A DNA stretch of 64,000 bases from NCBI GenBank assembly GCA_029721435.1, contig CM056573.1:122971447-123035446 (forward strand), given 5' to 3'. Position 1 is the stretch's first letter; each line of letters opens with the position of its first letter. The stretch comes from Gymnothorax reevesii. Its lineage: Eukaryota; Chordata; Actinopteri; Anguilliformes; Muraenidae. Shown one piece after another: positions 1-64,000 of this stretch. Below the pieces are notes generated by a model. That model was given only the letters and a program-made list of their open reading frames with translations, was not told the origin of the DNA and ran no database searches. Made by a program: the position numbers and the translations under genes.

Positions 1-110
1 GTAAGGTGAATTCTAGAACAAGGTACTTAGCCAGGAAAGCCAGATTACTGAATTGAGGATCCTTGAAAATGGTGGCATCCTGCCTTGTCCAGGCTTACTA
101 GGGCTATGCG

Positions 111-224
111 CAGTAAAAATCCCAGTGTTAATTCAACTCCAATAGAGTTTATTTGAGTCCAAGATAGATGGGTTGGTCTCATATAAACTCTACTGGAGTT
201 GAATTACCACTGGGATTTTTGCTG
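111..224. repeat. short inverted-repeat element (MITE-like hairpin)
   Basis: Two 41-base arms (111-151 and 184-224) are reverse complements with three mismatches, separated by a 32-base loop. The arms begin CAGTAAAAATCCCAGTG and end GAGTTTA. This is the form of a small non-autonomous DNA element or a fold-back repeat. No target duplication is obvious and the family is not recognised. Confidence 0.6.
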
Positions 225-654
225 TGTGCCACTAGTTCATGGTACTGGGGCCTAAATAAAGCACTGAAACAGAAACTCCAAGTTGCGCAAAATAAATAGG
301 TAAGAGTCGAGCTGGGGCTGGATTAGGGGAGCCGTGTGGGTAAAACTCAGTTCCAACAGCTCAGTAGCTTCCAGCTGAAGATAGAGCACGTCAGATCCAA
401 CTGAACATGATTTACAAGATTCTGAATAATTGGCCCAAAGTTACCTCACTAACTGTTTTCCTGTTTCCTTCCTAAGTTAGAAGATGTACATACTTCCAAC
501 ACCAGAGCAAGGGCAACCCACCTAAAATCCCGTAAATTTAAAACAATCATGGGTATGGTTTCCTTCTTATATGCAGCTACTACAGAGGGGAATAAGTGAC
601 CTTTTGAAATAATAGAAGCGCACAACAAAGAAACTTTTAAGAAAAAACGGCTAG
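225..654. other. unassigned stretch
   Basis: No coding, RNA or repeat structure that I can support. Open frames here are short and not protein-like. Confidence 0.4.
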
Positions 655-2392
655 TACATTGCTTGGGATGCTGTAACAGAATGCAATGATCTGTAAATCT
701 CACGTAGGCAACATATCAGATGTTGAAAGTGAGACATTTTACAATTTCATGAAAAATATTGGCTCATTTTAAATTTCATGGCAGCAACATATCTAAAAAA
801 AGTTGGAATAGGGCCATTTTTACCATTGTTTAGCATCCCCTCTTCTTTTAACACCAGTCTGTAAATGTCTGGGAAGTGAGGAGACAAATTGCTGAAGCTT
901 TGGGAGAGGAATGTTGTCCCACTCTTGTCAGATGTATGACAGTGACTGGTCTGGACTGAAGTTAGGCCAGTTCAGCACTCAGATTCTTCTACTTTGAAGC
1001 CAAGCTGTTGTCGTGGATGTAGTATGTGGTTTGATATTGTTTTGCTGAAATATGCAAGGCCTTCCCTGAGATGTTTGGATGGGAGCATATGTTGTTGTAA
1101 AACTTTTATATACATTTCAGCAGTGATAATCCCTTTCCAGATGTGTAACCTCCTCACGCCATAGGCACTCATGCAACCCGATACCATCTGAGATGTAGGC
1201 TTTTTAACTGCGCACTGATACTAAGCTGAATGGTCCCCCTCCTTCTTAGACCACAGGACACGGTGTCCCTGGTTACCAAAAAGAATTTCAAATTTTGATT
1301 CATCTAACCACAGAACAGTTTTTCATTCTGCCGCAGTCCATTTTAAAGGAACTTAAAGGCCCAGAGAAGATGGTGGCGTTTCTGGATCGTGTTCACAAAT
1401 GGCTTCTTCTTTGCATGATGCAGCTTTATCTTGCATTTGTAGATTGCACTACGAACTGTGTTCATAGACAATGATCGCTGGAAGTGTTCTTGAGCCAGTC
1501 TATTTCAGTGCAGAATCATGCCTGTTTTTACTGCAGTGCCGTCAGAGGGCCCGAAGACCACGAGCATCCATTATTGACCTACAATCTTGTCCCTTGTGCA
1601 CAAATTTCTCCAGATTCTCTGAATCATTTGATGATACTACGTACTGTAGATTCAAACTCTTTGCAATTTTACATTGAGGAACATTTTTATGAAATTGTTC
1701 CACAATGTTTTAGATGCTGTTTTTTGCAGATTGGTGAATCTCTCTCCATCTTTACTTTTGAGAGACTCCGCCTCTCTAAAATAGTCTGTTCATACCCAGT
1801 CATTTTACCGACCTGCTGCCAATCAACCTAATTTGTTGCAAAATGCTCCTCCAGCTGTTTTTTATTAGAACCACTTACTTTTAGTATCACCAGCCTTTTG
1901 TTGCCCCTCTCTCCCAACTTTTTTGAGAAATGTTGCTGCCATCAAAATCAAAATGAGCTAATAGTTTTCATGAAATGGTAAAATGTCTCACGTTCAACAT
2001 GTGATATGTTGTCTATGTTCTATTGTTAAATAAATGTGGGTTTATGAGATTTGCAGATCATTGACGAGAGTAGGGAGGTACTATGGCTTCGTTCTGGGGG
2101 CCACTGCCACCGCCACTGTGCTCGCAGAGATTTTCAGTGCTGGGCTTTGGAAGTGACAATTATTACAGGAATTTTTTCTAATTTTGCACAGGCGAAGATA
2201 TTTGTTTGAAAATCCTCAAGACCAATTTTCGGAAATTTTCAACGTACAATATGGCTGCCGGCGGCCATTTTGTCTGGAATTTGGGGATCAGAGAGATACA
2301 CGACTCGGCCTCTGAGGTGACCGATTTATCTATTAGCATTCTGTTTTCATTTACAATTTACACATCATCCCAACTTTTTGGAATTGAGGTCG
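655..2392 (-). mobile_element. decayed Tc1/mariner-like transposon, split by an insertion
   Basis: The transposase reads on the minus strand in broken frames. The longest piece (972-1187) contains GCMSAYGVRRLHIWKG and YIKVLQQHMLPS, which match the centre of a Tc1-family DDE transposase common in fish. The ends carry matching inverted terminal sequence: the left has ACAGAATGCAATGATCTG and TCATGAAAAATATTGGCTC; the right has the complement around 1960-2063 and 2337-2392, ending in CCCAACTTTTTGGAATTG. The first ~15 bases of the left end look lost, and the frame is broken by many stops and indels, so the copy is dead. The same superfamily recurs at 33.6, 44.6 and 61 kb. Confidence 0.85.
2064..2336. 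other. 273-bp insertion within the right end of the Tc1-like element
   Basis: In the left terminal repeat the sequence equivalent to CAATCATTG...CATTCTG is continuous. On the right side it is interrupted after 2063 and resumes at CATTCTGTTTTCATTTAC (2337). The inserted bases contain a GC-richer patch (GGCTGCCGGCGGCCATTTTG) and no terminal repeats or target duplication that I can see. Its origin is unknown. Confidence 0.55.
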
Positions 2393-2486
2393 TAAGTCTT
2401 GGACTTTTTCATGTTATCCCTGAAAATGTCTCATCCATGTGTTGACTGATTATTTTATTTTTTTTAGCACTTGTATTTGTAATTGT

Positions 2487-2534
2487 CAAATAAACTAAAC
2501 AAAACTAAATTAAACTGAACTAAACTAAACTAAA
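2487..2534. repeat. (AACTA)n-like simple repeat
   Basis: Degenerate reiteration of AAACTAAACT-type pentamers. Confidence 0.7.
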
Positions 2535-2539
2535 TGTTT

Positions 2540-2830
2540 CTGTCAAAGTCATTAATGTAGATGAGTAAGAGCAGGGGTCTCAACATCAATCCCTGAGAGA
2601 CTCCACTTCCCACAATGCCTAGCTCGGATGAGATCCTTCTGATCAGAACTCTTGGTGTTCTGTTCCGTAACCAGTCTTGAATGCAGTCCAAAATACCTCC
2701 TATAATTCATGCAATCCTTATTTTATCTCTCATGCAGTACTACTCCAAATACTTTCTGAAAATCCAAGTAAATAATGCCTCTCCTTGACTGCACAGAAGT
2801 TGATGAGAAAGTTACGAATTATAGTTTCTG
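2540..2830 (-). mobile_element. CR1/L2/Rex-like LINE reverse-transcriptase fragment
   Basis: On the minus strand the sequence reads SGVSQGLMLRPLLLLIYIND, which is the conserved reverse-transcriptase block [20 protein letters not shown] of jockey/CR1/L2/Rex-type non-LTR retrotransposons. Upstream it reads DWLRNRTPRV and a degraded KAFDKV-like segment (a stop and frameshifts), also expected there. Only about 95 codons survive. Active-site and endonuclease parts are missing. The 3' end of a similar LINE lies at 14361-14875 on the other strand. Confidence 0.75.
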
Positions 2831-2840
2831 TTCCAGTTGA

Positions 2841-3300
2841 TCCAACACTTACCGATGAGCCCAGTCTCATCCAGATGCATCATATAGGGACTTGACCAAG
2901 TGTCAATATGCGACGCAAAAGGAGGCTTTTGGCGTCCCTTTTGATGCCACACTTTAAACCCTGATAGTGTGGTGAACTCAATTGTTTTGTGAAAACCTGC
3001 TACCTCAAAGATTTTGTGTCAGCCAATTTAATTACATTGTGAGATTAACATTGCAAAATTTAATTACACTGAATTTTGAAAATCACGACAGGTTGTATTC
3101 AATTGTAATACTGTATTCAAGTCTGGAACCTGACAACATAAGCATATTTAAACTGGAAGAACGAAAACCATTTTTATGTTTGTATGTTCTTTTAAGAAAT
3201 ATCTAGATTAATGAATTACTGTGTTAAAACTCAATTTTCAACCCCAAAGTTCCAAACTTCATCTTACCTTCCTCTCTGTAAGAGCAAATGAATATAGCAC
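2841..3300. other. unassigned stretch
   Basis: AT-rich sequence with no supported gene or repeat. A 74-codon open frame (2982-3206) shows no recognisable motif. Confidence 0.4.
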
Positions 3301-3301
3301 A

Positions 3302-3416
3302 CATGCCAACTCTACCGCTTTTGGCAACAGACTACCACTTTAGGGGTGTTTCATTCTGGAAAAAAAAAACGCCCCAAAAGCAGTAGCCTACCGCCAAAAG
3401 CAGTAGAATTGGCATG
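3302..3416. repeat. inverted-repeat element (MITE-like)
   Basis: Arms CATGCCAACTCTACCGCTTT (3302 onward, 24 bases) and its complement at 3393-3416 differ at two positions. Inner blocks containing AAAAGCAGTAG also pair imperfectly. The loop holds a 10-base A run. Confidence 0.6.
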
Positions 3417-4129
3417 CATGATATTGCACTGTCACAATGTCATGCTGACTGTACATTTTGAATTCAAGCTTGTAAATAATAGTTCAAACGAGCTTGAGTG
3501 ATCTTTCACATTTTGAAGTAAAAGAGCCAACGTCCTTAGGGTCCTACCATATACATTCTGACCTAGATACCAACAGAGTAAAACTGATTAGTGTCTTTGA
3601 GGAAAATATGTGGTTGCTTTGCTTTTCAAGGTACATAATTATCTTACATTCATATTTTGCCTTGGCTAAGCATTCTTGAAAAAGGACTTATAAAGCAAAA
3701 AATACCTTTTATTTCTGGGCTTGTTTAAGAGTTGCTTTCTTTCTTGAAGTAAAATGATATTGATTTCTTTTCATCAGCCATATATTCTTTCTGACACATC
3801 ATTTTACGGAGGTTTGCAAATGGGGAACACCTACTCAGTGTTGATCCCCAGCAGGATCATCACCATTAAAACACACCCAGTGGGTCATCTTACAGTAATA
3901 ACATGAGAACTGCTCCTTAGATCTCTCTCCTACCCCAGGGCCAACCTGCTACTGATTTTTCAGCATACAGGGGTTTGAAGTTTCTCCCATTGCGATCAAC
4001 AATAAATATTCCTCCCAAAATGGCAGATTCTAAACACATGCCTGAGAACAGCCGTACGTGCAGTGTGTGGCCGGCAGATGTAGTGATGCAGTCAGTATCT
4101 AATTGCATCATCGGCTCCAAAGAGTGATT
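3417..4129. other. unassigned stretch
   Basis: No supported gene, RNA or repeat structure. Confidence 0.35.
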
Positions 4130-4226
4130 TTGTGTTTGTGTTGTGTGTGCGCGTGAGTGTGTGTATGTGTGCGTGTGTGCATTTATTTGCGTGTGTATGT
4201 GTGTGTGTGTGTGTGTTTGTGTATGC
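4130..4226. repeat. (TG)n microsatellite, interrupted
   Basis: TG/TGCG dinucleotide runs. The reverse strand gives a His/Thr-rich open frame that is only a translation of (CA)n. Confidence 0.9.
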
Positions 4227-5523
4227 CTTCTGTCTTTGCCTTTCTTCAGTTTTGTTTTAATGTTGATTGCTAGTGAAAGCATCTCCAGTACCACACATCT
4301 AAAGAACTAAGAGGCAGAAAAATGGATCCATTTGTTGAGTTATAAATACAGACCTGTTTTGCTGGGTCTCTTAATATCATTTCACAATCTCTCTGTGACT
4401 CTGTCATGGCAGCAATTTAAACAGTGGAGAAAGGGCTTTTAATGATCAAAGCATCGGGCTAACAAGATCAGATCCACAGGTAAACCAACTTCCTACGGCA
4501 ATTTTTTTTTTAACCAGACTTCCGTAGTTTTTTTCTTCCCCCTCTGGTTTATTGGAAAAAGCTTTCCAAACAGCTACTGGCACAACCTGGAAAATTTTTT
4601 TTCCCATACTTCACATTAAATGGCATGGATTTTAATTAATTTGCATTGGATGACACCCAATGGTGATGTGTGTTTACAAACTGAAACAGATCACTGGGTG
4701 ACTGTCCAGCCGGGTATATCCTCAAAACTAAAGCCTTCTCCCCATAAGTAAAGTTCATAGTTTGGCCTAGTGGTGGTGCCCCATGAAAGTGCATAGGTTC
4801 CAGAAAATCAACATGTGAACTTCACTAAGCTCTAATACTTATTGCAGCAATTGTTACATGATTCACATAAGAACTGAGGAATTTTTTTTTTGCTGTTATG
4901 CCGTCAATTTGTTATATAAGACAGCAAAGGATGACTGACAAATTTTAAAACTTAAACAGATTTAATTAATCAAAGACTGACAGCTAACCTACAATTTATA
5001 CTACTGACCAAGGTTGACATACATAAGAAAAATTGTGATTGAGATGGGGTTGCTATGTTGCAATGTCCTGGGACAGGAAAATGCTCCAACACATGCAAAA
5101 ATCCACAAAAAGACTTCACAGGTCTTGAAAAGAGTGACAGGTCTGGTCAAATATATACTTCTCCTTGCAATTTCTCCTACTACTTTACTCCCTCACTTTT
5201 TCTCCTTACATACTTTTTTCCAGCCCATCCCCCACCTTTTAAACTTTTTTTTTCAATTCTCTGGGACTTTCCCCTCTCAGACATGCCCAGGACATGCCCA
5301 AAACCTAGATCCAGACTGGCTTAACAAAAAAAGTCAATATTGCCATCTAGTGGCTTATTTTTTATCCACATTACATTGCATATTTTAGTTTTGAATAAAG
5401 TGGTAATAGAAGAACAGTCATAGTGTCTACAGAACAATGAGATTGAAGTTTTATGATTGAAGACATTCACAGCAAAGTTTATCTACAGTAATTCCCATTA
5501 AAGCAGCTCGAGCTAATACATTT
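4227..5523. other. unassigned stretch
   Basis: No supported gene. GGCCTAGTGGTGGTGCC near 4764 resembles the A-box half of a tRNA-derived SINE head, but no B box follows, so it is not called. Confidence 0.35.
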
Positions 5524-5573
5524 GGAAATGTAGTTTCACCTCATGGTAGGAAATGTAGTTTCACCTCATGGTA
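5524..5573. repeat. 25-bp tandem duplication
   Basis: GGAAATGTAGTTTCACCTCA plus five bases occurs twice in direct succession (5524-5548 and 5549-5573) without a mismatch. Confidence 0.9.
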
Positions 5574-5661
5574 GTGCATCAGTAAAAGCAATTGAAGAGC
5601 ACACTGCTAAAAGTACTGAAGTAACATTTTCACACACCGTGAGTTAAGGATGGGAACACAT

Positions 5662-5965
5662 TGTCATGGTTTTGCCCCCGCCAGCTGAAGACACAATGAG
5701 GGCGGACACTTGGACCATGCACCCATCAACAAATGAAGAGACCCACACACACAGGCTGAGTAAAAAATATAAAAATCTTTACTTTCAAGATAAAAACAAA
5801 CAGGAGAGGAGCGGCGGCAAAAATACCACCAGGGCTCTGGGCACAGAATGCAGTTACACTGGCAGTGCAGCGTTTAAATAGTCTTCATTGCACCTCAGCT
5901 GTGGCTCGTTGAAGTGGAGGTGCAGACAGCAGGAGGGGGAGGGATTGCAGGGCAGGACCATCACA
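5662..5965 (-). mobile_element. LTR-like short element (possible solo LTR)
   Basis: It begins TGTCATGG and ends CCATCACA, so read on the minus strand it runs TGTGATGG...CCATGACA. In that orientation it has a TATA-like CTATTTAAAC, a poly-A-signal-like AGTAAAG and then ACTCAGCCTGTGTGTGTGGG. The block GGCTGAGTAAAAAA with nearby TGTCATGG recurs at 9547-9660, so this is a dispersed family. Flanks CACAT/CTCAT match at 4 of 5 bases. A solo LTR of a Gypsy-type element fits best. A non-autonomous DNA element is the alternative. Confidence 0.45.
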
Positions 5966-6735
5966 CTCATCTTTATTAATATCCTAAGTTGATGTACTAA
6001 ATTTTCTCAAAATAGAAATTTTGTGACATAAGCAATTTTGGCACTAGGGTCTTCAATTGAACCATCATAATCATTCATTTTCTATCCTTTATTCGCTAGG
6101 AATGTTGACAACTAATTTGATGGTATTCCCATTAAAATTATCTAACCCCTTAAAGTCTAACTTTTCACTTTAAGTTTTCCTTTAAGTGGACTCAAAGCCA
6201 GAAAAAGTGTTTTTTCATATTTTTTGACAATCTTAGATATATATTCTGTATCTGCTGCTTGCAACGCATCACTGAAGCAATATCACTCTTATATTGAGAG
6301 AAATATTGAAACTGAGGTCACTATGTTTTCATAGTCACAGCATTGCATCAAATGGAAAGTATATAGATCTTGCTCATCATTCATACACATTCTCCTTCAA
6401 TTCCGCATGATATAATTTGGGATGATTGGAAACATTGAAATCTCCACTAGAATTTAAAATAGGCCTGAGGTATCACGGGTTTGAATAGAGCAGCTGCATT
6501 TGATGGACCCATATATTGGTCCATACATTTTATGGGGTTAATTTGTGATTTTTTTTTTTTCATTTTTTAAATGAAGTAATAAAAATAAAACTAATAAAGA
6601 ATAAAAAAAATAGCACTAATAAAGTTGACCAAGTGTTGGCGTCCAAGGTTAATCCGTAATATTCCCCCAAAAAACTTTGTTTTGAGGATGTAAGTATTTT
6701 AGTTTTTAGAGATGGCAGTGATGGTAGTCCTGCAG
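5966..6735. other. unassigned AT-rich stretch
   Basis: Nothing recognisable. Confidence 0.35.
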
Positions 6736-6820
6736 TGTGTGTGTGTGCGCGTGTGTGTGTGTGCGCATGTGTGTGTGTGTGTTTGGGGGGGGGGGGGGGT
6801 GGAGAGAGAGAGAGAGAGAG
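6736..6820. repeat. (TG)n, G-run and (GA)n compound microsatellite
   Basis: TG/GC alternation, then fifteen consecutive G (6786-6800) and GAGAGAG repeats. Confidence 0.9.
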
Positions 6821-7703
6821 CCAGGAAAAACATAACAACTAAAAGCTACAAGAAGAGGAATTCGCACAGGTTACTTTTTCCCACGAAACATTAAGCAAGC
6901 TGTTTCTAATAAAGGCAATGCTCCTGCAGCAGGAACTTGTGAAGATCAGCCGATCGTTTGAGTGGAACGGAGGAATTCTGCCCTCACAAAGTTGCTTCAC
7001 ACCGGCCACCAATCAGACTCAATCAATGAAAACTTCACATCATCTCCTGTAAAACAGAACCTTCTCCCTGTCGCTGAGATGGTCATGCATTTCCTGAGTT
7101 TCAATTTGCGAACGGATATATTCCTCAACCTCTACTGCAATGTTTTCATTTGTTGTTTACCCTGACCTTATTTTGATCATACACCAGACATAGCAGCAAT
7201 GTAACTAACTGGTGAGTATATCTATGTACAACAGATGACCAAGACCAGTCCATCTATCTTCGTACTCCTGGACTTATACATTTGATGTCACCAAAGATAC
7301 TTGCAAAGCAGAATTAGGGCCTAGATCTTCATGGCTATATGCCCAGTAAATTCCTTTATTGACCATAAACATCCAACACAAAGCTTCATATCTTCATTTC
7401 CACTGAACCCTTTGTATGACTCTCTGCACTATAGGTCTTAGGAAAAGAAAATATAGTAAATCAGCAATGAGCACATTTTCTCTTTCAAAGTACAGAGCTG
7501 CTTCCTGGAGTTCCAGGTCTTTCTTGGGTTTTTTTCCCCCTCATTGCTAAATATCCTCTGTGTTCTTTTTAATCCATGACTCTGTCCCTGACAAGTAAAA
7601 ACAAAAGCAAAGTGCACATAATCACTAAGACGCAGTTCCTGTTCTAAGAGCGCATAATATGAGTAATTTCCTCTGAAATTGTAATTACCAGGAGTCAATT
7701 TTC
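6821..7703. other. unassigned stretch
   Basis: No supported feature. Confidence 0.3.
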
Positions 7704-7738
7704 TCCCCCCCCCCCCCGCCCCCAACACACACACACAC
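7704..7738. repeat. C-run and (CA)n microsatellite
   Basis: Poly-C followed by ACACACACACAC. Confidence 0.9.
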
Positions 7739-8169
7739 CAGCCCAGGTCCTTGGTGATTTCCAGGCCCTATGCTGTAATAAGCCAGGGAATGCTTGCTTA
7801 AAAAAATGAACACACCAGAAAAGAGAAAAGACAGGGAAAGAGGAGGGAAAAAAACTCCCAGCTTCGCTGTCTCAGTATTCCTCATGTATTCTCAGTGACA
7901 TCATCATTGTAAAATTAGGAACTGGTTTCTTCTTTCTTGCAGATGGGGAAGTTTGAAATCACATTCCATGGGTCGGCACCGCATTTCATCATGAGTTTTT
8001 CCCTGTGCTCCCTCTTTAAAAGAAAGGAGATGGGGGCCCCCATTGTTCAGTGGTCCCCCCCAACACCACTCAACCTCCAGCCCCCCTCCCCGCCATGTAC
8101 CCCTCAGCGACTCGGGTACGTAGCGATCCTTGCAAACTGTTAGCTACCTAATCCCAGCCCAGTTCTAGA

Positions 8170-8427
8170 AGTAGCGCACCTGTGGATGATTGTATCCGGC
8201 TGGAGCAGAAAATCTGTGATTTACAGCAGCAAGGAGGTGCCGAGGCCCAGCTGTGCTGCAGCAGGAAGGGGAAGCTGTTCATCATTGCCGCCGACGCATA
8301 CTCCGTTAACAATGCCGCTGCTGTGCCGCTAGCACTGAAACCAAGGCTAGCTCTGCCTTGGCATTGTGACGCTTGGATGGTCTTGCAATGTTTGGTGTCA
8401 TTTTTGGAACTGTTGGTACCTATGTAG
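8170..8427 (+). other. unassigned open frame, ~82 codons
   Basis: An open frame reads SSAPVDDCIRLEQKICDLQQQ... and continues to a stop after TTGGTACCTATG. The local sequence is GC-richer than its surroundings. It is cysteine-rich with a short amphipathic N-terminal stretch. I do not recognise a family. No ATG lies at its start, no splice signals frame it convincingly, and the opposite strand is open as well. It could be a scrap of a retroelement ORF or chance. Confidence 0.2.
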
Positions 8428-8743
8428 AGTGTATGCATTTGTGTGTTGTAGGAGGGAAAGGGCGAGTGTGAAAGTGCTTGTGCATTGTGTTCCTGTTCCT
8501 AGGACACAATATTCTCACACAGACACACACACACGCATACAATCACATGCACACATTCTAACTTCCTGTAGTCTCTCCCCTTGACTTCTGTACATGTTCC
8601 ATCTCCGTCTTCTGCTGTCCCTGTATCTAAGACTCAGCGCTCTAGTGTTCCGTCAGTCATGTCCAATCAAATCATGACTCATTCTGCCCAATCTAGCAGC
8701 TGAGATGGCTTTGAAACTGAATTTGAATGGGCTTGAATATGCC
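8428..8743. other. unassigned stretch with short (CA)n
   Basis: Contains an ACACACACACAC tract near 8520; otherwise nothing. Confidence 0.35.
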
Positions 8744-8749
8744 CCCCAC

Positions 8750-9197
8750 TGTGATGGGAGGTGAGTTTGTGACGCCAAACGCAGTGGCCAGAAATAAAGG
8801 AGCACACGCAGAAGGGAGAGAGACAAACAAACAAAACAGTTGACCGAGAATCGCGCTTCCAACGGACCAAGATGTAGTCCGAGGCAAGGAAGCAACGCAA
8901 GCTCAACAGGACGAACAGAAAGAGGAACACACAGAAAGATTCCCTCACTAACTAGAACTCTTCCTCAAATATGCAGCTAAACCCCAAGAGCTCTCTTACT
9001 AGAGACCTTACCAGCTAAAATGCAAAACATAGCACTGACACTCTAGCAAGGGAATTGAGGCAGAACTAGGGCTTATATAGAATCTGGGCGATGCCCCCAA
9101 TAAATGCCAGCTGGCCCAAGAATTCGATTGAAAACAAAACGATGTCATCCCGGACGAGAGCGGCAAAGAAAGTTCTCAAAGCCACCAAACCATGACA
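8750..9197 (-). mobile_element. solo Gypsy LTR
   Basis: Read on the minus strand it begins TGTCATGGTTTGGTGGC and ends CCTCCCATCACA, the TG...CA ends of an LTR. It shares with the LTRs of the full Gypsy element at 40.9-48.6 kb, in order: CTCTCGTCC, CAATCGAATTCTT, CCAGCTGG, TCTATATAAGC, GCTAGAGTGTC and TTGGAAGCGC. It is flanked by the same six bases, CCCCAC, at 8744-8749 and 9198-9203. No internal region is present, so it is a solo LTR left by LTR-LTR recombination. Confidence 0.85.
9072..9079 (-). promoter_or_regulatory. LTR TATA box
   Basis: TATATAAG on the minus strand, at the position held by TATATAAG in the two full-element LTRs. It would direct transcription toward lower coordinates. Confidence 0.6.
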
Positions 9198-9203
9198 CCC
9201 CAC

Positions 9204-9546
9204 CGCACAAACCTAGAACAACTGCTCACCACTTGCCCCGAGACAAAGCATGCCCCCAGTGCTGTAGGTTGATATTCTTAGTCCTGTATATGCAGTTCTT
9301 GTAAGTTCCTTCAGAATACTCCCCCAACGCTAACTTTTTTGCAAAGACCTTTTCATGCCCTGGTATCTTGGCCTCCTGGGTAGTCTTTTCATGTTGTAGT
9401 CCGACCCCCACTGACACTACTACAACCACTGACATTTGAGACAAATGCTATTTTGTCTGTCCATATCCTTACTGAAGCAGTGTCCACTGATCTCCGGCTG
9501 CAGCTGCCATCCAATGACTTGCTTTGAAATTCATGTTAAGCTGCTC
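9204..9546. other. unassigned stretch
   Basis: No supported feature. Confidence 0.3.
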
Positions 9547-9748
9547 TGTCATGGGATTCGGCCCGCTGGCAAGAGACAACACCAGCGGGCACTGGGACCA
9601 TGTTCCCAAACAGGTAAAAGGGACCCAAACGCACAGGCTGAGTAAAAAAAAAAGTTCTTTTTGCTGTCGGACGATTGCTTGTCCGGTCATATGCTGGCTT
9701 ATTTAAGGTAGCATCCTGAGAAGTAGCTCCTTGCCCACTTGCTTGACA
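9547..9748 (-). mobile_element. LTR-like short element, second copy
   Basis: On the minus strand it reads TGTCAAGCAAG...CTTAAATAAG...ACTCAGCCTGTGCGTTTGGG...CCCATGACA. This is the same order of TATA-like box, A-rich signal and ACTCAGCCTGTG block seen at 5662-5965. The ends are tentative because no target duplication is seen. Confidence 0.4.
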
Positions 9749-9989
9749 ACCCTCCTCCACTCATTTAACGTTCATTAATCCTGTTTTCTTATGACTTAGT
9801 TGGCGGTCTATAACAAAGCCTCTTCGTTTGATGTCAACATTACTGAAGGCTCTGTTCTATGGGGGAGGGGTGGCAGTTAGTTGCGGCTTCCTGCCTTCGG
9901 TTGCAGGTTTGGACGGGCTGGAATCTCAAGGAACAGAGCCATGTTGCCAAGCCCAATGCATGCATGTGTGCCTGTGTGCCCTCAATATA

Positions 9990-12900
9990 TCTTTTCTTTT
10001 GGGGCAAAGTGGTCCTATTATACCGCTCCGTTGGGGTCACCACTTTATTGCGGTGGAACAGTTTGTGTGCCCTAATGACCCCTAGAGGTATGTCGGCTTG
10101 TGTTATGTACACCTGGTAGGGTCACCCATGCCGAACAGGTCAAAGGGTTGGGGCCAGACGAAAAGAGACTCCCTGGTCCTCCAGGTTGGGGGTTGGGCTG
10201 CGGGCTGATAACCCGCTCCCATAAAGAGCACATTATTACAGAAACCAGAAGCGGAATGATTTCATATAATCTGGGGGAAGCTCTGGTCACTCTTCACAAC
10301 ATGAGATGTTTGATGACACATGGGGGTCAAAGCCAAATGGAAGCCCTTGAGCAGGTGAGACCATTAGTCCAAAGAACAAAGAACGTCATGAAGACAGGAA
10401 ATTTGAACGTAAGAACGCTGTACTGGAGTGGTAATATTGCGCAGGCATCAAGAGAGATGAAGAAAAGAGGCATTGGAATCATGGGAATCAGTGAGACATA
10501 TTGGACAGGACAAGGAAAGGTAGTGCTGGAGGAAGGAGCAACCATCATATATTCTGGTAGAGATGACAACAACCACAGAGAAGGAGTAGGTATACTGATG
10601 TCCAAATTTGCAACAAGAACTCTCATAGATTGGATGCCAGTAAGTGAACGAATAATTGTGGCCAGGTTCTATTCCAAGCATTTTAAACTGACTATCGAAC
10701 ATATATATGCACCAACAGAGGATGCAGAGGAGTCGGTAAAGGACGAATTCTACGGGAGACTGCAGGATATGTTGAATGCTAAGAAGGAGCACGATATGCT
10801 TATTGTCACAGGTGACATTAACGCGAAGGTTGGTGAGGAAAACTTAGGCTATGAGAAGGTTATGGGTAGGCATGGAATTGGAAGATAAAATGACAACAGA
10901 GAGAGGCTTCGCGAATTTTGTGACATGAATGAATTATTTATAACAGGAACTTTGTTTTCGCATAGAGATATACACAAAGCTACCTGGGTATCAACCCATG
11001 GAAACACGAAAAATCTGATAGACCACGTGCTGACTAACAAGAATTTCCGAAACTCTGTAATTGATACCAGAGTTTATACGTGTGCGGACACTGGAAGTGA
11101 TCATTATCTCTTATGCGCGAAAGTGAAGCTGAGACTAAGAAAACAACCGAAGGAACAGGGAAGTATAAGAACTAAGCATGATACCAACAAATTGAAAGAT
11201 GAAAATGTTATGAGGACATTTACAATCACTTTGCAGAATAGATGTCAGGCATTGGAGGAGGCAACGCTGAGTGTATGGGAGGAGGACGAAATCGAACACA
11301 ACTTTCAGGAAATGGAAAAGGCATACACGGGAGCAGCACAGGAGGTATTAGGTGGGCCTAGGAAGAAAAAGAAGCCATGGATAATGGAAGAATCATGGGC
11401 GCTCGTAGACCAAAGACAGGAGATAAATAAGAAGATTCTAAGCACTCGTTCAGAGAGGGTCAAGAGGCGGCTGAGAACAGAATATAAGGAAAAGAGCAGG
11501 GAGGTGAAGAGGAGCATAAGGAGCAATAAAAAGAAGTGGATGGATAACATCGCAAACGAGGCAGAGGATGCTGCAAGGAAACAACACATGAGAACGTCAT
11601 ATGGGCTGACAAAGGTGCTATGCAATGAAAGATCTAGGAGCAGCGCAGCAATCCTTGACAAGAGAGGTAATCTTGTGAGTGGGAAGACGGAAATGCAGTC
11701 AAGGTGGACAGAGCACTTTAAGGAGGTACTTAACAGAGAAGAGCCAACAGATCCAATAACAACAGAGGATGAATGCAAGTTTGAACCCAGCAAAATAATT
11801 GAAGAAATTGCAGTCACTGAACCAACCTGGGGAGAAGTTAAAGCAACAACTGAACGATTGAAGAACGGGAAGTCTCCAGGAATCGACTCTATCACAGCTG
11901 AATTGTTGAAAGCAAACAAAGAGTTCTCAGTGGAGAAAGTGCATCAACTACTGGAGAAAGTATGGAAGCATGAAAAGATCCTGGACAAATGGAAGAAGGG
12001 GCTGATTATTAGGTTGCCAAAGAAAGGAAACCTCAAAGAATGTAAAAACTGGAGGGGAATAACCCTGCTCTCCAAGACACTTGGACTGTTATAGACCGCA
12101 TCTGGAATGGAGTGGATAACAGGCTGAGAAATGAGCAAGCAGGATATAGGAAGGGAAGGGGAACAACAGACCAGATTTTCATATTGAGAAACATCGCCGA
12201 GCAAGCCGACTGGCAAGCTAGCTTCTACGTAAACTTCATAGACTTTGACTGGGCATTCGATTGCATCCACCGCGAAAGCCTATGGTTAATCATATGAAAA
12301 TATAGGATCCCAGACAAGATCACAAGGATGGTAAGAGTATTCTATGACGATTTTGAGTGTGCTGTAGAAGATCAGCCAGCAGCATGTGAGTAGTTCAACA
12401 TCAAAAGAGGCGTCAAAAAAGGGTGTAACATGTTGGGATTCTTGCTCTTGATAGTAATGGACTGGGTAATGAGAAGGACTGTGGGGAATGGAGAGATCGG
12501 AATCAGGTGGAGGTTTACATCTAAACTCGATAACGAGGATTTTGCGGACAATGTGGCGCTGCTCTCTTCTACTACACGACATATCCAAACCAAAACAACT
12601 AGAATGAACGAGGAGGTGAGATGGGTCGGGCTGAAAATCAATAAAGACAAGACAAAGGTGATGAGGATTAATGTGAAGAGTCAGGAAAGGTTTACAGTCA
12701 ATGGGCAAGATATTGGTGAAGTTGAGACTTTCAACTATCTGGGAGCTACCATCTGTAAAGAGGGAGGAGGAATGAAAGATCTGAAGAATAGGCTCTCCAA
12801 GGCGAGAGGTACATTTGTCTAACTGAAAAGAATATGGAACACCAGGAGCATCACAAAGAGAACCAAGCTTAAATTGTTCAAGACTCTAGTGGTACAGGTG

Positions 12901-13380
12901 CTACTCTACGGGTGTGAAACATGGAAAATGAAGAAGGGAGATGACAAGCGGATTGATGTGTTTCACAACTAGTGTCTAAGAAGAATCCTAAAAATGGAGT
13001 GGAAGGATCACATCACTACTCAAGAACTGCTTGAAAAAGCAGGCATGGAGCCTTTGACCAAGGAGGTAAAGCGGCGCAGATGGAAGATGATCGGCCATAT
13101 TCTATGGCAAGACAGAAGGAACGATTGCAACACTGCATTGGCATGGACACCTGAAGGAAAAAGGAAGAGAGGAAAACTTAAAACGACCTGGCAAAAGACA
13201 GTGGAAAAGGAGAGGAGAGAAGCGGGCTGGTGGTCATGGCTAGAGGCAAGGGCTACTGCAGCCAACAGAGAGAAGTGGAAACACTCTGTGGAGGCCTTAT
13301 GCGCCATGATGGGCGTGTAGAAGATAGGTGAAGGTGAAGCTCCTATCATAATTAAATTCATACAGGCAGATAGACAGACA
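9990..13380 (+). mobile_element. RTE-like non-LTR retrotransposon, nearly full length but dead
   Basis: A LINE with a single endonuclease-reverse transcriptase frame of the RTE/BovB-like type (the family behind 'craniofacial development protein 2-like' annotations). The 5' leader includes CACCTGGTAGGGTCACCCATG and CTCCCTGGTCCTCCAGGTTG, conserved in such elements just before the coding frame. The 3' end falls shortly after the C-terminal codons, in a CAGATAGACAGACAGG tail. The 5' limit is uncertain by about 100 bases. No poly-A tail and no clear target duplication are seen. Confidence 0.8.
10100..13320 (+). pseudogene. LINE endonuclease-reverse transcriptase, broken
   Basis: The N-terminal part (10100-10888) is an APE-type endonuclease: NLNVRTLYWSGN, GIMGISETYWTGQG, YAPTEDAEE, VTGDINAKVG. 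The domain continues after an in-frame TAA (10886) through the GSDHYLL block (about 11095). The middle is basic and coiled-coil-like. The reverse transcriptase begins near 11810 with NGKSPGIDSITAELLK, then LPKKGNLKECKNWRGITLL, EQAGYRKGRGTTDQIFILRN, VNFIDFDWAFDCIHRESLW, GVKKGCNMLGFLL and the active-site box DFADN (expected FADD). C-terminal blocks VLLYGCETWKMKKG and RRWKMIGHILWQDR follow. Damage: TAA 10886, a small deletion/frameshift near 12085, TGA 12295, TAG 12391, TAA 12820 and TAG 12970. The second catalytic Asp of the box is Asn. Confidence 0.9.
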
Positions 13381-13519
13381 GGAATTCCTAATATTTTAGT
13401 TAGATATAAAGATGGTTTCAGAGTTTAAGCTTATAGTTTATCTTTTTTATTAACCCAGGTGGCCAAGTGAGAAATCAGACATTTACAGCAGTGACGAACA
13501 AGAGCAATCCGAGATTTCT

Positions 13520-13743
13520 GATCTCCGCCAAAGGATGAAATTGATACAAATGCAAATGCGGATCCGGATCATCACCAAAATTTAATGGAGTCGTCCCTGG
13601 ACCAAGATCTATCTCTGGTAAAAATTTCATAAAGATCCATCCAGTAGTTTCCGAGAAATCTTGTCCACAGACAGACAAACAAACAGACAAATAAATAAAT
13701 AAAATAACGGACCCGATCGCATTATCTCCTTGGCGGAGATAAT
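13520..13743. mobile_element. short inverted-terminal element ending in a hairpin
   Basis: Left end TCTCCGCCAAAGG (13522-13534) is matched inversely by CCTTGGCGGAGA (13728-13739). The right end also folds on itself: ATTATCTCC (13721-13729) pairs with GGAGATAAT (13735-13743). The body contains CAGACAGACAAACAAACAGA. This is a dispersed repeat type found widely in fish and molluscs. No coding capacity. Confidence 0.6.
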
Positions 13744-14300
13744 AATAGAATCCGTGTGGGCAGGGAGTTAAGAAAGCATTGCCAGTCGGAGAATAAAGAT
13801 AGCGCAGCCAATCAGATGTAGCTACTGATTCACAGTAGCCAATTTATCCAAAAATAAATTAATTAATACATGAACGGTTTTGAGCTAAAACAAAATAAAT
13901 CCCATAGTAGGGAATGGGATATGTCTCGTTTTGCCCCAAAACCCTTCATATACATACATACACTACATACAAACATACATACATAAAGGAAGACATACAT
14001 AAAAAAAACCGAATGATTGCATGGACAAAGATAGCAAATGTAGATGCCTCTGTGCTTTCTCCTTGCATAGTTTGTGTTCACACGTCCATTTAAATGTGGA
14101 AGGATCACTGCAAATTAATGCTGAGTTACTCTGTTTGATTATCTTTATATCCCAAGATGAAGCACTCCCACTATTATGGAAGGAGTCTGACTATGGTAGC
14201 AACTTACATAGTTTGAACTATGCAGCTGCGACCCAAGAGTTTCCCAAAACCGTTGTTCAAACTATCAATTTAACTTATGTAGTGAGAACCCTCATTAAAC
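13744..14300. other. unassigned stretch
   Basis: Holds a (TACA)n tract at 13948-13985. Further on are blocks such as CCCAAAACCGTTGTTCAAAC and CCCCAAAACCATAGTTCGAAC (14230-14335), which resemble blocks at 16730-16900 and may belong to an unidentified repeat. Confidence 0.35.
13948..13985. repeat. (TACA)n microsatellite
   Basis: ATACATACATACACTACATA-type tetramer reiteration. Confidence 0.85.
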
Positions 14301-14360
14301 AATTCAGGTGTTCCCCAAAACCATAGTTCGAACGAACCTTCACAACCTCTGTTGTTAAGC

Positions 14361-14875
14361 TGTGTAGTTCTTTAAGAAAGATATAGAGTCTCTCGAGAAA
14401 GTTCAGAGAAGGCCCACTAAGCTTATTCCAGGTATAAAAGATGAAAGCTACGAGATGAGGCTGAAGATCCTTAATCTCTTTAGTCTTAGGAAAAGGAGAC
14501 TCAGGGGTGATTTGATTGAGGTCTTTAAATATGTTAAAGGGATTAACAAAGTGAATTATGTAGGATTCCTTCGACCAAGTGTTGTGAGTAGAACTCGGGG
14601 TCACAAATGGAAGTTGACCATAGGTAAATTTAGCACTGATATTCGGAAATATTTCTTCACCCAAAGAGTAATTTCAATGTGGAATAGCTTGCCTGACCAT
14701 ATTGTTGAGGCAGAGACCTTGGGGGTTTTCAAGAGCAGGCTTGACTTAAAGCTAGATACCATTGAGTCATTGAGTATCTGAAGGGATATATTCACAATAG
14801 TATAAATAAACTGGCGAGCTTAGTTGGGCTGAAAGGCCTGTTCTTGCCATTCATGTTATGTTATGTTATGTTAAC
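14361..14875 (+). mobile_element. 3' end of a CR1/L2/Rex-like LINE
   Basis: A 5'-truncated LINE. It encodes the C-terminus of ORF2 (about 14361-14781), including RGDLIEVFKYVKGI, RKYFFTQRVISMWNSLPDHI and ETLGVFKSRLDLK, the usual end of CR1/L2/Rex-type ORF2 (WNSLP...F+.+LD). After the stop comes a short 3' UTR with GGGCTGAAAGGCCTGTTCTT and a microsatellite tail ATGTTATGTTATGTTATGTT, the typical 3' terminus of these elements. The surviving frame is open throughout, so this is one of the younger-looking pieces here. A stop immediately precedes it at the truncation point. Confidence 0.85.
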
Positions 14876-15610
14876 TACAGTTCTCTAGCTGTAGTTAGAA
14901 GCTTAGTTCCGGGAGATAGCGTACGGATATGCAGTCCACGAAGGGTAAACATAAGGTCAGTAGCTGAAAATGTTTGATAATCTTGCTGTACAAACGTGTA
15001 ACATCAAAAGAGTCATTTGAAAATGTTGCTACTTGGAAAAAAACATGTTTCATTGTATTTCTCTGTTCATGTTTAGGCCTATGCTTGAATCTTTGGAATT
15101 GTATCTCTTGTAGTCTTTGCATGAAAAGAAACTAGCAAAGAAACTTAAATGTTAGTCAACACTTAACTATGCTCTTTTAGTAGTTCAACACTTTTGTTTT
15201 TGTTCCGCAGTCGGTAGAGCGGGAGGTGGTTAATTAGCCTACATAACATATGGAGGGATCACAGTTCATGACGGCAGTGTTGTTGAGTAAATCTGTAAAG
15301 CTGGCGACTTTGTGTTGCCAGTTTTAGGAAGAACATATAATCTTGCTGTTTACCCTGATGAATTTTTATGTATCAATGGGAGAGGATGTTGTTTGCCCAC
15401 TTGGAATTGTGAATATCGTAGAAATCATCATATCTATTCGGTTATGATAGTGGAAGGGAAAGTGTTGATAAAAAGAAAGGGGCTGGGGGAGATAGAGGAC
15501 TTTTTGCATAACATTTGTCATTCCTTGTGGTCTGTGGAATGCACGGCCATCTTCAGCATCCTTTACAGAGATCGCCTCACCTTCTGGGAGCTGAACATCT
15601 GCTGAGACAG
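14876..15610. other. unassigned stretch
   Basis: A 97-codon plus-strand open frame (15312-15605) and an overlapping minus frame are present without recognisable motifs. Confidence 0.3.
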
Positions 15611-16066
15611 TCATGCTGTGCAGGCAGCAGGATGGGTGGACTTAGACAAACTGCCAGTCTGAGGGGATTCTGGAGGGGAAAGAGCAGCCCTGACACACTG
15701 AAGGCCATGCCAGAGGGGGCCCAATGTGGACAGGCCCAGTGAGGGGATGGCCGATGTCGAGGGGTCATGCATGGGGGTGCCCAATGTTGAGGGGCCCTGG
15801 GCATCAAATTGCAGGGGACGAGGCGTAACTGGGCTAAGAGGAAGTGGGCAGAGGGTGGAAGACACCCATGTTAGGGAATCGTGCCACTGACATCTATGCC
15901 CCTGGAACTCCTGCCAGCACTTCTGGACAAAACTCCCTCTAGGATAAAGAGGAGGCCGACAGACTGGTGCTCCAACCACCAGTCTCTGTAGCTCACTCCT
16001 TAGAGCTGCAGCTCTCCTTTTAGTAATGTCAAGCTGGCAATCCCTCCATTCCCCCCTCACATCCAC
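15611..16066 (-). other. unassigned open frame, 151 codons
   Basis: The frame starts MDVRGEWRDCQLDITKRRAA. It has a basic, helix-prone N-terminus (ITKRRAAALRSELQRL) and then a Pro/Ser/Leu-rich tail that looks low-complexity. The N-terminal half faintly resembles the basic helical part of Myb/SANT-type proteins encoded by Harbinger elements, but no tryptophan triad is present. The GC content is higher than in the flanks. I do not assign a function; a decayed transposon gene is possible. Confidence 0.25.
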
Positions 16067-17410
16067 TGCACTGCCTCTCCTTCCATTGTCCTCAGAATGT
16101 TTTTTTTTGTAGTCTTATGCCATTTTTTGTCCTTTGAGTCAATGAAATAATTTTTAAGTTTGGAAAAAGGAATAATAATGTTAACTTTTTATATTCCATT
16201 TTTGTACCTGTGTGTATTTCTACGCCCATGAAGAAGCTTGGTGTCCTTAAGTTAATCTTTACTACAAACATATATCAAAAGAGAAAACGTGCCACATAAA
16301 TCGTCTAAACTTAACCGATCACTTGTTAATAAGAGCACATGTTGCTATTCATTAAAAAAAAAACTTCCTCTCCCCGCAGTAGTCGAACCTTCATTATATG
16401 GAAGATGTGCAGACTTGTTGCTTATTTAATCCACAGCACTACTAAGACATTATACTTTCGAATTGAAGCTTAGTATGAATAATTGTAAATAATGTAATGT
16501 GAATAGCAAATCGTTCTTGAGATTTTTTTTTCTTTCACTATTTAAATGGTTTATTGTATTGTAGCTAGTTTGTTATTTTGGCTAATTATATTGTGATCGT
16601 ATACAAATTAGTATTGCGATATTGATTACAACTGTTGTATTTAGGCACAATATTACAAAGTTTTTAAACTTCCCGCTGTGAAAATCAGACCGACGTGCTC
16701 CTGGAAACATTGCAGTGAAAGCGATGATCACTCAAACCATCACGGTTCAAACTAACGTCGTTCAAAACAGTATGGTTCAATCTACTGTGGTACGAACAAG
16801 ATACAAAGCTTTTGGGAAAACATCCCTCTTCTGATGTTAGTCTAACGATGCATCGTACCATGTTAGTTCAAAGCTAACTTCCGTCGTTGTTCGGGAAATT
16901 CACCCCAGAATGGGATAGCCAAAGCCTTAGAGGCACAAGGTCACTAAATGGTTTCATGAGTATGAAAATGATCCTAAGCATGTGTCACTGCCTTTCCACT
17001 CAACAGATCTCAAACTGACTGAACTCATATAAGAGATTTAGTAACGTGTCAGACAGTTCTCTCCATCACCATCATCAAAAATCCAAATAAGGCAATATCT
17101 CCTACAATAAAGGTATTCCATTTCTCAAGTAAAGCAGTAGACTCTATCCCAAGATGTTTTGAAGCTGATGTGGTCCTGCGTAAAGTTCCAACGTCTCACT
17201 AAGATTGAATTTGTTTATTTTTCCATCAATATATCACTTGTCTCTACACACATCATATTAATGAAAAAAGATTGTTTTAGTTTCAAAGTCATTCAGGTAC
17301 ACTTGTTAGCAGCAAGTAAAAGAGGCAAGAGAAATTCTCATTTAATGATGCGAGCTGCATTGCAGGCCAGAGTCAGGTCCACTTGATCAGCCTCCTCACC
17401 ACTGAGCTTT
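16067..17410. other. unassigned AT-rich stretch
   Basis: Mostly featureless. 16730-16900 contains several degenerate GTTCAAAC/GTTCGAAC blocks ending GGGAAATTCACCCC, resembling 14230-14335, and may be the end of an unidentified element. Confidence 0.3.
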
Positions 17411-18052
17411 TTGTTGTGATCCAGACAAGGAACCAGATGAAGAGGCAGAGTACAATCCAATGACGGCATTTTTTGACAGTAATGCGGTAATGGCAAGAAT
17501 GGACCGAAGGGTAAGGGCGTTCCGGGACAGACGCCAGGTGGTGCTCACCCTCGCCAGGGCAGAACTGCCGGATGTCAGTTCCAAAGGGACGAAATGCAGT
17601 CCCAATCCTGGAGCCCAGTGAATGCTTAGGAGGTGTTCCTAATAAACTGCTTAGAAGAGCAAAATGGAGGGGTGGGTTAAAAGGAACATGGTCCCAATCC
17701 TGGGATAAGGCTTGGGAGTCTGCCCCTATTAACAAAGCGTTGAAAAGTACCTCTGTATTTTACTATCATTAAAGGTTATGATAATTTCTGATATCATTAA
17801 ACTCTCAAACTTGGAACATTTACTGGTTGCAAGAGGACATGCAGCAAGGACAATTAAGCAACTCTGCAAGACTCTGCAAGTGAGGTTTTATACACCACAG
17901 GAACACCTGGGAATGGGACACACAAATCGATTATACCTGGAGGAGAGGCACGCAAGATTCAAAAATAATCAAAGCAGACAATATATCTAAATGACACGCT
18001 CATTGCTGGATGGAAGGAGAAAACGATTAAGGACACACAAGGGTTGTGACAA
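17411..18052 (-). mobile_element. LTR-like element, intact copy
   Basis: Its ends are TTGTTGTGATCC and GGGTTGTGACAA, flanked on both sides by CTTT (17407-17410 and 18053-18056). Near its plus-strand start it carries GAACCAGATGAAGAGGCAGAG, as does the copy at 22882 (ATCAAATACAGAGGCAGAGT). Both end with GGGTTGTGACA. Read on the minus strand it has a TATA-like GTATAAAACC. No coding capacity. A solo LTR or a TIR element with 4-bp target duplication are both possible. Confidence 0.45.
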
Positions 18053-19072
18053 CTTTTATATTTAACAAATGGTTCACATTTATTCCGCGCGAAAAGAGTG
18101 GATATTTATTGCAAATGACACACTCACATATGAAATGTATCATTTTAAGAAGCCATGGAAGCTCTTTTAATGGCATAATGTTTAGCATGTGCAGGATTAC
18201 ACGTGCACACACAACTCAAGGTTAGCACGCACAGCGCATACACAGTTTGGCACATGTAAAATGCATACGTGCATACGCAAAAAGAAGCTTGCCAATGAAG
18301 CTAGAAAGTTACTATGGGGCAACACATACATGTGAGTGGGCATGTGTGTGTTTGTGTATGTATATGTGTGTATGATTGTATGTGTGCGTGTACGTGCATG
18401 TGTACATAAATGTGTGTACGCATGTTTGTGCCTGACAGCTGTACACCTCATGAGAATTGTTCAGTGAAAATATCACTGCAAACATGCCGTCCTCAAAATG
18501 CACAGAAAATGTAAAATAACGCTTACATGTTTGGCGCACTAGATCCCCATGCATTAAACAGGCTTTCTCTCCTCTGTTATTTTCATCGCCTGTCTGTACA
18601 TGGGAGAAAGTTTTAAAAAGTAGGCCTGGAATTCTATTTGCTTTGGGGTTTTCTTGAGAGATGAGCTCTTCTGCATATGTACCCTAAAAGCAGCAGGGCG
18701 GCACTCAACTCCACCGCAGAAAATTCATTTATGTGGTCCCTTCAAAAGCTATTTCCTCACCGCACATCTTCAGATAAAATTCATCTCCTGTTCGTACACA
18801 TCTGCCGGGCAAGATGCCTGATTTTTGGACTTGAACAGGGCAAGAACAGTCCTCCATATCACGCACTCTGAAATCAGGATTCACGTGCAATGAAGGCTCC
18901 TCATGATTAGCCAGGCGATTGACTGTGTACAACTTTATTACATACAATAAAGCTGAAATTGCACCACAATCCTTTTTTTTTTAAATTTGGGAATTTCCAA
19001 ATTTATTCACTCACTCAAAGCAAAAGGCGAAGCAGCAGCCCACATTACAGAAAGCATCTGTCTTTACAAGAC
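18053..19072. other. unassigned stretch with TG/CA-rich tract
   Basis: 18190-18430 is an irregular alternating purine-pyrimidine tract (TGTGTGT, GTGCATG, ACGTGCA). Nothing else is recognisable. Confidence 0.4.
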
Positions 19073-19252
19073 TTTTTTTTTTTTTTTGCTTTATTAGACA
19101 GTTATACAGTGGAGACAGACAGGACGGTTTAGGAGAGGAATAGGGAAGACAGGCTGCAAATGACCCAAGCCGGCACTGAAACTGGGTGGCCGTGGAAAGG
19201 ACACAGCCTTTATGGTGCATGTCCTTAGACTGATGAGCCATCAGGATGCCCC
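19073..19252 (-). mobile_element. tRNA-derived SINE, copy 1
   Basis: On the minus strand: a 5' tRNA-like head (A box TGGCTCATCAGTCTAAGG; degenerate B box CAGTTTCAGTGCC), a short body CCTGTCTTCCCTATTCCTCT, then a poly-A tail seen as a T run at 19073-19088. The same family is at 50388-50559, where the B box (AAGTTCGATTCC) is better preserved. RNA polymerase III transcription is expected from the family. Confidence 0.8.
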
Positions 19253-20575
19253 TTAATTAGTCTTTTAATCTCATCATGAGACTTAACTTTCATATTTCTC
19301 CTTTCGTAGAATACAGTCGCTCCATTTACCGTGTATTTATGCAACAAGTACAATTATCAAAACTGTAAAAAAAAATGAAAAAAAAAGAAACAAAACAAAC
19401 AAACGAACTAATAAGGTTAAGACTAATTCATGGGTATTTAGCTTCCTCTGGGACACCTCAATAATGTCCCAGGAAAAATGAAATTTGAATTCATTTCATT
19501 TCTAAAGAAAACCTTTCCATTTTAAGTCTTTCTCACAGGGACATCCCTACACACAATTTACATCAATTCTACACCTCACTCATGTACAATCAAGTTATTT
19601 TACGCATGTCAGTGTCTTTACACATTTAAATGCGTATGTGGCTCATCGTGTTTTTTCTTCCAATAAAATTAGTTATTCATCATTAATAAATTTAAATTGG
19701 GTAGATTGCTAACATCTCTTGAGGGAGGGAATAAGCTGAACATTTGTGAAAGCCTTAAGACAGACAAAGCTACTGCAATCAGTATTTAGGATCCATTGGA
19801 GGGCTGTTGTGAAAAGATGTTATGGTTTTTGCATGCACCTCAAGTTTCCAGATATAAGCATTATTGAGAAAATGTTTATGTCATCCCAACAAATTCATTG
19901 AAAGCTTACCTTTTTGGAAAAGCAGAGGACAGTGGCAAAGTAAAAAAAAAAATCCAATATGTATCTGTATCCAATAGGTATATGTACGTCCCCATTTAAG
20001 ACATACCAACTTCAATAAAGACATCATTTATTTTGATCGGCAGACTCTGTGATTCAAACTGAGACACAGGATGCCTTCATCAATCACGTTTTGGAACCAC
20101 AAGGGGCTAATCACTCGTGCACCACCTCATTGCTGGTTTTACAGCTAAATTTCAAAACTACCTTGTCATGTTCTCTCCTCTAAACTCATTATTATTTTTG
20201 GTTTGAATTTCTCCAAAGATGACATTCTAAGTTGTCCATTGATGCATAATATGTATTGGTAGAATCTATATTTCAGAATTGGGTCACGGAGTACCTAATT
20301 TGAATAAAAAAAGCATCCAATCTCAGTACTGCAGGTGACCCAAGATTGTTATCTGTATGGTACAGTACAGATGACTTTCCAGATTGAACCTAAAGAACTG
20401 TATTGTACCAAACTCCAAGAAAAATCTTTCACAGGTACAAAATTTACACCATATTCAAATACTGTATATTTTCCTGATATCACCAAACCTTAGTATGAAA
20501 ATCAATATAATAATACAAATGCAAATGTGTACAAACATATGAATTCATTGCCTAATAAACACATTGGGTTTCATT
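19253..20575. other. unassigned AT-rich stretch
   Basis: No supported feature. Confidence 0.3.
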
Positions 20576-20866
20576 CATGAAACATTAGTAAACTTGTGCG
20601 TAGATTTGCACATAAAAGCCTACGCTACTAAAAACCTACTCCGGATTCATGAACACCGCGGGAAACTCAGATCTGATCGTAAAGACGTGTGTATGATCAT
20701 GAATGCCAATCCATCGTAAAGTGACAGCGCGCTCCCGGTAATCAGCTATTTGCATAAATCCCCGCCCATGAATTGCCAATGACCACCATATAAAGAGGTG
20801 TAGATGCATCCAGTGGATCTGTCAGTCAGGGCGTAAACAAAGAAAGACAGAGAAAGAAAAAACAAT

Positions 20867-21145
20867 TATTCCGAAGTGGAGATAGAAATAATTTTGGGTG
20901 AAATGGAGTTAAAAACATTTTATTTTCATCTGTTAGCAGTGGTGTGACAGGGAGAGGCTAACCGAAGGTCTAGAGGGAGGTGACAGATGGCGTTAATGTT
21001 GTCTCTGTTGTCCAAAGAACTATGTCCGAGGTGAAGTGTAAATGGTTTGACATGAAACTGGAGGCAAAGAAACACATAAACGAACACAAAAAAATACATC
21101 AGCCACAGGAGGAGGAGGCTCACAGTCACAACTCGTGCCATGAAT
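20867..21145 (+). pseudogene. Myb/SANT-like DNA-binding protein of a Harbinger element, broken
   Basis: The frame reads YSEVEIEIILGEMELKTFYF at the start. After stops it continues REVTDGVNVVSVVQRTMSEV and KCKWFDMKLEAKKHINEHKK. This is the trihelix/Myb-like pattern (E-V-E-LVGEVE...W-V-D-VN...RT-EVK-KW-D-K-AKK) of the second protein of PIF/Harbinger transposons, which escorts the nuclease to the transposon ends. Two in-frame stops (TAA and TAG) and an extra ~47 bases relative to the second copy break it. Confidence 0.75.
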
Positions 21146-21224
21146 AACAAAAGGTCGCAAGTGACATTCCTGATGAAACCTGGTTTCATCAGGAATGTCA
21201 CTTGTGGCCTTTTGTTATTCATGG
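21138..21224. repeat. 43-bp-stem hairpin inside the Harbinger-derived element
   Basis: CCATGAATAACAAAAGGTCG... (21138-21180) pairs with 21182-21224 around a one-base loop, with few mismatches. The copy at 50781-50892 has a longer stem, with an extra CTGTTTTTCTGCAT/ATGCAGAAAACAG tip absent here. Confidence 0.85.
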
Positions 21225-21324
21225 GACGCACTATCAACTGCTGACGAGCGCATCGCTGGCATAATTTGGGAGACCTCTCTGTCAGGAATTACACCTGATG
21301 GAGACAGCGACATGCCTCCACTTT

Positions 21325-21575
21325 TATTATTATATATTATTATTTATTATTATATATTATGATATAGCTATTGCTCTGCCCGTCCGTCCGTCCATAAACA
21401 TTCTTTTGTCCGGAGCATAACTTGAAAACCGTTCACTTTTCTTCACAAAATTTCACATGTAGGTCAGGTGTCGTATGTAGGTGTGCCTTTTGGTATTTAG
21501 GAATTTCTTGAGCAGTTAATCCATGAATGTGGGGGGCCGCGGGGATACGCCATTGCCAGATGGCTCTTGTTTTTT
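21325..21575. mobile_element. small insertion within the Harbinger-derived element
   Basis: In the copy at 50562-51430 the text CCACTTTTATTTTTTTACTA runs straight into TCATCATTCAACATG. Here about 245 bases intervene: an AT-rich TATTATT tract, then TATAGCTATTGCTCTGCCCG, CCGTCCGTCC and a region ending GGCTCTTGTTTTTTC. The TAGCT...CCGTCCGTCC opening resembles the ends of the array-bearing element at 42.4 kb. Confidence 0.6.
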
Positions 21576-22009
21576 CATTATCATCATTCAACATGTAGAA
21601 AGAGCGTGTAATCTATTGAGTCGATTCACATAGATAATTCACAATCGTGAACCTAATCTGGATCTTAAACCTGCCTATTGCCAACTAATTTAACTAAATG
21701 TGTTATATTTTTACTTGTTTTTCATGTTTAGGCTATATCACGTGTTTCAAAGGCATCTGCGAATTGTGTACATAACAGAGCGCAATATGGATTGAAATTG
21801 TAATTTCCACTTGTGACGAGGATTATGTATATGCATTCTTAAGTATACAGAAGCACTATGCTTGGTCAGCAGCATGTGTAGATTTTGTTAGTAGCTATGG
21901 AAAGATCAGAGCTACTAAAATATTGATGAATGTGGAGATGCACGTAAATTTCCGTCTGCGAACACTTTACACACAAATTTGTTCTGCTCACGTTTCATGA
22001 ATGAAACCC

Positions 22010-22881
22010 TATGAAATCAGATAATCTGACCATGTTGTCAGAATGGCTGTACACGTGGCGGCTTGAGCTGTAAGCTACTGGCATTATTTGTCTATTCTGA
22101 AGTGACCAAGCCAAACTGAGGTTTGTCATTAAAAACAAAACAAGAAAAATGTTACATCATTTCTCCACTATGAAATCAGACGTAGAAATCAAGACTATAG
22201 TACATTTATTTTTTAAAATTTTCTTGCTTGAGGGAGAAGGCCAATTTTCAACAGTGGGAATGATAACAGTGTCACCAAGGCAGTTGGAGTACCGCCAAGG
22301 TCCCCCTCTTATTCCATGTAACAGTGCAGTTTAATAACGCAGGCCGCTGCTTGTACTGTACACTTTCTGCCATTTCACATTTCCCTTAAAAGGAACGACA
22401 AGGTGACTTAAGTCACCAGCTCCAGGAAAAAAGTAGAAATAATGATCCCGCCAGAGGCTACCGTATCTTCTTACAGGAAGCCACAATAGTCTTTATAAAC
22501 TGCAATGCACTGATTTTTTGCATCTGTTTTACGGTGCATCACTGCAGTTTGTCATCGTCTGACGTTCTGGCCCTGATTGCAGAGTGGCCCCGCCTAGGAA
22601 TGATCCGGAAAGCACTTCCGTGTAGCTCCCGTCGGGAATTTTCCTCATGAGCCCATGCCACGCGTAGGATCATGTATTATAATGTTTTATAACCATAGCA
22701 ATGATGAAAACAAGCTGGCCATAAAAAACCTCATTTGATAATCTGTGTTTACCTTAACCACATTCAGGCCCTCTTGCTCTCCTAATCTTTCTTCTTCTTC
22801 ATGCACCTGTGTCTTGATTTTTTTTCCACTCTCATTATCTTGTTTTATTCCTTTTCTGTTCAATCTGGTGCCCTCTATTAA
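22010..22881. other. unassigned stretch
   Basis: No supported feature. Confidence 0.3.
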
Positions 22882-23089
22882 CTGTTATGATCCTGACCAG
22901 AAATCAAATACAGAGGCAGAGTGCAATCAGAATATCATGATTTAATGATAGTAATATGCTAAAAATGGGATGGCACTGCAGAGGAGGCAAGCACAGTTCA
23001 GATGTAGCAGGCAAAGCTGAGGAGGCATTGTCAATCGCTGGCCAATGGCTCTTCAGGATGACAGCCAGATGGAGAGAACACTTTGCCAG

Positions 23090-25826
23090 TATGGAATTAT
23101 ATTTGTGCCACAATCCTGAGCGAGCAATTGGACATTTTGAGCGCGGAAAAATATATTTCGCAAGCACAAAAATCTTGTTTAGAGAAAAAAGAAATTTTGT
23201 GAGCAAACAAAACCTTCCGATTGAGCGAACAAAATAATTCTGTGCTCAACAAATATTTTTGCATGTTTGCTATGATCAATATAAACGTGCAATATTAACC
23301 CCCTTCCCTCAGTTTCACTCTATACCCTCTCGAAAACTCATGTTCTGCACGCTGGCAGACCGCAGCATGCTCGCTCAAAGCATGTCTCTCCCTCTCTCTC
23401 AGTCTGACCTCTCTGTGTGCGCTCAGCTTCACCTGCGCGCTCGCTCGAGCTGTGCAGAGTGTTACAAATGTGCCACAATTCTGATTGGCTGCCTCGGTCT
23501 CCAATTAAATGCATTATGCCCAACCACCAAAGAATAGGGGAAAAGGTAATGACGAAATTCGTCTGCGACTGGATAATAGTGCTGCCCTTGTTTGGGACGG
23601 GTTAAGGTTAATGTTATATCTCTATGTATCTTGAGACATCGACTGTTGTGGGACTCATGTCCCTCTTTAGCAACACTGGCTGCTGCTAACTATAGCATTG
23701 CACAATGTCTTCTGAACATCAAAACCAAAATGCCACACCGCAGCCACGAGCACCACGTTTTATGGACCTTTATGAAATTTTGTTGGTTAGTCTGTACACC
23801 TTCGGCTTGCGAACCAAGTTGGCTATCTAGTTAGGTTGCTAGCGTCAGGTCAGCCACCTAATGTCCGGAGAAAAGCAGAAGCTTACAGACATTAAACGTT
23901 ACTTCCATGATAGCTGGCGAACTTGACAATCTTAAAAAAAGAATAGTTTTGGCACCTTTATCCCAGCTGATTTATTTCAACACCCCTGAAGAAGGAACTT
24001 TGCCGATATGTCTGTCGCCATAAACTGAAATAGGCTACACTTATAACCTGCATATCAAGTCTGATCATCTAATGTTACACATCCACAAGTGAAGTACACG
24101 ATCATCCTTGATTAATTTTGTGAAAGCAAATACACCTGTTTTATGCAGTGATTGACATCTCATTCTAATGCTTAAACACTATTAGCAATCAGTTTTACTT
24201 GAAATAGCAGAGCAAGTGCAGGTGTGATAAACGATATTAATTAGGGGTAATATTGCATTTTGGTATAGCTAACAAAACCAGGGTGCTGCTGCCGTTCCCG
24301 GTGTTGGTGTTGCTGTGCTGGCTTAATACTGCAGCATGGATGTATATACAGAACGAAAGATAATGTGGTGTCAAATTACTGCAGTTGTGATTGTTTAGTG
24401 ATATTTGGGGTACTGCTTTAGACAAATAACCTGAAAGCATAATCTAAACCTATGTGGAATACATTTGGAAAAACCTGGAAGTTTATTCTCAAATGAACCA
24501 ACCGGAAAAATAACCTCTAACGCGGCGAGTGCTTCGAACCACGGGAACGGCCAGCGTCGGCTCAGCTCACCAGTATCATCTGGCACTAATGTTCATGAAA
24601 TATGCAGAAACAGATCACGGTAATAACACACGATGCGCGGCTGAAGAGGCCCATCAGTCCGGAGCCAGGGAGCCGGCGCCCGGTGGTGCAATGCCGGCCT
24701 TCATAGCTGCCAGCGGGGACACGCGCATCAAAGCCCCGCGTTGCGCCACCGAACACACGCTTTCACGAATATTAGCGCCAGGTGATACTGGTGAGCTGAG
24801 CTGACGCTGGCACCAACGGTCCCGTAGTTCGAAGCACTCTCCACGGTAGAGGTCATTATTTCGGTTGGTTCATTTGTGAATGAACGTCAAGGCAAACTTT
24901 TATGTCGATAGACTTATCTGTAAAGTGCCTTCTTCAGGCGTTATATGTTGAAATGAATCAGCCGGAGAATGGTGCCAAAGCTATTTTTTAAGACTGTCGA
25001 GTTTGCCAGCTATCATGGAAATACATTAACGTCAGTAATCTTCTGCTTTTCTCCGGACATTAGTTGGCTGACCTGACGCTAGCAACCCAACTAGATAGCT
25101 AACTTGGTTCGCAAGCCGAAGGTGTACAGACTAACCAACAAAATTTCAAAAAGGTCCATAAAACATGGTGCTCGTGGCATTTTGGTTTTGATTTTCAGAA
25201 GACATTGTGCAATGCTATAGTTAGCAGCAGCCAGTGTTGCTTAAGAGGTATATGAGTCAAGAGTCACACAACAGTGTATGTCTCAAGATATTAGAGATTT
25301 AACATTAAACTTAACCTGTCCTAAACAAGGGCAGTACTGTTATCCAGTCACAGACGAATTTCGTCATTACCTTTCCCCCTTTTCTTTGGCGGTTGGGCAT
25401 AATGCATCTAATTGGAGACCGAAGCAGCCAATCAGAATCGTGGCACATTTGTAACACTCAGCACAGCTCGAGCGAGCGCGCAGGTGAAGTTGAGCGCCCA
25501 CAGAGAGGTCAGACTGAGAGAGAGGGAGAGACATGCTTTGAGCGAGCATGCTGCGGTCTGCCAGCGCACAGAACATGAGTTTGCGAGAGGGTATAGAGTG
25601 AAACTGAGGGAAGGGGATTAATATTGCACGTTTATATTGATCATAGCAAACATGCAGAAATATTTGTTGAGCACAGAATAGGTTTGTTCGCCCAATCAGA
25701 TGGTTTTGTTTGCTCACTAAATTTCTTTTTTCTCTAAACAAGATTTGTGTGCTTGCGAAATATATTTTTCTGCGCTCAAATTGTCCAATTGCTCGCTCAG
25801 GATTGTGGCACAAATATAATTCCATA
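23090..25826. mobile_element. 2.74-kb giant palindromic (fold-back) element
   Basis: Outer arms 23090-24024 and 24899-25826 (about 930 bp each) are reverse complements with scattered mismatches. Inner arms 24481-24600 and 24771-24898 continue the same symmetry around a GC-rich loop of about 170 bp. The ends are TATGGAATTATATTTGTGCC and its complement. The six bases TGCCAG occur directly on both sides (23084-23089 and 25827-25832), a likely target duplication. A 456-bp block (24025-24480) in the left arm has no partner in the right. No transposase-like frame is visible; the longest frame (minus, 25367-26056) crosses the element's end and has no family features. Both arms share CTCGCTCGAGC and GAGAGAGGGAGAGAC-type GA-rich blocks. 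Confidence 0.85.
24601..24770. other. GC-rich, CpG-rich loop of the giant palindrome
   Basis: The only part of the element outside paired arms, apart from the extra left-arm block. It contains GGAGCCGGCGCCCGGTGGTG and other CpG-dense text, unlike the AT-rich surroundings. Confidence 0.6.
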
Positions 25827-26024
25827 TGCCAGAGCCAAACTGTCCCAGGGCAGGAGAGAGTTACTTTGCAAGAAAAGTTCCAATCTTGACGACCGTGTAA
25901 GGATTGGAAGCTCGTTTCTAATAAACTGGACAGAGGAACAAACTTGGAGACATTACTTCTAATAGACACACAAGCTGCCAAACGGGAGGAGACAAAGAAG
26001 GCATTCACATGAGGGTTGTGACAG

Positions 26025-27218
26025 TTAATTGTATTTACAGGGCAAGACAACACCAATAATTGTTTTATAAGATAAAGAGTCCTATATAACTCTGTACCTT
26101 GAATTAAAAGTCCAAATAGGCCTACTTGACGCTTTTAATAGTAATAATTTGTTTAAGAAATAACAGAAAAGTAAAATCTAATTAAAAAAATATATTATGC
26201 ACAAAATGGGACATATGTAGCATATAAAACATGAATTACATTTACAGGAGCAATTTTCTTCACTGTGAGATCACATGCCATACACAGTACTGTGCAACAT
26301 CTTCGCAATTATTGTTTATGACATTAGTTCATCCTTAAAAAGTAATAACTGTGGTCTAAATGGTGTTTATTACATAGCTCCATAACTGTTCTCTTTGTGG
26401 TGGTAAAACGTAAATAAATAAAAAATAAATTAATAATTAAATCGTAAAAGAGCTTGTCCCGCCATACCAAATTACCACTTGCTAAAATATTGTAAAAAGT
26501 TCCTTAAGCGGTTTCTACATCTGGGATGGGAATAACCACAGCACATAAATATGTATCACAGCTCGTAAAAACACCTGTGAGCCTTTTACCCACTCTACTG
26601 TTAGATCATTAGCGAAGCCTTCGTCATTTGTATATCTTTGTGCTGTCGTCATAGCAACTGCATATTATTCTGTAATGCCTTTGGTACTCTAGCCGTTAAG
26701 TGAAGTATGCGTCAAAGACGATTGTGCCAAGATATTCTGCAGTTAATGTGTGCAAAACATAGGCGCCCAGATGTTTTTCTAACTGGCTGGGCTCCTGAAC
26801 ACACATTTCGCACGCCATTTTTTTACACTTTATATGTGCAATTCTTTTAAAAAGAAAGGGGAAAAAAGCCCTCAATTATGTTAATTAAGACTGAGCATGC
26901 ACATGCACCCGATAATAACTGCAGAATCTGCATGTTCAGCAGATTATAATCAACACGGAGACAGCAAGCGCTGGGGAAACATGATAGCAATGTGTAAAAA
27001 AAACAAGCGCAAATCCCTGGGACTGCAATTTAGTCACTTCCACACTTGCTGCCCGATGCAATCATTTATTTTTTCCTGATGTTGCTAGTAATGAAACTAC
27101 ATTCCATAAGGGGGAGTATCTGTTGTGCTGGCCCCTCAGTGTTGCTGGTAATGAGGGCTACTGATACCCCGTAGCTCTCTGGTAAATGGAAGCCATCTGT
27201 AAGGAAAAAAATCATTTG
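26025..27218. other. unassigned AT-rich stretch
   Basis: No supported feature. Confidence 0.3.
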
Positions 27219-27466
27219 TGCGCAGGATTAGGAAAAGGGGTCACTTGGGTTATTTTATGAAAATTGAGATTTTCCAACAAAATCAAAGAGTGATCCAAGT
27301 TTTTCATTTTGAGAAATAACTTGGGTGAATTTGTGCACAGCAAAGTGTTGTAAATGGACAGTACAGTAGTGCTGGGGTATCACTATCACTGGGATATCAC
27401 AGAGATACTCTGTTAATCTCAGAATGGAAAAAATCCCAAGTGACCCCTTTTCCCAGTCCTGCACAC
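27219..27466. mobile_element. MITE with ~30-bp terminal inverted repeats
   Basis: The left end contains GCAGGATTAGGAAAAGGGGT followed by CACTTGGG. The right end is its inverse, CCCAAGTGACCCCTTTTCCC plus AGTCCTGC. Two or three mismatches occur in thirty bases. The element is 248 bp with no coding capacity. Confidence 0.75.
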
Positions 27467-28374
27467 ATTCCCTGACTGTTTTGTTACCTGTCGTGGTGGT
27501 TACAAATTGATTTTGTGGGTCATTCAAACATAAGATTTTAGGATGAATTCTGAGTTTGTGTTTGTGTGTGCCTGCGCATGTGTGTCTGTCAGTGCCATCT
27601 CCATGAACATGTCAATGACAAGCAGTATTGGTGTTCCATGTCTGTTCATGTATAAGTGTGTGTGTGTGTGTGTGGAAGATAGCGCCATTGGTAGATATGT
27701 CTGATGAATTGGGGTTGGGGTTTTTATGTATCCTGTCTAGTTGAGTTGGTGTGTATAAGCTGGATTGTGCTGGATTAAGCAATTTTATTTCCCCGTATGT
27801 GAAAAGTCAGCCATTAATATTTTGTTATTGAGGCGTAAACACTTTTATGGCTTACACACTTATCAAGCTAGAGCCATTAGTTTAGATATACTGGCGCAAC
27901 TTCAGGCGAACGTGACGTTCGCTAGCTTGCTAGCTAGCAAGCTCGTCAATCAGAAAATCAAAATTCAAACGTGGCTAACGTTCAACGTCACGTCAGCCGG
28001 GCGGTAGGTTGCTATTATGTTCAAGTCTTACTGTGTAGTGTGCATGCGTGTGTGTGTGTCAGTGCGTGTGAGTTTGTGTGTCAGCATGAGACACACTGTT
28101 GGAGAGATGTCTCTGTTGGAGAGATGATAGGTATTCATAAGGATTCTAAAGGCCTTGTAAAGCATTAGTGAAAAAAGGGGAAAGGCCCGCGAGCAGTGTT
28201 CTCATTGGGTCTGAGGACAGATTCCTCCAATTCTGACTTCTATTCCAATCTAATAAGGTAATTCCAGTTCTGCTCTGATAATCCAAAGTATTATCAGACA
28301 CGAAAACTGACATATAATGGCCCATTTGTCATTAAATTCAATATATCACATGAATTAACTTCATAAAACTGAAT
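27467..28374. other. unassigned stretch with (TG)n
   Basis: (TG)n runs at 27655-27675 and in 28040-28080. A 20-bp perfect palindrome lies at 27924-27943. Nothing coding. Confidence 0.4.
27924..27943. repeat. 20-bp perfect palindrome
   Basis: AGCTTGCTAGCTAGCAAGCT reads identically on both strands. Confidence 0.95.
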
Positions 28375-28861
28375 ACCCCCGGTACCGGGGGTGGTTGTTA
28401 TGCAAAATAAATACAGCATGTTTCCTAATCGCAACATCGTCATGGGGTATATCCACTTAACGCAAAGAAACTTGGCAAAAGCCCATGTTTACCATTTTTA
28501 CCTCAACTAAACACAATTCAAGCACCAAGAAAGTAAACTAGAATGGTTTTTACACGTGAAAACAGATGTCTCCCCCTTCCCCCATTTCACATTTTAGAGT
28601 TATGGTCCGGAAACCACCCTTCAATATGCCTTAGTCCAAATTGTTGCCAATGAAACAGAAAAAATGAAATTCAAAAGCAGTTCAAGCCCTCAAAAGGCAC
28701 ATCTACATGTAATGGAGAGACACTATATCAAATTTGGTGAGAATCGGTCGAACAGTTTCAGAGTTATGCTCCGGAAACAAATGGGAACGCCGACACCAAC
28801 GGGAATTCAGGCAAAAACAATATGTCTCCCCAATTCCCCCCCCTTATTATGGGGAGACATA
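28375..28861. mobile_element. hairpin-ended repeat with a ~164-bp internal periodicity
   Basis: It opens with a CCCCCGGTACCGGGGG palindrome (28376-28391). AGAGTTATGSTCCGGAAAC occurs twice, at 28596 and 28760, 164 bases apart. The right end is a hairpin: TATGTCTCCCC (28821-28831) pairs with GGGGAGACATA (28851-28861). The left start of the element is uncertain. It resembles non-autonomous elements with central minisatellites; see 42379-43530. Confidence 0.5.
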
Positions 28862-31032
28862 ATAAGCATGGCGCAAAACATAGGATAAAGTAATATCAGC
28901 ACTGAGTCACTAGCATATCTACTAAATTTGTGCTATGCGTACAAACGATACCTGAAATGAAAAATTCCACAGAATCCAATGATATAAACCTTGTCATTTT
29001 AAACCGACACCACCCTCAAAGAACATCAGGCATATACTTTATAGTCTAGAGAGATGAGCAGACATTTTTTTCCAGGGTAAATCTCCGCTTGCTATTGTTA
29101 GCCTAATGTGTCCATGTTATTGACCCTTTCGGTATAAGGGTGTGAAAAAGCGAGATTTTGGGTTGCAGACTATGTATGGCAGAAGATGTACAAATCCTAT
29201 TTAAAAGCTGGGGAATTATAAGTTCTTTCGCTTTCCCCATGGTAAAAGGCAGTTTACAGCGTGCATTTGGACTATAAACAGGAATATTTCCATTCGGGAA
29301 CATTCTAGGGTGTGCAGTGTACATTTTGTGTCTGGATGGCGAGATTAAGAATTCTGTATTCAACCTATTCCAAATATCGATTGATGTTTGGGTACCCAGA
29401 GAAACATTAGGATGTGAAAACACGTCAAGCGTACGTCCAGTTAAGGAAATTTACAGTTTAGTTTCAAGTGCTGCTATTCGTGTCAGTTGCATGTCGTTAA
29501 CGGCGGCTGTCATGTCACTGATGACACACTGGGTTGCTAGGGCAGGCACGGCATATGCATTTGCGATATTAAATATTAATGTTAAATTCTAAACCCCCTT
29601 TCTCACTGATAAAACTCCATAAAACATATTGGCGCCCCCCTTAAAAATCGTTCTGGCAAATAAAAAGCCAAAATAAAGTGGAGGCTGGAAATTCTTTTCC
29701 CCCTGACGATATAGCTAGACTAAGTTCTATTAGTTTTCACCCACAAACTAAAAGCATTGACTTCTTCAGCGCAACAGAGACTTGCGAGACTATATCGGTG
29801 AGATACTGTCAAGGCAAGTCTTTGACATTGTTATTTTCAGCACAGATGAAAATCTGAAATCAAATGTGTAGCGTTCAGTCAAACCGTAATGATATGGCCT
29901 TGTATTTTACATGCGTACCTGTGCACTTATCCATGTTAAGAGGCGATTAGGATCATGTGTGCATGCCGGTTGTTTTGAACAAAGCGAATTTGTCGTCATA
30001 ACAGCTGTAGCCATTTAGTTGACTTAAGGTGTGGGACCCAATCATAGTGGTGTTAATGACATAATTTCACGTCCGCAAAACTTACAGGCAAGCAAATGCC
30101 ACTTTGTTGGCTATATATAGCAAGTAATTATGAAATCGAAATCACAAGGAAACCAAATTATTATTGCAAGCAGCGAAATGAAAACCACACCTACACTTTG
30201 CTCTGAGGGGCTAGGTTCTGTAATGTGAGCCCCTCAGAGCTTACCGACAGAAAACGTCATATGGCACTAGCGTTCCCCTTTTGGCTTGATATTTTTTGCA
30301 TAGAGTTTAACATCTGCTTAAAGTCGTATATAGCCTATAGGATCGAACAAGGCCAGTCCCTTTTCAAAATGTGGATACAAAAACTGGACACTGCAAAACC
30401 ATAACACCTTGAAACAACAAAAGATTAAACAATTATTTCACGATTAGTGGGCCAACTTAAATAACTTATAATGTTAACCAGTACCTTAGCTATATTTCTC
30501 AGATCAGGTGGCCCTTTCCTTTTAGCTTGTGTTGTTGTGAGATCCTTTTGTTTGTAGGGAAACATAGAGCGAAGCCAACATTATTTGGGTCATCGAAGTC
30601 AGGCCAGCCCTGACAAAATGAGTACTGCAGACTGTTGTGTGATCATTTGGGACGAAGTTCTTCCCATTTATACCTCAAATCCACACCTGTCGTTCTCTCT
30701 TGCCATGGGGAACATGAAAAAACCTTATGTCCCCGTCCTTATGATACCATTTTATGCCCCCTCTACACAGCAAATAGCCACTACATTTCTTTTTGCCCCA
30801 CATCAGCTATATTGGGCTTCCGCGCGCTGCCTTCCGGCCTTAAATCAAACTGGTCTATAACGAAACTATATCTTCCAGTCTCCAAGCATGTTTTTTTTTC
30901 CTGGGGCATTGCTTCAAAGATCTCAGCACATCAGCATTCAGCTTGCTTGCAATGTACTTTCCTCTCTGTGATCGGCTTGTGATGCTGTCAGTAAGACATT
31001 GCCGGCTGCCATTTGATTCTATGGGTTCTAAT
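28862..31032. other. unassigned stretch
   Basis: No gene is supported. Open frames of 90-115 codons at 29103-29592 and 30585-30982 show no motifs. A 13-bp perfect-stem hairpin GCTCTGAGGGGCT/AGCCCCTCAGAGC is at 30200-30240. Confidence 0.35.
30200..30240. repeat. 13-bp-stem perfect hairpin
   Basis: 30200-30212 pairs with 30228-30240 without mismatch; 15-base loop. Confidence 0.85.
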
Positions 31033-31767
31033 TAGGGATGTCCGATATTGGCTTCATTGCCGATATTTGATATGCCGATATTAGTCAACTCTTAATTTTT
31101 GATTCCGATATCCACCAATGTCAGTATATGCGGGCTACTTTTCCCCCCAAACTAATTTTAGGCAACATGACATATCTCTTTTCGAGGAATTAACACATCC
31201 TGTCAACTCTTCTCGCGATGGCCCACTGGATGCATTCACAAATGCAACTAGGCTTTCCAAATGTAAACAGTAAATAAGAAAAAAATAATAAAACAGCTTC
31301 ATCTTAAATTATGGAAAAGGTGCTTTTTTAAATTTTGTCTCGACAGTTTGGATCACACTCTCCCTGAGGTAATCCTGACAATGCCCCCTACACCTAGGCA
31401 ATTTCACTACACAAATTTTAAAATATTGGACCAGTACAACTGTGTGCAGCAAGTAAGGCTAACTAAAATAACATTTTGGCATATCTAGGCCAAAGTACAG
31501 CTGAGATATAATCCAAATCCAGCAATGCTGGCAGAGATTTAGGGCCCAATCTTACGGCAGAGTTATTGGGGATTTAGCATTGCGTAAGAGGCGTTCCCCC
31601 GCAAAAGTTGCTTTCTTGCACACCTGCCTATATCCCTAAAACACCTGCGCTACCCGTTATATTATGCATAGGCGTGGTTTGGGCGTTACGTCATATAAAC
31701 CAGTGTGCCAGGTGCCATTGCCTTTCAGAGCAGGCTGCGCTATCCCAAATCCTCAAACTGAAAGCCA

Positions 31768-31888
31768 TGATGGAGAGAGGAAGGTTGCACGTGTCTCCGA
31801 AGACAAAGTTAAATTACTCGTGCTTGAGGTCAAATCCAGACAGGGGAGGATCAAAATCCCATTTTGGAATATACCCACAGCCAAATAA
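31768..31888 (+). pseudogene. Myb/SANT-like protein start of the Harbinger element
   Basis: ATGATGGAGAGAGGAAGG begins a frame that, after a one-base shift, reads ARVSEDKVKLLVLEVKSRQG. This is the first helix region (E-V-LV-EV--R) of the Harbinger Myb-like protein. It ends at TAA soon after, so it is truncated. Confidence 0.5.
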
Positions 31889-33250
31889 ATGCCTACATTG
31901 ACTGCAGCCGTTTAAACTTTTTTCTTTATAAAGCGACTTTGAGTATTTAATAAAAAGCTATATGAATTACATGTAGTCCATAATTACACAATGGCGGGCA
32001 GTGGACAGAGAACAAGGAGGGCGATAAACATGTCTTAAAACTGGTTATTAGTCTTGATCTGTTTTCAGTCAATTTCTCTGGTAAAAGATACTTGAACTCT
32101 CCCCTCTCAGGTGGAGCTAATTGTCTTACTTAAGACGAGAAATCAAACGCACCAGTTGAGTGCAAAAAAGAGCGCATCTCAATCTTTTTCAATTAAACAA
32201 TCATTACGCACAGGTTTGATAACTTGCTTAGGACATGACAGAATTTAAGGCGGAAAATCCACAATGGAAGAGTTGCCTAGTAAGGCATGTGAATTAAACA
32301 TTTATAGAATTTATTAATCATTTGCCTAAACAGTTCATTATAAGGGAAACCAACATGTTGACCAAGAACAATGATTGAAATCGGGTCACTAATCTCATCC
32401 GTTTCAAGGGATGTTTTCTGCCCCCTCGGTTTTCCATCCACCATCCACCACTGTTATTACATTATCAGTAGCCTACTGATCGCACAAATTATTTACCAGA
32501 CAGGCTGCAGATGACATGACCAGCTCTGCTGCCAGCTGGTCACTCATTGCCCCTGCTACTGATGGCAGTATATCAGCATTTGGAGTCGGCACCTGCACTT
32601 CAGCCGCCTTCTATAGTCCGGTAATAATCTATCCTCAAACTCCAGCATCATTCCATGGCGTAGGGCAATGTTGTGCAGCACACAACATGCCACAAAGAAA
32701 GATGCTACTTTCTGAGGACCATACTGTAAGACCCCACCTGACCTGTCCAAGCAGCAAAACCACATTTTGAGCACGCCAAATGTTCGCTTAATGACAACTC
32801 GTGAACGTGAGTGTTTTCTATTGAATGCGAACTCACGCACACTTGTTGGCATAATGTATGGCACCGTGCACCACGTCTTTAATGGATAGCCATGGCGACC
32901 TCCAGGATGATTTGCGTATACATTCAAGATGTACCCCCATGCATCGCAAATCACCTGGATGTTGATGGAATGAGTTCCCATACGATTCAAATTGGCGCCT
33001 CTCTGGGCCGCCTCTCGCCTAGACGATTGCCTAGGCAAAAATCTATCCCTTTATTGGCAACAATTAGTCCTGGCTTGTTCTTAATGGTTTTCCTTTATTA
33101 ACACGTTTTCCAATTTAAGAATAATCAAGTGGCAATTGAAGACATGGCTTCTCTCCCCGTATGTGATCTGACAGCGACAAATGGGCTGCATTCAGTTCAG
33201 AAAAATTATTAATTATAATCAGGTCTATGCACTGGCACTCAGTGACGTTA

Positions 33251-33473
33251 CTTTTTTCCAGCAAGAGTGGCATTTCAGCACTCTTCAGTGAAAGAAGGTA
33301 ATTCTGGTGACAAGTACTGGTTTCGTCTGTTTACATTTTCCAAATGGAAAGCTGTCTATTTTTTTACAGCAAGTTGCGTGACCCTGCTGCAAAAACAGGT
33401 GTGCGTACATGTCGCTGAAATTACCTGCATTCACAACAGAGTTCTGAAATGCCGCTCTCGCTGGAAAAAAAAT
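33251..33473. mobile_element. 223-bp MITE nested in the Harbinger nuclease gene
   Basis: The left arm CTTTTTTCCAGCAAGAGTGG continues through CATTTCAGCACTCT. It is matched inversely by the right arm ending CTCTCGCTGGAAAAAAAA. Similarity extends about 70 bp inward on each side. No coding capacity. Confidence 0.65.
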
Positions 33474-33599
33474 TCTACATTTTTCAGTGTGACAGTATGT
33501 GTATTGCTCCTTACGTGTGTGCCTAAACACGATTCAGGACAACAGTCAGTGTGTTACTCAGCACATTTTATTATTCTCTCATTCCTATGCAATCTACCT

Positions 33600-33727
33600 T
33601 CTATTCCTGGCTCCCCCCAGCCCCCTGCTGGTCATTTCCAACCATTACAGTATGCTTCTGCAATAAAAATTGAATTTATTTTAAGGCTTTTAACACATCT
33701 TAACCACGGGTGCCAATAATTATGGAG
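33600..33727. mobile_element. Tc1-like transposon end
   Basis: TTTTAAGGCTTTTAACACAT followed by CTTAACCACGGGTGCCAATA and ATTATGGAGG is the inverse of the left end of the Tc1 at 44605 (CCTCCATAATTATTGG...TTAAGATGTGTTAAAAGCC). Only one end is visible, so the other was lost or replaced. Confidence 0.7.
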
Positions 33728-34997
33728 GACGCGGTAGAACCCTAGGGAACCCATATCTACAAAAATCCCCATTTACCCTGCGTTGTCTCTCGGGTGCCAC
33801 AGGGATGCCAGTGATGTACCTACTGGCATGTTGGACTATGCTGGCAGTTACTGCAGTTATAGCCGAGCTTTCGGCAGATGCCTCCAATTGAGCTGAGTGG
33901 GTGTTGGAATGACCCACTAGCATAGAAAAATAGTGCCACAGTCACCCTAACAGCAACGGGCAAGGCATATGGACAGCTGGCAGCGGTCTCTACATCATCT
34001 GCAACCAGGTGACATAATTCCGTCACTGCCTGACGGAAAAGGTGCAGTTTTGTCACGCATTCTTATTCTTATAGTGTGAAATAATGCTTGTATCATTGTA
34101 ATTTTAGAATATTATATACCATATATATCATGAATATATTCAAAAGTATTATATATAAAAATTATATATTATTATTAAAGCAGAAAAAATGATCAGTACA
34201 AAATACAAACAATATAGACATACCTGAAAGGCCCAGGTAGCTGGTGCGCTGGCGGTACAAGCGTTCTGGACGTCTTCTATTATTTAACCGGGGATCAAGG
34301 TGATTTAGTACTATCTCTGCCATTTTCCATTTTCTCAAGGGTTTAACTGAGGCTAAAGCAAGGTGGCTTTTTATAAGCGAGTTAATTCGGGAGGTGGAGC
34401 CGCATGCGCACGTCCACGTGTCCAAGTGTACGCGCATCGAAGCCGCCTGGGCGCACTCTTGTAAAAGCCGAAATGGGTAGCGGCTGGTTTGAGGACCCGC
34501 TATACGCTTTCCCTAACGTGTGTGGCCAAGAAAGCAATTGTAGGGAAAGCGCATAAACACGCCCATGGGCACACCTCCAGGCGTAAATCAAGGAGTCTGC
34601 ATAATGTTTAGCGGATGGCCGCAAGATACCGTTTAGGGATAGTGGAACCTGCTAAATGCGTACCTCACGGGTAGTGGGTAGTGGCAACTGGTAGGGCAGT
34701 GTGAAAGACAGAGCCCATAGTGTTCCCAATGGGCCAGATTTTCAATCGGCGTGCTTTTAGGTTTTGCTGCCACCTGGCAGTGGGATACAACAATACCCTA
34801 CATCTGCCAACGAAAATAACTAATGCACAGAGTTGCTTTGGTGTGGCGGAGGTGCTGTGCTCTCTGAGTGCTCTTGTTTTATTGGTTTTCATTCTCTGCA
34901 AAAATCTGATAACAATCTTTTCCGATAGTACATTTTTATGCAAATATCAGCTGATAATATCGTTCCACTGATATTATCTGACATCCCGAGCTCTAAT

Positions 34998-37900
34998 GTT
35001 TCCAACGAGCTCTAAACCACCTTAATCGCACAAATCTACCCTGACCTAGAGCCTTGCATTCCCAGTGCGTCAAACTGACTCCATGGGTCATTCGCATGTA
35101 CTTAAATAGCACAACAATATAATGCTTACCTGGTTTTTTTCTGGTACTCTCAGTATAATTTCTGCTAAATTATCTGCCAATCTGCGTAAATACTGCGAGC
35201 ACAACAGTACAAGTGCGGCGAGTGATAAGTTTTCTTGTCTCATTCATTATATTGGCAATTTGACTTACAACTGATATGGCCTTGTGGTTAGGTTGAAATG
35301 CTGCACCCAGGCAAACAGGCTTCAATCCCCAGTGGAGACATGTACTTAGGCATAAAAGCATTTCACTCGTATAAATAATTTCTGGGGTTTTTGTTCTTTT
35401 TACTTTTTTATACCATTTTTTCATCTTTACCTTTGCATTTATAATTTTATTTATTTGCCCTTTTTAAAGGAATAGACAACGGAACGTACATACATGCATA
35501 GGTTGATAGCTTGTAATATTGAGAGCCCATAGGAAAGTTTTTAGGCATACTTGACAATTCATGAAAAAGTTGTAAGCGTTTTTGTGTGGCAGTCCGAAGG
35601 CCACAACTGAGCCGCCATGCAGCCTCCCGGAAGGGCGTGACGTCACATGCGCGCAAGGGTGACTCTCCACTCTTCAGCACAGAAGGCAACGAGATATATA
35701 CACCAGAGGTGCTACGTTGTGAAATATTTTCAATGGCGGCATTTATGTAATCGTCGATGATGGGGGAATTCTGCTTTAGGACTGACTTTCGTAGATGGAT
35801 AGCTTAGTTGTATGAGCTCTATATGTTCAAACATTCGCATGAATTGTGAGTTTGTGACATGCTCTATCTTCCAAACTGTATATTGAAATTCTGTTGTCTA
35901 TTCCTTTAAATAAATCTGCTCTAGTGGAGTCAAACTTAACTTTCTTTGTATGTATTTTATATAGGCTACAGGACTGGCAGAAATAATAATAACAAAATTC
36001 TAAAAATTAAAAAGTGGTTGTGTTTGGTTGCATGCCTGTAGTGACATATAAGTGAAATTAAATTAGTTTGACAGTTTGGTACCTGAAAATATGAAATGGC
36101 ACACGGTGTCAGCTTGGAGAGGCCACCTAGACATTCCCAAACTAAAACCTCTCTAATTTTGCTCTGATTTACTTGGGTAGAATAAACTTTAGTACAGATA
36201 ATGGTGAGATTCTATGCTGTAATTTTTTAGCATTTCAGACTGCAACTAAATAATTTTAAGACAGATAAAAGTAAAACTATTTGATGCAAGAAAGATGTTT
36301 CATTTATGCGGTGTTCCATCTTCATTTACTCTGACTCAGTGATATATACGGTAATTTTTGCAGATGACAGAAATCCTCAAGGTGTTACTTTTATTATGAT
36401 ACCAAGATTATTCACATCAACCAATTTGTTACAGAGATATACTCATTTCAATTTGGGCATGTTATCTTCAAGCCAGAGGCTCAGGGCTTAAGCGGTCAAT
36501 AAAATCTGTCCATATTATTCCCTTTTTAACTGTCAGGAAAGAATTCACAAACTTCATTTTTTTCAAAAAAAAATTGAAACCAAAAAAATACATTGTGTGG
36601 TATAAAAAATGTGAATGTCTTCATCATATGGGCCATAGTGAAATACACTGATATTAGATTAGCAGATGGAGGTTTCATACTTGATGCTTAATGTTGATTA
36701 TTTAGGCAGATGTTCAACAATCGAGTTACTCATGAGGCAGCCCAGAAGAGGTATCACAGAGAAATTTCTATTACTCACGATTGCATAATATAAACCTAAC
36801 ATTAACAAGTATTTATCTAGAGAAAACAACACCCTATGGTACGGTATACTTTGTGTGCTTAGGTAGTTCATTTAGACGCTTAAAATGGTTTGCATAACTC
36901 ACTTTCTGCGAGCCATTGAAAATTTTAATCCATATGTAATGTACAGTAGCTCAATTCTAAATCCTGTTAAAAACGGAAAAAGTAAATTAGATTCTAATGT
37001 GGAGGGATCCAAAGAAAGTATGGGGGTAGGGGAAGGTATATCAACATCTGCCAGCCAGCTCACTCTACATTTTCAATGTTTTTTGTTAGCATTACCTTAC
37101 ATAAACTTTTCTGCCAGCATTATCCAACATAACTAACAGCTGATTAATTCAACCAGGACATCGTCCCTGGTACCAAACACACAGCCAGAGAGGCTTCAGT
37201 CCTCCACAGCCTATGCAATAAAAATGGTCTCCAGGTGCTGGAAGGTGCTGCGAGCCTTTGTAAAGCCACTGTGCAAGCTCGTCAGCACAATTTTTACAAC
37301 GTACATTGGTTCACCATGAATATACAACTGAAAATAAAATTTTAGGATCAGCTCTTAGCCTGAGTGAGGTCATACTTCTGGTAACACTGGCTCAATAATA
37401 ATGTAATTACCTAAGATCAATGGCCTGCGGATGTAAATCTGGTCCTCCGCAGTAAGCCTATGCTAAGTTAAGCTTTTCCCTTCTTTTCTATTCAATAGTC
37501 TTCTTTTTGTGGGCGCTTTCAGAGATTAAAAAATAGTCTGAATACAGCACATACTCAAGTACATACTTGTGTTAAATTCAACATTCTCCTTTATTGCAAA
37601 TGCTTTGTCACTGGGGGAAATGTTATGTACGGAATATGTACAGCGATTCTGTGTACTAGAGCTATTGAAGCCAGCTCCGTGAGCTGTTGTGAATATACAG
37701 GACTGAATGTGATAAATCACCGGAAACCAACAGGAGAATGAGGTGGCACCTGAGGAAAGGCTCGTGCTGTTTCTTCTGGCTTTAGGCACATGGCCTTTGA
37801 AGACATGGATAGGTCTCATGTGAATGTGAGGGTAAAATTTACCATAGCTTTGTGTTCCTGAAGCACCTACTGACTGCTGAGTGATGTTTATAAAGGAGGG

Positions 37901-38269
37901 TTTGCAGTGTATAGGCAAATTTGTCCACAGCTCAATTTGAATCATTTTCTGGTTATATGTACCTACTTGTGGGACTGTCCAGAAAAAAAGATTTGAAATG
38001 TGAAATTTGCATACAGGAAGTGAACTTTGACCTATTTAGTGATATCAAGATTTTTATACCAGGGCGAGGGTTCAAAAAGTCCATATTTAAACCCATAAAT
38101 GATTGTTCTGGAAAACCAGATGACGGACATTTTGATACCAAACATACATGTAAGTATATAATGTGAAAAACTGAACCAGTTTCAGAATATTTCATTGAAA
38201 AATGCATCTGCCTTGACCAAAATTGACGTAAATCGTAAAGTTTATCTTGAAAAACAACCAGGATCCTAT
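34998..38269. other. unassigned stretch, mostly AT-rich
   Basis: Apart from a SINE-like remnant at 35272-35345, nothing can be supported. Frames up to 139 codons (37526-37945, minus) have no recognisable motif. Confidence 0.3.
35272..35345 (+). mobile_element. tRNA-derived SINE head, remnant
   Basis: TATGGCCTTGTGGTTAGG (A-box-like) is followed 30-40 bases later by GGCTTCAATCCCCAGTGG (B-box-like), the spacing of a tRNA-type promoter. Bases that would form the acceptor stem do not pair, so it is not a tRNA gene. Confidence 0.45.
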
Positions 38270-38273
38270 CACT

Positions 38274-38796
38274 GACTGTATAAAAAGATGGATGCCGCAC
38301 CCTGGTCTGAAAAATGAAGCACATGCGGAAGTACCATAAAATGGCATTCTATTGAATGGCCAGCAGATGACGACGTTGGTGGTTGCAGAAAGAGGTTCAA
38401 TGCTATTGAAGTCTATGAGAAAATGACCCTACTTTCCCACCTTATTTTTCATTTAAATAATGATTTTTCACATTATTTTATGGTAGCTATAGCAAGTTTC
38501 AAGTCTTCCTCGATAGATCATGATGTTCATTTTTGTAAATTATGTTCCCATATAGACTAGAATAAAGTATAAAGCCAGAATATACTTTAGGGGTGTGGCT
38601 ATCCTCTGGTCCTCGTCCGATACGGTCAGATCCAGAGCCATGGTTCTCCCCCGTTCTTCAATACAATAGAAATCACATCTGGTTTTAAAGTGACAACATG
38701 GCGCAATTCAAATTGCCAAAATTGAGGCTTCCTTTATGGTATGCTGAAACCAATGGGTGACGTCACGGTAGCTTCGTCCATCTTTTTGTACAGTCT
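38274..38796. mobile_element. MITE, ~520 bp
   Basis: Left end GACTGTATAAAAAGATGGAT and right end GTCCATCTTTTTGTACAGTC are inverted repeats with two or three mismatches. The right half carries ACGAAGCTACCGTGACGTCA on the minus strand, text common in fish repeats. No coding capacity. Confidence 0.65.
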
Positions 38797-39367
38797 ATGG
38801 TTCCTATGAAAACACACCTAAGATATTTTCACAAAAGTTGCCACATATAGTTGGCTAAATAATGTGCGAGTGCCGTTAAATTGCGAGACTGGTAACATGG
38901 ATCTGGATTGCCAAAATTGGAACCATCCCTGTATTTAGAAATTATTACTGTCTCCTTTGAGTGTCAAAATAGGTCACAAAATAATAAACATGGAATGCTT
39001 GTTACAGATACTTATCCAGATTAAGAGTCTTAGAGTATATGTGCATGATTGATGAGACATTGGCCTTCCGGATTATTCTGGATCATAACTACAATACATC
39101 TGAAACACATTTATCCTTTTAAGATTAGACAAATATAGATTGTTACTATATATAGTATATAGTTGTATGTTAATTTATTAGGATATAATTACACTTTCAG
39201 GATGACCTGTAATTTTGATAAGATCAAATAACACTGGTGTATTCAAGCCATTTTTAACATATACTAGTGTACATATCTCTCAGAAAAGCCATTTAGATGT
39301 TTTCATAAACTGTCCCCAGCCCCCCTAAAGCAGATCACCACAATATATGCACAATTGCCATTAGACC
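38797..39367. other. unassigned AT-rich stretch
   Basis: No supported feature. Confidence 0.3.
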
Positions 39368-39517
39368 AGTGCTTCTCAAACCTCTCCTAGAGGCCCACCT
39401 GTCCTGCATGTTTTAGATCTCTCCCTGCTTCTGCACAGGTGATTCTAATGAAGCCGATTGATAACGTCCTGATCATTTGAATCACCTGTGCTGGAGCAGG
39501 GAAAGATCGAACACACA
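39368..39517. mobile_element. hAT-type palindromic MITE, partial
   Basis: CCACCTGTCCTGCATGTTTT, CTCCCTGCTTCTGCACAGGT and the inverse AATCACCTGTGCTGGAGCAG match a vertebrate MITE with self-complementary halves. The right arm is cut short after GAGCAGGGAAAGATC. Confidence 0.65.
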
Positions 39518-39808
39518 AGCACACTAAATTAATCATTGACAAAATTCCCCCTAGCAGAAACCATTAAAAAAATTCATCCTGGTAAAAACTAATCCCTTGG
39601 CTACCATTTTTGTCCGTCTTTTGGAAGTTGCAGAACACTGGCTGTCTGTTTGAACTAAAAGAATTTGATTTTCTGTTTATACTGGAGTGAGGACTGCTTT
39701 AGGTTTGAACACTTATTGTTCTGTTAGATCAGCACATAAGAGCCAGTGACTGCACTTAAATGTTCCTGAAGGGCTATGGCATAATCTACAGCTCTGCATC
39801 AGGATTAA

Positions 39809-39971
39809 AAAAAGCTAATAATAGTGAAAATCATAATGACGCGTGGCAACTACCTCAATGTCAAAGTTTTCATTCAACTTTGTTGTATGCCATACAACAA
39901 AGTTGAATGAAAACTTTCACATTGAGGTAGTTGCCATACCTCATTATGATTTCCACTATTATTAGCTTTTT
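39809..39971. repeat. 163-bp near-perfect palindrome with a one-base loop
   Basis: 39809-39889 and 39891-39971 are complementary with about four mismatches and no indels (AAAGCTAATAATAGTG at the left, CACTATTATTAGCTTT at the right). The centre is GTATGCCATAC. Confidence 0.9.
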
Positions 39972-40890
39972 GGCTATAGTATGTGCATTTTACATTGGCC
40001 GCGTTTGACTGGTAGTTGCTGCGAATTAAAAAATGTTCTCCACCCACCCGTGCAGTGACAGATTGTTAATGTTGGCAAGTCTGCCAGTTGAATGGATGTT
40101 TTAAATCTCGATAGAGGTGCTCCTACAATGGAGGAATCTCCTAAGAAAGTCGAGAAAACATGTTGTCGTGCCATAACAGAACAAGAGGCAAAGAAAAGGG
40201 GGATTGCTTGTGTATTTTTCCTGGTTTGCTGCAGTTTGTAGTTATTTCTGATGTGAATCACGCGCATTATCGCCCATCATAAAATTTCAATCAAGTTGGA
40301 AAATCTTTGGAAGCAGCATTATCACCTACCCTGGGTACAGGTGTATTCGTTTTCCCAGATACTACCCACAATACCATCCAATAACAATTTGCCATTCACG
40401 CGCCTCTGCGATGTTTTCTGCTGGTTCACGAATGTCACGCAGGTTTCTCGCTAGTGAGTAAAATAATCATATTTCTACCGTCCAATATCAATCAAATCAT
40501 TTAGAAACACTTGCGGAAGACAATACCTTTGTGAAAGCACCACTTGAAGGTGGTCATTGCAAGTTAGATGTTGAAATCCACTAAAAATGTCAGAATTTTT
40601 TCAACCCCTGCTTGACTGGGACACCAAATGTACTGCACTTAGCGATATTTTGAGCAGTTAGTGAGCCCAAATTCAGACAATTAAATTGCAAAATAGCCAC
40701 CTACTGGTTCCATCGTCTGAGTTTGAGATTCAAATAAAACACTCTGGGAATTGTCCAATGTACACAAAACTTTTAAACTTTTTTAAAACACTTTTATAAC
40801 CCAGAACTTCGTCAAGGAAAGTTAACACTTCTGCTCATCGAATGGAAAAAATGTAAAAACAAGATATTATAGAAACGTGTGCTCTGCTGC
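39972..40890. other. unassigned stretch
   Basis: No supported feature before the Gypsy LTR. Confidence 0.3.
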
Positions 40891-41321
40891 TGTCATGATT
40901 TGTGAGGTGAGCGTGTGGTTTGGACTTTTCTTTGCAGCTCTCGTCCTGGCACGATATCAAATTCCTTGGCTATCAGATTCTTTGCCTAGCTGGCTGATTG
41001 AGCTGCGGCGGCGCCTTCCCAGACTCTATATAAGCAGGAAGTCCGGCACGTCCCCTTCGCTAGAGTGTCTGTTTTTATCTTCAAGCTATAACCGAAGATA
41101 TCTGTACTCAGGTTTTGTATGACTTTCTATCTTCTGATTACTGGAGTTTCTTCTCCCTTTTTTCTATCTTGCTTTGCTTCCATTTTTCGGAATATTATAC
41201 GTCCTTTGGAAGCGCGAGCACTTTTGTTTGGCCTGTATTTTTCTCTGTTTGTACAGTGTCCGTGCTGCTCACTTTCTCTCTGGTCGTTGCACTTGGCCTC
41301 CTAATTCTACCGGCCATTACA
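40891..41321 (+). repeat. 5' LTR
   Basis: Begins TGTCATGATTTGTGAGG and ends CGGCCATTACA. Shares with the 3' LTR GGACTTTTCTTTG, CTCTATATAAGC, GCTAGAGTGTCTG, TCCTTTTGGAAGCGC (with changes) and GCACTTGGCCTC. 431 bp. Confidence 0.85.
41027..41034 (+). promoter_or_regulatory. TATA box of the 5' LTR
   Basis: TATATAAG, preceded by a GC-rich segment; at the same place in the other LTR (48353-48360). Confidence 0.65.
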
Positions 41322-41373
41322 GAACACTCTAGCCAGCACGAAGTCGTCAGCAACGTCTGCGTAAGAGAAAGTT

Positions 41374-42383
41374 GTGGCTAATCAACATGCTGTTCTCTCT
41401 GGATATGGCAAGGGTCTTTCTAGCCTGAAAAATCAACAGGCAGAGTTGGCGGAGAGAGTCCGTCTTCAGGCAAATGCTATGGAGAGACAGGAAAACGTTC
41501 TGTTAACTCTCACTGGGAGTATTAGAGCCTTGTCCTCTCTGATCACGCAAAATGTTGCACAATTGCAATCTGTACACCTTCCCCGAGAGCCAAAACTCCA
41601 GTTACCCCCAAGATATAGAGGCGAGGCAGGAAGATTTCATTGCCCAATGTGAAATATTTTTTTAAAGCACAGCTTTCACGGCTTGTGAATGAAGAGTCTC
41701 GGGATTCATTTATTTTATCCCTGCTGACCGACCCAGCACTCACTTGGGTTGGCCCACTTATTTGATCTAATTCACCGGTCGCGAATATTGTGGAGACTCT
41801 CGTTAGAGAAATGGTATGGGTGTTGGATCAGGATGTTTGTGGTCAGGACGCGGCTATGCACTTAATGCATCTGAGGCAGGGATCTGAGAGTGTCGCTGAG
41901 TTTTCGATCTCATTTCGCACCTTGGCCACAGAGACAGGCTGGCCAGAAGTGCCTCTTATGACAGTTTTTGTTCACGCTTTGGCTGAGGAGGTTAAGTACG
42001 CTCTGGCTACATTGGAGCTTTGTGTTACTCTGGATTCGTTAGTTTGCACTGCGGCACGAATTGATAATCGCATCCGCGAACGTAACAGGGAGAAACTTGC
42101 ATTGACTCTTGCTGGCAACAGGGCTAATGCTCCTCGCAGCGTGCATACAGCTCCCATTCCGCCCACTGAGATTTCCACTCCTGGCGAAACTATGCAGGTT
42201 GATGGCTCATATGAGAGCAGGGCTCGTAAACCCATTCGCAGACATATAATCTGCTATAATTGTAACAAACCGGGACATATCCATCCACGCTGCTCTGAGC
42301 TTCAGGGAAACGGGAAGTCCCTCAAATGGTATGGGGGCGCAACAGGGACAGACCCCATTTTCCTTCTGAACTTTAATTATTAG
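41374..42383 (+). pseudogene. Gypsy gag, frameshifted
   Basis: First piece (41374-41652): a coiled-coil-like KNQQAELAERVRLQANAMER and the LPPRYRGEAG block before the capsid-like domain. After a frameshift and a stop near 41765 the frame reopens at 41790. There follow HLMHLRQGSESVAEFSISFR and TLATETGWPEVPL, the conserved Ty3/Gypsy retrotransposon gag domain. A zinc knuckle CYNCNKPGHIHPRC (C-x2-C-x4-H-x4-C) ends it. The protein would form the particle and bind element RNA. The array element begins right after it. Confidence 0.85.
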
Positions 42384-43530
42384 CTCCCGTCGCTCGCGGT
42401 GCGGGAGCTATGGGCTCCGTCCGTGCGTGTGTGCGTGCGTGCATGCGTGTGTCCGTCAACACATTTTGCTTTAACTCATCAACGATTTCAGTTACTAGCC
42501 CCAAATATTTACTGGACATGCAGCTCATAAAGGCCTACAAATGAGGTGCCTGAAGGTGACCATGACCTATTTTTGCAAGGTCACTGGCCTAAAAATATCA
42601 ACAAAAACTTTGACATTTTGCTTTATCTCATCAACTATTTCAGCTACAGGCTCCTAATTTTTACTGGACATGCATCTCATAAAGGCCTACAAATGACGTG
42701 CCTAAAGGTGACCTTGACTTATTTTTCCAAGGTCACTGGCCGAAAAATATCATCAAAAACTTCAACATTTTGCGTATCTCATCAACTATTTCAGTTACAG
42801 GCTCCTAATTTTTACTGGACATACATCTCATTAAGCCCTACAAGTGACATGCCTAAAGGTGACCTTGGCCAATTTTTCCAAGGTCACTGGCCTGAAAATA
42901 TCAACAAAAACTTAGAAATTTTGCTTTATCTCATCAACTATTTCAGTTACAGGCTCCCAATTTTCATTGGAAATGCGTTTCATAAAGTCCTACAAATGGC
43001 GTGGCTAAAGGTGACCTTGGCCTATTTTTCAAGGTCACTGTCCTTAAAATATCACCAAAAACTTTAATATTTTGCTTTATCTCATCAACTCTTTCAGTTA
43101 CAGGCTCCTAATTTTCACTGGGCATTTACCTCATAAAGGCCTACAAATGACGCGCTTAAAGGCGACCTTGGCCTATTTCCCAAGGTCACTGGCCTAAAAA
43201 TATCACCAAAAATTTAGAAATTTTGCTTTATCTCATCAACTATTTCAGTTACAGGCTCCCAATTTTTATTGGAAATGCATTTCATGAAGTCCTACAAATG
43301 GCGTGGCTAAAGGTGACCTTGGCCTCTTTTTTCAAGGTCATTTGCCTAAAAGTATCACCAAAAACGTCAACAATTTGCTTTATCTTATCAACATTTTCAG
43401 TTACAGGCTCCTAATTAGCTCCTGCTACCCAAGTGGCATAGGAGCTATGGTATCGGGCTCCTTCCGTGCATGCGTCCATCCATGCATGGGTCCGTCAACA
43501 AAAACTTTGACTTTTTTTTTGACATAATGG
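42379..43530. mobile_element. hairpin-ended element with a 151-bp tandem array
   Basis: It begins at a hairpin TAGCTCCCG...CGGGAGCTA (42381-42410) followed by CCGTCCGTGCGTG and GTCCGTCAACA. The same module recurs in direct orientation at the other end (43416-43500: TAGCTCCT...AGGAGCTA, CTTCCGTGC, GGGTCCGTCAACA). Between them the block TTTCAGTTACAGGCTCC starts at about 42486, 42637, 42788, 42940, 43091, 43242 and 43394, a period of 151-152 bp, seven copies. It sits between Gypsy gag and protease. Terminal hairpins plus a central minisatellite resemble Helentron-type non-autonomous elements; that assignment is inference. Confidence 0.75.
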
Positions 43531-43620
43531 CTTGAGCTTCTGGGGCTGCCAGTGCCCTATATTTCCTGTAGAATTGACTGAGGGGAGACAGAGAAAATTT
43601 ATCGAAGCTTTTGTGGCGCC

Positions 43621-44064
43621 ATGGACTGTCTTATGGATGCAGAATGGGCTAGGAGACATTCCATCCCCATCTTCCCTCTTTTACATTCACACACTGTAAG
43701 ATCTTTGGACGGTCGCCTGCTGGGAACTGGATTTATAACTGAAGTCTCTGAATTATTGACTATGTTCATATCCTCTGGTGTTCATTCTGAGGTGGTCTGG
43801 TTTTTTATGATCAGCTCTCCTGTTTTTGCTGTCGTTTTAGGACACTCTTGGCTACAGGAACACAGTGCTCACATCATTTGGGGGAGTCAGAATAACGCGA
43901 TCGTCCAGTGGGGCACTGATTGTAGGTCCCACTGTAGGAACAGTTTGGCATGTCATCCCGGGCATCAATCTATGGGGGAGGCTGAAGCCTGGAGTGACTC
44001 TGAAGAGTTTGTCTCGCACAACCCTCCTAATCTAGAGAAAGGGATAGAGGAGGGATTGGAGTAG
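43621..44064 (+). pseudogene. Gypsy protease region
   Basis: An open frame of 147 codons reads DCLMDAEWARRHSIPI, SLDGRLLGTGFITEVSELL and AVVLGHSWLQEHSAHIIWG. These are the flap and C-terminal parts of a retropepsin-like domain (expected D-SGA-E-L-D, L-G-, LG-PWL--H-P-I-W). The DSGA active-site segment should lie just upstream but is not readable, so the catalytic Asp appears lost at the boundary with the inserted element. Confidence 0.7.
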
Positions 44065-44143
44065 GATCCTCAATTTTACTGGCGGCAGCCAGAGAAGGAT
44101 TGCTATTCGGAGGATTTCTCTGAATAAGAATACAGACACAGAG

Positions 44144-44604
44144 ATGGCAGGTTCCAAACAAGGTGAGAATTTGGGGGCTGCTCTGAGCTTTTGTCTGACT
44201 CCTAATGTTCCTAATGATTATGCTGATCTTGCAGAGGTTTTTAGCAAGCAATGGGCCTCGACTTTACCTCCTCATCACACGTATGATTGTGAGATCAATC
44301 TCTACCCGAGTACCAGTCCGCCCAGGGGTTAATTATACTCGCTGTCAGGGCCTGAGCGTAGGCCATGCGAAAATATATTTAGGAGGCTCTGGCTAATGGA
44401 TTGATTCGGCCCTCCACGTCTCCTGCCAGAGCAGGGTTCTTTTTTTTCGGCAAAAAACATAGCAGCCTGAGACCCTGTATTGATTACAGGGGCTTGAATA
44501 ATATCACCATTAAAAACTGATATCTCCTTCTGTTGTTGAACTCCGTGTTTTGAACATCTGCAGGAGGTGTCGTTTTTTACTAAGCTAGACCTCCACAATG
44601 CTGA
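44144..44604 (+). pseudogene. Gypsy reverse transcriptase, 5' part
   Basis: Frameshifted pieces read [56 protein letters not shown] and FFTKLDLHNA, the N-terminal and palm blocks of Gypsy RT up to the first catalytic Asp (KLDL). A Tc1 inserted immediately after HNA. Confidence 0.8.
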
Positions 44605-46207
44605 TACAACACCCTCCATAATTATTGGTTAAGATGTGTTAAAAGCCTTAAAATAAATTCAATTTTTATTGCAGAGGCATACTCTCACACTAAAAATTGG
44701 AGAAAAATGTAACCTTCAACTCAAGTGAATTTTAAGGGGGAAAAAAAATCCCTGACAAAGAAATAATAATTTTTCATAAAATCACCTGTTCCTCAATTAT
44801 TGGCACCCCTAACAATTCCTAGGAAATAAATGTAATTGAAGTATTTCTGTCATTTCTACAGTAGTTTACAAAGTTGATCAGAGTATCTAGGAACATTTAA
44901 TTAGTAATTCATCACTTCCTGTTTCCCTGAGATATAGATATGATGTGACACAGAGGCCATCTCTCTTATCCTCTCTTCAACATGGGAAAGACAAAGGACC
45001 ACACCATTCAAGTAAGGCAGATATGTGTCAACCCTCACAAGTCAGGCAATGTCTACAATAAAATAGCCACTCGCCCGCACCTGCCCATATCTACTGTCAG
45101 AGGAATCATTAAGAAGTTTAAAACAACTGCAACAGTGGCAAACAAGCCTGGACGAGGATGCAAGGTTATTTTGCCACCACGCACAGTGAAAAGGATGGTA
45201 AGAGAAATAAAAATTTCTCCAAAGCTCACTGTTAAAGAATTGCAACAAATGGTAGCTTCTTGGGGTCACAAAGTCTCCAAAACAACCATCAGGCACTATC
45301 TACATGCCATCAAGCTGTTCGGGAGGCATGCACGGAAAAAACCTTTTCTCACTCACAATCATAAAAGCAAACATCTGGAGTTCACTAAGCGGTACTGGGA
45401 CTTCAACTGGGACCGTGTGGTTTAGTCAGATGAGACCAAGATAGAGCTTTTAGGCAACAAACACTCTAAGTGGGTCTGGTGGAACACAAAAAAAGAGTAT
45501 GCAGAAAAGCACCTCATGCCCACTGTGAAGTATGGGGGAGGATCGGTGATGCTGTGGGCCTGTTTTTCTTCCAGAGACCTTGGGAACCTTGTGAAGGTGC
45601 ATGGCATCATGAACGCTTTGAAATACCAGGACATTTTAAATCAAAATCTGGTGGGCTCTGCCCGAAAGCTGAAGATGGGTTGTCACTGGGTCTTTCAGCA
45701 AGATAATGACCCTAAACATGTGGCCAAACATACACAGAAATGGTTCACCAGACACAGAATCAATCTCCTCCCATGGCCAACTCAGTCCCCAGACCTCAAC
45801 TCCATTGAAAACCTGTGGAGTGAGCTGAAGAGGAGAGTGCAGAGGAGCGGACCCAGATCGCTGGATGATTTAGAGAGATCGTGCAAAAAGGATTGGTCGA
45901 AGATCCCTCTTTCTGTATTCTCCCATCTTGTGAAACATTATAGTAGAATATTAGGTGCTGTTTTGTTGGCAAAAGGGGGTTATACAAAGTATTAACATCA
46001 GGGGTGATAATAATTGTGGCACACATGATTTGATGTAAAAGAATTATTTCTTAATGTGGGATTTTTGTCCCACTGAATAAATGCACTTGAATTAAAGGTT
46101 GGATTTTCCTCTTATTTTCATTGTGGTCCTATATTATTTAGAAAAAAAACTGAATTTATCAGAAGCTGAAGAACACATCTTAACCCGGGATACAAATAAT
46201 TATGGAG
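44605..46207 (+). mobile_element. Tc1-like (DD34E) transposon, nearly intact, inside the Gypsy RT
   Basis: The left terminal repeat, after TA at 44605-44606, is CAACACCCTCCATAATTATT... The right end reads TACAAATAATTATGGAG and then joins Gypsy sequence directly, so the last ~9 bases of the right repeat and the second TA are missing. The subterminal TTAAGATGTGTT is present at both ends. The transposase at 44982-45995 has one premature stop. Its relative at 33600-33727 is only an end. Confidence 0.9.
44982..45995 (+). pseudogene. Tc1-like transposase with a single nonsense codon
   Basis: A 337-position frame, full length for the family. N-terminal paired-type helix-turn-helix DNA-binding part: MGKTKDHTIQVRQI, LPISTVRGIIKKFK, LTVKELQQMVASWGHKVSKT. 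Catalytic Asp 1 in SDETKIELLG, Asp 2 in FQQDNDPKHVAKH, Glu in SPDLNSIENLWSELK; 34 residues separate Asp 2 and Glu (DD34E). The only break is TAG at 45423-45425, directly before SDETK, where the family has Trp (TGG). The frame is open before and after it. Cut-and-paste transposition at TA sites is the known role. Confidence 0.92.
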
Positions 46208-46790
46208 AACTTGGTTCGGATCCGGGAGGGGGACGAGTGGACTGCTTTTAATACACATGATGGGACCTACGAATATTTGGTCATGTTGTTCGGATTGGTT
46301 AACGCCCCTTCTGTGTTCCCGGCACTCATCACTGACGTCCTCACTGAAGAGATGTTGGAGAGATTCGTCTTTGTCTACCTTGACAATATTCTGATTTAAT
46401 GTTCAACTCGCTCGGAGCATAAACAACACTTCAGACGAGTGCTTGAGGCCCTCCTTAAAGCCAAGGTTTTTGTCAAGGCTGAAAAAATGTGTTTTTCATG
46501 CCAAGACAGTTTTGTTCTTGGCTTCATTGTTTCAGAAGGGTCAGTCCGCATGGATCCTGACAAGGCGGCAGCAGTCAGGGATTAGCCCCTCAAAAACATC
46601 AAGGAGGTGCAACGGTTTTTGGGGTTTGCTAATTTTTACAGGAGGTTTATCTGTAATTTTAGCGTGGTAGCTGCCCCCATTATCGCGCTTACTAAGGAAA
46701 ATACCTCCTCATCATTTGCTTGGTCTCCAGCAGCTGAGGCTACTTGTCAGGAGTTAAAGAAGCGATTCAGCTTAGAGCCCATTCTCGTTT
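46202..46790 (+). pseudogene. Gypsy reverse transcriptase, 3' part
   Basis: Resumes with [31 protein letters not shown] and the active-site box [11 protein letters not shown] (expected YLDD). After shifts it continues with [16 protein letters not shown]. Stops at 46397 and 46583 and a frameshift near 46465-46600 break it. The second catalytic Asp of the box is Asn. Confidence 0.85.
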
Positions 46791-47335
46791 TTCCCGACCC
46801 CTCCCTCCCAATCGTTGTGGAAGTAGATGCTTTGGAGGTGGACATGGGTGCTATTTTGTCCCAGCACCCTCGTTGGGATAATAAGCTTCACTAATGCGCT
46901 TCTCACGGTCTTTGTCCGCTGCAGAAGACAATTACAGCATTGGTGACCGGGAGTTATTGGTAGTCAAGCTAGTGCTCGAGGAGTGGCCCCACTGGTTGGA
47001 GGGAGCTGAACACGCTTTTGTGGTGTGGACCGACCATAAAAACCTGCAGTATATTCAGCAAACCAAGCAATGTAATTCCCGGCAGGCGAGGTAGTCATTA
47101 TTCATTAACCATTTTGATTTTACTCTGACCTATCGCCCGGGCTCTAAAAACATTAAGCCTGACGCCCTGTCACGGATTTACGACTGCTCTGACCATGATC
47201 CTACCCCGGAGCCAGTTATCCCGGCTACTCAGGTTGTTGCACCCATTCAGTGGGAGATTGAGGCAGTGGTTCAGGAGCCTTTAAAGACTGACCCCGGTCC
47301 TGGGGGGAGCCTCCTGGCTGTTTGTTTGTTCCGCC
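46790..47335 (+). pseudogene. Gypsy RNase H region, first copy
   Basis: Reads [17 protein letters not shown], then after a stop at 46892 continues in shifted frames through [20 protein letters not shown] and [17 protein letters not shown]. It ends with the linker KNIKPDALSR. This is the RNase H-like fold that follows Gypsy RT. It contains several stops and is more damaged than the second copy. Confidence 0.8.
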
Positions 47336-47872
47336 TACAGTTAGGCCAGTTAAGGAGGTGGATGCGTCGGAAGTTGGGGTGGGTCTCATTTTGTCCCGGC
47401 GCGCCCTTCGGGAGAATAAGTTGCACCCATGTGCCTACTTCTCCTGTTCTTTGTCGGCGGCTGAACGGAATTACAGCATTAGTGACCGGGAGTTGTTGGC
47501 TGGCAAGTTGGTGTTAGAAGAGTGGCGCAATTGGTTGGAGGGGGCTGAACATCCATTTGTGGTTTTGACAGATCACAGGAATCTCCAGTGTGTCCAGCAG
47601 ACTAGGTGACATGATTCCCGGCAGGGGCAGTGGCCATTGTTTTTCAATCGCATTGACTTTACGTTCACTTATCGCCCCGGCTCCAAAAATATCAAGTCTG
47701 GTGCCTTGTCATGGATTTATGACCGCTAGGGCCGTGATCCCATTTCTGAGCCAGTTATTCCGGAGGCTCGGATTGTGTCTCCCATGCAGTGGCATACTGA
47801 GTCTGTTGTCCGGGAAGCCTTGCGGCCCGACCCTGGTTCTGGTGGGGAGCCATCTGGCTGTTTGTCTGTCCC
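47336..47872 (+). pseudogene. Gypsy RNase H region, second (tandem) copy
   Basis: Reads [59 protein letters not shown] and [17 protein letters not shown], followed by [17 protein letters not shown]. The same blocks occur 535-540 bases upstream. It is open for 95 codons before a stop at 47607. A tandem duplication covers exactly the RNase H domain and its linker. Confidence 0.85.
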
Positions 47873-48104
47873 CATGGTGGTGCACAAACGGAAGACTGCC
47901 GCTGATAGGAGGAACTGTTTTGCATCTGCTTATCAGGTTGGCCAAAGGGTGTGGGTTTCTGCTAGGAACCTTCAGTTGAGAGTGGAGTCATGGAGGTTGG
48001 CCCCGCGTTTCATTGACCCATTTGAGACTGTGTGTCACATTCTGGCTGAGAGGCGTGTTGGTCGCGGGGTCCAGTTTTTTGAATTGGGAGGGATGTGGTC
48101 CTGA
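47873..48104 (+). pseudogene. Gypsy post-integrase C-terminal remnant
   Basis: Reads VVHKRKTAADRRNCFASAYQ, VGQRVWVSARNLQLRVES and WRLAPRFIDPFETV, the segment that normally follows the integrase core (Q-VWL-T--LPL---S-KL-PRFIGPF). It follows the RNase H linker after only a few residues, so the H2C2 and DDE integrase domains are deleted. Confidence 0.8.
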
Positions 48105-48200
48105 GGAGCGGTGCTGGGTCCCTTCTCAGGATATCTTTGGTCCCACCCTTATTTTGGAGTTCCGTGCACTGGGTTCTTTGGGAACGTCTGGGGCCATCCC

Positions 48201-48214
48201 TTAAGGGGGCGTCC
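48201..48214 (+). promoter_or_regulatory. polypurine tract
   Basis: TTAAGGGGGCGTCC lies immediately before the 3' LTR, where plus-strand priming would occur. The purine run is short and interrupted by C. Confidence 0.6.
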
Positions 48215-48623
48215 TGTCAGGTTTCTGGATGTTTGTGTGTGTGTTTTGGACTTTTCTTTGTGGCTCTTGTCCCGGGACGATATCGATTTCCATTTCAATC
48301 GAATTCTTTACCCAGCTGGTTGATTGAACTGGGCCGGCGCTTCCCCGGACTCTATATAAGCTGGAAGTCTGCCACGCCTCCTTTGCTAGAGTGTCTGTTT
48401 GTAGTTACGCACTATAGCCGAAGATTTATTTATCTTGGTTCCCGAAATACTTCATCTTTCTCTCTCGCTTTCCTTCCGCGTTGTCGAATGGTTGGACATC
48501 CTTTTGGAAGCGCAAGAACTGTTCCTGTCGTGTGGTCTGTATCATTCTCTTTGGATTAAGTCCGTGCTGCTCTGTTTCTCTCTTGCCGCTGCACTTGGCC
48601 TCTCAATTCAATTAGCCATTACA
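48215..48623 (+). repeat. 3' LTR
   Basis: Begins TGTCAGGTTTCTGGATG and ends TTAGCCATTACA; TATA box at 48353-48360. 409 bp against 431 bp for the 5' LTR, with many substitutions and indels between them, which implies an old insertion. Confidence 0.85.
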
Positions 48624-50387
48624 CTTCCTATTGGAGTGAGCATCCAGAAAGTGTTTTATTCAACATCGCCATGACATTAGCTTCCTGTAGAGGTATAATT
48701 TGCCCAATTTCAGATTTCTCAATACGTCTACTTTAAGAAGGGTAGGTTTTGATCGTTATGGAAAAGGGATGGATCTCCATCAAAGAATTTTAAATATGCC
48801 CTTTTATTTATTTATTTTCCCGGTTTGAATGGCTGTGTATAAGACACAACCATAGACTTTTATTATCAGATTTCATAGCTGGGAAGAACTTGTAAGGATT
48901 TTGGAATGAGAAACCATGAAAAATAATGGCAAAAAATGTCATAAAGAACAATAACATTAATTTCAAGTTTGTTGAAAAATGCACCTTAATTTAGGATTGG
49001 TGAAAAGTCACAAGTCTATCTACACCACTAAAAGAATACAATAAATGCCAATGCCAGTTTGTTTTAATGCCCCTTTTGTATAGCTGTGCATTCTTAAGTT
49101 CTTGAGTGACTTTGGGTACAAAGATATGTTGTACTTATAATGATGAAAATGGTGGTCACTGTGTGGTACCAAAAAATGTAAACAGATTAGCTTCATGAAA
49201 CTTGATAAATTGTTGCAACTCAATTTTTTCAGGATGTCAGTCATTGTATTCCAGCTGTGACAATGAGCTGAGAAACTGGTGTGCACAACAGGATTACTGC
49301 CAAAACTTTTCAAGAACAAACCTGATATCTGACTGCAACTCACAGTTCACACATAAAGGTATTTCATTCATGGAATGAATGTTCTATTCCATTTTTACCT
49401 CTATTTCCAAGTATTTGAAGCGTTTTCTGATTAGGTGTCTTTTTTTGTGCATGACACTTGATGGACAATTTATTCTACATGGTTCACAAACTGAAATCCG
49501 ATATAATAAAAACGAAGTAGCCTTATCCCCACGGTGTCTGGAATGAACTGCATCAACAGGAGACCGTGCTGAATGCAAAGGAAGGTTCCAGAAGCGGAGG
49601 CATTCACAGAGCCCAGCTTTCTCTTCCATCTGCTGGAAGTTACCTCAATTTCTCTAATTGCACCCAATTGAAGCACTGTCAGTGATTAAAGCCATTAGGA
49701 GACAAAATTAATACCCAGGCGGCCATTAGCTCATTGATTACAATAATGCGGGAAATTGCCCATTGGAATCAAATGCTAAAACTCAAACACCTGTTTCACC
49801 TCAATATTAGTATATCCAAGCCATGACCGGGAGCAAAGGGGTTTGCGCTCACTGGGTACAAAATTAAAAACAACAGTAATGATGGCCAATGGAAAAAATG
49901 GCTGCCTGTACTCGTAAATGAATGAGGCACCTGTGTTGCCCAGTCAATGAGAGCAGCATGTGTGCCATTCTAAGCTCTTGCAAATTCACCCAGTGGGGAA
50001 GGGGGGTGGGAGGCCATTTTTTAGGCAAACAATCATTATAACTCTGCATGGAGAACACTGCAATGCTTTGTTTATGGGCGTAAAACGTAAATGGCATTCA
50101 ACCATTAAGTTATGAAAATTGTTGGGGAATCGGTCAGGGTTATGTAATGGATCTCATCTTACCAGCTCAACTCAAGAAATGGAAACACACATATCTCAAC
50201 AGAGACACTAGATAGCTTTATTGACATTATTCACAAACTAAATAAAGCATGAGGGATTTTTGTGCTGTTTTTTTTTTTACCATGAATCTTATAGCAAGTC
50301 TGAGCAAGTAGCTCAAGAAGCCTCCACTTGTTTGGTTTCTAATTTCAGTGTGGAGAGGAATGCACACAGGTTTGCCGCAACCAATGG
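48624..50387. other. unassigned stretch
   Basis: No supported feature; open frames are short and motif-free. Confidence 0.3.
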
Positions 50388-50559
50388 CTCTTTTTTTGAG
50401 AGAATTTTTCCTTTATTTGATAGCTATACAGTGGAGAGAGAGAGGAAGGTTGGGGAAGACATGCGGCAAATGACCATTGCTGGAATCGAACTTGGGTTGC
50501 CGCGGGAGGGACACAGCCTTTATGGTGCGCGCACTTAGACCGATGAGCCACCGGAATTA
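50388..50559 (-). mobile_element. tRNA-derived SINE, copy 2
   Basis: On the minus strand: A box TGGCTCATCGGTCTAAG, then CACCATAAAGGCTGTGTCCC, B box AAGTTCGATTCC, body GCATGTCTTCCCCAACCTTC, and an A-rich tail seen as TTTTTTTGAGAGAATTTTTC. Same family and order as 19073-19252. It abuts the left-truncated end of the Harbinger-derived copy at 50562, just as the other SINE lies 1.3 kb from that family's first copy. Confidence 0.8.
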
Positions 50560-50586
50560 TTCCGGAGCGGAGATGTTAGCAGTAGT

Positions 50587-50790
50587 GTGACAGGGACAGG
50601 CAAAGCGAAGGCCTGGAGGGAGGTGACAGATGCCGTTAATGTTGTCTCTGTAGTCCAAAGAACCATGTCCGAGGTGAAGTGTAAATGGTTTGACATGAAA
50701 CTGGAGGCAAAGAAACGCATAAGTGCACACAAAAAAATACATCAGCCACAGGAGGAGGAGGCTCACAGTCACAACTCGTCCCATGAATAA
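50587..50790 (+). CDS. Myb/SANT-like protein fragment of the Harbinger element, open
   Basis: A 67-codon frame, open to its stop: WREVTDAVNVVSVVQRTMSE, VKCKWFDMKLEAKKRISAHK, then an acidic/His tail QPQEEEAHSHNSSHE. The two tryptophans and the RT-S-VK-KW-D-K pattern mark the second and third helices of the Myb/trihelix domain. No ATG begins it (GTG at 50587), so it is the C-terminal part of the original gene. The first helix is missing because of the left truncation. It ends just inside the hairpin. Confidence 0.6.
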   Translation: MTGTGKAKAWREVTDAVNVVSVVQRTMSEVKCKWFDMKLEAKKRISAHKKIHQPQEEEAHSHNSSHE

Positions 50791-50892
50791 CAAGAGGTTG
50801 CAAGTGACATTCCTGATGAAACCTGTTTTTCTGCATTGATGCAGAAAACAGATTTCATCAGGAATGTCACTTGCGACCTTATGTTATTCATG
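50781..50892. repeat. 54- to 56-bp-stem hairpin
   Basis: 50781-50836 pairs with 50839-50892 around TG, with a few mismatches and small indels. The tip CTGTTTTTCTGCAT/ATGCAGAAAACAG is extra relative to the first copy. Confidence 0.85.
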
Positions 50893-51430
50893 GGACGAAC
50901 TATGAACTGCAGATGAGCGCATCTCTGGCATAACTGGGGAGACCTCTCTGTCAGGAATCATACCTGACGGAGACAGCGACATGCCTCCACTTTTATTTTT
51001 TTACTATCATCATTCAACATGTAGAAAAAGCATGTAATCTATTGTGTCGATTCACATAGATAATTCACAATCATGAATCTAATCTAGATCTTAAACACAC
51101 CAATTGCCAACTAATTTAACTAAATGTGTTATATTTTTAATTGTTTGTCATGTTTAGGCTATATCATGTGTTTCAAAGGTATCTGCTTATTTTGTACATA
51201 ACAGAGCGCAATATGAATTAAAATTGTAATTTCCAATATTGACAAGCATTATTTATGTGCATTCTTAAATTTACACAAGCACTAAGCGTGGTCAGCAGCA
51301 TGTGCAGATTTTGTTAGTAGCTACGAAAAGATTGGAGCTACTAAAATATCGATAAATACTGAGATGCATGTAAATGTCCATCTGGGAACAGTTTACACAC
51401 AAATTTGTTCTGCTCACGTTCCATGAATTA

Positions 51431-52081
51431 GACACATTGTCTGTCAATCATGCGAAGAGGAAACCATATGGGACATGGCTTCATCAGCAAATTATTTTTG
51501 TTGAAAATACACAGGCATTTTTGTATATTGTATATTTTTGTATATATTGTTTATATATAACACTCAGTTAAAGGAACTAAAGCATATAGAGAGCAAAATT
51601 TCATAGACAGGCTCTCTTTATGAAATTTTTCATCCAGAAAAAAAAAAAAACCATGGCAGTCATTTACCAATAAAATCAAACCGTTTTGGAGTAATTAGTA
51701 ACTTTCTACTTGCCCTAGGAACGCCCCTTTTTAATCGCTACAATCGATAATGCTGCCCTTTCTTAGCGTGACGTCATATGAAGAACTCAGGACCAATTTG
51801 CTGTATAGCTGGTATGTACAACTGCATGTAAAAATATCATTTTGATCACTTCATCACATATTTTTGTTGCCCCAGTGCTTTGTACCTTCAAATCTAATAT
51901 GATTTACATTATGAGCAAAAGAAAAATGGGAAATATGTTTATTTTTTATTTAGTCTTACACTGGTTTTCTTAAGGGGCAATCAGAGACACCCTAAATGGG
52001 CTAGAGAGCCATGGTTCACTCGTGTTTGCCGTCAGCGAAAGCTACTGCTAAACGCATTATCCAGTTGTTTTGTTCTTCATT
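51431..52081. other. unassigned AT-rich stretch
   Basis: No supported feature. Confidence 0.3.
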
Positions 52082-52398
52082 CCCTTACAGAAAAATCTCG
52101 TGATTTCCCATGTATTCCACATGTGATCCCATGGGTTTCACATGGGAATTCACGTGATTCACATAAAATTGGGCCAAAACCACACGTTTCCCATGTGCAA
52201 ATCCCATGTTTTTCATGGGTTTCACACTGGTCCCTTACAGAAAAACCACATGAAAAACATGTGATTTGCACATGGGAAACATGTAGTTTTGGCCCAATTT
52301 TATGTGAATCACATGAATTCCCATGTGAAACCCATGGGATCACATGTGGAATACATGGGAAATCACGTGTGATTTTTCATGTGGTTTTTCTGTAAGGG
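52082..52398. mobile_element. palindromic MITE rich in CACATG/CATGTG
   Basis: The ends are CCCTTACAGAAAAA and TTTTTCTGTAAGGG. Arms of about 140-150 bp pair with few mismatches around a ~30-base loop that holds another copy of CCCTTACAGAAAAACCACAT. CACATG, CCCATG or their complements occur more than a dozen times. No coding capacity. Confidence 0.85.
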
Positions 52399-53254
52399 TT
52401 TATAATGCATAAGTACTGCGTTTTCAAAGTGTATGACCCAGACTTCTGTTATGAAAATCTAATTCCTCGATCAGCTGTTCGCGAGTTTGCCAAACTGCAT
52501 GCTACTCTTTCATGTCGATTAAAAGCGCAAAACGTGTGGAATGCAAGCCAAAGCCTGCGAAGTGCTAGCCGCAGCCAGCGCTCTATTAAGCTCTCTAGGG
52601 TCTATAACGAAAGCCCTGCTGAAGCGCTGTCGTAGCAAATACATTATAATTGTTAATTAGCAGCCTACCTTCATTTTCTTCCTTTTTCAGTGCCCGGTGT
52701 TATGTCCCAACTGGTTTCCAAATTAACTGGTTCCCTTGTGCGTGCACACATTGCATTCGCCAAAACATATGCTGCTCTGGTGGCTGTCATCCGCAGATTC
52801 GTGAAACATTCACTTACATAATACTGGCGTGTTTTAAGTCGCAGTTCATATCTTTTACAGCAAACTAGAATGCATCAATGAGAACTAATTTTAAAGGCCC
52901 CTTTAAAAGAAAAAATATTTGAAAATAATATGTTTGAAAGGTCGCATCAGACTGGATTCAATGCTCCATCAGCAAAAGAAGAAAATTAATAGTCTGTTAC
53001 TCCTCCTCTAGACCATTACCAGCCATATTATTTAGAGCGTTAGACCACTAAATATGAACTAGCACTCTGCTCGTGGGGATCCACAGGTTCTATTTTATGT
53101 AACTTCGTGCAGCATTATGATGTCATCACATGCACCTCTATGATGTCATCATGTTGCTATGGTGTTTCCATAAACACCAAGGTGGCTGTGAAGTTTATAA
53201 TAACTAAAACTAAGTAACCATCAAGGGGAATACGCAGTGCCGACATTCCGCGCT
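52399..53254. other. unassigned stretch
   Basis: A 76-codon frame (52405-52635, MHKYCVFKVYDPDFCYENLI...) has no recognisable domain. Nothing else. Confidence 0.3.
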
Positions 53255-53648
53255 CAGTGGAACACACAGTCGCCTGCAAGACGGAGCATAATAGCGTACT
53301 TTCTCTTGCGGCCTGGCATCTTTTTTTTGGGACTCGAGACTCCTGTGGATGAATTGGCTTGGGTTCAAAAGGGGGAATCCGCAGGAGAGGGCATAGAGGG
53401 GGAATCCCCAGGAGAAGACAAAGGGGGAATCCCCCCTGCATGTCTATATTATAATAGCATCGCTCACTTTATGCTACAGATGCGCGCCCCGCGGAGTCTA
53501 GCACCGATTAACCGGACACAGTCGCCTGCAAGACGGAGCCAAACACCGTCGCTCCTGCTATGCTGCAGATACGCGCCCGGTGGAATCTAGCACCGGGTGG
53601 CTGGACACAGACGCCCGCACGCACGCACACACACCGAGGCCACTTGGC
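53255..53648. repeat. irregular GC-rich direct repeats
   Basis: ACACAGTCGCCTGCAAGACG occurs at 53264 and 53516, with a variant (ACACAGACGCCCGCACG) at 53605. Blocks GCGGAGTCTAGCACCG and GTGGAATCTAGCACCGGGTG precede the last two. The tract ends ACACCGAGGCCACTTGGCTA. It looks like a degenerate minisatellite or the end of a repeat element. Confidence 0.5.
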
Positions 53649-53649
53649 T

Positions 53650-54207
53650 ATTATAATATAGATAACGTCAGCATCCTGGTAACATTTTGTTTTGGTTTGA
53701 TCTAAAACAACTGGTTTCCTTTAGACACTTTCAAGCATGTTTATCAAGCTCTTTTTCTCGAGGTTGCGGCTACATTGTCCAAAACATCACCTTTACTGCA
53801 CAACACATCCTTCAAGTACAAATTAATACTTTTAAATGTTGAAAATCTAACACTGTAAATACTTTCAAAATACACAAATGATTGCCATTGCGTAGCCGCA
53901 GGAACTGTAGAATGCGAGTGGTAATTTTCTACCCTCAACGTTGCGCCGAGGTAATAGACTGAGTGATGAATCATTCTTTAGTGTACAACGTATCGTAAAA
54001 TATTGGGGCACCCACTCGTATCAACATTTTCTTGCGATACTTTTCCAGTGTGGAATGACTCAGACTGTCGACAGGTAAAGGTGCCAAATACAGAACTGCA
54101 CCAGCTTCTTGTGGTGAAATAGTAACCTGGGTAGGATTTTAATGAAGCAATCGCCAACATCTGGCACAGGAGAATACGTTCATAAAAGGAGAATTGGGCA
54201 GATAGGT
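53650..54207. repeat. left member of a ~550-bp inverted repeat
   Basis: Reverse complement, with scattered differences, of 60356-60903. It begins TATTATAATATAGATAACGT and reads through CAGCATCCTGGTAACATTTT. Shared blocks include AACACTGTAAATACTTTCAA, GGGGCACCCACTCGTATCAA and CAATCGCCAACATCTGG. Together with its partner it brackets the Ginger-like gene. Confidence 0.8.
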
Positions 54208-54320
54208 TCCCCAAGATTGCGCAAAGCTGGATTTGATCCTCTTCCAGCTGAAATACATAAAGAGGCTAGCTGAGACCTCTGCGCCATCGCATGACAGCTA
54301 CCATGGGCTACTAGTCTTAT

Positions 54321-54795
54321 ATTAATAAACTACGTCAGCACCAGGTAACAGTTTGTTTCATGATTGATTAAAACAACTGGTTCCCTTTGGCAAATACTAG
54401 GACATATTACTTAAATGCTTTCTTGAGGCTGCGGCTATATAGACCACGTAATTACAGCCCCTACTTTCAAGTGTTAAAGTATAGTGTAACGATCAAACGT
54501 GGTCCAGTAGCAGATTACTGTGTATAACAGAACTACATTTACTGTTACCAGCAATATATTGCTTACACAGTGCTAAGCTGGATTTGATCTCCCAGCAAAA
54601 TGCAAAAAAACTTTGAGCACAACCGATAAATTTAATCTCTGCTTGTAGTACGAACAATGTCAGCATCCAGGTAACACTGAGTTGACCCAAAAAAATGGTT
54701 CCCTCGGGCTTCACCAAGTACCTAAACATGTTAAGCCTTTACTCAAAGTTGGACATACTGACCAAAACGCTGGACCCCAAAGACCACACATGGTG
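54321..54795. repeat. two further partial copies of the inverted-repeat start
   Basis: ACGTCAGCACCAGGTAACAG (54322) and ATGTCAGCATCCAGGTAACA (about 54659), each followed by a TGGTTCCCT block, repeat the opening of 53663 in direct orientation. The first two units also share AAGCTGGATTTGATC near their ends. They are more diverged and much shorter than the 53650 unit. Confidence 0.6.
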
Positions 54796-55088
54796 GGTGG
54801 GGGTGGGGCGGGCGAGACCTACTAATGCATGGTTTCAAAACTAACTAATTAAGAGCCACAGGGATCCAAGTAGTAATATTTAACAATTCAGGTCCAAGGG
54901 CGTGGACCTGACACAGTCCTCCATGAGTATACTGTTTAACACAAGGCCACCCATCTAGACCTTTTTATTTGTTATGAACTGGTCAGTGAGCTACCATGTT
55001 AACAGCGTCTCACTATGAGCCCAGCATGGTGTTAATCTAACGGTACAATCCAAAGCAACATCAGACTAGAAGGGTGCTCAGTAGGTTT

Positions 55089-55401
55089 ATTCCCACTTGG
55101 TCTATTCTCATTTTGTCTACAACTTTTTAGCACGATTTCCATTTGGGCTACTGTTTTTACTTGTTTCACCCAAGTCTTTAACACTTGTTTCGTTTGGAGT
55201 TCTACTATCATAATGATGGATTTTTCGTTCAAAGATTTTCACTTGTGTTTTGTTCCCATTACTATGAGAGAAGTCTTTTTATTCATTTTGTCCACCTCAT
55301 AATGCACTTACTCATATTAAATTATAATTTTCTTGAGAGTAGGCAAAATGTGAAAAGGTGGTCATTTGAAAAGTAGACAAAATGAGTAGACCAAATGGGA
55401 A
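55089..55401. mobile_element. MITE with ~35-bp inverted ends
   Basis: TCCCACTTGGTCTATTCTCA followed by TTTTGTCTACAACTTTT is matched inversely by AAAAGTAGACAAAATGAGTA and GACCAAATGGGA. Just beyond the right end are further GTAGATCAAATGAGAGTACA-type blocks. Confidence 0.6.
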
Positions 55402-55464
55402 GTAGATCAAATGAGAGTACACAAAATGAGGGACCGAGTGGGATGTTATCGCTCAGTAGAGCAC

Positions 55465-55745
55465 ATACCTCCGCCACCTCGAACGTCCTATATGCCAGTT
55501 AAAGCTAAAATAAGAACCAAGTCTGAAAGCTCTGTGAAAATTGGATCCAAAGTTGTTGCCAATTAAGTGAATGTGACCTTTTGGTTGACCATGACCTTGA
55601 CCTTTCAGAATTGAATCACTGACAGATAAGTCATTATTCCCAGCAAGTTTCATCACTCTGCATGTAAAATTGTAGCCAGGAACTTTATCAGAGACTGACA
55701 CAGACAGAGGAAAACAGTACCTCCGCCAGTGAAGTTGGGGCAGAG
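55465..55745. mobile_element. short dispersed repeat, hairpin-ended type
   Basis: Starts ACCTCCGCCACCTCG and ends ACCTCCGCCAGTGAAGTTGG followed by GGCAGAGGTTAT, whose ends pair (ACCTC/GAGGT). Internal GACCTTTTGGTTGACCATGA resembles the TGACCTTGGCC blocks of the array at 42.5 kb. Confidence 0.45.
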
Positions 55746-56318
55746 GTTATCAGTCAGTAAAAAACATTTCAGGAAAAGAGTTTAGTTGAGAGTCCTTCTG
55801 CAGCATACATTAAGTTTACAGTACTAGACATAGGACAGTCACAGGCAATTTATAGTTCGAGGGTACCCAATCCCAAAAATAGCAAGGAAAAAAATCCTCA
55901 GGTGGCTAAAAAAAAAAACAAAAAAAAACAACAACATTATATCTCCAGTGGATGAGATCTCAGGAACCTGGCTATAGTGGGGGAGCTCATCCTCTGCTGG
56001 CCGCCCAATTAAAGATGGATAAAAATAAAAAAGCGGATGGGAAAACCAAGCAGTGGCATCGATCACTCCAGGATAGGGTGAGGTGTAAGTGTGGACCAGG
56101 TATAAAACCATCATTGCTTCAGTGGTCCATGGACTCTAAGGGAAGCAGATGAAAACAAACAAACAAACAAACAAACAAACAAAAAACGCCCAAAACGGTG
56201 GTTAGAGTGCTGTTAATTTGATTCTGGACAAAAAGGGTATTCAGTAAAGTTCGTACTTATACCAACCCTGAAGCAACCCGGGTCATAATCATGCAGTGGA
56301 GAAATGCTGAACCTTTAC
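55746..56318. other. unassigned stretch with (CAAA)n
   Basis: Holds A-rich tracts and (CAAA)n at 56155-56185, downstream of the stop codon of the Ginger-like gene (its 3' side). Confidence 0.4.
56155..56185. repeat. (CAAA)n microsatellite
   Basis: CAAACAAACAAACAAACAAA run. Confidence 0.9.
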
Positions 56319-56566
56319 TTATCCACATGCTGGACAATAGAAGTTCTGCTCCAGTGGTGGTCTCCCTACACCAATCCAATGGAACCATAGACCACATGGT
56401 GTACACTGGATCTGAGGAGAGGCATGGCTGTTGATTACCACCACATGACATTTGTAATTATGTCTGAACCTTCAGTGTATTCTTATCCAGTCATCAGTTA
56501 CATCATTCCCTCTCCCTGGACTTTGACATGCATTCCCACATGCACAGCATACTTCTGAAAGGTCCT
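56319..56566 (-). pseudogene. PHD-finger exons 13-14 of the Ginger-like gene
   Basis: Exon 13 reads LSEVCCACGNACQSPGRGND then VTDDW. Exon 14 reads IQCTPCGLWFHWIGVGRPPL then EQNFYCPACG and a stop. Joined in order they give the C-x2-C, W-I-x-C-x2-C, WFHW, C-x2-C pattern of a PHD finger. One zinc ligand (Cys of W-x-C-VG) is Gly or Ile here. The donor after exon 13 reads ATAAGA where GTAAGA is expected. PHD fingers bind histone tails; here it could steer integration to chromatin, which is inference. Confidence 0.75.
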
Positions 56567-56808
56567 CTAAATCACACAAATGCAATTAATGTCTCAATCA
56601 CACATACACACAAAATATATGACAGATAAAATACCTGAATCAGTGACCAGTCTGCAAGCAATTTCCTTCCTCAACTAAGTGATGGAGGCTTCATCAGTGC
56701 TGAAATCCAGGACCCCACCAGCCAGGAGAAGCTCTGCAAACTACAAAAGACATCATGTAATCAGTTGCTGCCTTAACAGCATTCAAAGGGTCACCTGCAC
56801 TCATAACT

Positions 56809-58108
56809 TGCAGACAAATGCCCCACAGGATGTAGAGTCTTGCTGACACGGATGGCTTACAGTATGACAAGTCCACCGCGAGATATGAATATTTTTGTAC
56901 CTCATGAAAGCTCTGCAGAATAGCAAAAATGCTTAATTTTAGCCATGAACCATTCAAGACATTACCACAGATCGACTTACCTGGTCATATTCTTTTTTTT
57001 TTTTTTTTAAAGTTTGGCATCTCCAATCCCACCCAAATCTGGAATGCCCAATTGAAGAACTATGTACAAGCTCGTTTGCGACCCCTTGCTGCCATTTCAG
57101 GAGAGTGTAGACAGTTTGCGACTCTCCTCCGTAGCACGTGCCTGTCAGCCACTGCTTATTATACACTCATGGGGTGAATCCTCCCAAGTTCAGAGCGAGG
57201 GCAGAGGATACTTGGGCATGAACAGACTTAAGAATCTTCCCGTCTGGCCAACAGGAGGTGCTTGATCAACGAACAAAGCTGTTTATTTTATTTCCCATTT
57301 CCTACAGTCCCTTCCCAATTTGAAACCCTGTAGCACTATAGCCAATTGGGCGCTACTCTGAAAAAGCTGCCGACCACTGGCGGTTGGTACGACCAGGACT
57401 CGAACCCGCGACATGATAGTCACTTCTGCACTGCAACGCAGTGCCTTATCCGAGTGAGCTATCAGGTCATATTCCTGGTCATATTCTTGCCTCTGGTTAT
57501 GTGGTCAGGGTTTTCACCCAATGGGTCAATGTACACTGCCTGCTTCTCTTTTGGATAAATGACCTTCAATGCAAGACATGTAAAGATTAAGATCACATTA
57601 AAATTAAGTTAGAGAGCCTCAACATGTATATAGAATTTTATGCTGAGATGGTGGGAATACTCACAAGTGTCCAGTGCTGCTTGTCACAGACTGGTCTGAT
57701 GAGGACGCCATCGGCCATAGGGTCAACCTGTAAACATACTGAATAAATCCATGTTTGTATTGTAAATCATCTGCAAACATTTTGAAAATGCTTACCTTGT
57801 TTAATGCCTGGAATGATCCTTGCCACATTGAAGTCATTTGAAACGAGTCAACATAATAAACCTTTCCCTCAGTTTCTTCTTGCAACTTCCCAATGATGGC
57901 ATAGATGAATGCATTCAAGGCCTGAACCAATAATTGTGTCAATTGTTTCTACAAATTGTTGCCAACAAATTTATTTAAGCATGCGTTTACCTCTCTCTCC
58001 ACCTCCCGTCCTGGGATAAATTTTGCGAGTCCATGGCAAATATTTTATATGGTCCAACTATGCTCCGCAGTGCACCTTTCTGTTTTTTCAGCCAGATGTC
58101 AGCTATTA
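56809..58108 (-). pseudogene. Ulp1-type cysteine protease exons 8-12 of the Ginger-like gene
   Basis: Exon 8: DIWLKKQKGALRSIVGPYKI then FAMDSQNLSQDGRWRE. Exon 9: ALNAFIYAIIGKLQEETEG and YYVDSFQMTSMWQG. Exon 10: VDPMADGVLIRPVCDKQHWTL, with the catalytic His-Trp. Exon 11: VIYPKEKQAVYIDPLGENP, with the catalytic Asp. Exon 12: WTCHTVSHPCQQDSTSCGAF, with the oxyanion Gln and nucleophile Cys. The H-D-Q-C order and spacing are those of C48 (Ulp1/SENP-like) peptidases. Exons 9 and 10 are whole numbers of codons. Exon 11 is split by a SINE (56995-57473). Confidence 0.88.
56995..57473 (-). mobile_element. tRNA-derived SINE with 15-bp target duplication
   Basis: The minus-strand head is at the high-coordinate end: A box TAGCTCACTCGG, B box GGGTTCGAGTCC (about 57400-57465). 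It has a ~370-bp body and a poly-A tail seen as a 17-base T run from 56993. CCTGGTCATATTCTT occurs at 56980-56994 and 57474-57488, a perfect target duplication. The head family differs from the SINEs at 19.1 and 50.4 kb. It lies within exon 11 of the Ginger-like gene. Confidence 0.9.
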
Positions 58109-58258
58109 CTGAGAATGAGAAAAATGTTAATCACCTTGACCTCAAAATTTAATAGGTCCATTCCAAATTTTCAGTCCTTTCAGGACTGAAACTACAGTAA
58201 ATATGCAGAGCTTTTTCAGTATGTTGTTGCAAAAATGATATTGAATGGAAATCTATAC

Positions 58259-59054
58259 TTAAAATCTTCTGGGGAGACTGCAGTTGATGATTCACACGCT
58301 GTTGGGTCCCATGACTGGAGACTGGAGGACAGGCGGCCAGATCGGGGGCTCATTCTGAAGATGGGGGATTGGGGAACTCCAAGAGACCTCAAGGGGCTGG
58401 GCTGCAGAGCTGGAGAAGTGGAAGTGGTTCCAATCCATTTTGCTGGGATTCGTGGCTGCGGTTCCACATATTTCTTCAGATGGTCAATGTTGACCCCTTC
58501 CGCGTTTTTAAATCTGCACTTTTGCCATCAATATTTGTTATGGTGATTGGACCCAATAAATCCGTTTCCAATTTCCCTCCCTTTCTTTGCTCTAGTGAAT
58601 ATTTTTCTGCAACACTTGATCCCCCACCCCAAACCAGTCATCTTCTCCCTTCGATAGCTTCCTCTTCCGCACCCTTGCTTGTCCTTCAGTTATTTTGGCC
58701 TCCACTTTAGCATACACGTCTTTGAGGCTTTTAGTTTGGATGCATACGTCTTCATTTTCGGCCTGTGCATCTATCGGCCTATCTCATCACTAGTCTGTAA
58801 TAGATAAAAATGAAAGATCAACACATTATGGCAGAGATGGTTTTCAACGCAGCTCCTCCTGCATGGAAATTTCTCATACCTGGCTCTTTTCTGGAATTTC
58901 TGATGGGTAACGGGCTTCCCTCCCATACATGAGGAAACATGGGGAATATTTGGTGGTTATTTGTTTTTTTGTATGTAGTCCAAGCACAGTGGGTTTGATT
59001 TGAATGTCCCAGTCACTTGGATGATCCTGCGCCATTTAAGCTTAAAAGGAAGAA

Positions 59055-59088
<34 letters not shown>

Positions 59089-60307
59089 GTGCTTTACCCT
59101 TGAATGGTGCCATTCAGCTTTTCCAATAAGCCGTTTGTTTGTGGGTGGTACGGTGCGCAGAGGCTTCTGGCAATGCCAAGTTTTGCACACAAGTCCAGAT
59201 TGATCTAGCATATACATTGGATAGGAAGACACGTTCAGTATCATTTCTCCCCACCCCCCTTTATCTACAGACAAAAGCACAGCAACGTCACATGTCGGGA
59301 ATCACTTACTTTATTGACAAATACTTTCTCCGGTCAGTCAGGATTCGTTTTCGTGCGCAATACTTATAAAAGAAATCCATGAAGCAGTCCGTTACCTCCT
59401 CAGCCCTCTTGATTTTCAGAGGATAGACTTCCAGCCATTTTGTGAAATAGTCCATCATGACGCAGATGTATACATGTCCATTGTTGGAGCGCTTCAATTT
59501 GCCAACAAGGTCCATCCCCACCAGTTTAAAAGGGCTCGGACACCATAAATGCTAACAAAGCACAATGGAATGTTTTACCAAACCAGCACAATAGACCCTC
59601 TGCCCTGCTCATTTTAGAACATTTCATCTTAGATGCACATGATTCAGCAGGGCACATGCAGGGCAGTGGCCCCCATGACCAACACTTCAGAACTATTTAA
59701 CATCATGCAACATGCCAGGAGATTATTCACCTCGATGGGTTTATACTGAGTTTTTTCCTTAATGGAAGCCCTCTTTTTCTGGCACTCATCGCACTGGGCA
59801 ACCTAAAAAAGTGAAAAAAATTACCAACACTCAGGAAGTGCTCCATTACATCCATATCAGAAATATGGGATAGTAATGCACTCACCCATTTTGTGAGGTC
59901 AGCTTTCATACCAGGCCATTAATACCGCTGAAGAATTGCATGCATTGTCTTGTCTACTCCACAGTGAGCGCCGATAGCACTGGCATGAAACTCTATAAAG
60001 ATGTTGTTAGCTTCCTGCGGAGAACAAACTTCCTTTGCAAGATGATGCTGCGCCTCTTAGGCACTGGTAATAGAGTTCACCATCTAGGGATTACATTACC
60101 ATGAGCATTAGAAATGTCATTTTTTTTAAAAATGGATGTCATTTTAATAAACAATGGATATTGTGCTGCTGGGTGGTTCGACTTACCTCTTAATTGGTAA
60201 CTCTCTACCCTTTGTTTCAAAACGTAATGCTGACTTTTTGTGAAGCTTGGATGGTAGATGTTTTTTGTCTTAAATTCTGCAATGTCCTTCACTTTGCACA
60301 GCTCCAT
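58259..60307 (-). pseudogene. integrase-encoding exons 1-7 of the Ginger-like gene
   Basis: Exon 2 encodes EFHASAIGAHCGVDKTMHA and, after a stop, WPGMKADLTKW. Exon 3 adds VAQCDECQKKRAS. Together these make the H-H-C-C zinc finger of retroviral-type integrases. Exon 4 holds catalytic Asp 1 in FKLVGMDLVGKL, then YFTKWLEVYPLKIKRAEEV and Asp 2 in RILTDRR. Exon 5 holds the catalytic Glu in YHPQTNGLLEKLNGTIQ. Exon 6 reads YSPCFLMYGREARYPSEIPE, the end of the core. Exon 7 carries KVEAKITEGQARVRKRKLSK, FGVGDQVL, a GPY/F-like LLGPITITNIDGKS in a shifted frame, and VNIDHLKKYVEP. All three DDE residues are visible. Exons 2-3 and 3-4 join in phase. Confidence 0.85.
59055..59087. repeat. (AAT)n microsatellite
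   Basis: AATAATAATAATAATAATAA run in an intron of the Ginger-like gene. Confidence 0.95.
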
Positions 60308-60355
60308 GTCAGTCTACTTTATCAAACGCTCCACTACACTACTGAGAAAATACGT

Positions 60356-60903
60356 TCTTCCATCTGCCCCATTTTCCTTTTAGAAATGTATTCTCCTGCG
60401 CCAGATGTTGGCGATTGCTTAATTAAAATCCTAACCAGGTTACCCTTTGACCGCAAGAAGCTGGTGCACTGCTGTATTGAGTCATTCTACATTGGAAAAG
60501 CATTGCAAGAAAATGTTGATACGAGTGGGTGCCCCAATATTTTACAATACGTTGTACACAAAAGAAGGTAGAATGATTCATCACTCAGTCCTTTACCTTG
60601 GCGCAGCGTTGCGGGTACAATATTACCATTCACATTCTACAGTTCCTGCGGCTAAGCGTTGGCAATTATTTGTGTATTTTGAAAGTATTTACAGTGTTAG
60701 ATTTTCAACATTTAAAAGTATTTATTTGTACTCATGTGTCGTGCAGTAAAGGCTGTGATGTTTTGGGCAATGTGGACGCAATCTTGAGAAAAAGAGCTTG
60801 ATAAACACGGCACGCTCGAATGTTTCTCAAGGAAACCAGTTGTTTTAGATCAAACCAAAACAAAATGTTACCAGGTTGCTGACGTTATTAATATATAATA
60901 ATA
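60356..60903. repeat. right member of the ~550-bp inverted repeat
   Basis: Reverse complement of 53650-54207. It ends GTTACCAGGTTGCTGACGTT followed by ATTAATATATAATAATA. Its inner end (CAGATGGAAGAACG on the minus strand) is only about 50 bases upstream of the Ginger-like start codon at 60307, so it is in the promoter position of that gene. Confidence 0.8.
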
Positions 60904-60956
60904 CATGAGAGTATTTGGGAATTTGTTTGTTTGAGAATAGCTGCAGAGAATGAATG

Positions 60957-62372
60957 TACAATGCCATTTCCAAAAAAATTGGGACATTGTGTAAAATTTA
61001 CCTGTAAAAACAGAATGCAAATATTTTGAAATCAGTTCAGCTTCATATTTATCTGATAATTTTTTTGATAAAAAAACGCATCTGGGTGGCAGTAAATGCT
61101 GGACCAAAACCTGTATATATCGTTCACCATTAATGGTGTCTCATGGATGTGCAAGTCACTTATGCCTTGTGTACTAATGCACCCCCACACTGTCATGGAC
61201 CCTGGCTTTTTAAGTTCTTGCTGATATTGAGCCGGATGGCCCCTCTCCTTTCTAGCCTCCATGATTCACAAAAAGAATTTCAAAAAGAATTTTGCTTAGT
61301 CCAAGCACAGGGCAGTTTTCCGCTTTACCTCAGTACATTTTAAATGAGCTCGGGCCCAGAGAAGAAGGCAGTTTTTCCCAGATCTTGTATATGAGCCCCT
61401 TAGAACAAGAGTGGTCCAACTAATGTTTTTTCATTTTTCATTGAGGACAACAATTGCACTGAGTATTTTTTGCGTTCTTGATGTATGGAACATATAACCG
61501 GCTAGTTGTAAAGTACCGCTACTACACCAAGTTAATTCACTCTTGTATTTAACAGATAGACCATTAAGGAATCATTTTAAGATTAGAACTAAAAAAAAGG
61601 ACAAATCTGGAGTTAGACCACTTTTGTTCTCAGGGGCTCACATGGCATAATCTCTACATGGCAGGGCTTTAACTTGCATTTGTGGGTGCAGTGACAAATA
61701 GTCAACTGACATGACACTGCTTTCCAGAAGTGTTTCTGAGCCCATGAAGTGATTTACAGAATCCTGTCTGTTTATCATGAAGTGCTGTCAGAGGACCAGA
61801 AAATCACTGTCATTGAAAAATGGATTTTGGCCTTGTCCCATGCGTTCAGAGACTTATCTGGATTCTCCAAATCTTTTAATGATATTGTGTACCATAGAGA
61901 ATAAAATCTCCAAATTCTTCGCAATTTTTAGTTGAGAACCATATTCTCAAATTGTTGGAACTGTTTCCCCATGCAGTCTTTCATAGAGTGATTAAGCCCT
62001 CACCATATTTCCACATGAATGACTTTCTATACCTCATCATGTTACTGTCCTGTCGCTAAATAATCTACTTAAGAGTGAGATGTTCTGCCAGTTGTCTTTT
62101 TTTTTTCTCCATCATGCAACGTTTACAGCATTTTATTGTCCTATCCCAACTTTTTAAAAACATGTTGCTGTTATCAAGTTCAAACCGACCTGATATTTTT
62201 TCAAAAAACAATAACATTTATCAGTTTCAAAATTTGATACACTGTTTTTGTCCTATTTTCAATTAAATATAGGGTCTTAATTGATCTACAAATCATTGCA
62301 TTTTGTTGTATTTGCATACATATTTACATTATTTACAAAAGCATCCCAACTTTTTTGGAAATGCAGTTGTAA
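60957..62372 (-). mobile_element. decayed Tc1-like transposon
   Basis: Left end TACAATGCCATTTCCAAAAA and right end TTTTTTGGAAATGCAGTTGTA are inverted repeats, followed inward by GTTGGGATGC/GACATTGTGTAAA. The minus strand shows GSMTVWGCISTQGISDLHIH and other transposase scraps, and plus-strand text parallel to the element at 655-2392 but of a different subfamily. Stops and indels are frequent. Confidence 0.85.
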
Positions 62373-64000
62373 GTTAATACAATGTCCTCTCGAGTGTAGC
62401 CATTGAAATGTGTGTGTGTGCGCGCACATGCTTCTGTGAGAGGACATGGTGAGGTTATGAACATGTGGTGAAATCTCCAGAATAGACACAGGAAGTCTCT
62501 CTGGATTTGTGCGTGGGTGTGTGGAAGGGGAGAGTTTGGAATCAGCTCGGTGAAACCAGCTGCTAATCTGGCCTGGCCAAGCCTGGTCTGCTGACCCTTT
62601 CACTCTGTTCTTTTACGCATTCAAAAGGATTTGCTACATTCATTTAACACGGAGGTCACCAACCCAGTTCTTGGAGATCTACAACTCAAAGCACACCTGG
62701 CCCCCCACATTCAATATGAGGTGCAATGATGTGCTCAATTATCTTGCTAAAATATGTGGAGTTGAATTTTAATTCAGTGTTTACTGAACTAATCTTTTAT
62801 GTGATTCCTAAACAAGACTAAGTCACGTCCTAGTACATGGCTTGACTGTGAGGATGTGCTTAAGTACTGTGAGCCTCACTGTAAAACCTCCTAATGATGT
62901 TATTGTTAACTGTTCATGGATATTCATATTTTCAATGAAAAATTTCTTTTTGTCAAAAAAAAAAAAAATCAAATACTCCATCCCCCCAGGGGATAACTCA
63001 GGGGTCTCAGGGGGATAACGAATACCAAGGGAAAGCAAACATCTAGATGTTAACTAATTAACACATTAAGCAGGTTTAAGAGAGCTGACGTTTAAGTGGG
63101 AAATAATGAGAGGTTTATTTTTTCTTTGTCTGGATTAATTTAGAAGGGAGGGCTGAATTCCACCTCTCCGCGAACGGAGCAGCAGACGGGCCAAGTTGAC
63201 TCGTGCCATAGTTAAGCTCAGCTGTGACCACATTGTGTTTCTTTAAAAAAAAGATTATTTGAACTTCTTTTTTTGCACTTTTCACAGAGGGGATGTCACA
63301 AAGTCACTGCAGTGCAGAAGACTAGAGCCTGTGCCCTGGTCTAAGTTCTTAAAAAATAAATGTCTGATTATTCAGCTGAGAATGGTGAAATGATTTTCTC
63401 TCACTGACAGAAAGTGATCTTCAGATTTTGAAACATGATACTAAATTTTCACATCCCCCTTCCCCCACAAAAAAGCTTGGGCTTTATTGCTTATTACTGA
63501 TTACTGCCTTCAAAAATGATAAAATCCCATAATCTAGGAATAGACATCATTGTAGACCCATTCAATGAGATGGAATAGGTTTACAACAGTTAAAGGATGA
63601 GTGCAATGTGGATAACTTCTTGCAGTGCTTAACTTTTTAAGTTAAGTACATGTTCTCTGCAGCCTATAATTTTTTGTTGGTTTCTCATAAACAAGTCCCG
63701 AAAATGTGCTAGTTCTTTCAAATTCACCCGCCAAAACTAATGTTTTGAGTACTGCTCTCTGGATATGTAATTTTGTTGGCAAAAAAAATAAAAAAAATTC
63801 AACCGTTGTAATCAGTTTGGAATAAGTGAGCAGCATGATAATGACATCATATCTCAGGGTTTACACACGAAACTGGAAATTCTCCCACCCACCGATCCTG
63901 TCAGTAAATTATGCATTGATTGCGCTGTCAAAAGGCATGCGACATGACATGTTTTTGGGTAGAAGTCCAAATCCAAATGTGGCGAAAACTGAATCAATGG
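62373..64000. other. unassigned stretch
   Basis: (TG)n at 62409-62425. A GGTCACCAACCCAGTTCTTG GAG-type block at 62655 resembles the end of a vertebrate hAT MITE but is too short to call. Otherwise nothing supported. Confidence 0.35.

Follow-up and report, generated by a model that had tools for sequence, protein, structure and literature searches.

A decayed gene of 15 exons on the minus strand

The window analysed here, a stretch of 64,000 nucleotides, carries a minus-strand gene between positions 60307 and 56319, whose ATG at 60307 and TAA ending at 56319 were both confirmed. The motifs named in the original prediction are present within these limits, and the 15 exons encode, in order, an H2C2 finger, a DDE core, an Ulp1 protease and a PHD finger. 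The prediction of about 14 exons was right in its high intron number and one short in its exon count, the PHD finger being split between 56566-56487 and 56411-56319. Exons mostly bounded by GT and AG had also been noted; an AG acceptor was found at all 14 introns and a GT donor at 11 of them, the other three donors (those following exons 7, 12 and 14) having decayed.

We compared the exons with P0001, a related unbroken protein of 675 aa without its N-terminus (residues in brackets after the coordinates). Exon 1 (60187..60307) holds the start codon and the N-terminal region, with a GT donor; 12 of 35 residues are identical to P0015, and IYHPSF is, by eye only, a candidate for the YPYY motif that Ginger1 has ahead of the finger. 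The first half of the H2C2 zinc finger is in exon 2 (59886..60083; 1-37), with a frame change seen by eye and an in-frame stop, and the second half (CDEC) is in exon 3 (59731..59802; 38-61). Exon 4 (59310..59551; 65-139) matches rve and contains the first and second Asp of the DDE core (GMDLVG, ILTD); its frame is altered both at the start (by eye) and close to the end. HPQTNGLLE with the catalytic Glu follows in exon 5 (59098..59204; 140-174), the end of the integrase core in exon 6 (58880..59040; 180-231), which has a TAA at its start, and a GPY/F-like block with a linker in exon 7 (58262..58794; 234-413), which has two frameshifts and a decayed donor. The Ulp1 domain starts in exon 8 (57991..58108; 415-453), which has one frameshift, continues through exon 9 (57796..57921; 455-495), and has its catalytic His in exon 10 (57665..57727; 496-516; KQHWTL) and its catalytic Asp in the part of exon 11 that runs up to an insertion (57465..57563; 518-547; YIDPLGE). 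Its Gln/Cys motif (QQDSTSCGAF) lies in exon 12 (56807..56912; 548-582), with a decayed donor, and it ends in exon 13 (56635..56740; 583-617), with one in-frame stop. Exon 14 (56487..56566; 619-644), again with a decayed donor, encodes the first half of the PHD finger, and exon 15 (56319..56411; 645-673) the second half and the stop codon, the Cys after the His being replaced by Gly.

The insertion in exon 11 (56997..57464, minus strand) is SINE-like, with a tRNA-like head (by eye), an A-rich tail and copies of GAATATGACC(AG) on both flanks; neither ARAGORN nor Rfam called a tRNA in it. The window copy contains stops and frameshifts, three of its donors have decayed, one PHD cysteine is missing and this insertion interrupts an Ulp1 exon; it is a pseudogene and cannot work as it stands. 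ARAGORN called a tRNA-Leu at 58353-58448 (+), antisense in exon 7, which we took as a false call. Across the whole window nothing reached the gathering score of Rfam, and the lone match in 53500-61000 (E 0.33) was taken as chance.

An unbroken relative joins the parts into one protein

P0001 matched the read-through of the window gene at 1084 bits, and 477 of 653 positions (73%) were identical to the exons. Because of this score and because the exons align along P0001, the match is not a chance one. Since P0001 runs unbroken across 13 of the 14 introns, the integrase, protease and PHD parts belong to one spliced protein, which bears out the single Ginger1-type protein originally predicted. The contigs from which P0001 comes are at most 2452 nt long, too short for the intron-bearing gene, and P0001 is therefore most simply a spliced transcript. 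The check set beforehand asked for other fish in which one protein unites the four domains; P0002 (Metynnis hypsauchen) and P0003 (Triplophysa dalaica) are such proteins, both unbroken and with the domains in the order of the window gene. P0001, P0002 and P0003 differ from the window gene in their unbroken reading frames, and are annotated as hypothetical or uncharacterized, or are unnamed.

Integrase and protease parts

Pfam searches with read-through pieces gave 66.4 bits for Integrase_H2C2 (cut-off 25.5), 52.9 bits for rve (cut-off 32.6), with D, D and E present, and 41.4 bits for Peptidase_C48 (cut-off 20.7). The GPY/F region reads LGPITI in the window and LGPFIII in P0001, and Pfam was silent on that piece. 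Eight Gypsy-type polyproteins, searched against 50-64 kb at E <= 1e-4, matched solely at query residues 720-1108, the integrase part, and no gag-RT-RNase H was found alongside the integrase in that interval; their upstream polymerase part matched at 46.2-47.8 kb on the opposite strand.

The Ulp1 part aligned with SENP1 and SENP2 including the H-D-C triad (E 1.2e-10 for SENP2), and the Ulp1 part of the P0001 model matched SENP2 in Foldseek with a TMt of 0.81; a NEDD8 protease also fits the fold, less well than SENP. Removal of SUMO by the Ulp1 part thus has more support than before, through the alignment with SENP1 and SENP2 and their triad, and may be a function of the living protein. The predicted P0001 structure has a mean pLDDT of 65 and is good in the Ulp1 part only, so its integrase fold matches carry little weight.

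The PHD finger as a possible reader of methylated H3K4

The PHD finger scored 17.5 bits in the window (read-through piece) and 14.9 bits in P0001, both under the Pfam cut-off of 24, and 25.7 bits in P0003. When the P0001 segment was compared with PHD chains in the PDB, 12 matches were obtained, including KDM5B, KDM5A, TAF3 and ALFIN-like (best E 2.4e-5). Trp is kept at both positions of the methyl-lysine cleft of KDM5 PHD3; 24 of 30 relatives have both, and all 30 have the second. Because the finger resembles known PHD fingers, PHD3 of KDM5A and KDM5B among them, and keeps Trp at these two trimethyl-lysine cleft positions, we propose that the transposase reads H3K4-methylated chromatin, as the residues suggest; the chromatin reading put forward in the original prediction is thereby better supported than it was. 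KDM5A and KDM5B are host demethylases, unlike the transposase, for which the binding is a prediction only.

Relatives in fishes and beyond

Relatives were found in several teleosts, and a weaker match in P0165, probably a sponge protein, has the same domain order as the window gene. The fish relatives are many and diverse, with several per species in Labeo rohita and Chaenocephalus aceratus. A scan of IMG/VR with P0001 returned no relative. In the tree, the window gene, P0001 and P0011 form one group (100/100). It is nested in a larger clade (96/91) whose members come from fish, lancelet, scallop and probably a sponge, and the Gypsy polyproteins tried fall outside this clade. This tree was built without any reference Ginger1 sequence, and its fork between the Gypsy rows and the rest is weak (52/97). 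A regular expression of four motifs matched 0 of 30 relatives, which we blame on its H2C2 pattern since the Pfam matches contradict it; a looser pattern (PHD, HPQTNG and the Ulp1 Cys) matched 18 of the 30.

Inverted arms around the gene

Two inverted arms of about 540-555 bp lie outside the gene, the left at 53649..54203 (minus strand) and the right at 60362..60900 (plus strand). Our first reading took them as the long TIRs of the transposon, which would make a whole element of 7.25 kb with TIRs twice the longest published. In its favour, the arms are 83% identical over 570 columns, are inverted and stand on both sides of the gene, the right one 55 bp from the ATG; ARAGORN and Rfam called no tRNA in the supposed head of the arm, and target duplications of separate insertions are unsupported, shuffles having reached the score in 101 of 2000 cases for the left arm and 1743 of 2000 for the right. 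We demoted this reading, which now appears unlikely, on several grounds. The outer ends vary and are rich in AT, and by eye neither TGTNR nor a common 4-bp flank was seen there. Two extra copies of the terminal motif occur, both to the left and both pointing the same way: a diverged third copy of the outer end at 54318..54465 (minus strand, oriented as the left arm, 68-72% identity), and a further copy of the motif at 54656..54676 (minus strand, 1 mismatch); the motif has 3 matches in the window against a mean of 0.00 in 100 shuffles. Moreover, the left arm and a second copy share a head piece of 41 columns (78%, E 2.6e-4) with a block that looks, by eye, like box B of a tRNA; this head is missing from the right arm, as in a truncated retroposon. 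The arms are probably two copies of another, interspersed repeat with a tRNA-like head, rather than TIRs.

Probable assignment to Ginger1

Published Ginger1 elements have TIRs of 40-270 bp starting with TGTNR and a 4-bp target duplication of CCGG or CCGT, and a PHD finger is present in one published family and is not required. By eye, no TGTNR terminus and no CCGG or CCGT duplication was found at the arms, where CCGG sites occur nearby and none at the arm ends; the element's real ends may be situated outside them or may no longer exist. The Hydra transposon Ginger1-9_HM (3,758 bp, 2 introns, 120-bp TIRs) has Ulp1 and PHD (Table 1, Bao et al. 2010, PMC2836005) and, like the window gene, places them after Gypsy-type integrase domains in one transposase. 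Compared with it, by description only, the window gene has 14 introns, is dead and has no ends identified. The PHD finger, originally taken as the sign of an elaborate version, is no such sign, as Ulp1 and PHD already occur together in Ginger1-9_HM and in the same order in P0165. The combination of integrase, Ulp1 and PHD is not new; the difference lies in 14 introns against the 0-4 of published Ginger elements (PMC2836005). In the open-access literature, a search for Ginger, transposase, Ulp1 and PHD returned, besides the 2010 paper, just a plant RNA-seq text with each word once.

Two other origins were weighed. The integrase of a Gypsy element could by chance adjoin an unrelated Ulp1-PHD gene, and Gypsy remains do lie about 9 kb off (41.8-47.8 kb); they are on the opposite strand, however, and this origin, to which we give almost no credence, is refuted by P0001, P0003, P0004 and others, each of which has every part in the same order within one unbroken protein. 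A domesticated host gene like GIN1 or GIN2, which later became a pseudogene here, is improbable. According to passages of PMC3424704, GIN2 is a fish gene derived from Ginger1 with eight coding exons. Many introns suit an old host gene; GIN1 and GIN2 share the Ginger1-derived integrase and the multi-exon build of the window gene. Unlike it, they are domesticated and syntenic, and the passages name an HHCC finger, integrase and GPY/F, while a word search of that paper counted Ulp1 0 times and PHD 0 times. The number and diversity of the fish relatives, several of them in some species, are also what a mobile family would be expected to show. We read 60307-56319 (minus strand), with a probability of about 0.85, as a dead copy of the transposase gene of a Ginger1-type cut-and-paste DNA transposon in a fish-like genome. 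The 14 introns, the lack of ends and a PHD finger under the Pfam cut-off in the window and P0001 speak against this reading, as does the weak fork in a tree that had no Ginger1 reference.

A possible route to active promoters

As a Ginger1-type transposase, the living spliced protein, some 750 aa long, would attach to the ends of the transposon, and its H2C2 finger and DDE core would perform strand transfer as in retroviral and Gypsy integrases. At the integration site, the SENP/Ulp1-like cysteine protease could free host proteins, or the transposase itself, of SUMO or a similar modifier. The PHD finger could tether the complex to H3K4-methylated nucleosomes. Tentatively, a lineage of integrase-type DNA transposons reaching from sponges to fishes may encode a single protein that is both H3K4me3 reader and SUMO protease. 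Such transposons would integrate at active promoters and strip modified proteins there. Parallels are found in the PHD finger of RAG2 and in the host proteins that tether retroviral integrases, and the transposase, if the proposal is true, would be a self-contained counterpart of both. The window gene also offers a concrete test of a histone mark as a route of target choice for a cut-and-paste element. The locus displays a transposase split over 15 exons, and the integrase-Ulp1-PHD make-up of the Hydra Ginger1 transposon is now placed in fishes, with unbroken relatives.

Gene model and domains of the window copy

The gene lies on the minus strand, from an ATG at 60307 to a TAA at 56319, and the motifs on which the original prediction of a spliced integrase, Ulp1 and PHD gene had been built are all present in this span of the window sequence. 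We placed 15 exons and 14 introns, in which the AG acceptor was kept in 14/14 cases and the GT donor in 11 of the 14, the decayed donors being those of exons 7, 12 and 14. The exon 4 donor is one base before the boundary set in the alignment of the exon with P0001, the best relative retrieved, and that of exon 11 is at 56980, beyond an insertion. In Pfam searches of the read-through pieces, the cut-off was exceeded by Integrase_H2C2, rve and Peptidase_C48, and PHD stayed below its own. The window keeps the DDE residues as well as the His-Asp-Cys set of Ulp1.

The aligned exon parts contain 2 in-frame stops and 4 frameshifts. Beyond them, inspection by eye shows that exon 6 has a TAA at its start and that the frame changes in exon 2 and at the exon 4 start. 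One PHD cysteine, retained in P0001, is a glycine in the window. Exon 11 is split by a SINE-like insertion (~470 bp, with an A-rich tail) flanked on both sides by copies of GAATATGACC(AG); its head is tRNA-like by eye, and neither ARAGORN nor Rfam called a tRNA in the insertion.

Splicing read through a relative

The joined read-through query retrieved 110 proteins at E <= 0.001. The top match, P0001, is a stop-free protein of 675 aa on contigs of at most 2452 nt, and its source, 'lgn', is presumably assembled sequencing reads. Its N-terminus is missing, since the sequence starts at the zinc-finger part of the second exon. Each exon was aligned to it separately in a frame-tolerant comparison, and the results showed that the exons are collinear along P0001, with 477/653 aligned residues identical; residues 62-64 and 175-179 (where exons 4 and 6 are broken), 232-233, the junction residues 414, 454, 517 and 618 and the final two fell outside the alignments. 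Because the exons are consecutive along it, P0001 is continuous across introns 2 to 14. For exon 1, 12/35 residues were identical to P0015. P0001 may be encoded by an intronless genomic copy; it is most simply a spliced transcript, because its contig is shorter than the intron-bearing gene. The putative splicing of the window gene is thus read via this relative, not from its own RNA.

Architecture and phylogeny of the relatives

A single protein with all four domains in other fish had been named as support for the prediction, and P0002 (Metynnis hypsauchen) and P0003 (Triplophysa dalaica) bear all four Pfam labels in the read-through search. When 10 selected proteins were rescanned at E <= 0.1, H2C2, rve, C48 and PHD were found in six (P0001, P0003, P0004, P0006, P0008 and P0165), among which only P0003 (25.7) and P0004 (24.0) reached the PHD cut-off of 24 bits. 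P0165 (eukprot Em0004g1510a) is taken to be from the sponge Ephydatia muelleri. In the same rescan P0111 and P0115 had a PHD match but no H2C2 match, and P0028 and P0125 had no PHD match. In P0125, from the lancelet Branchiostoma floridae, the Ulp1 part is followed by a UBA-like domain at residues 1226-1263. By motif, a C-terminal PHD half was detected in 30 of the 188 retrieved proteins, a set that takes in Gypsy polyproteins and fragments; 18 of these 30 also have HPQTNG and the Ulp1 cysteine motif.

A tree of 37 rows (36 selected relatives and the window; P0064 was left out for too low coverage) grouped the window with P0001 and P0011 (100/100), within fishes. The enclosing clade (96/91) has 19 rows, comprising fishes and lancelet, scallop and probable sponge proteins; one member, P0175, had no C48 match. 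The Gypsy polyproteins lie outside it, as do six integrase-like proteins that carry no C48 label. The fork between 12 Gypsy-like rows, six of them on long branches, and the rest is weak (52/97).

Possible targets of the Ulp1 protease and PHD finger

The Ulp1 part of P0001 aligned with SENP2 (E 1.2e-10) and SENP1 (4.2e-10), triad included. Its predicted model gave a target-normalised TM-score of 0.81 against SENP2 and 0.77 against the NEDD8 protease (E 2.0e-8); because the latter matches too, the fold does not settle the modifier.

The PHD segment of P0001 matched 12 PDB sequences. Among them are PHDs of KDM5B, KDM5A, TAF3 and ALFIN-like proteins, at E 2.4e-5 to 3.6e-3; PHF20, a KDM7 homologue and WSTF were matched as well. 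Tryptophan appears at both putative cleft positions of the transposase, window copy included, when it is aligned with KDM5A PHD3. Both are present in 24 of 30 relatives, some of them near-identical; the first position is otherwise Met (n=4), Lys (n=1) or Arg (n=1), and the second is Trp in 30/30. Some known readers of H3K4me3, among them TAF3 and RAG2, have a Met-Trp pair. In KDM5A PHD3 the trimethyl-lysine cleft is described as formed by W1625 and W1635 (PMC9172573).

According to the accessible text of Bao et al. 2010 (PMC2836005), Ginger1-9_HM carries Ulp1 and PHD, the listed Ginger families have 0-4 introns, host genes derived from Ginger have 6-8, and a role in repair is suggested for Ulp1/OTU; a word search of that text gave 0 occurrences of histone, H3K4 or chromatin. 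A multi-exon source transposon is mentioned in the accessible part of the 2026 Imagin paper (PMC12863088). Given these precedents, integrase, Ulp1 and PHD in a multi-exon transposase are a known kind; what is added here is a fish member with 14 introns and a conserved KDM5-like cleft.

Inverted arms around the gene

When the two flanks of the gene were compared, one pair of long inverted repeats was reported and no other: a left arm at 53649-54203 and a right arm at 60362-60900, with 83% identity. We initially read them as the TIRs of the element, in keeping with their position around the gene. Also in favour of TIRs, no tRNA was called in the arm, and separate target duplications were unsupported, the score being reached by 101/2000 and 1743/2000 shuffles. 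Ginger TIRs are ~40-270 bp, with CCGG/CCGT target duplications, in the accessible text of PMC2836005. By eye, however, the arm ends are variable, AT-rich and without TGTNR, and the arms have no common 4-bp flank. The terminal motif occurs twice more on the left side in a single orientation, and the left arm and the second copy have in common a head piece of 41 columns that contains a block resembling a tRNA box B. These results argue that the arms are two copies of one retroposon (probability about 0.8), and TIRs are an unlikely reading.

Other repeats in the window

Degenerate remains of a Gypsy-type LTR retrotransposon (41766-47760, plus strand) have weak gag and zinc-knuckle matches, with polymerase-part matches at 46.2-47.8 kb, and are interrupted by other repeats. 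Inside them are a tandem repeat (42461-43416; 151-bp unit, 6.3 copies) and a plus-strand Tc1/mariner transposase (44949-45995; HTH_Tnp_Tc3_2 then DDE_3), nearly continuous in one frame with a single stop. LINE-like remains (10079-12822, plus strand) have long frames with an endonuclease/reverse-transcriptase look, and their only match was a weak one to Exo_endo_phos_2 (10889-12091; 18.2 bits vs a cut-off of 27.4). A Harbinger-type transposase fragment is on the minus strand at 32559-33050 (DDE_Tnp_4, 58.3 bits), and a near-perfect palindrome at 52099-52367 has 124-nt arms, 95% complementary, spaced by 21 nt. Upstream of the gene, a DNA-transposon-like repeat (60950-62378) has 35-nt inverted ends (80%); pieces near the left end of the window (714-817 and 1076-2063) are 63-72% identical to it.
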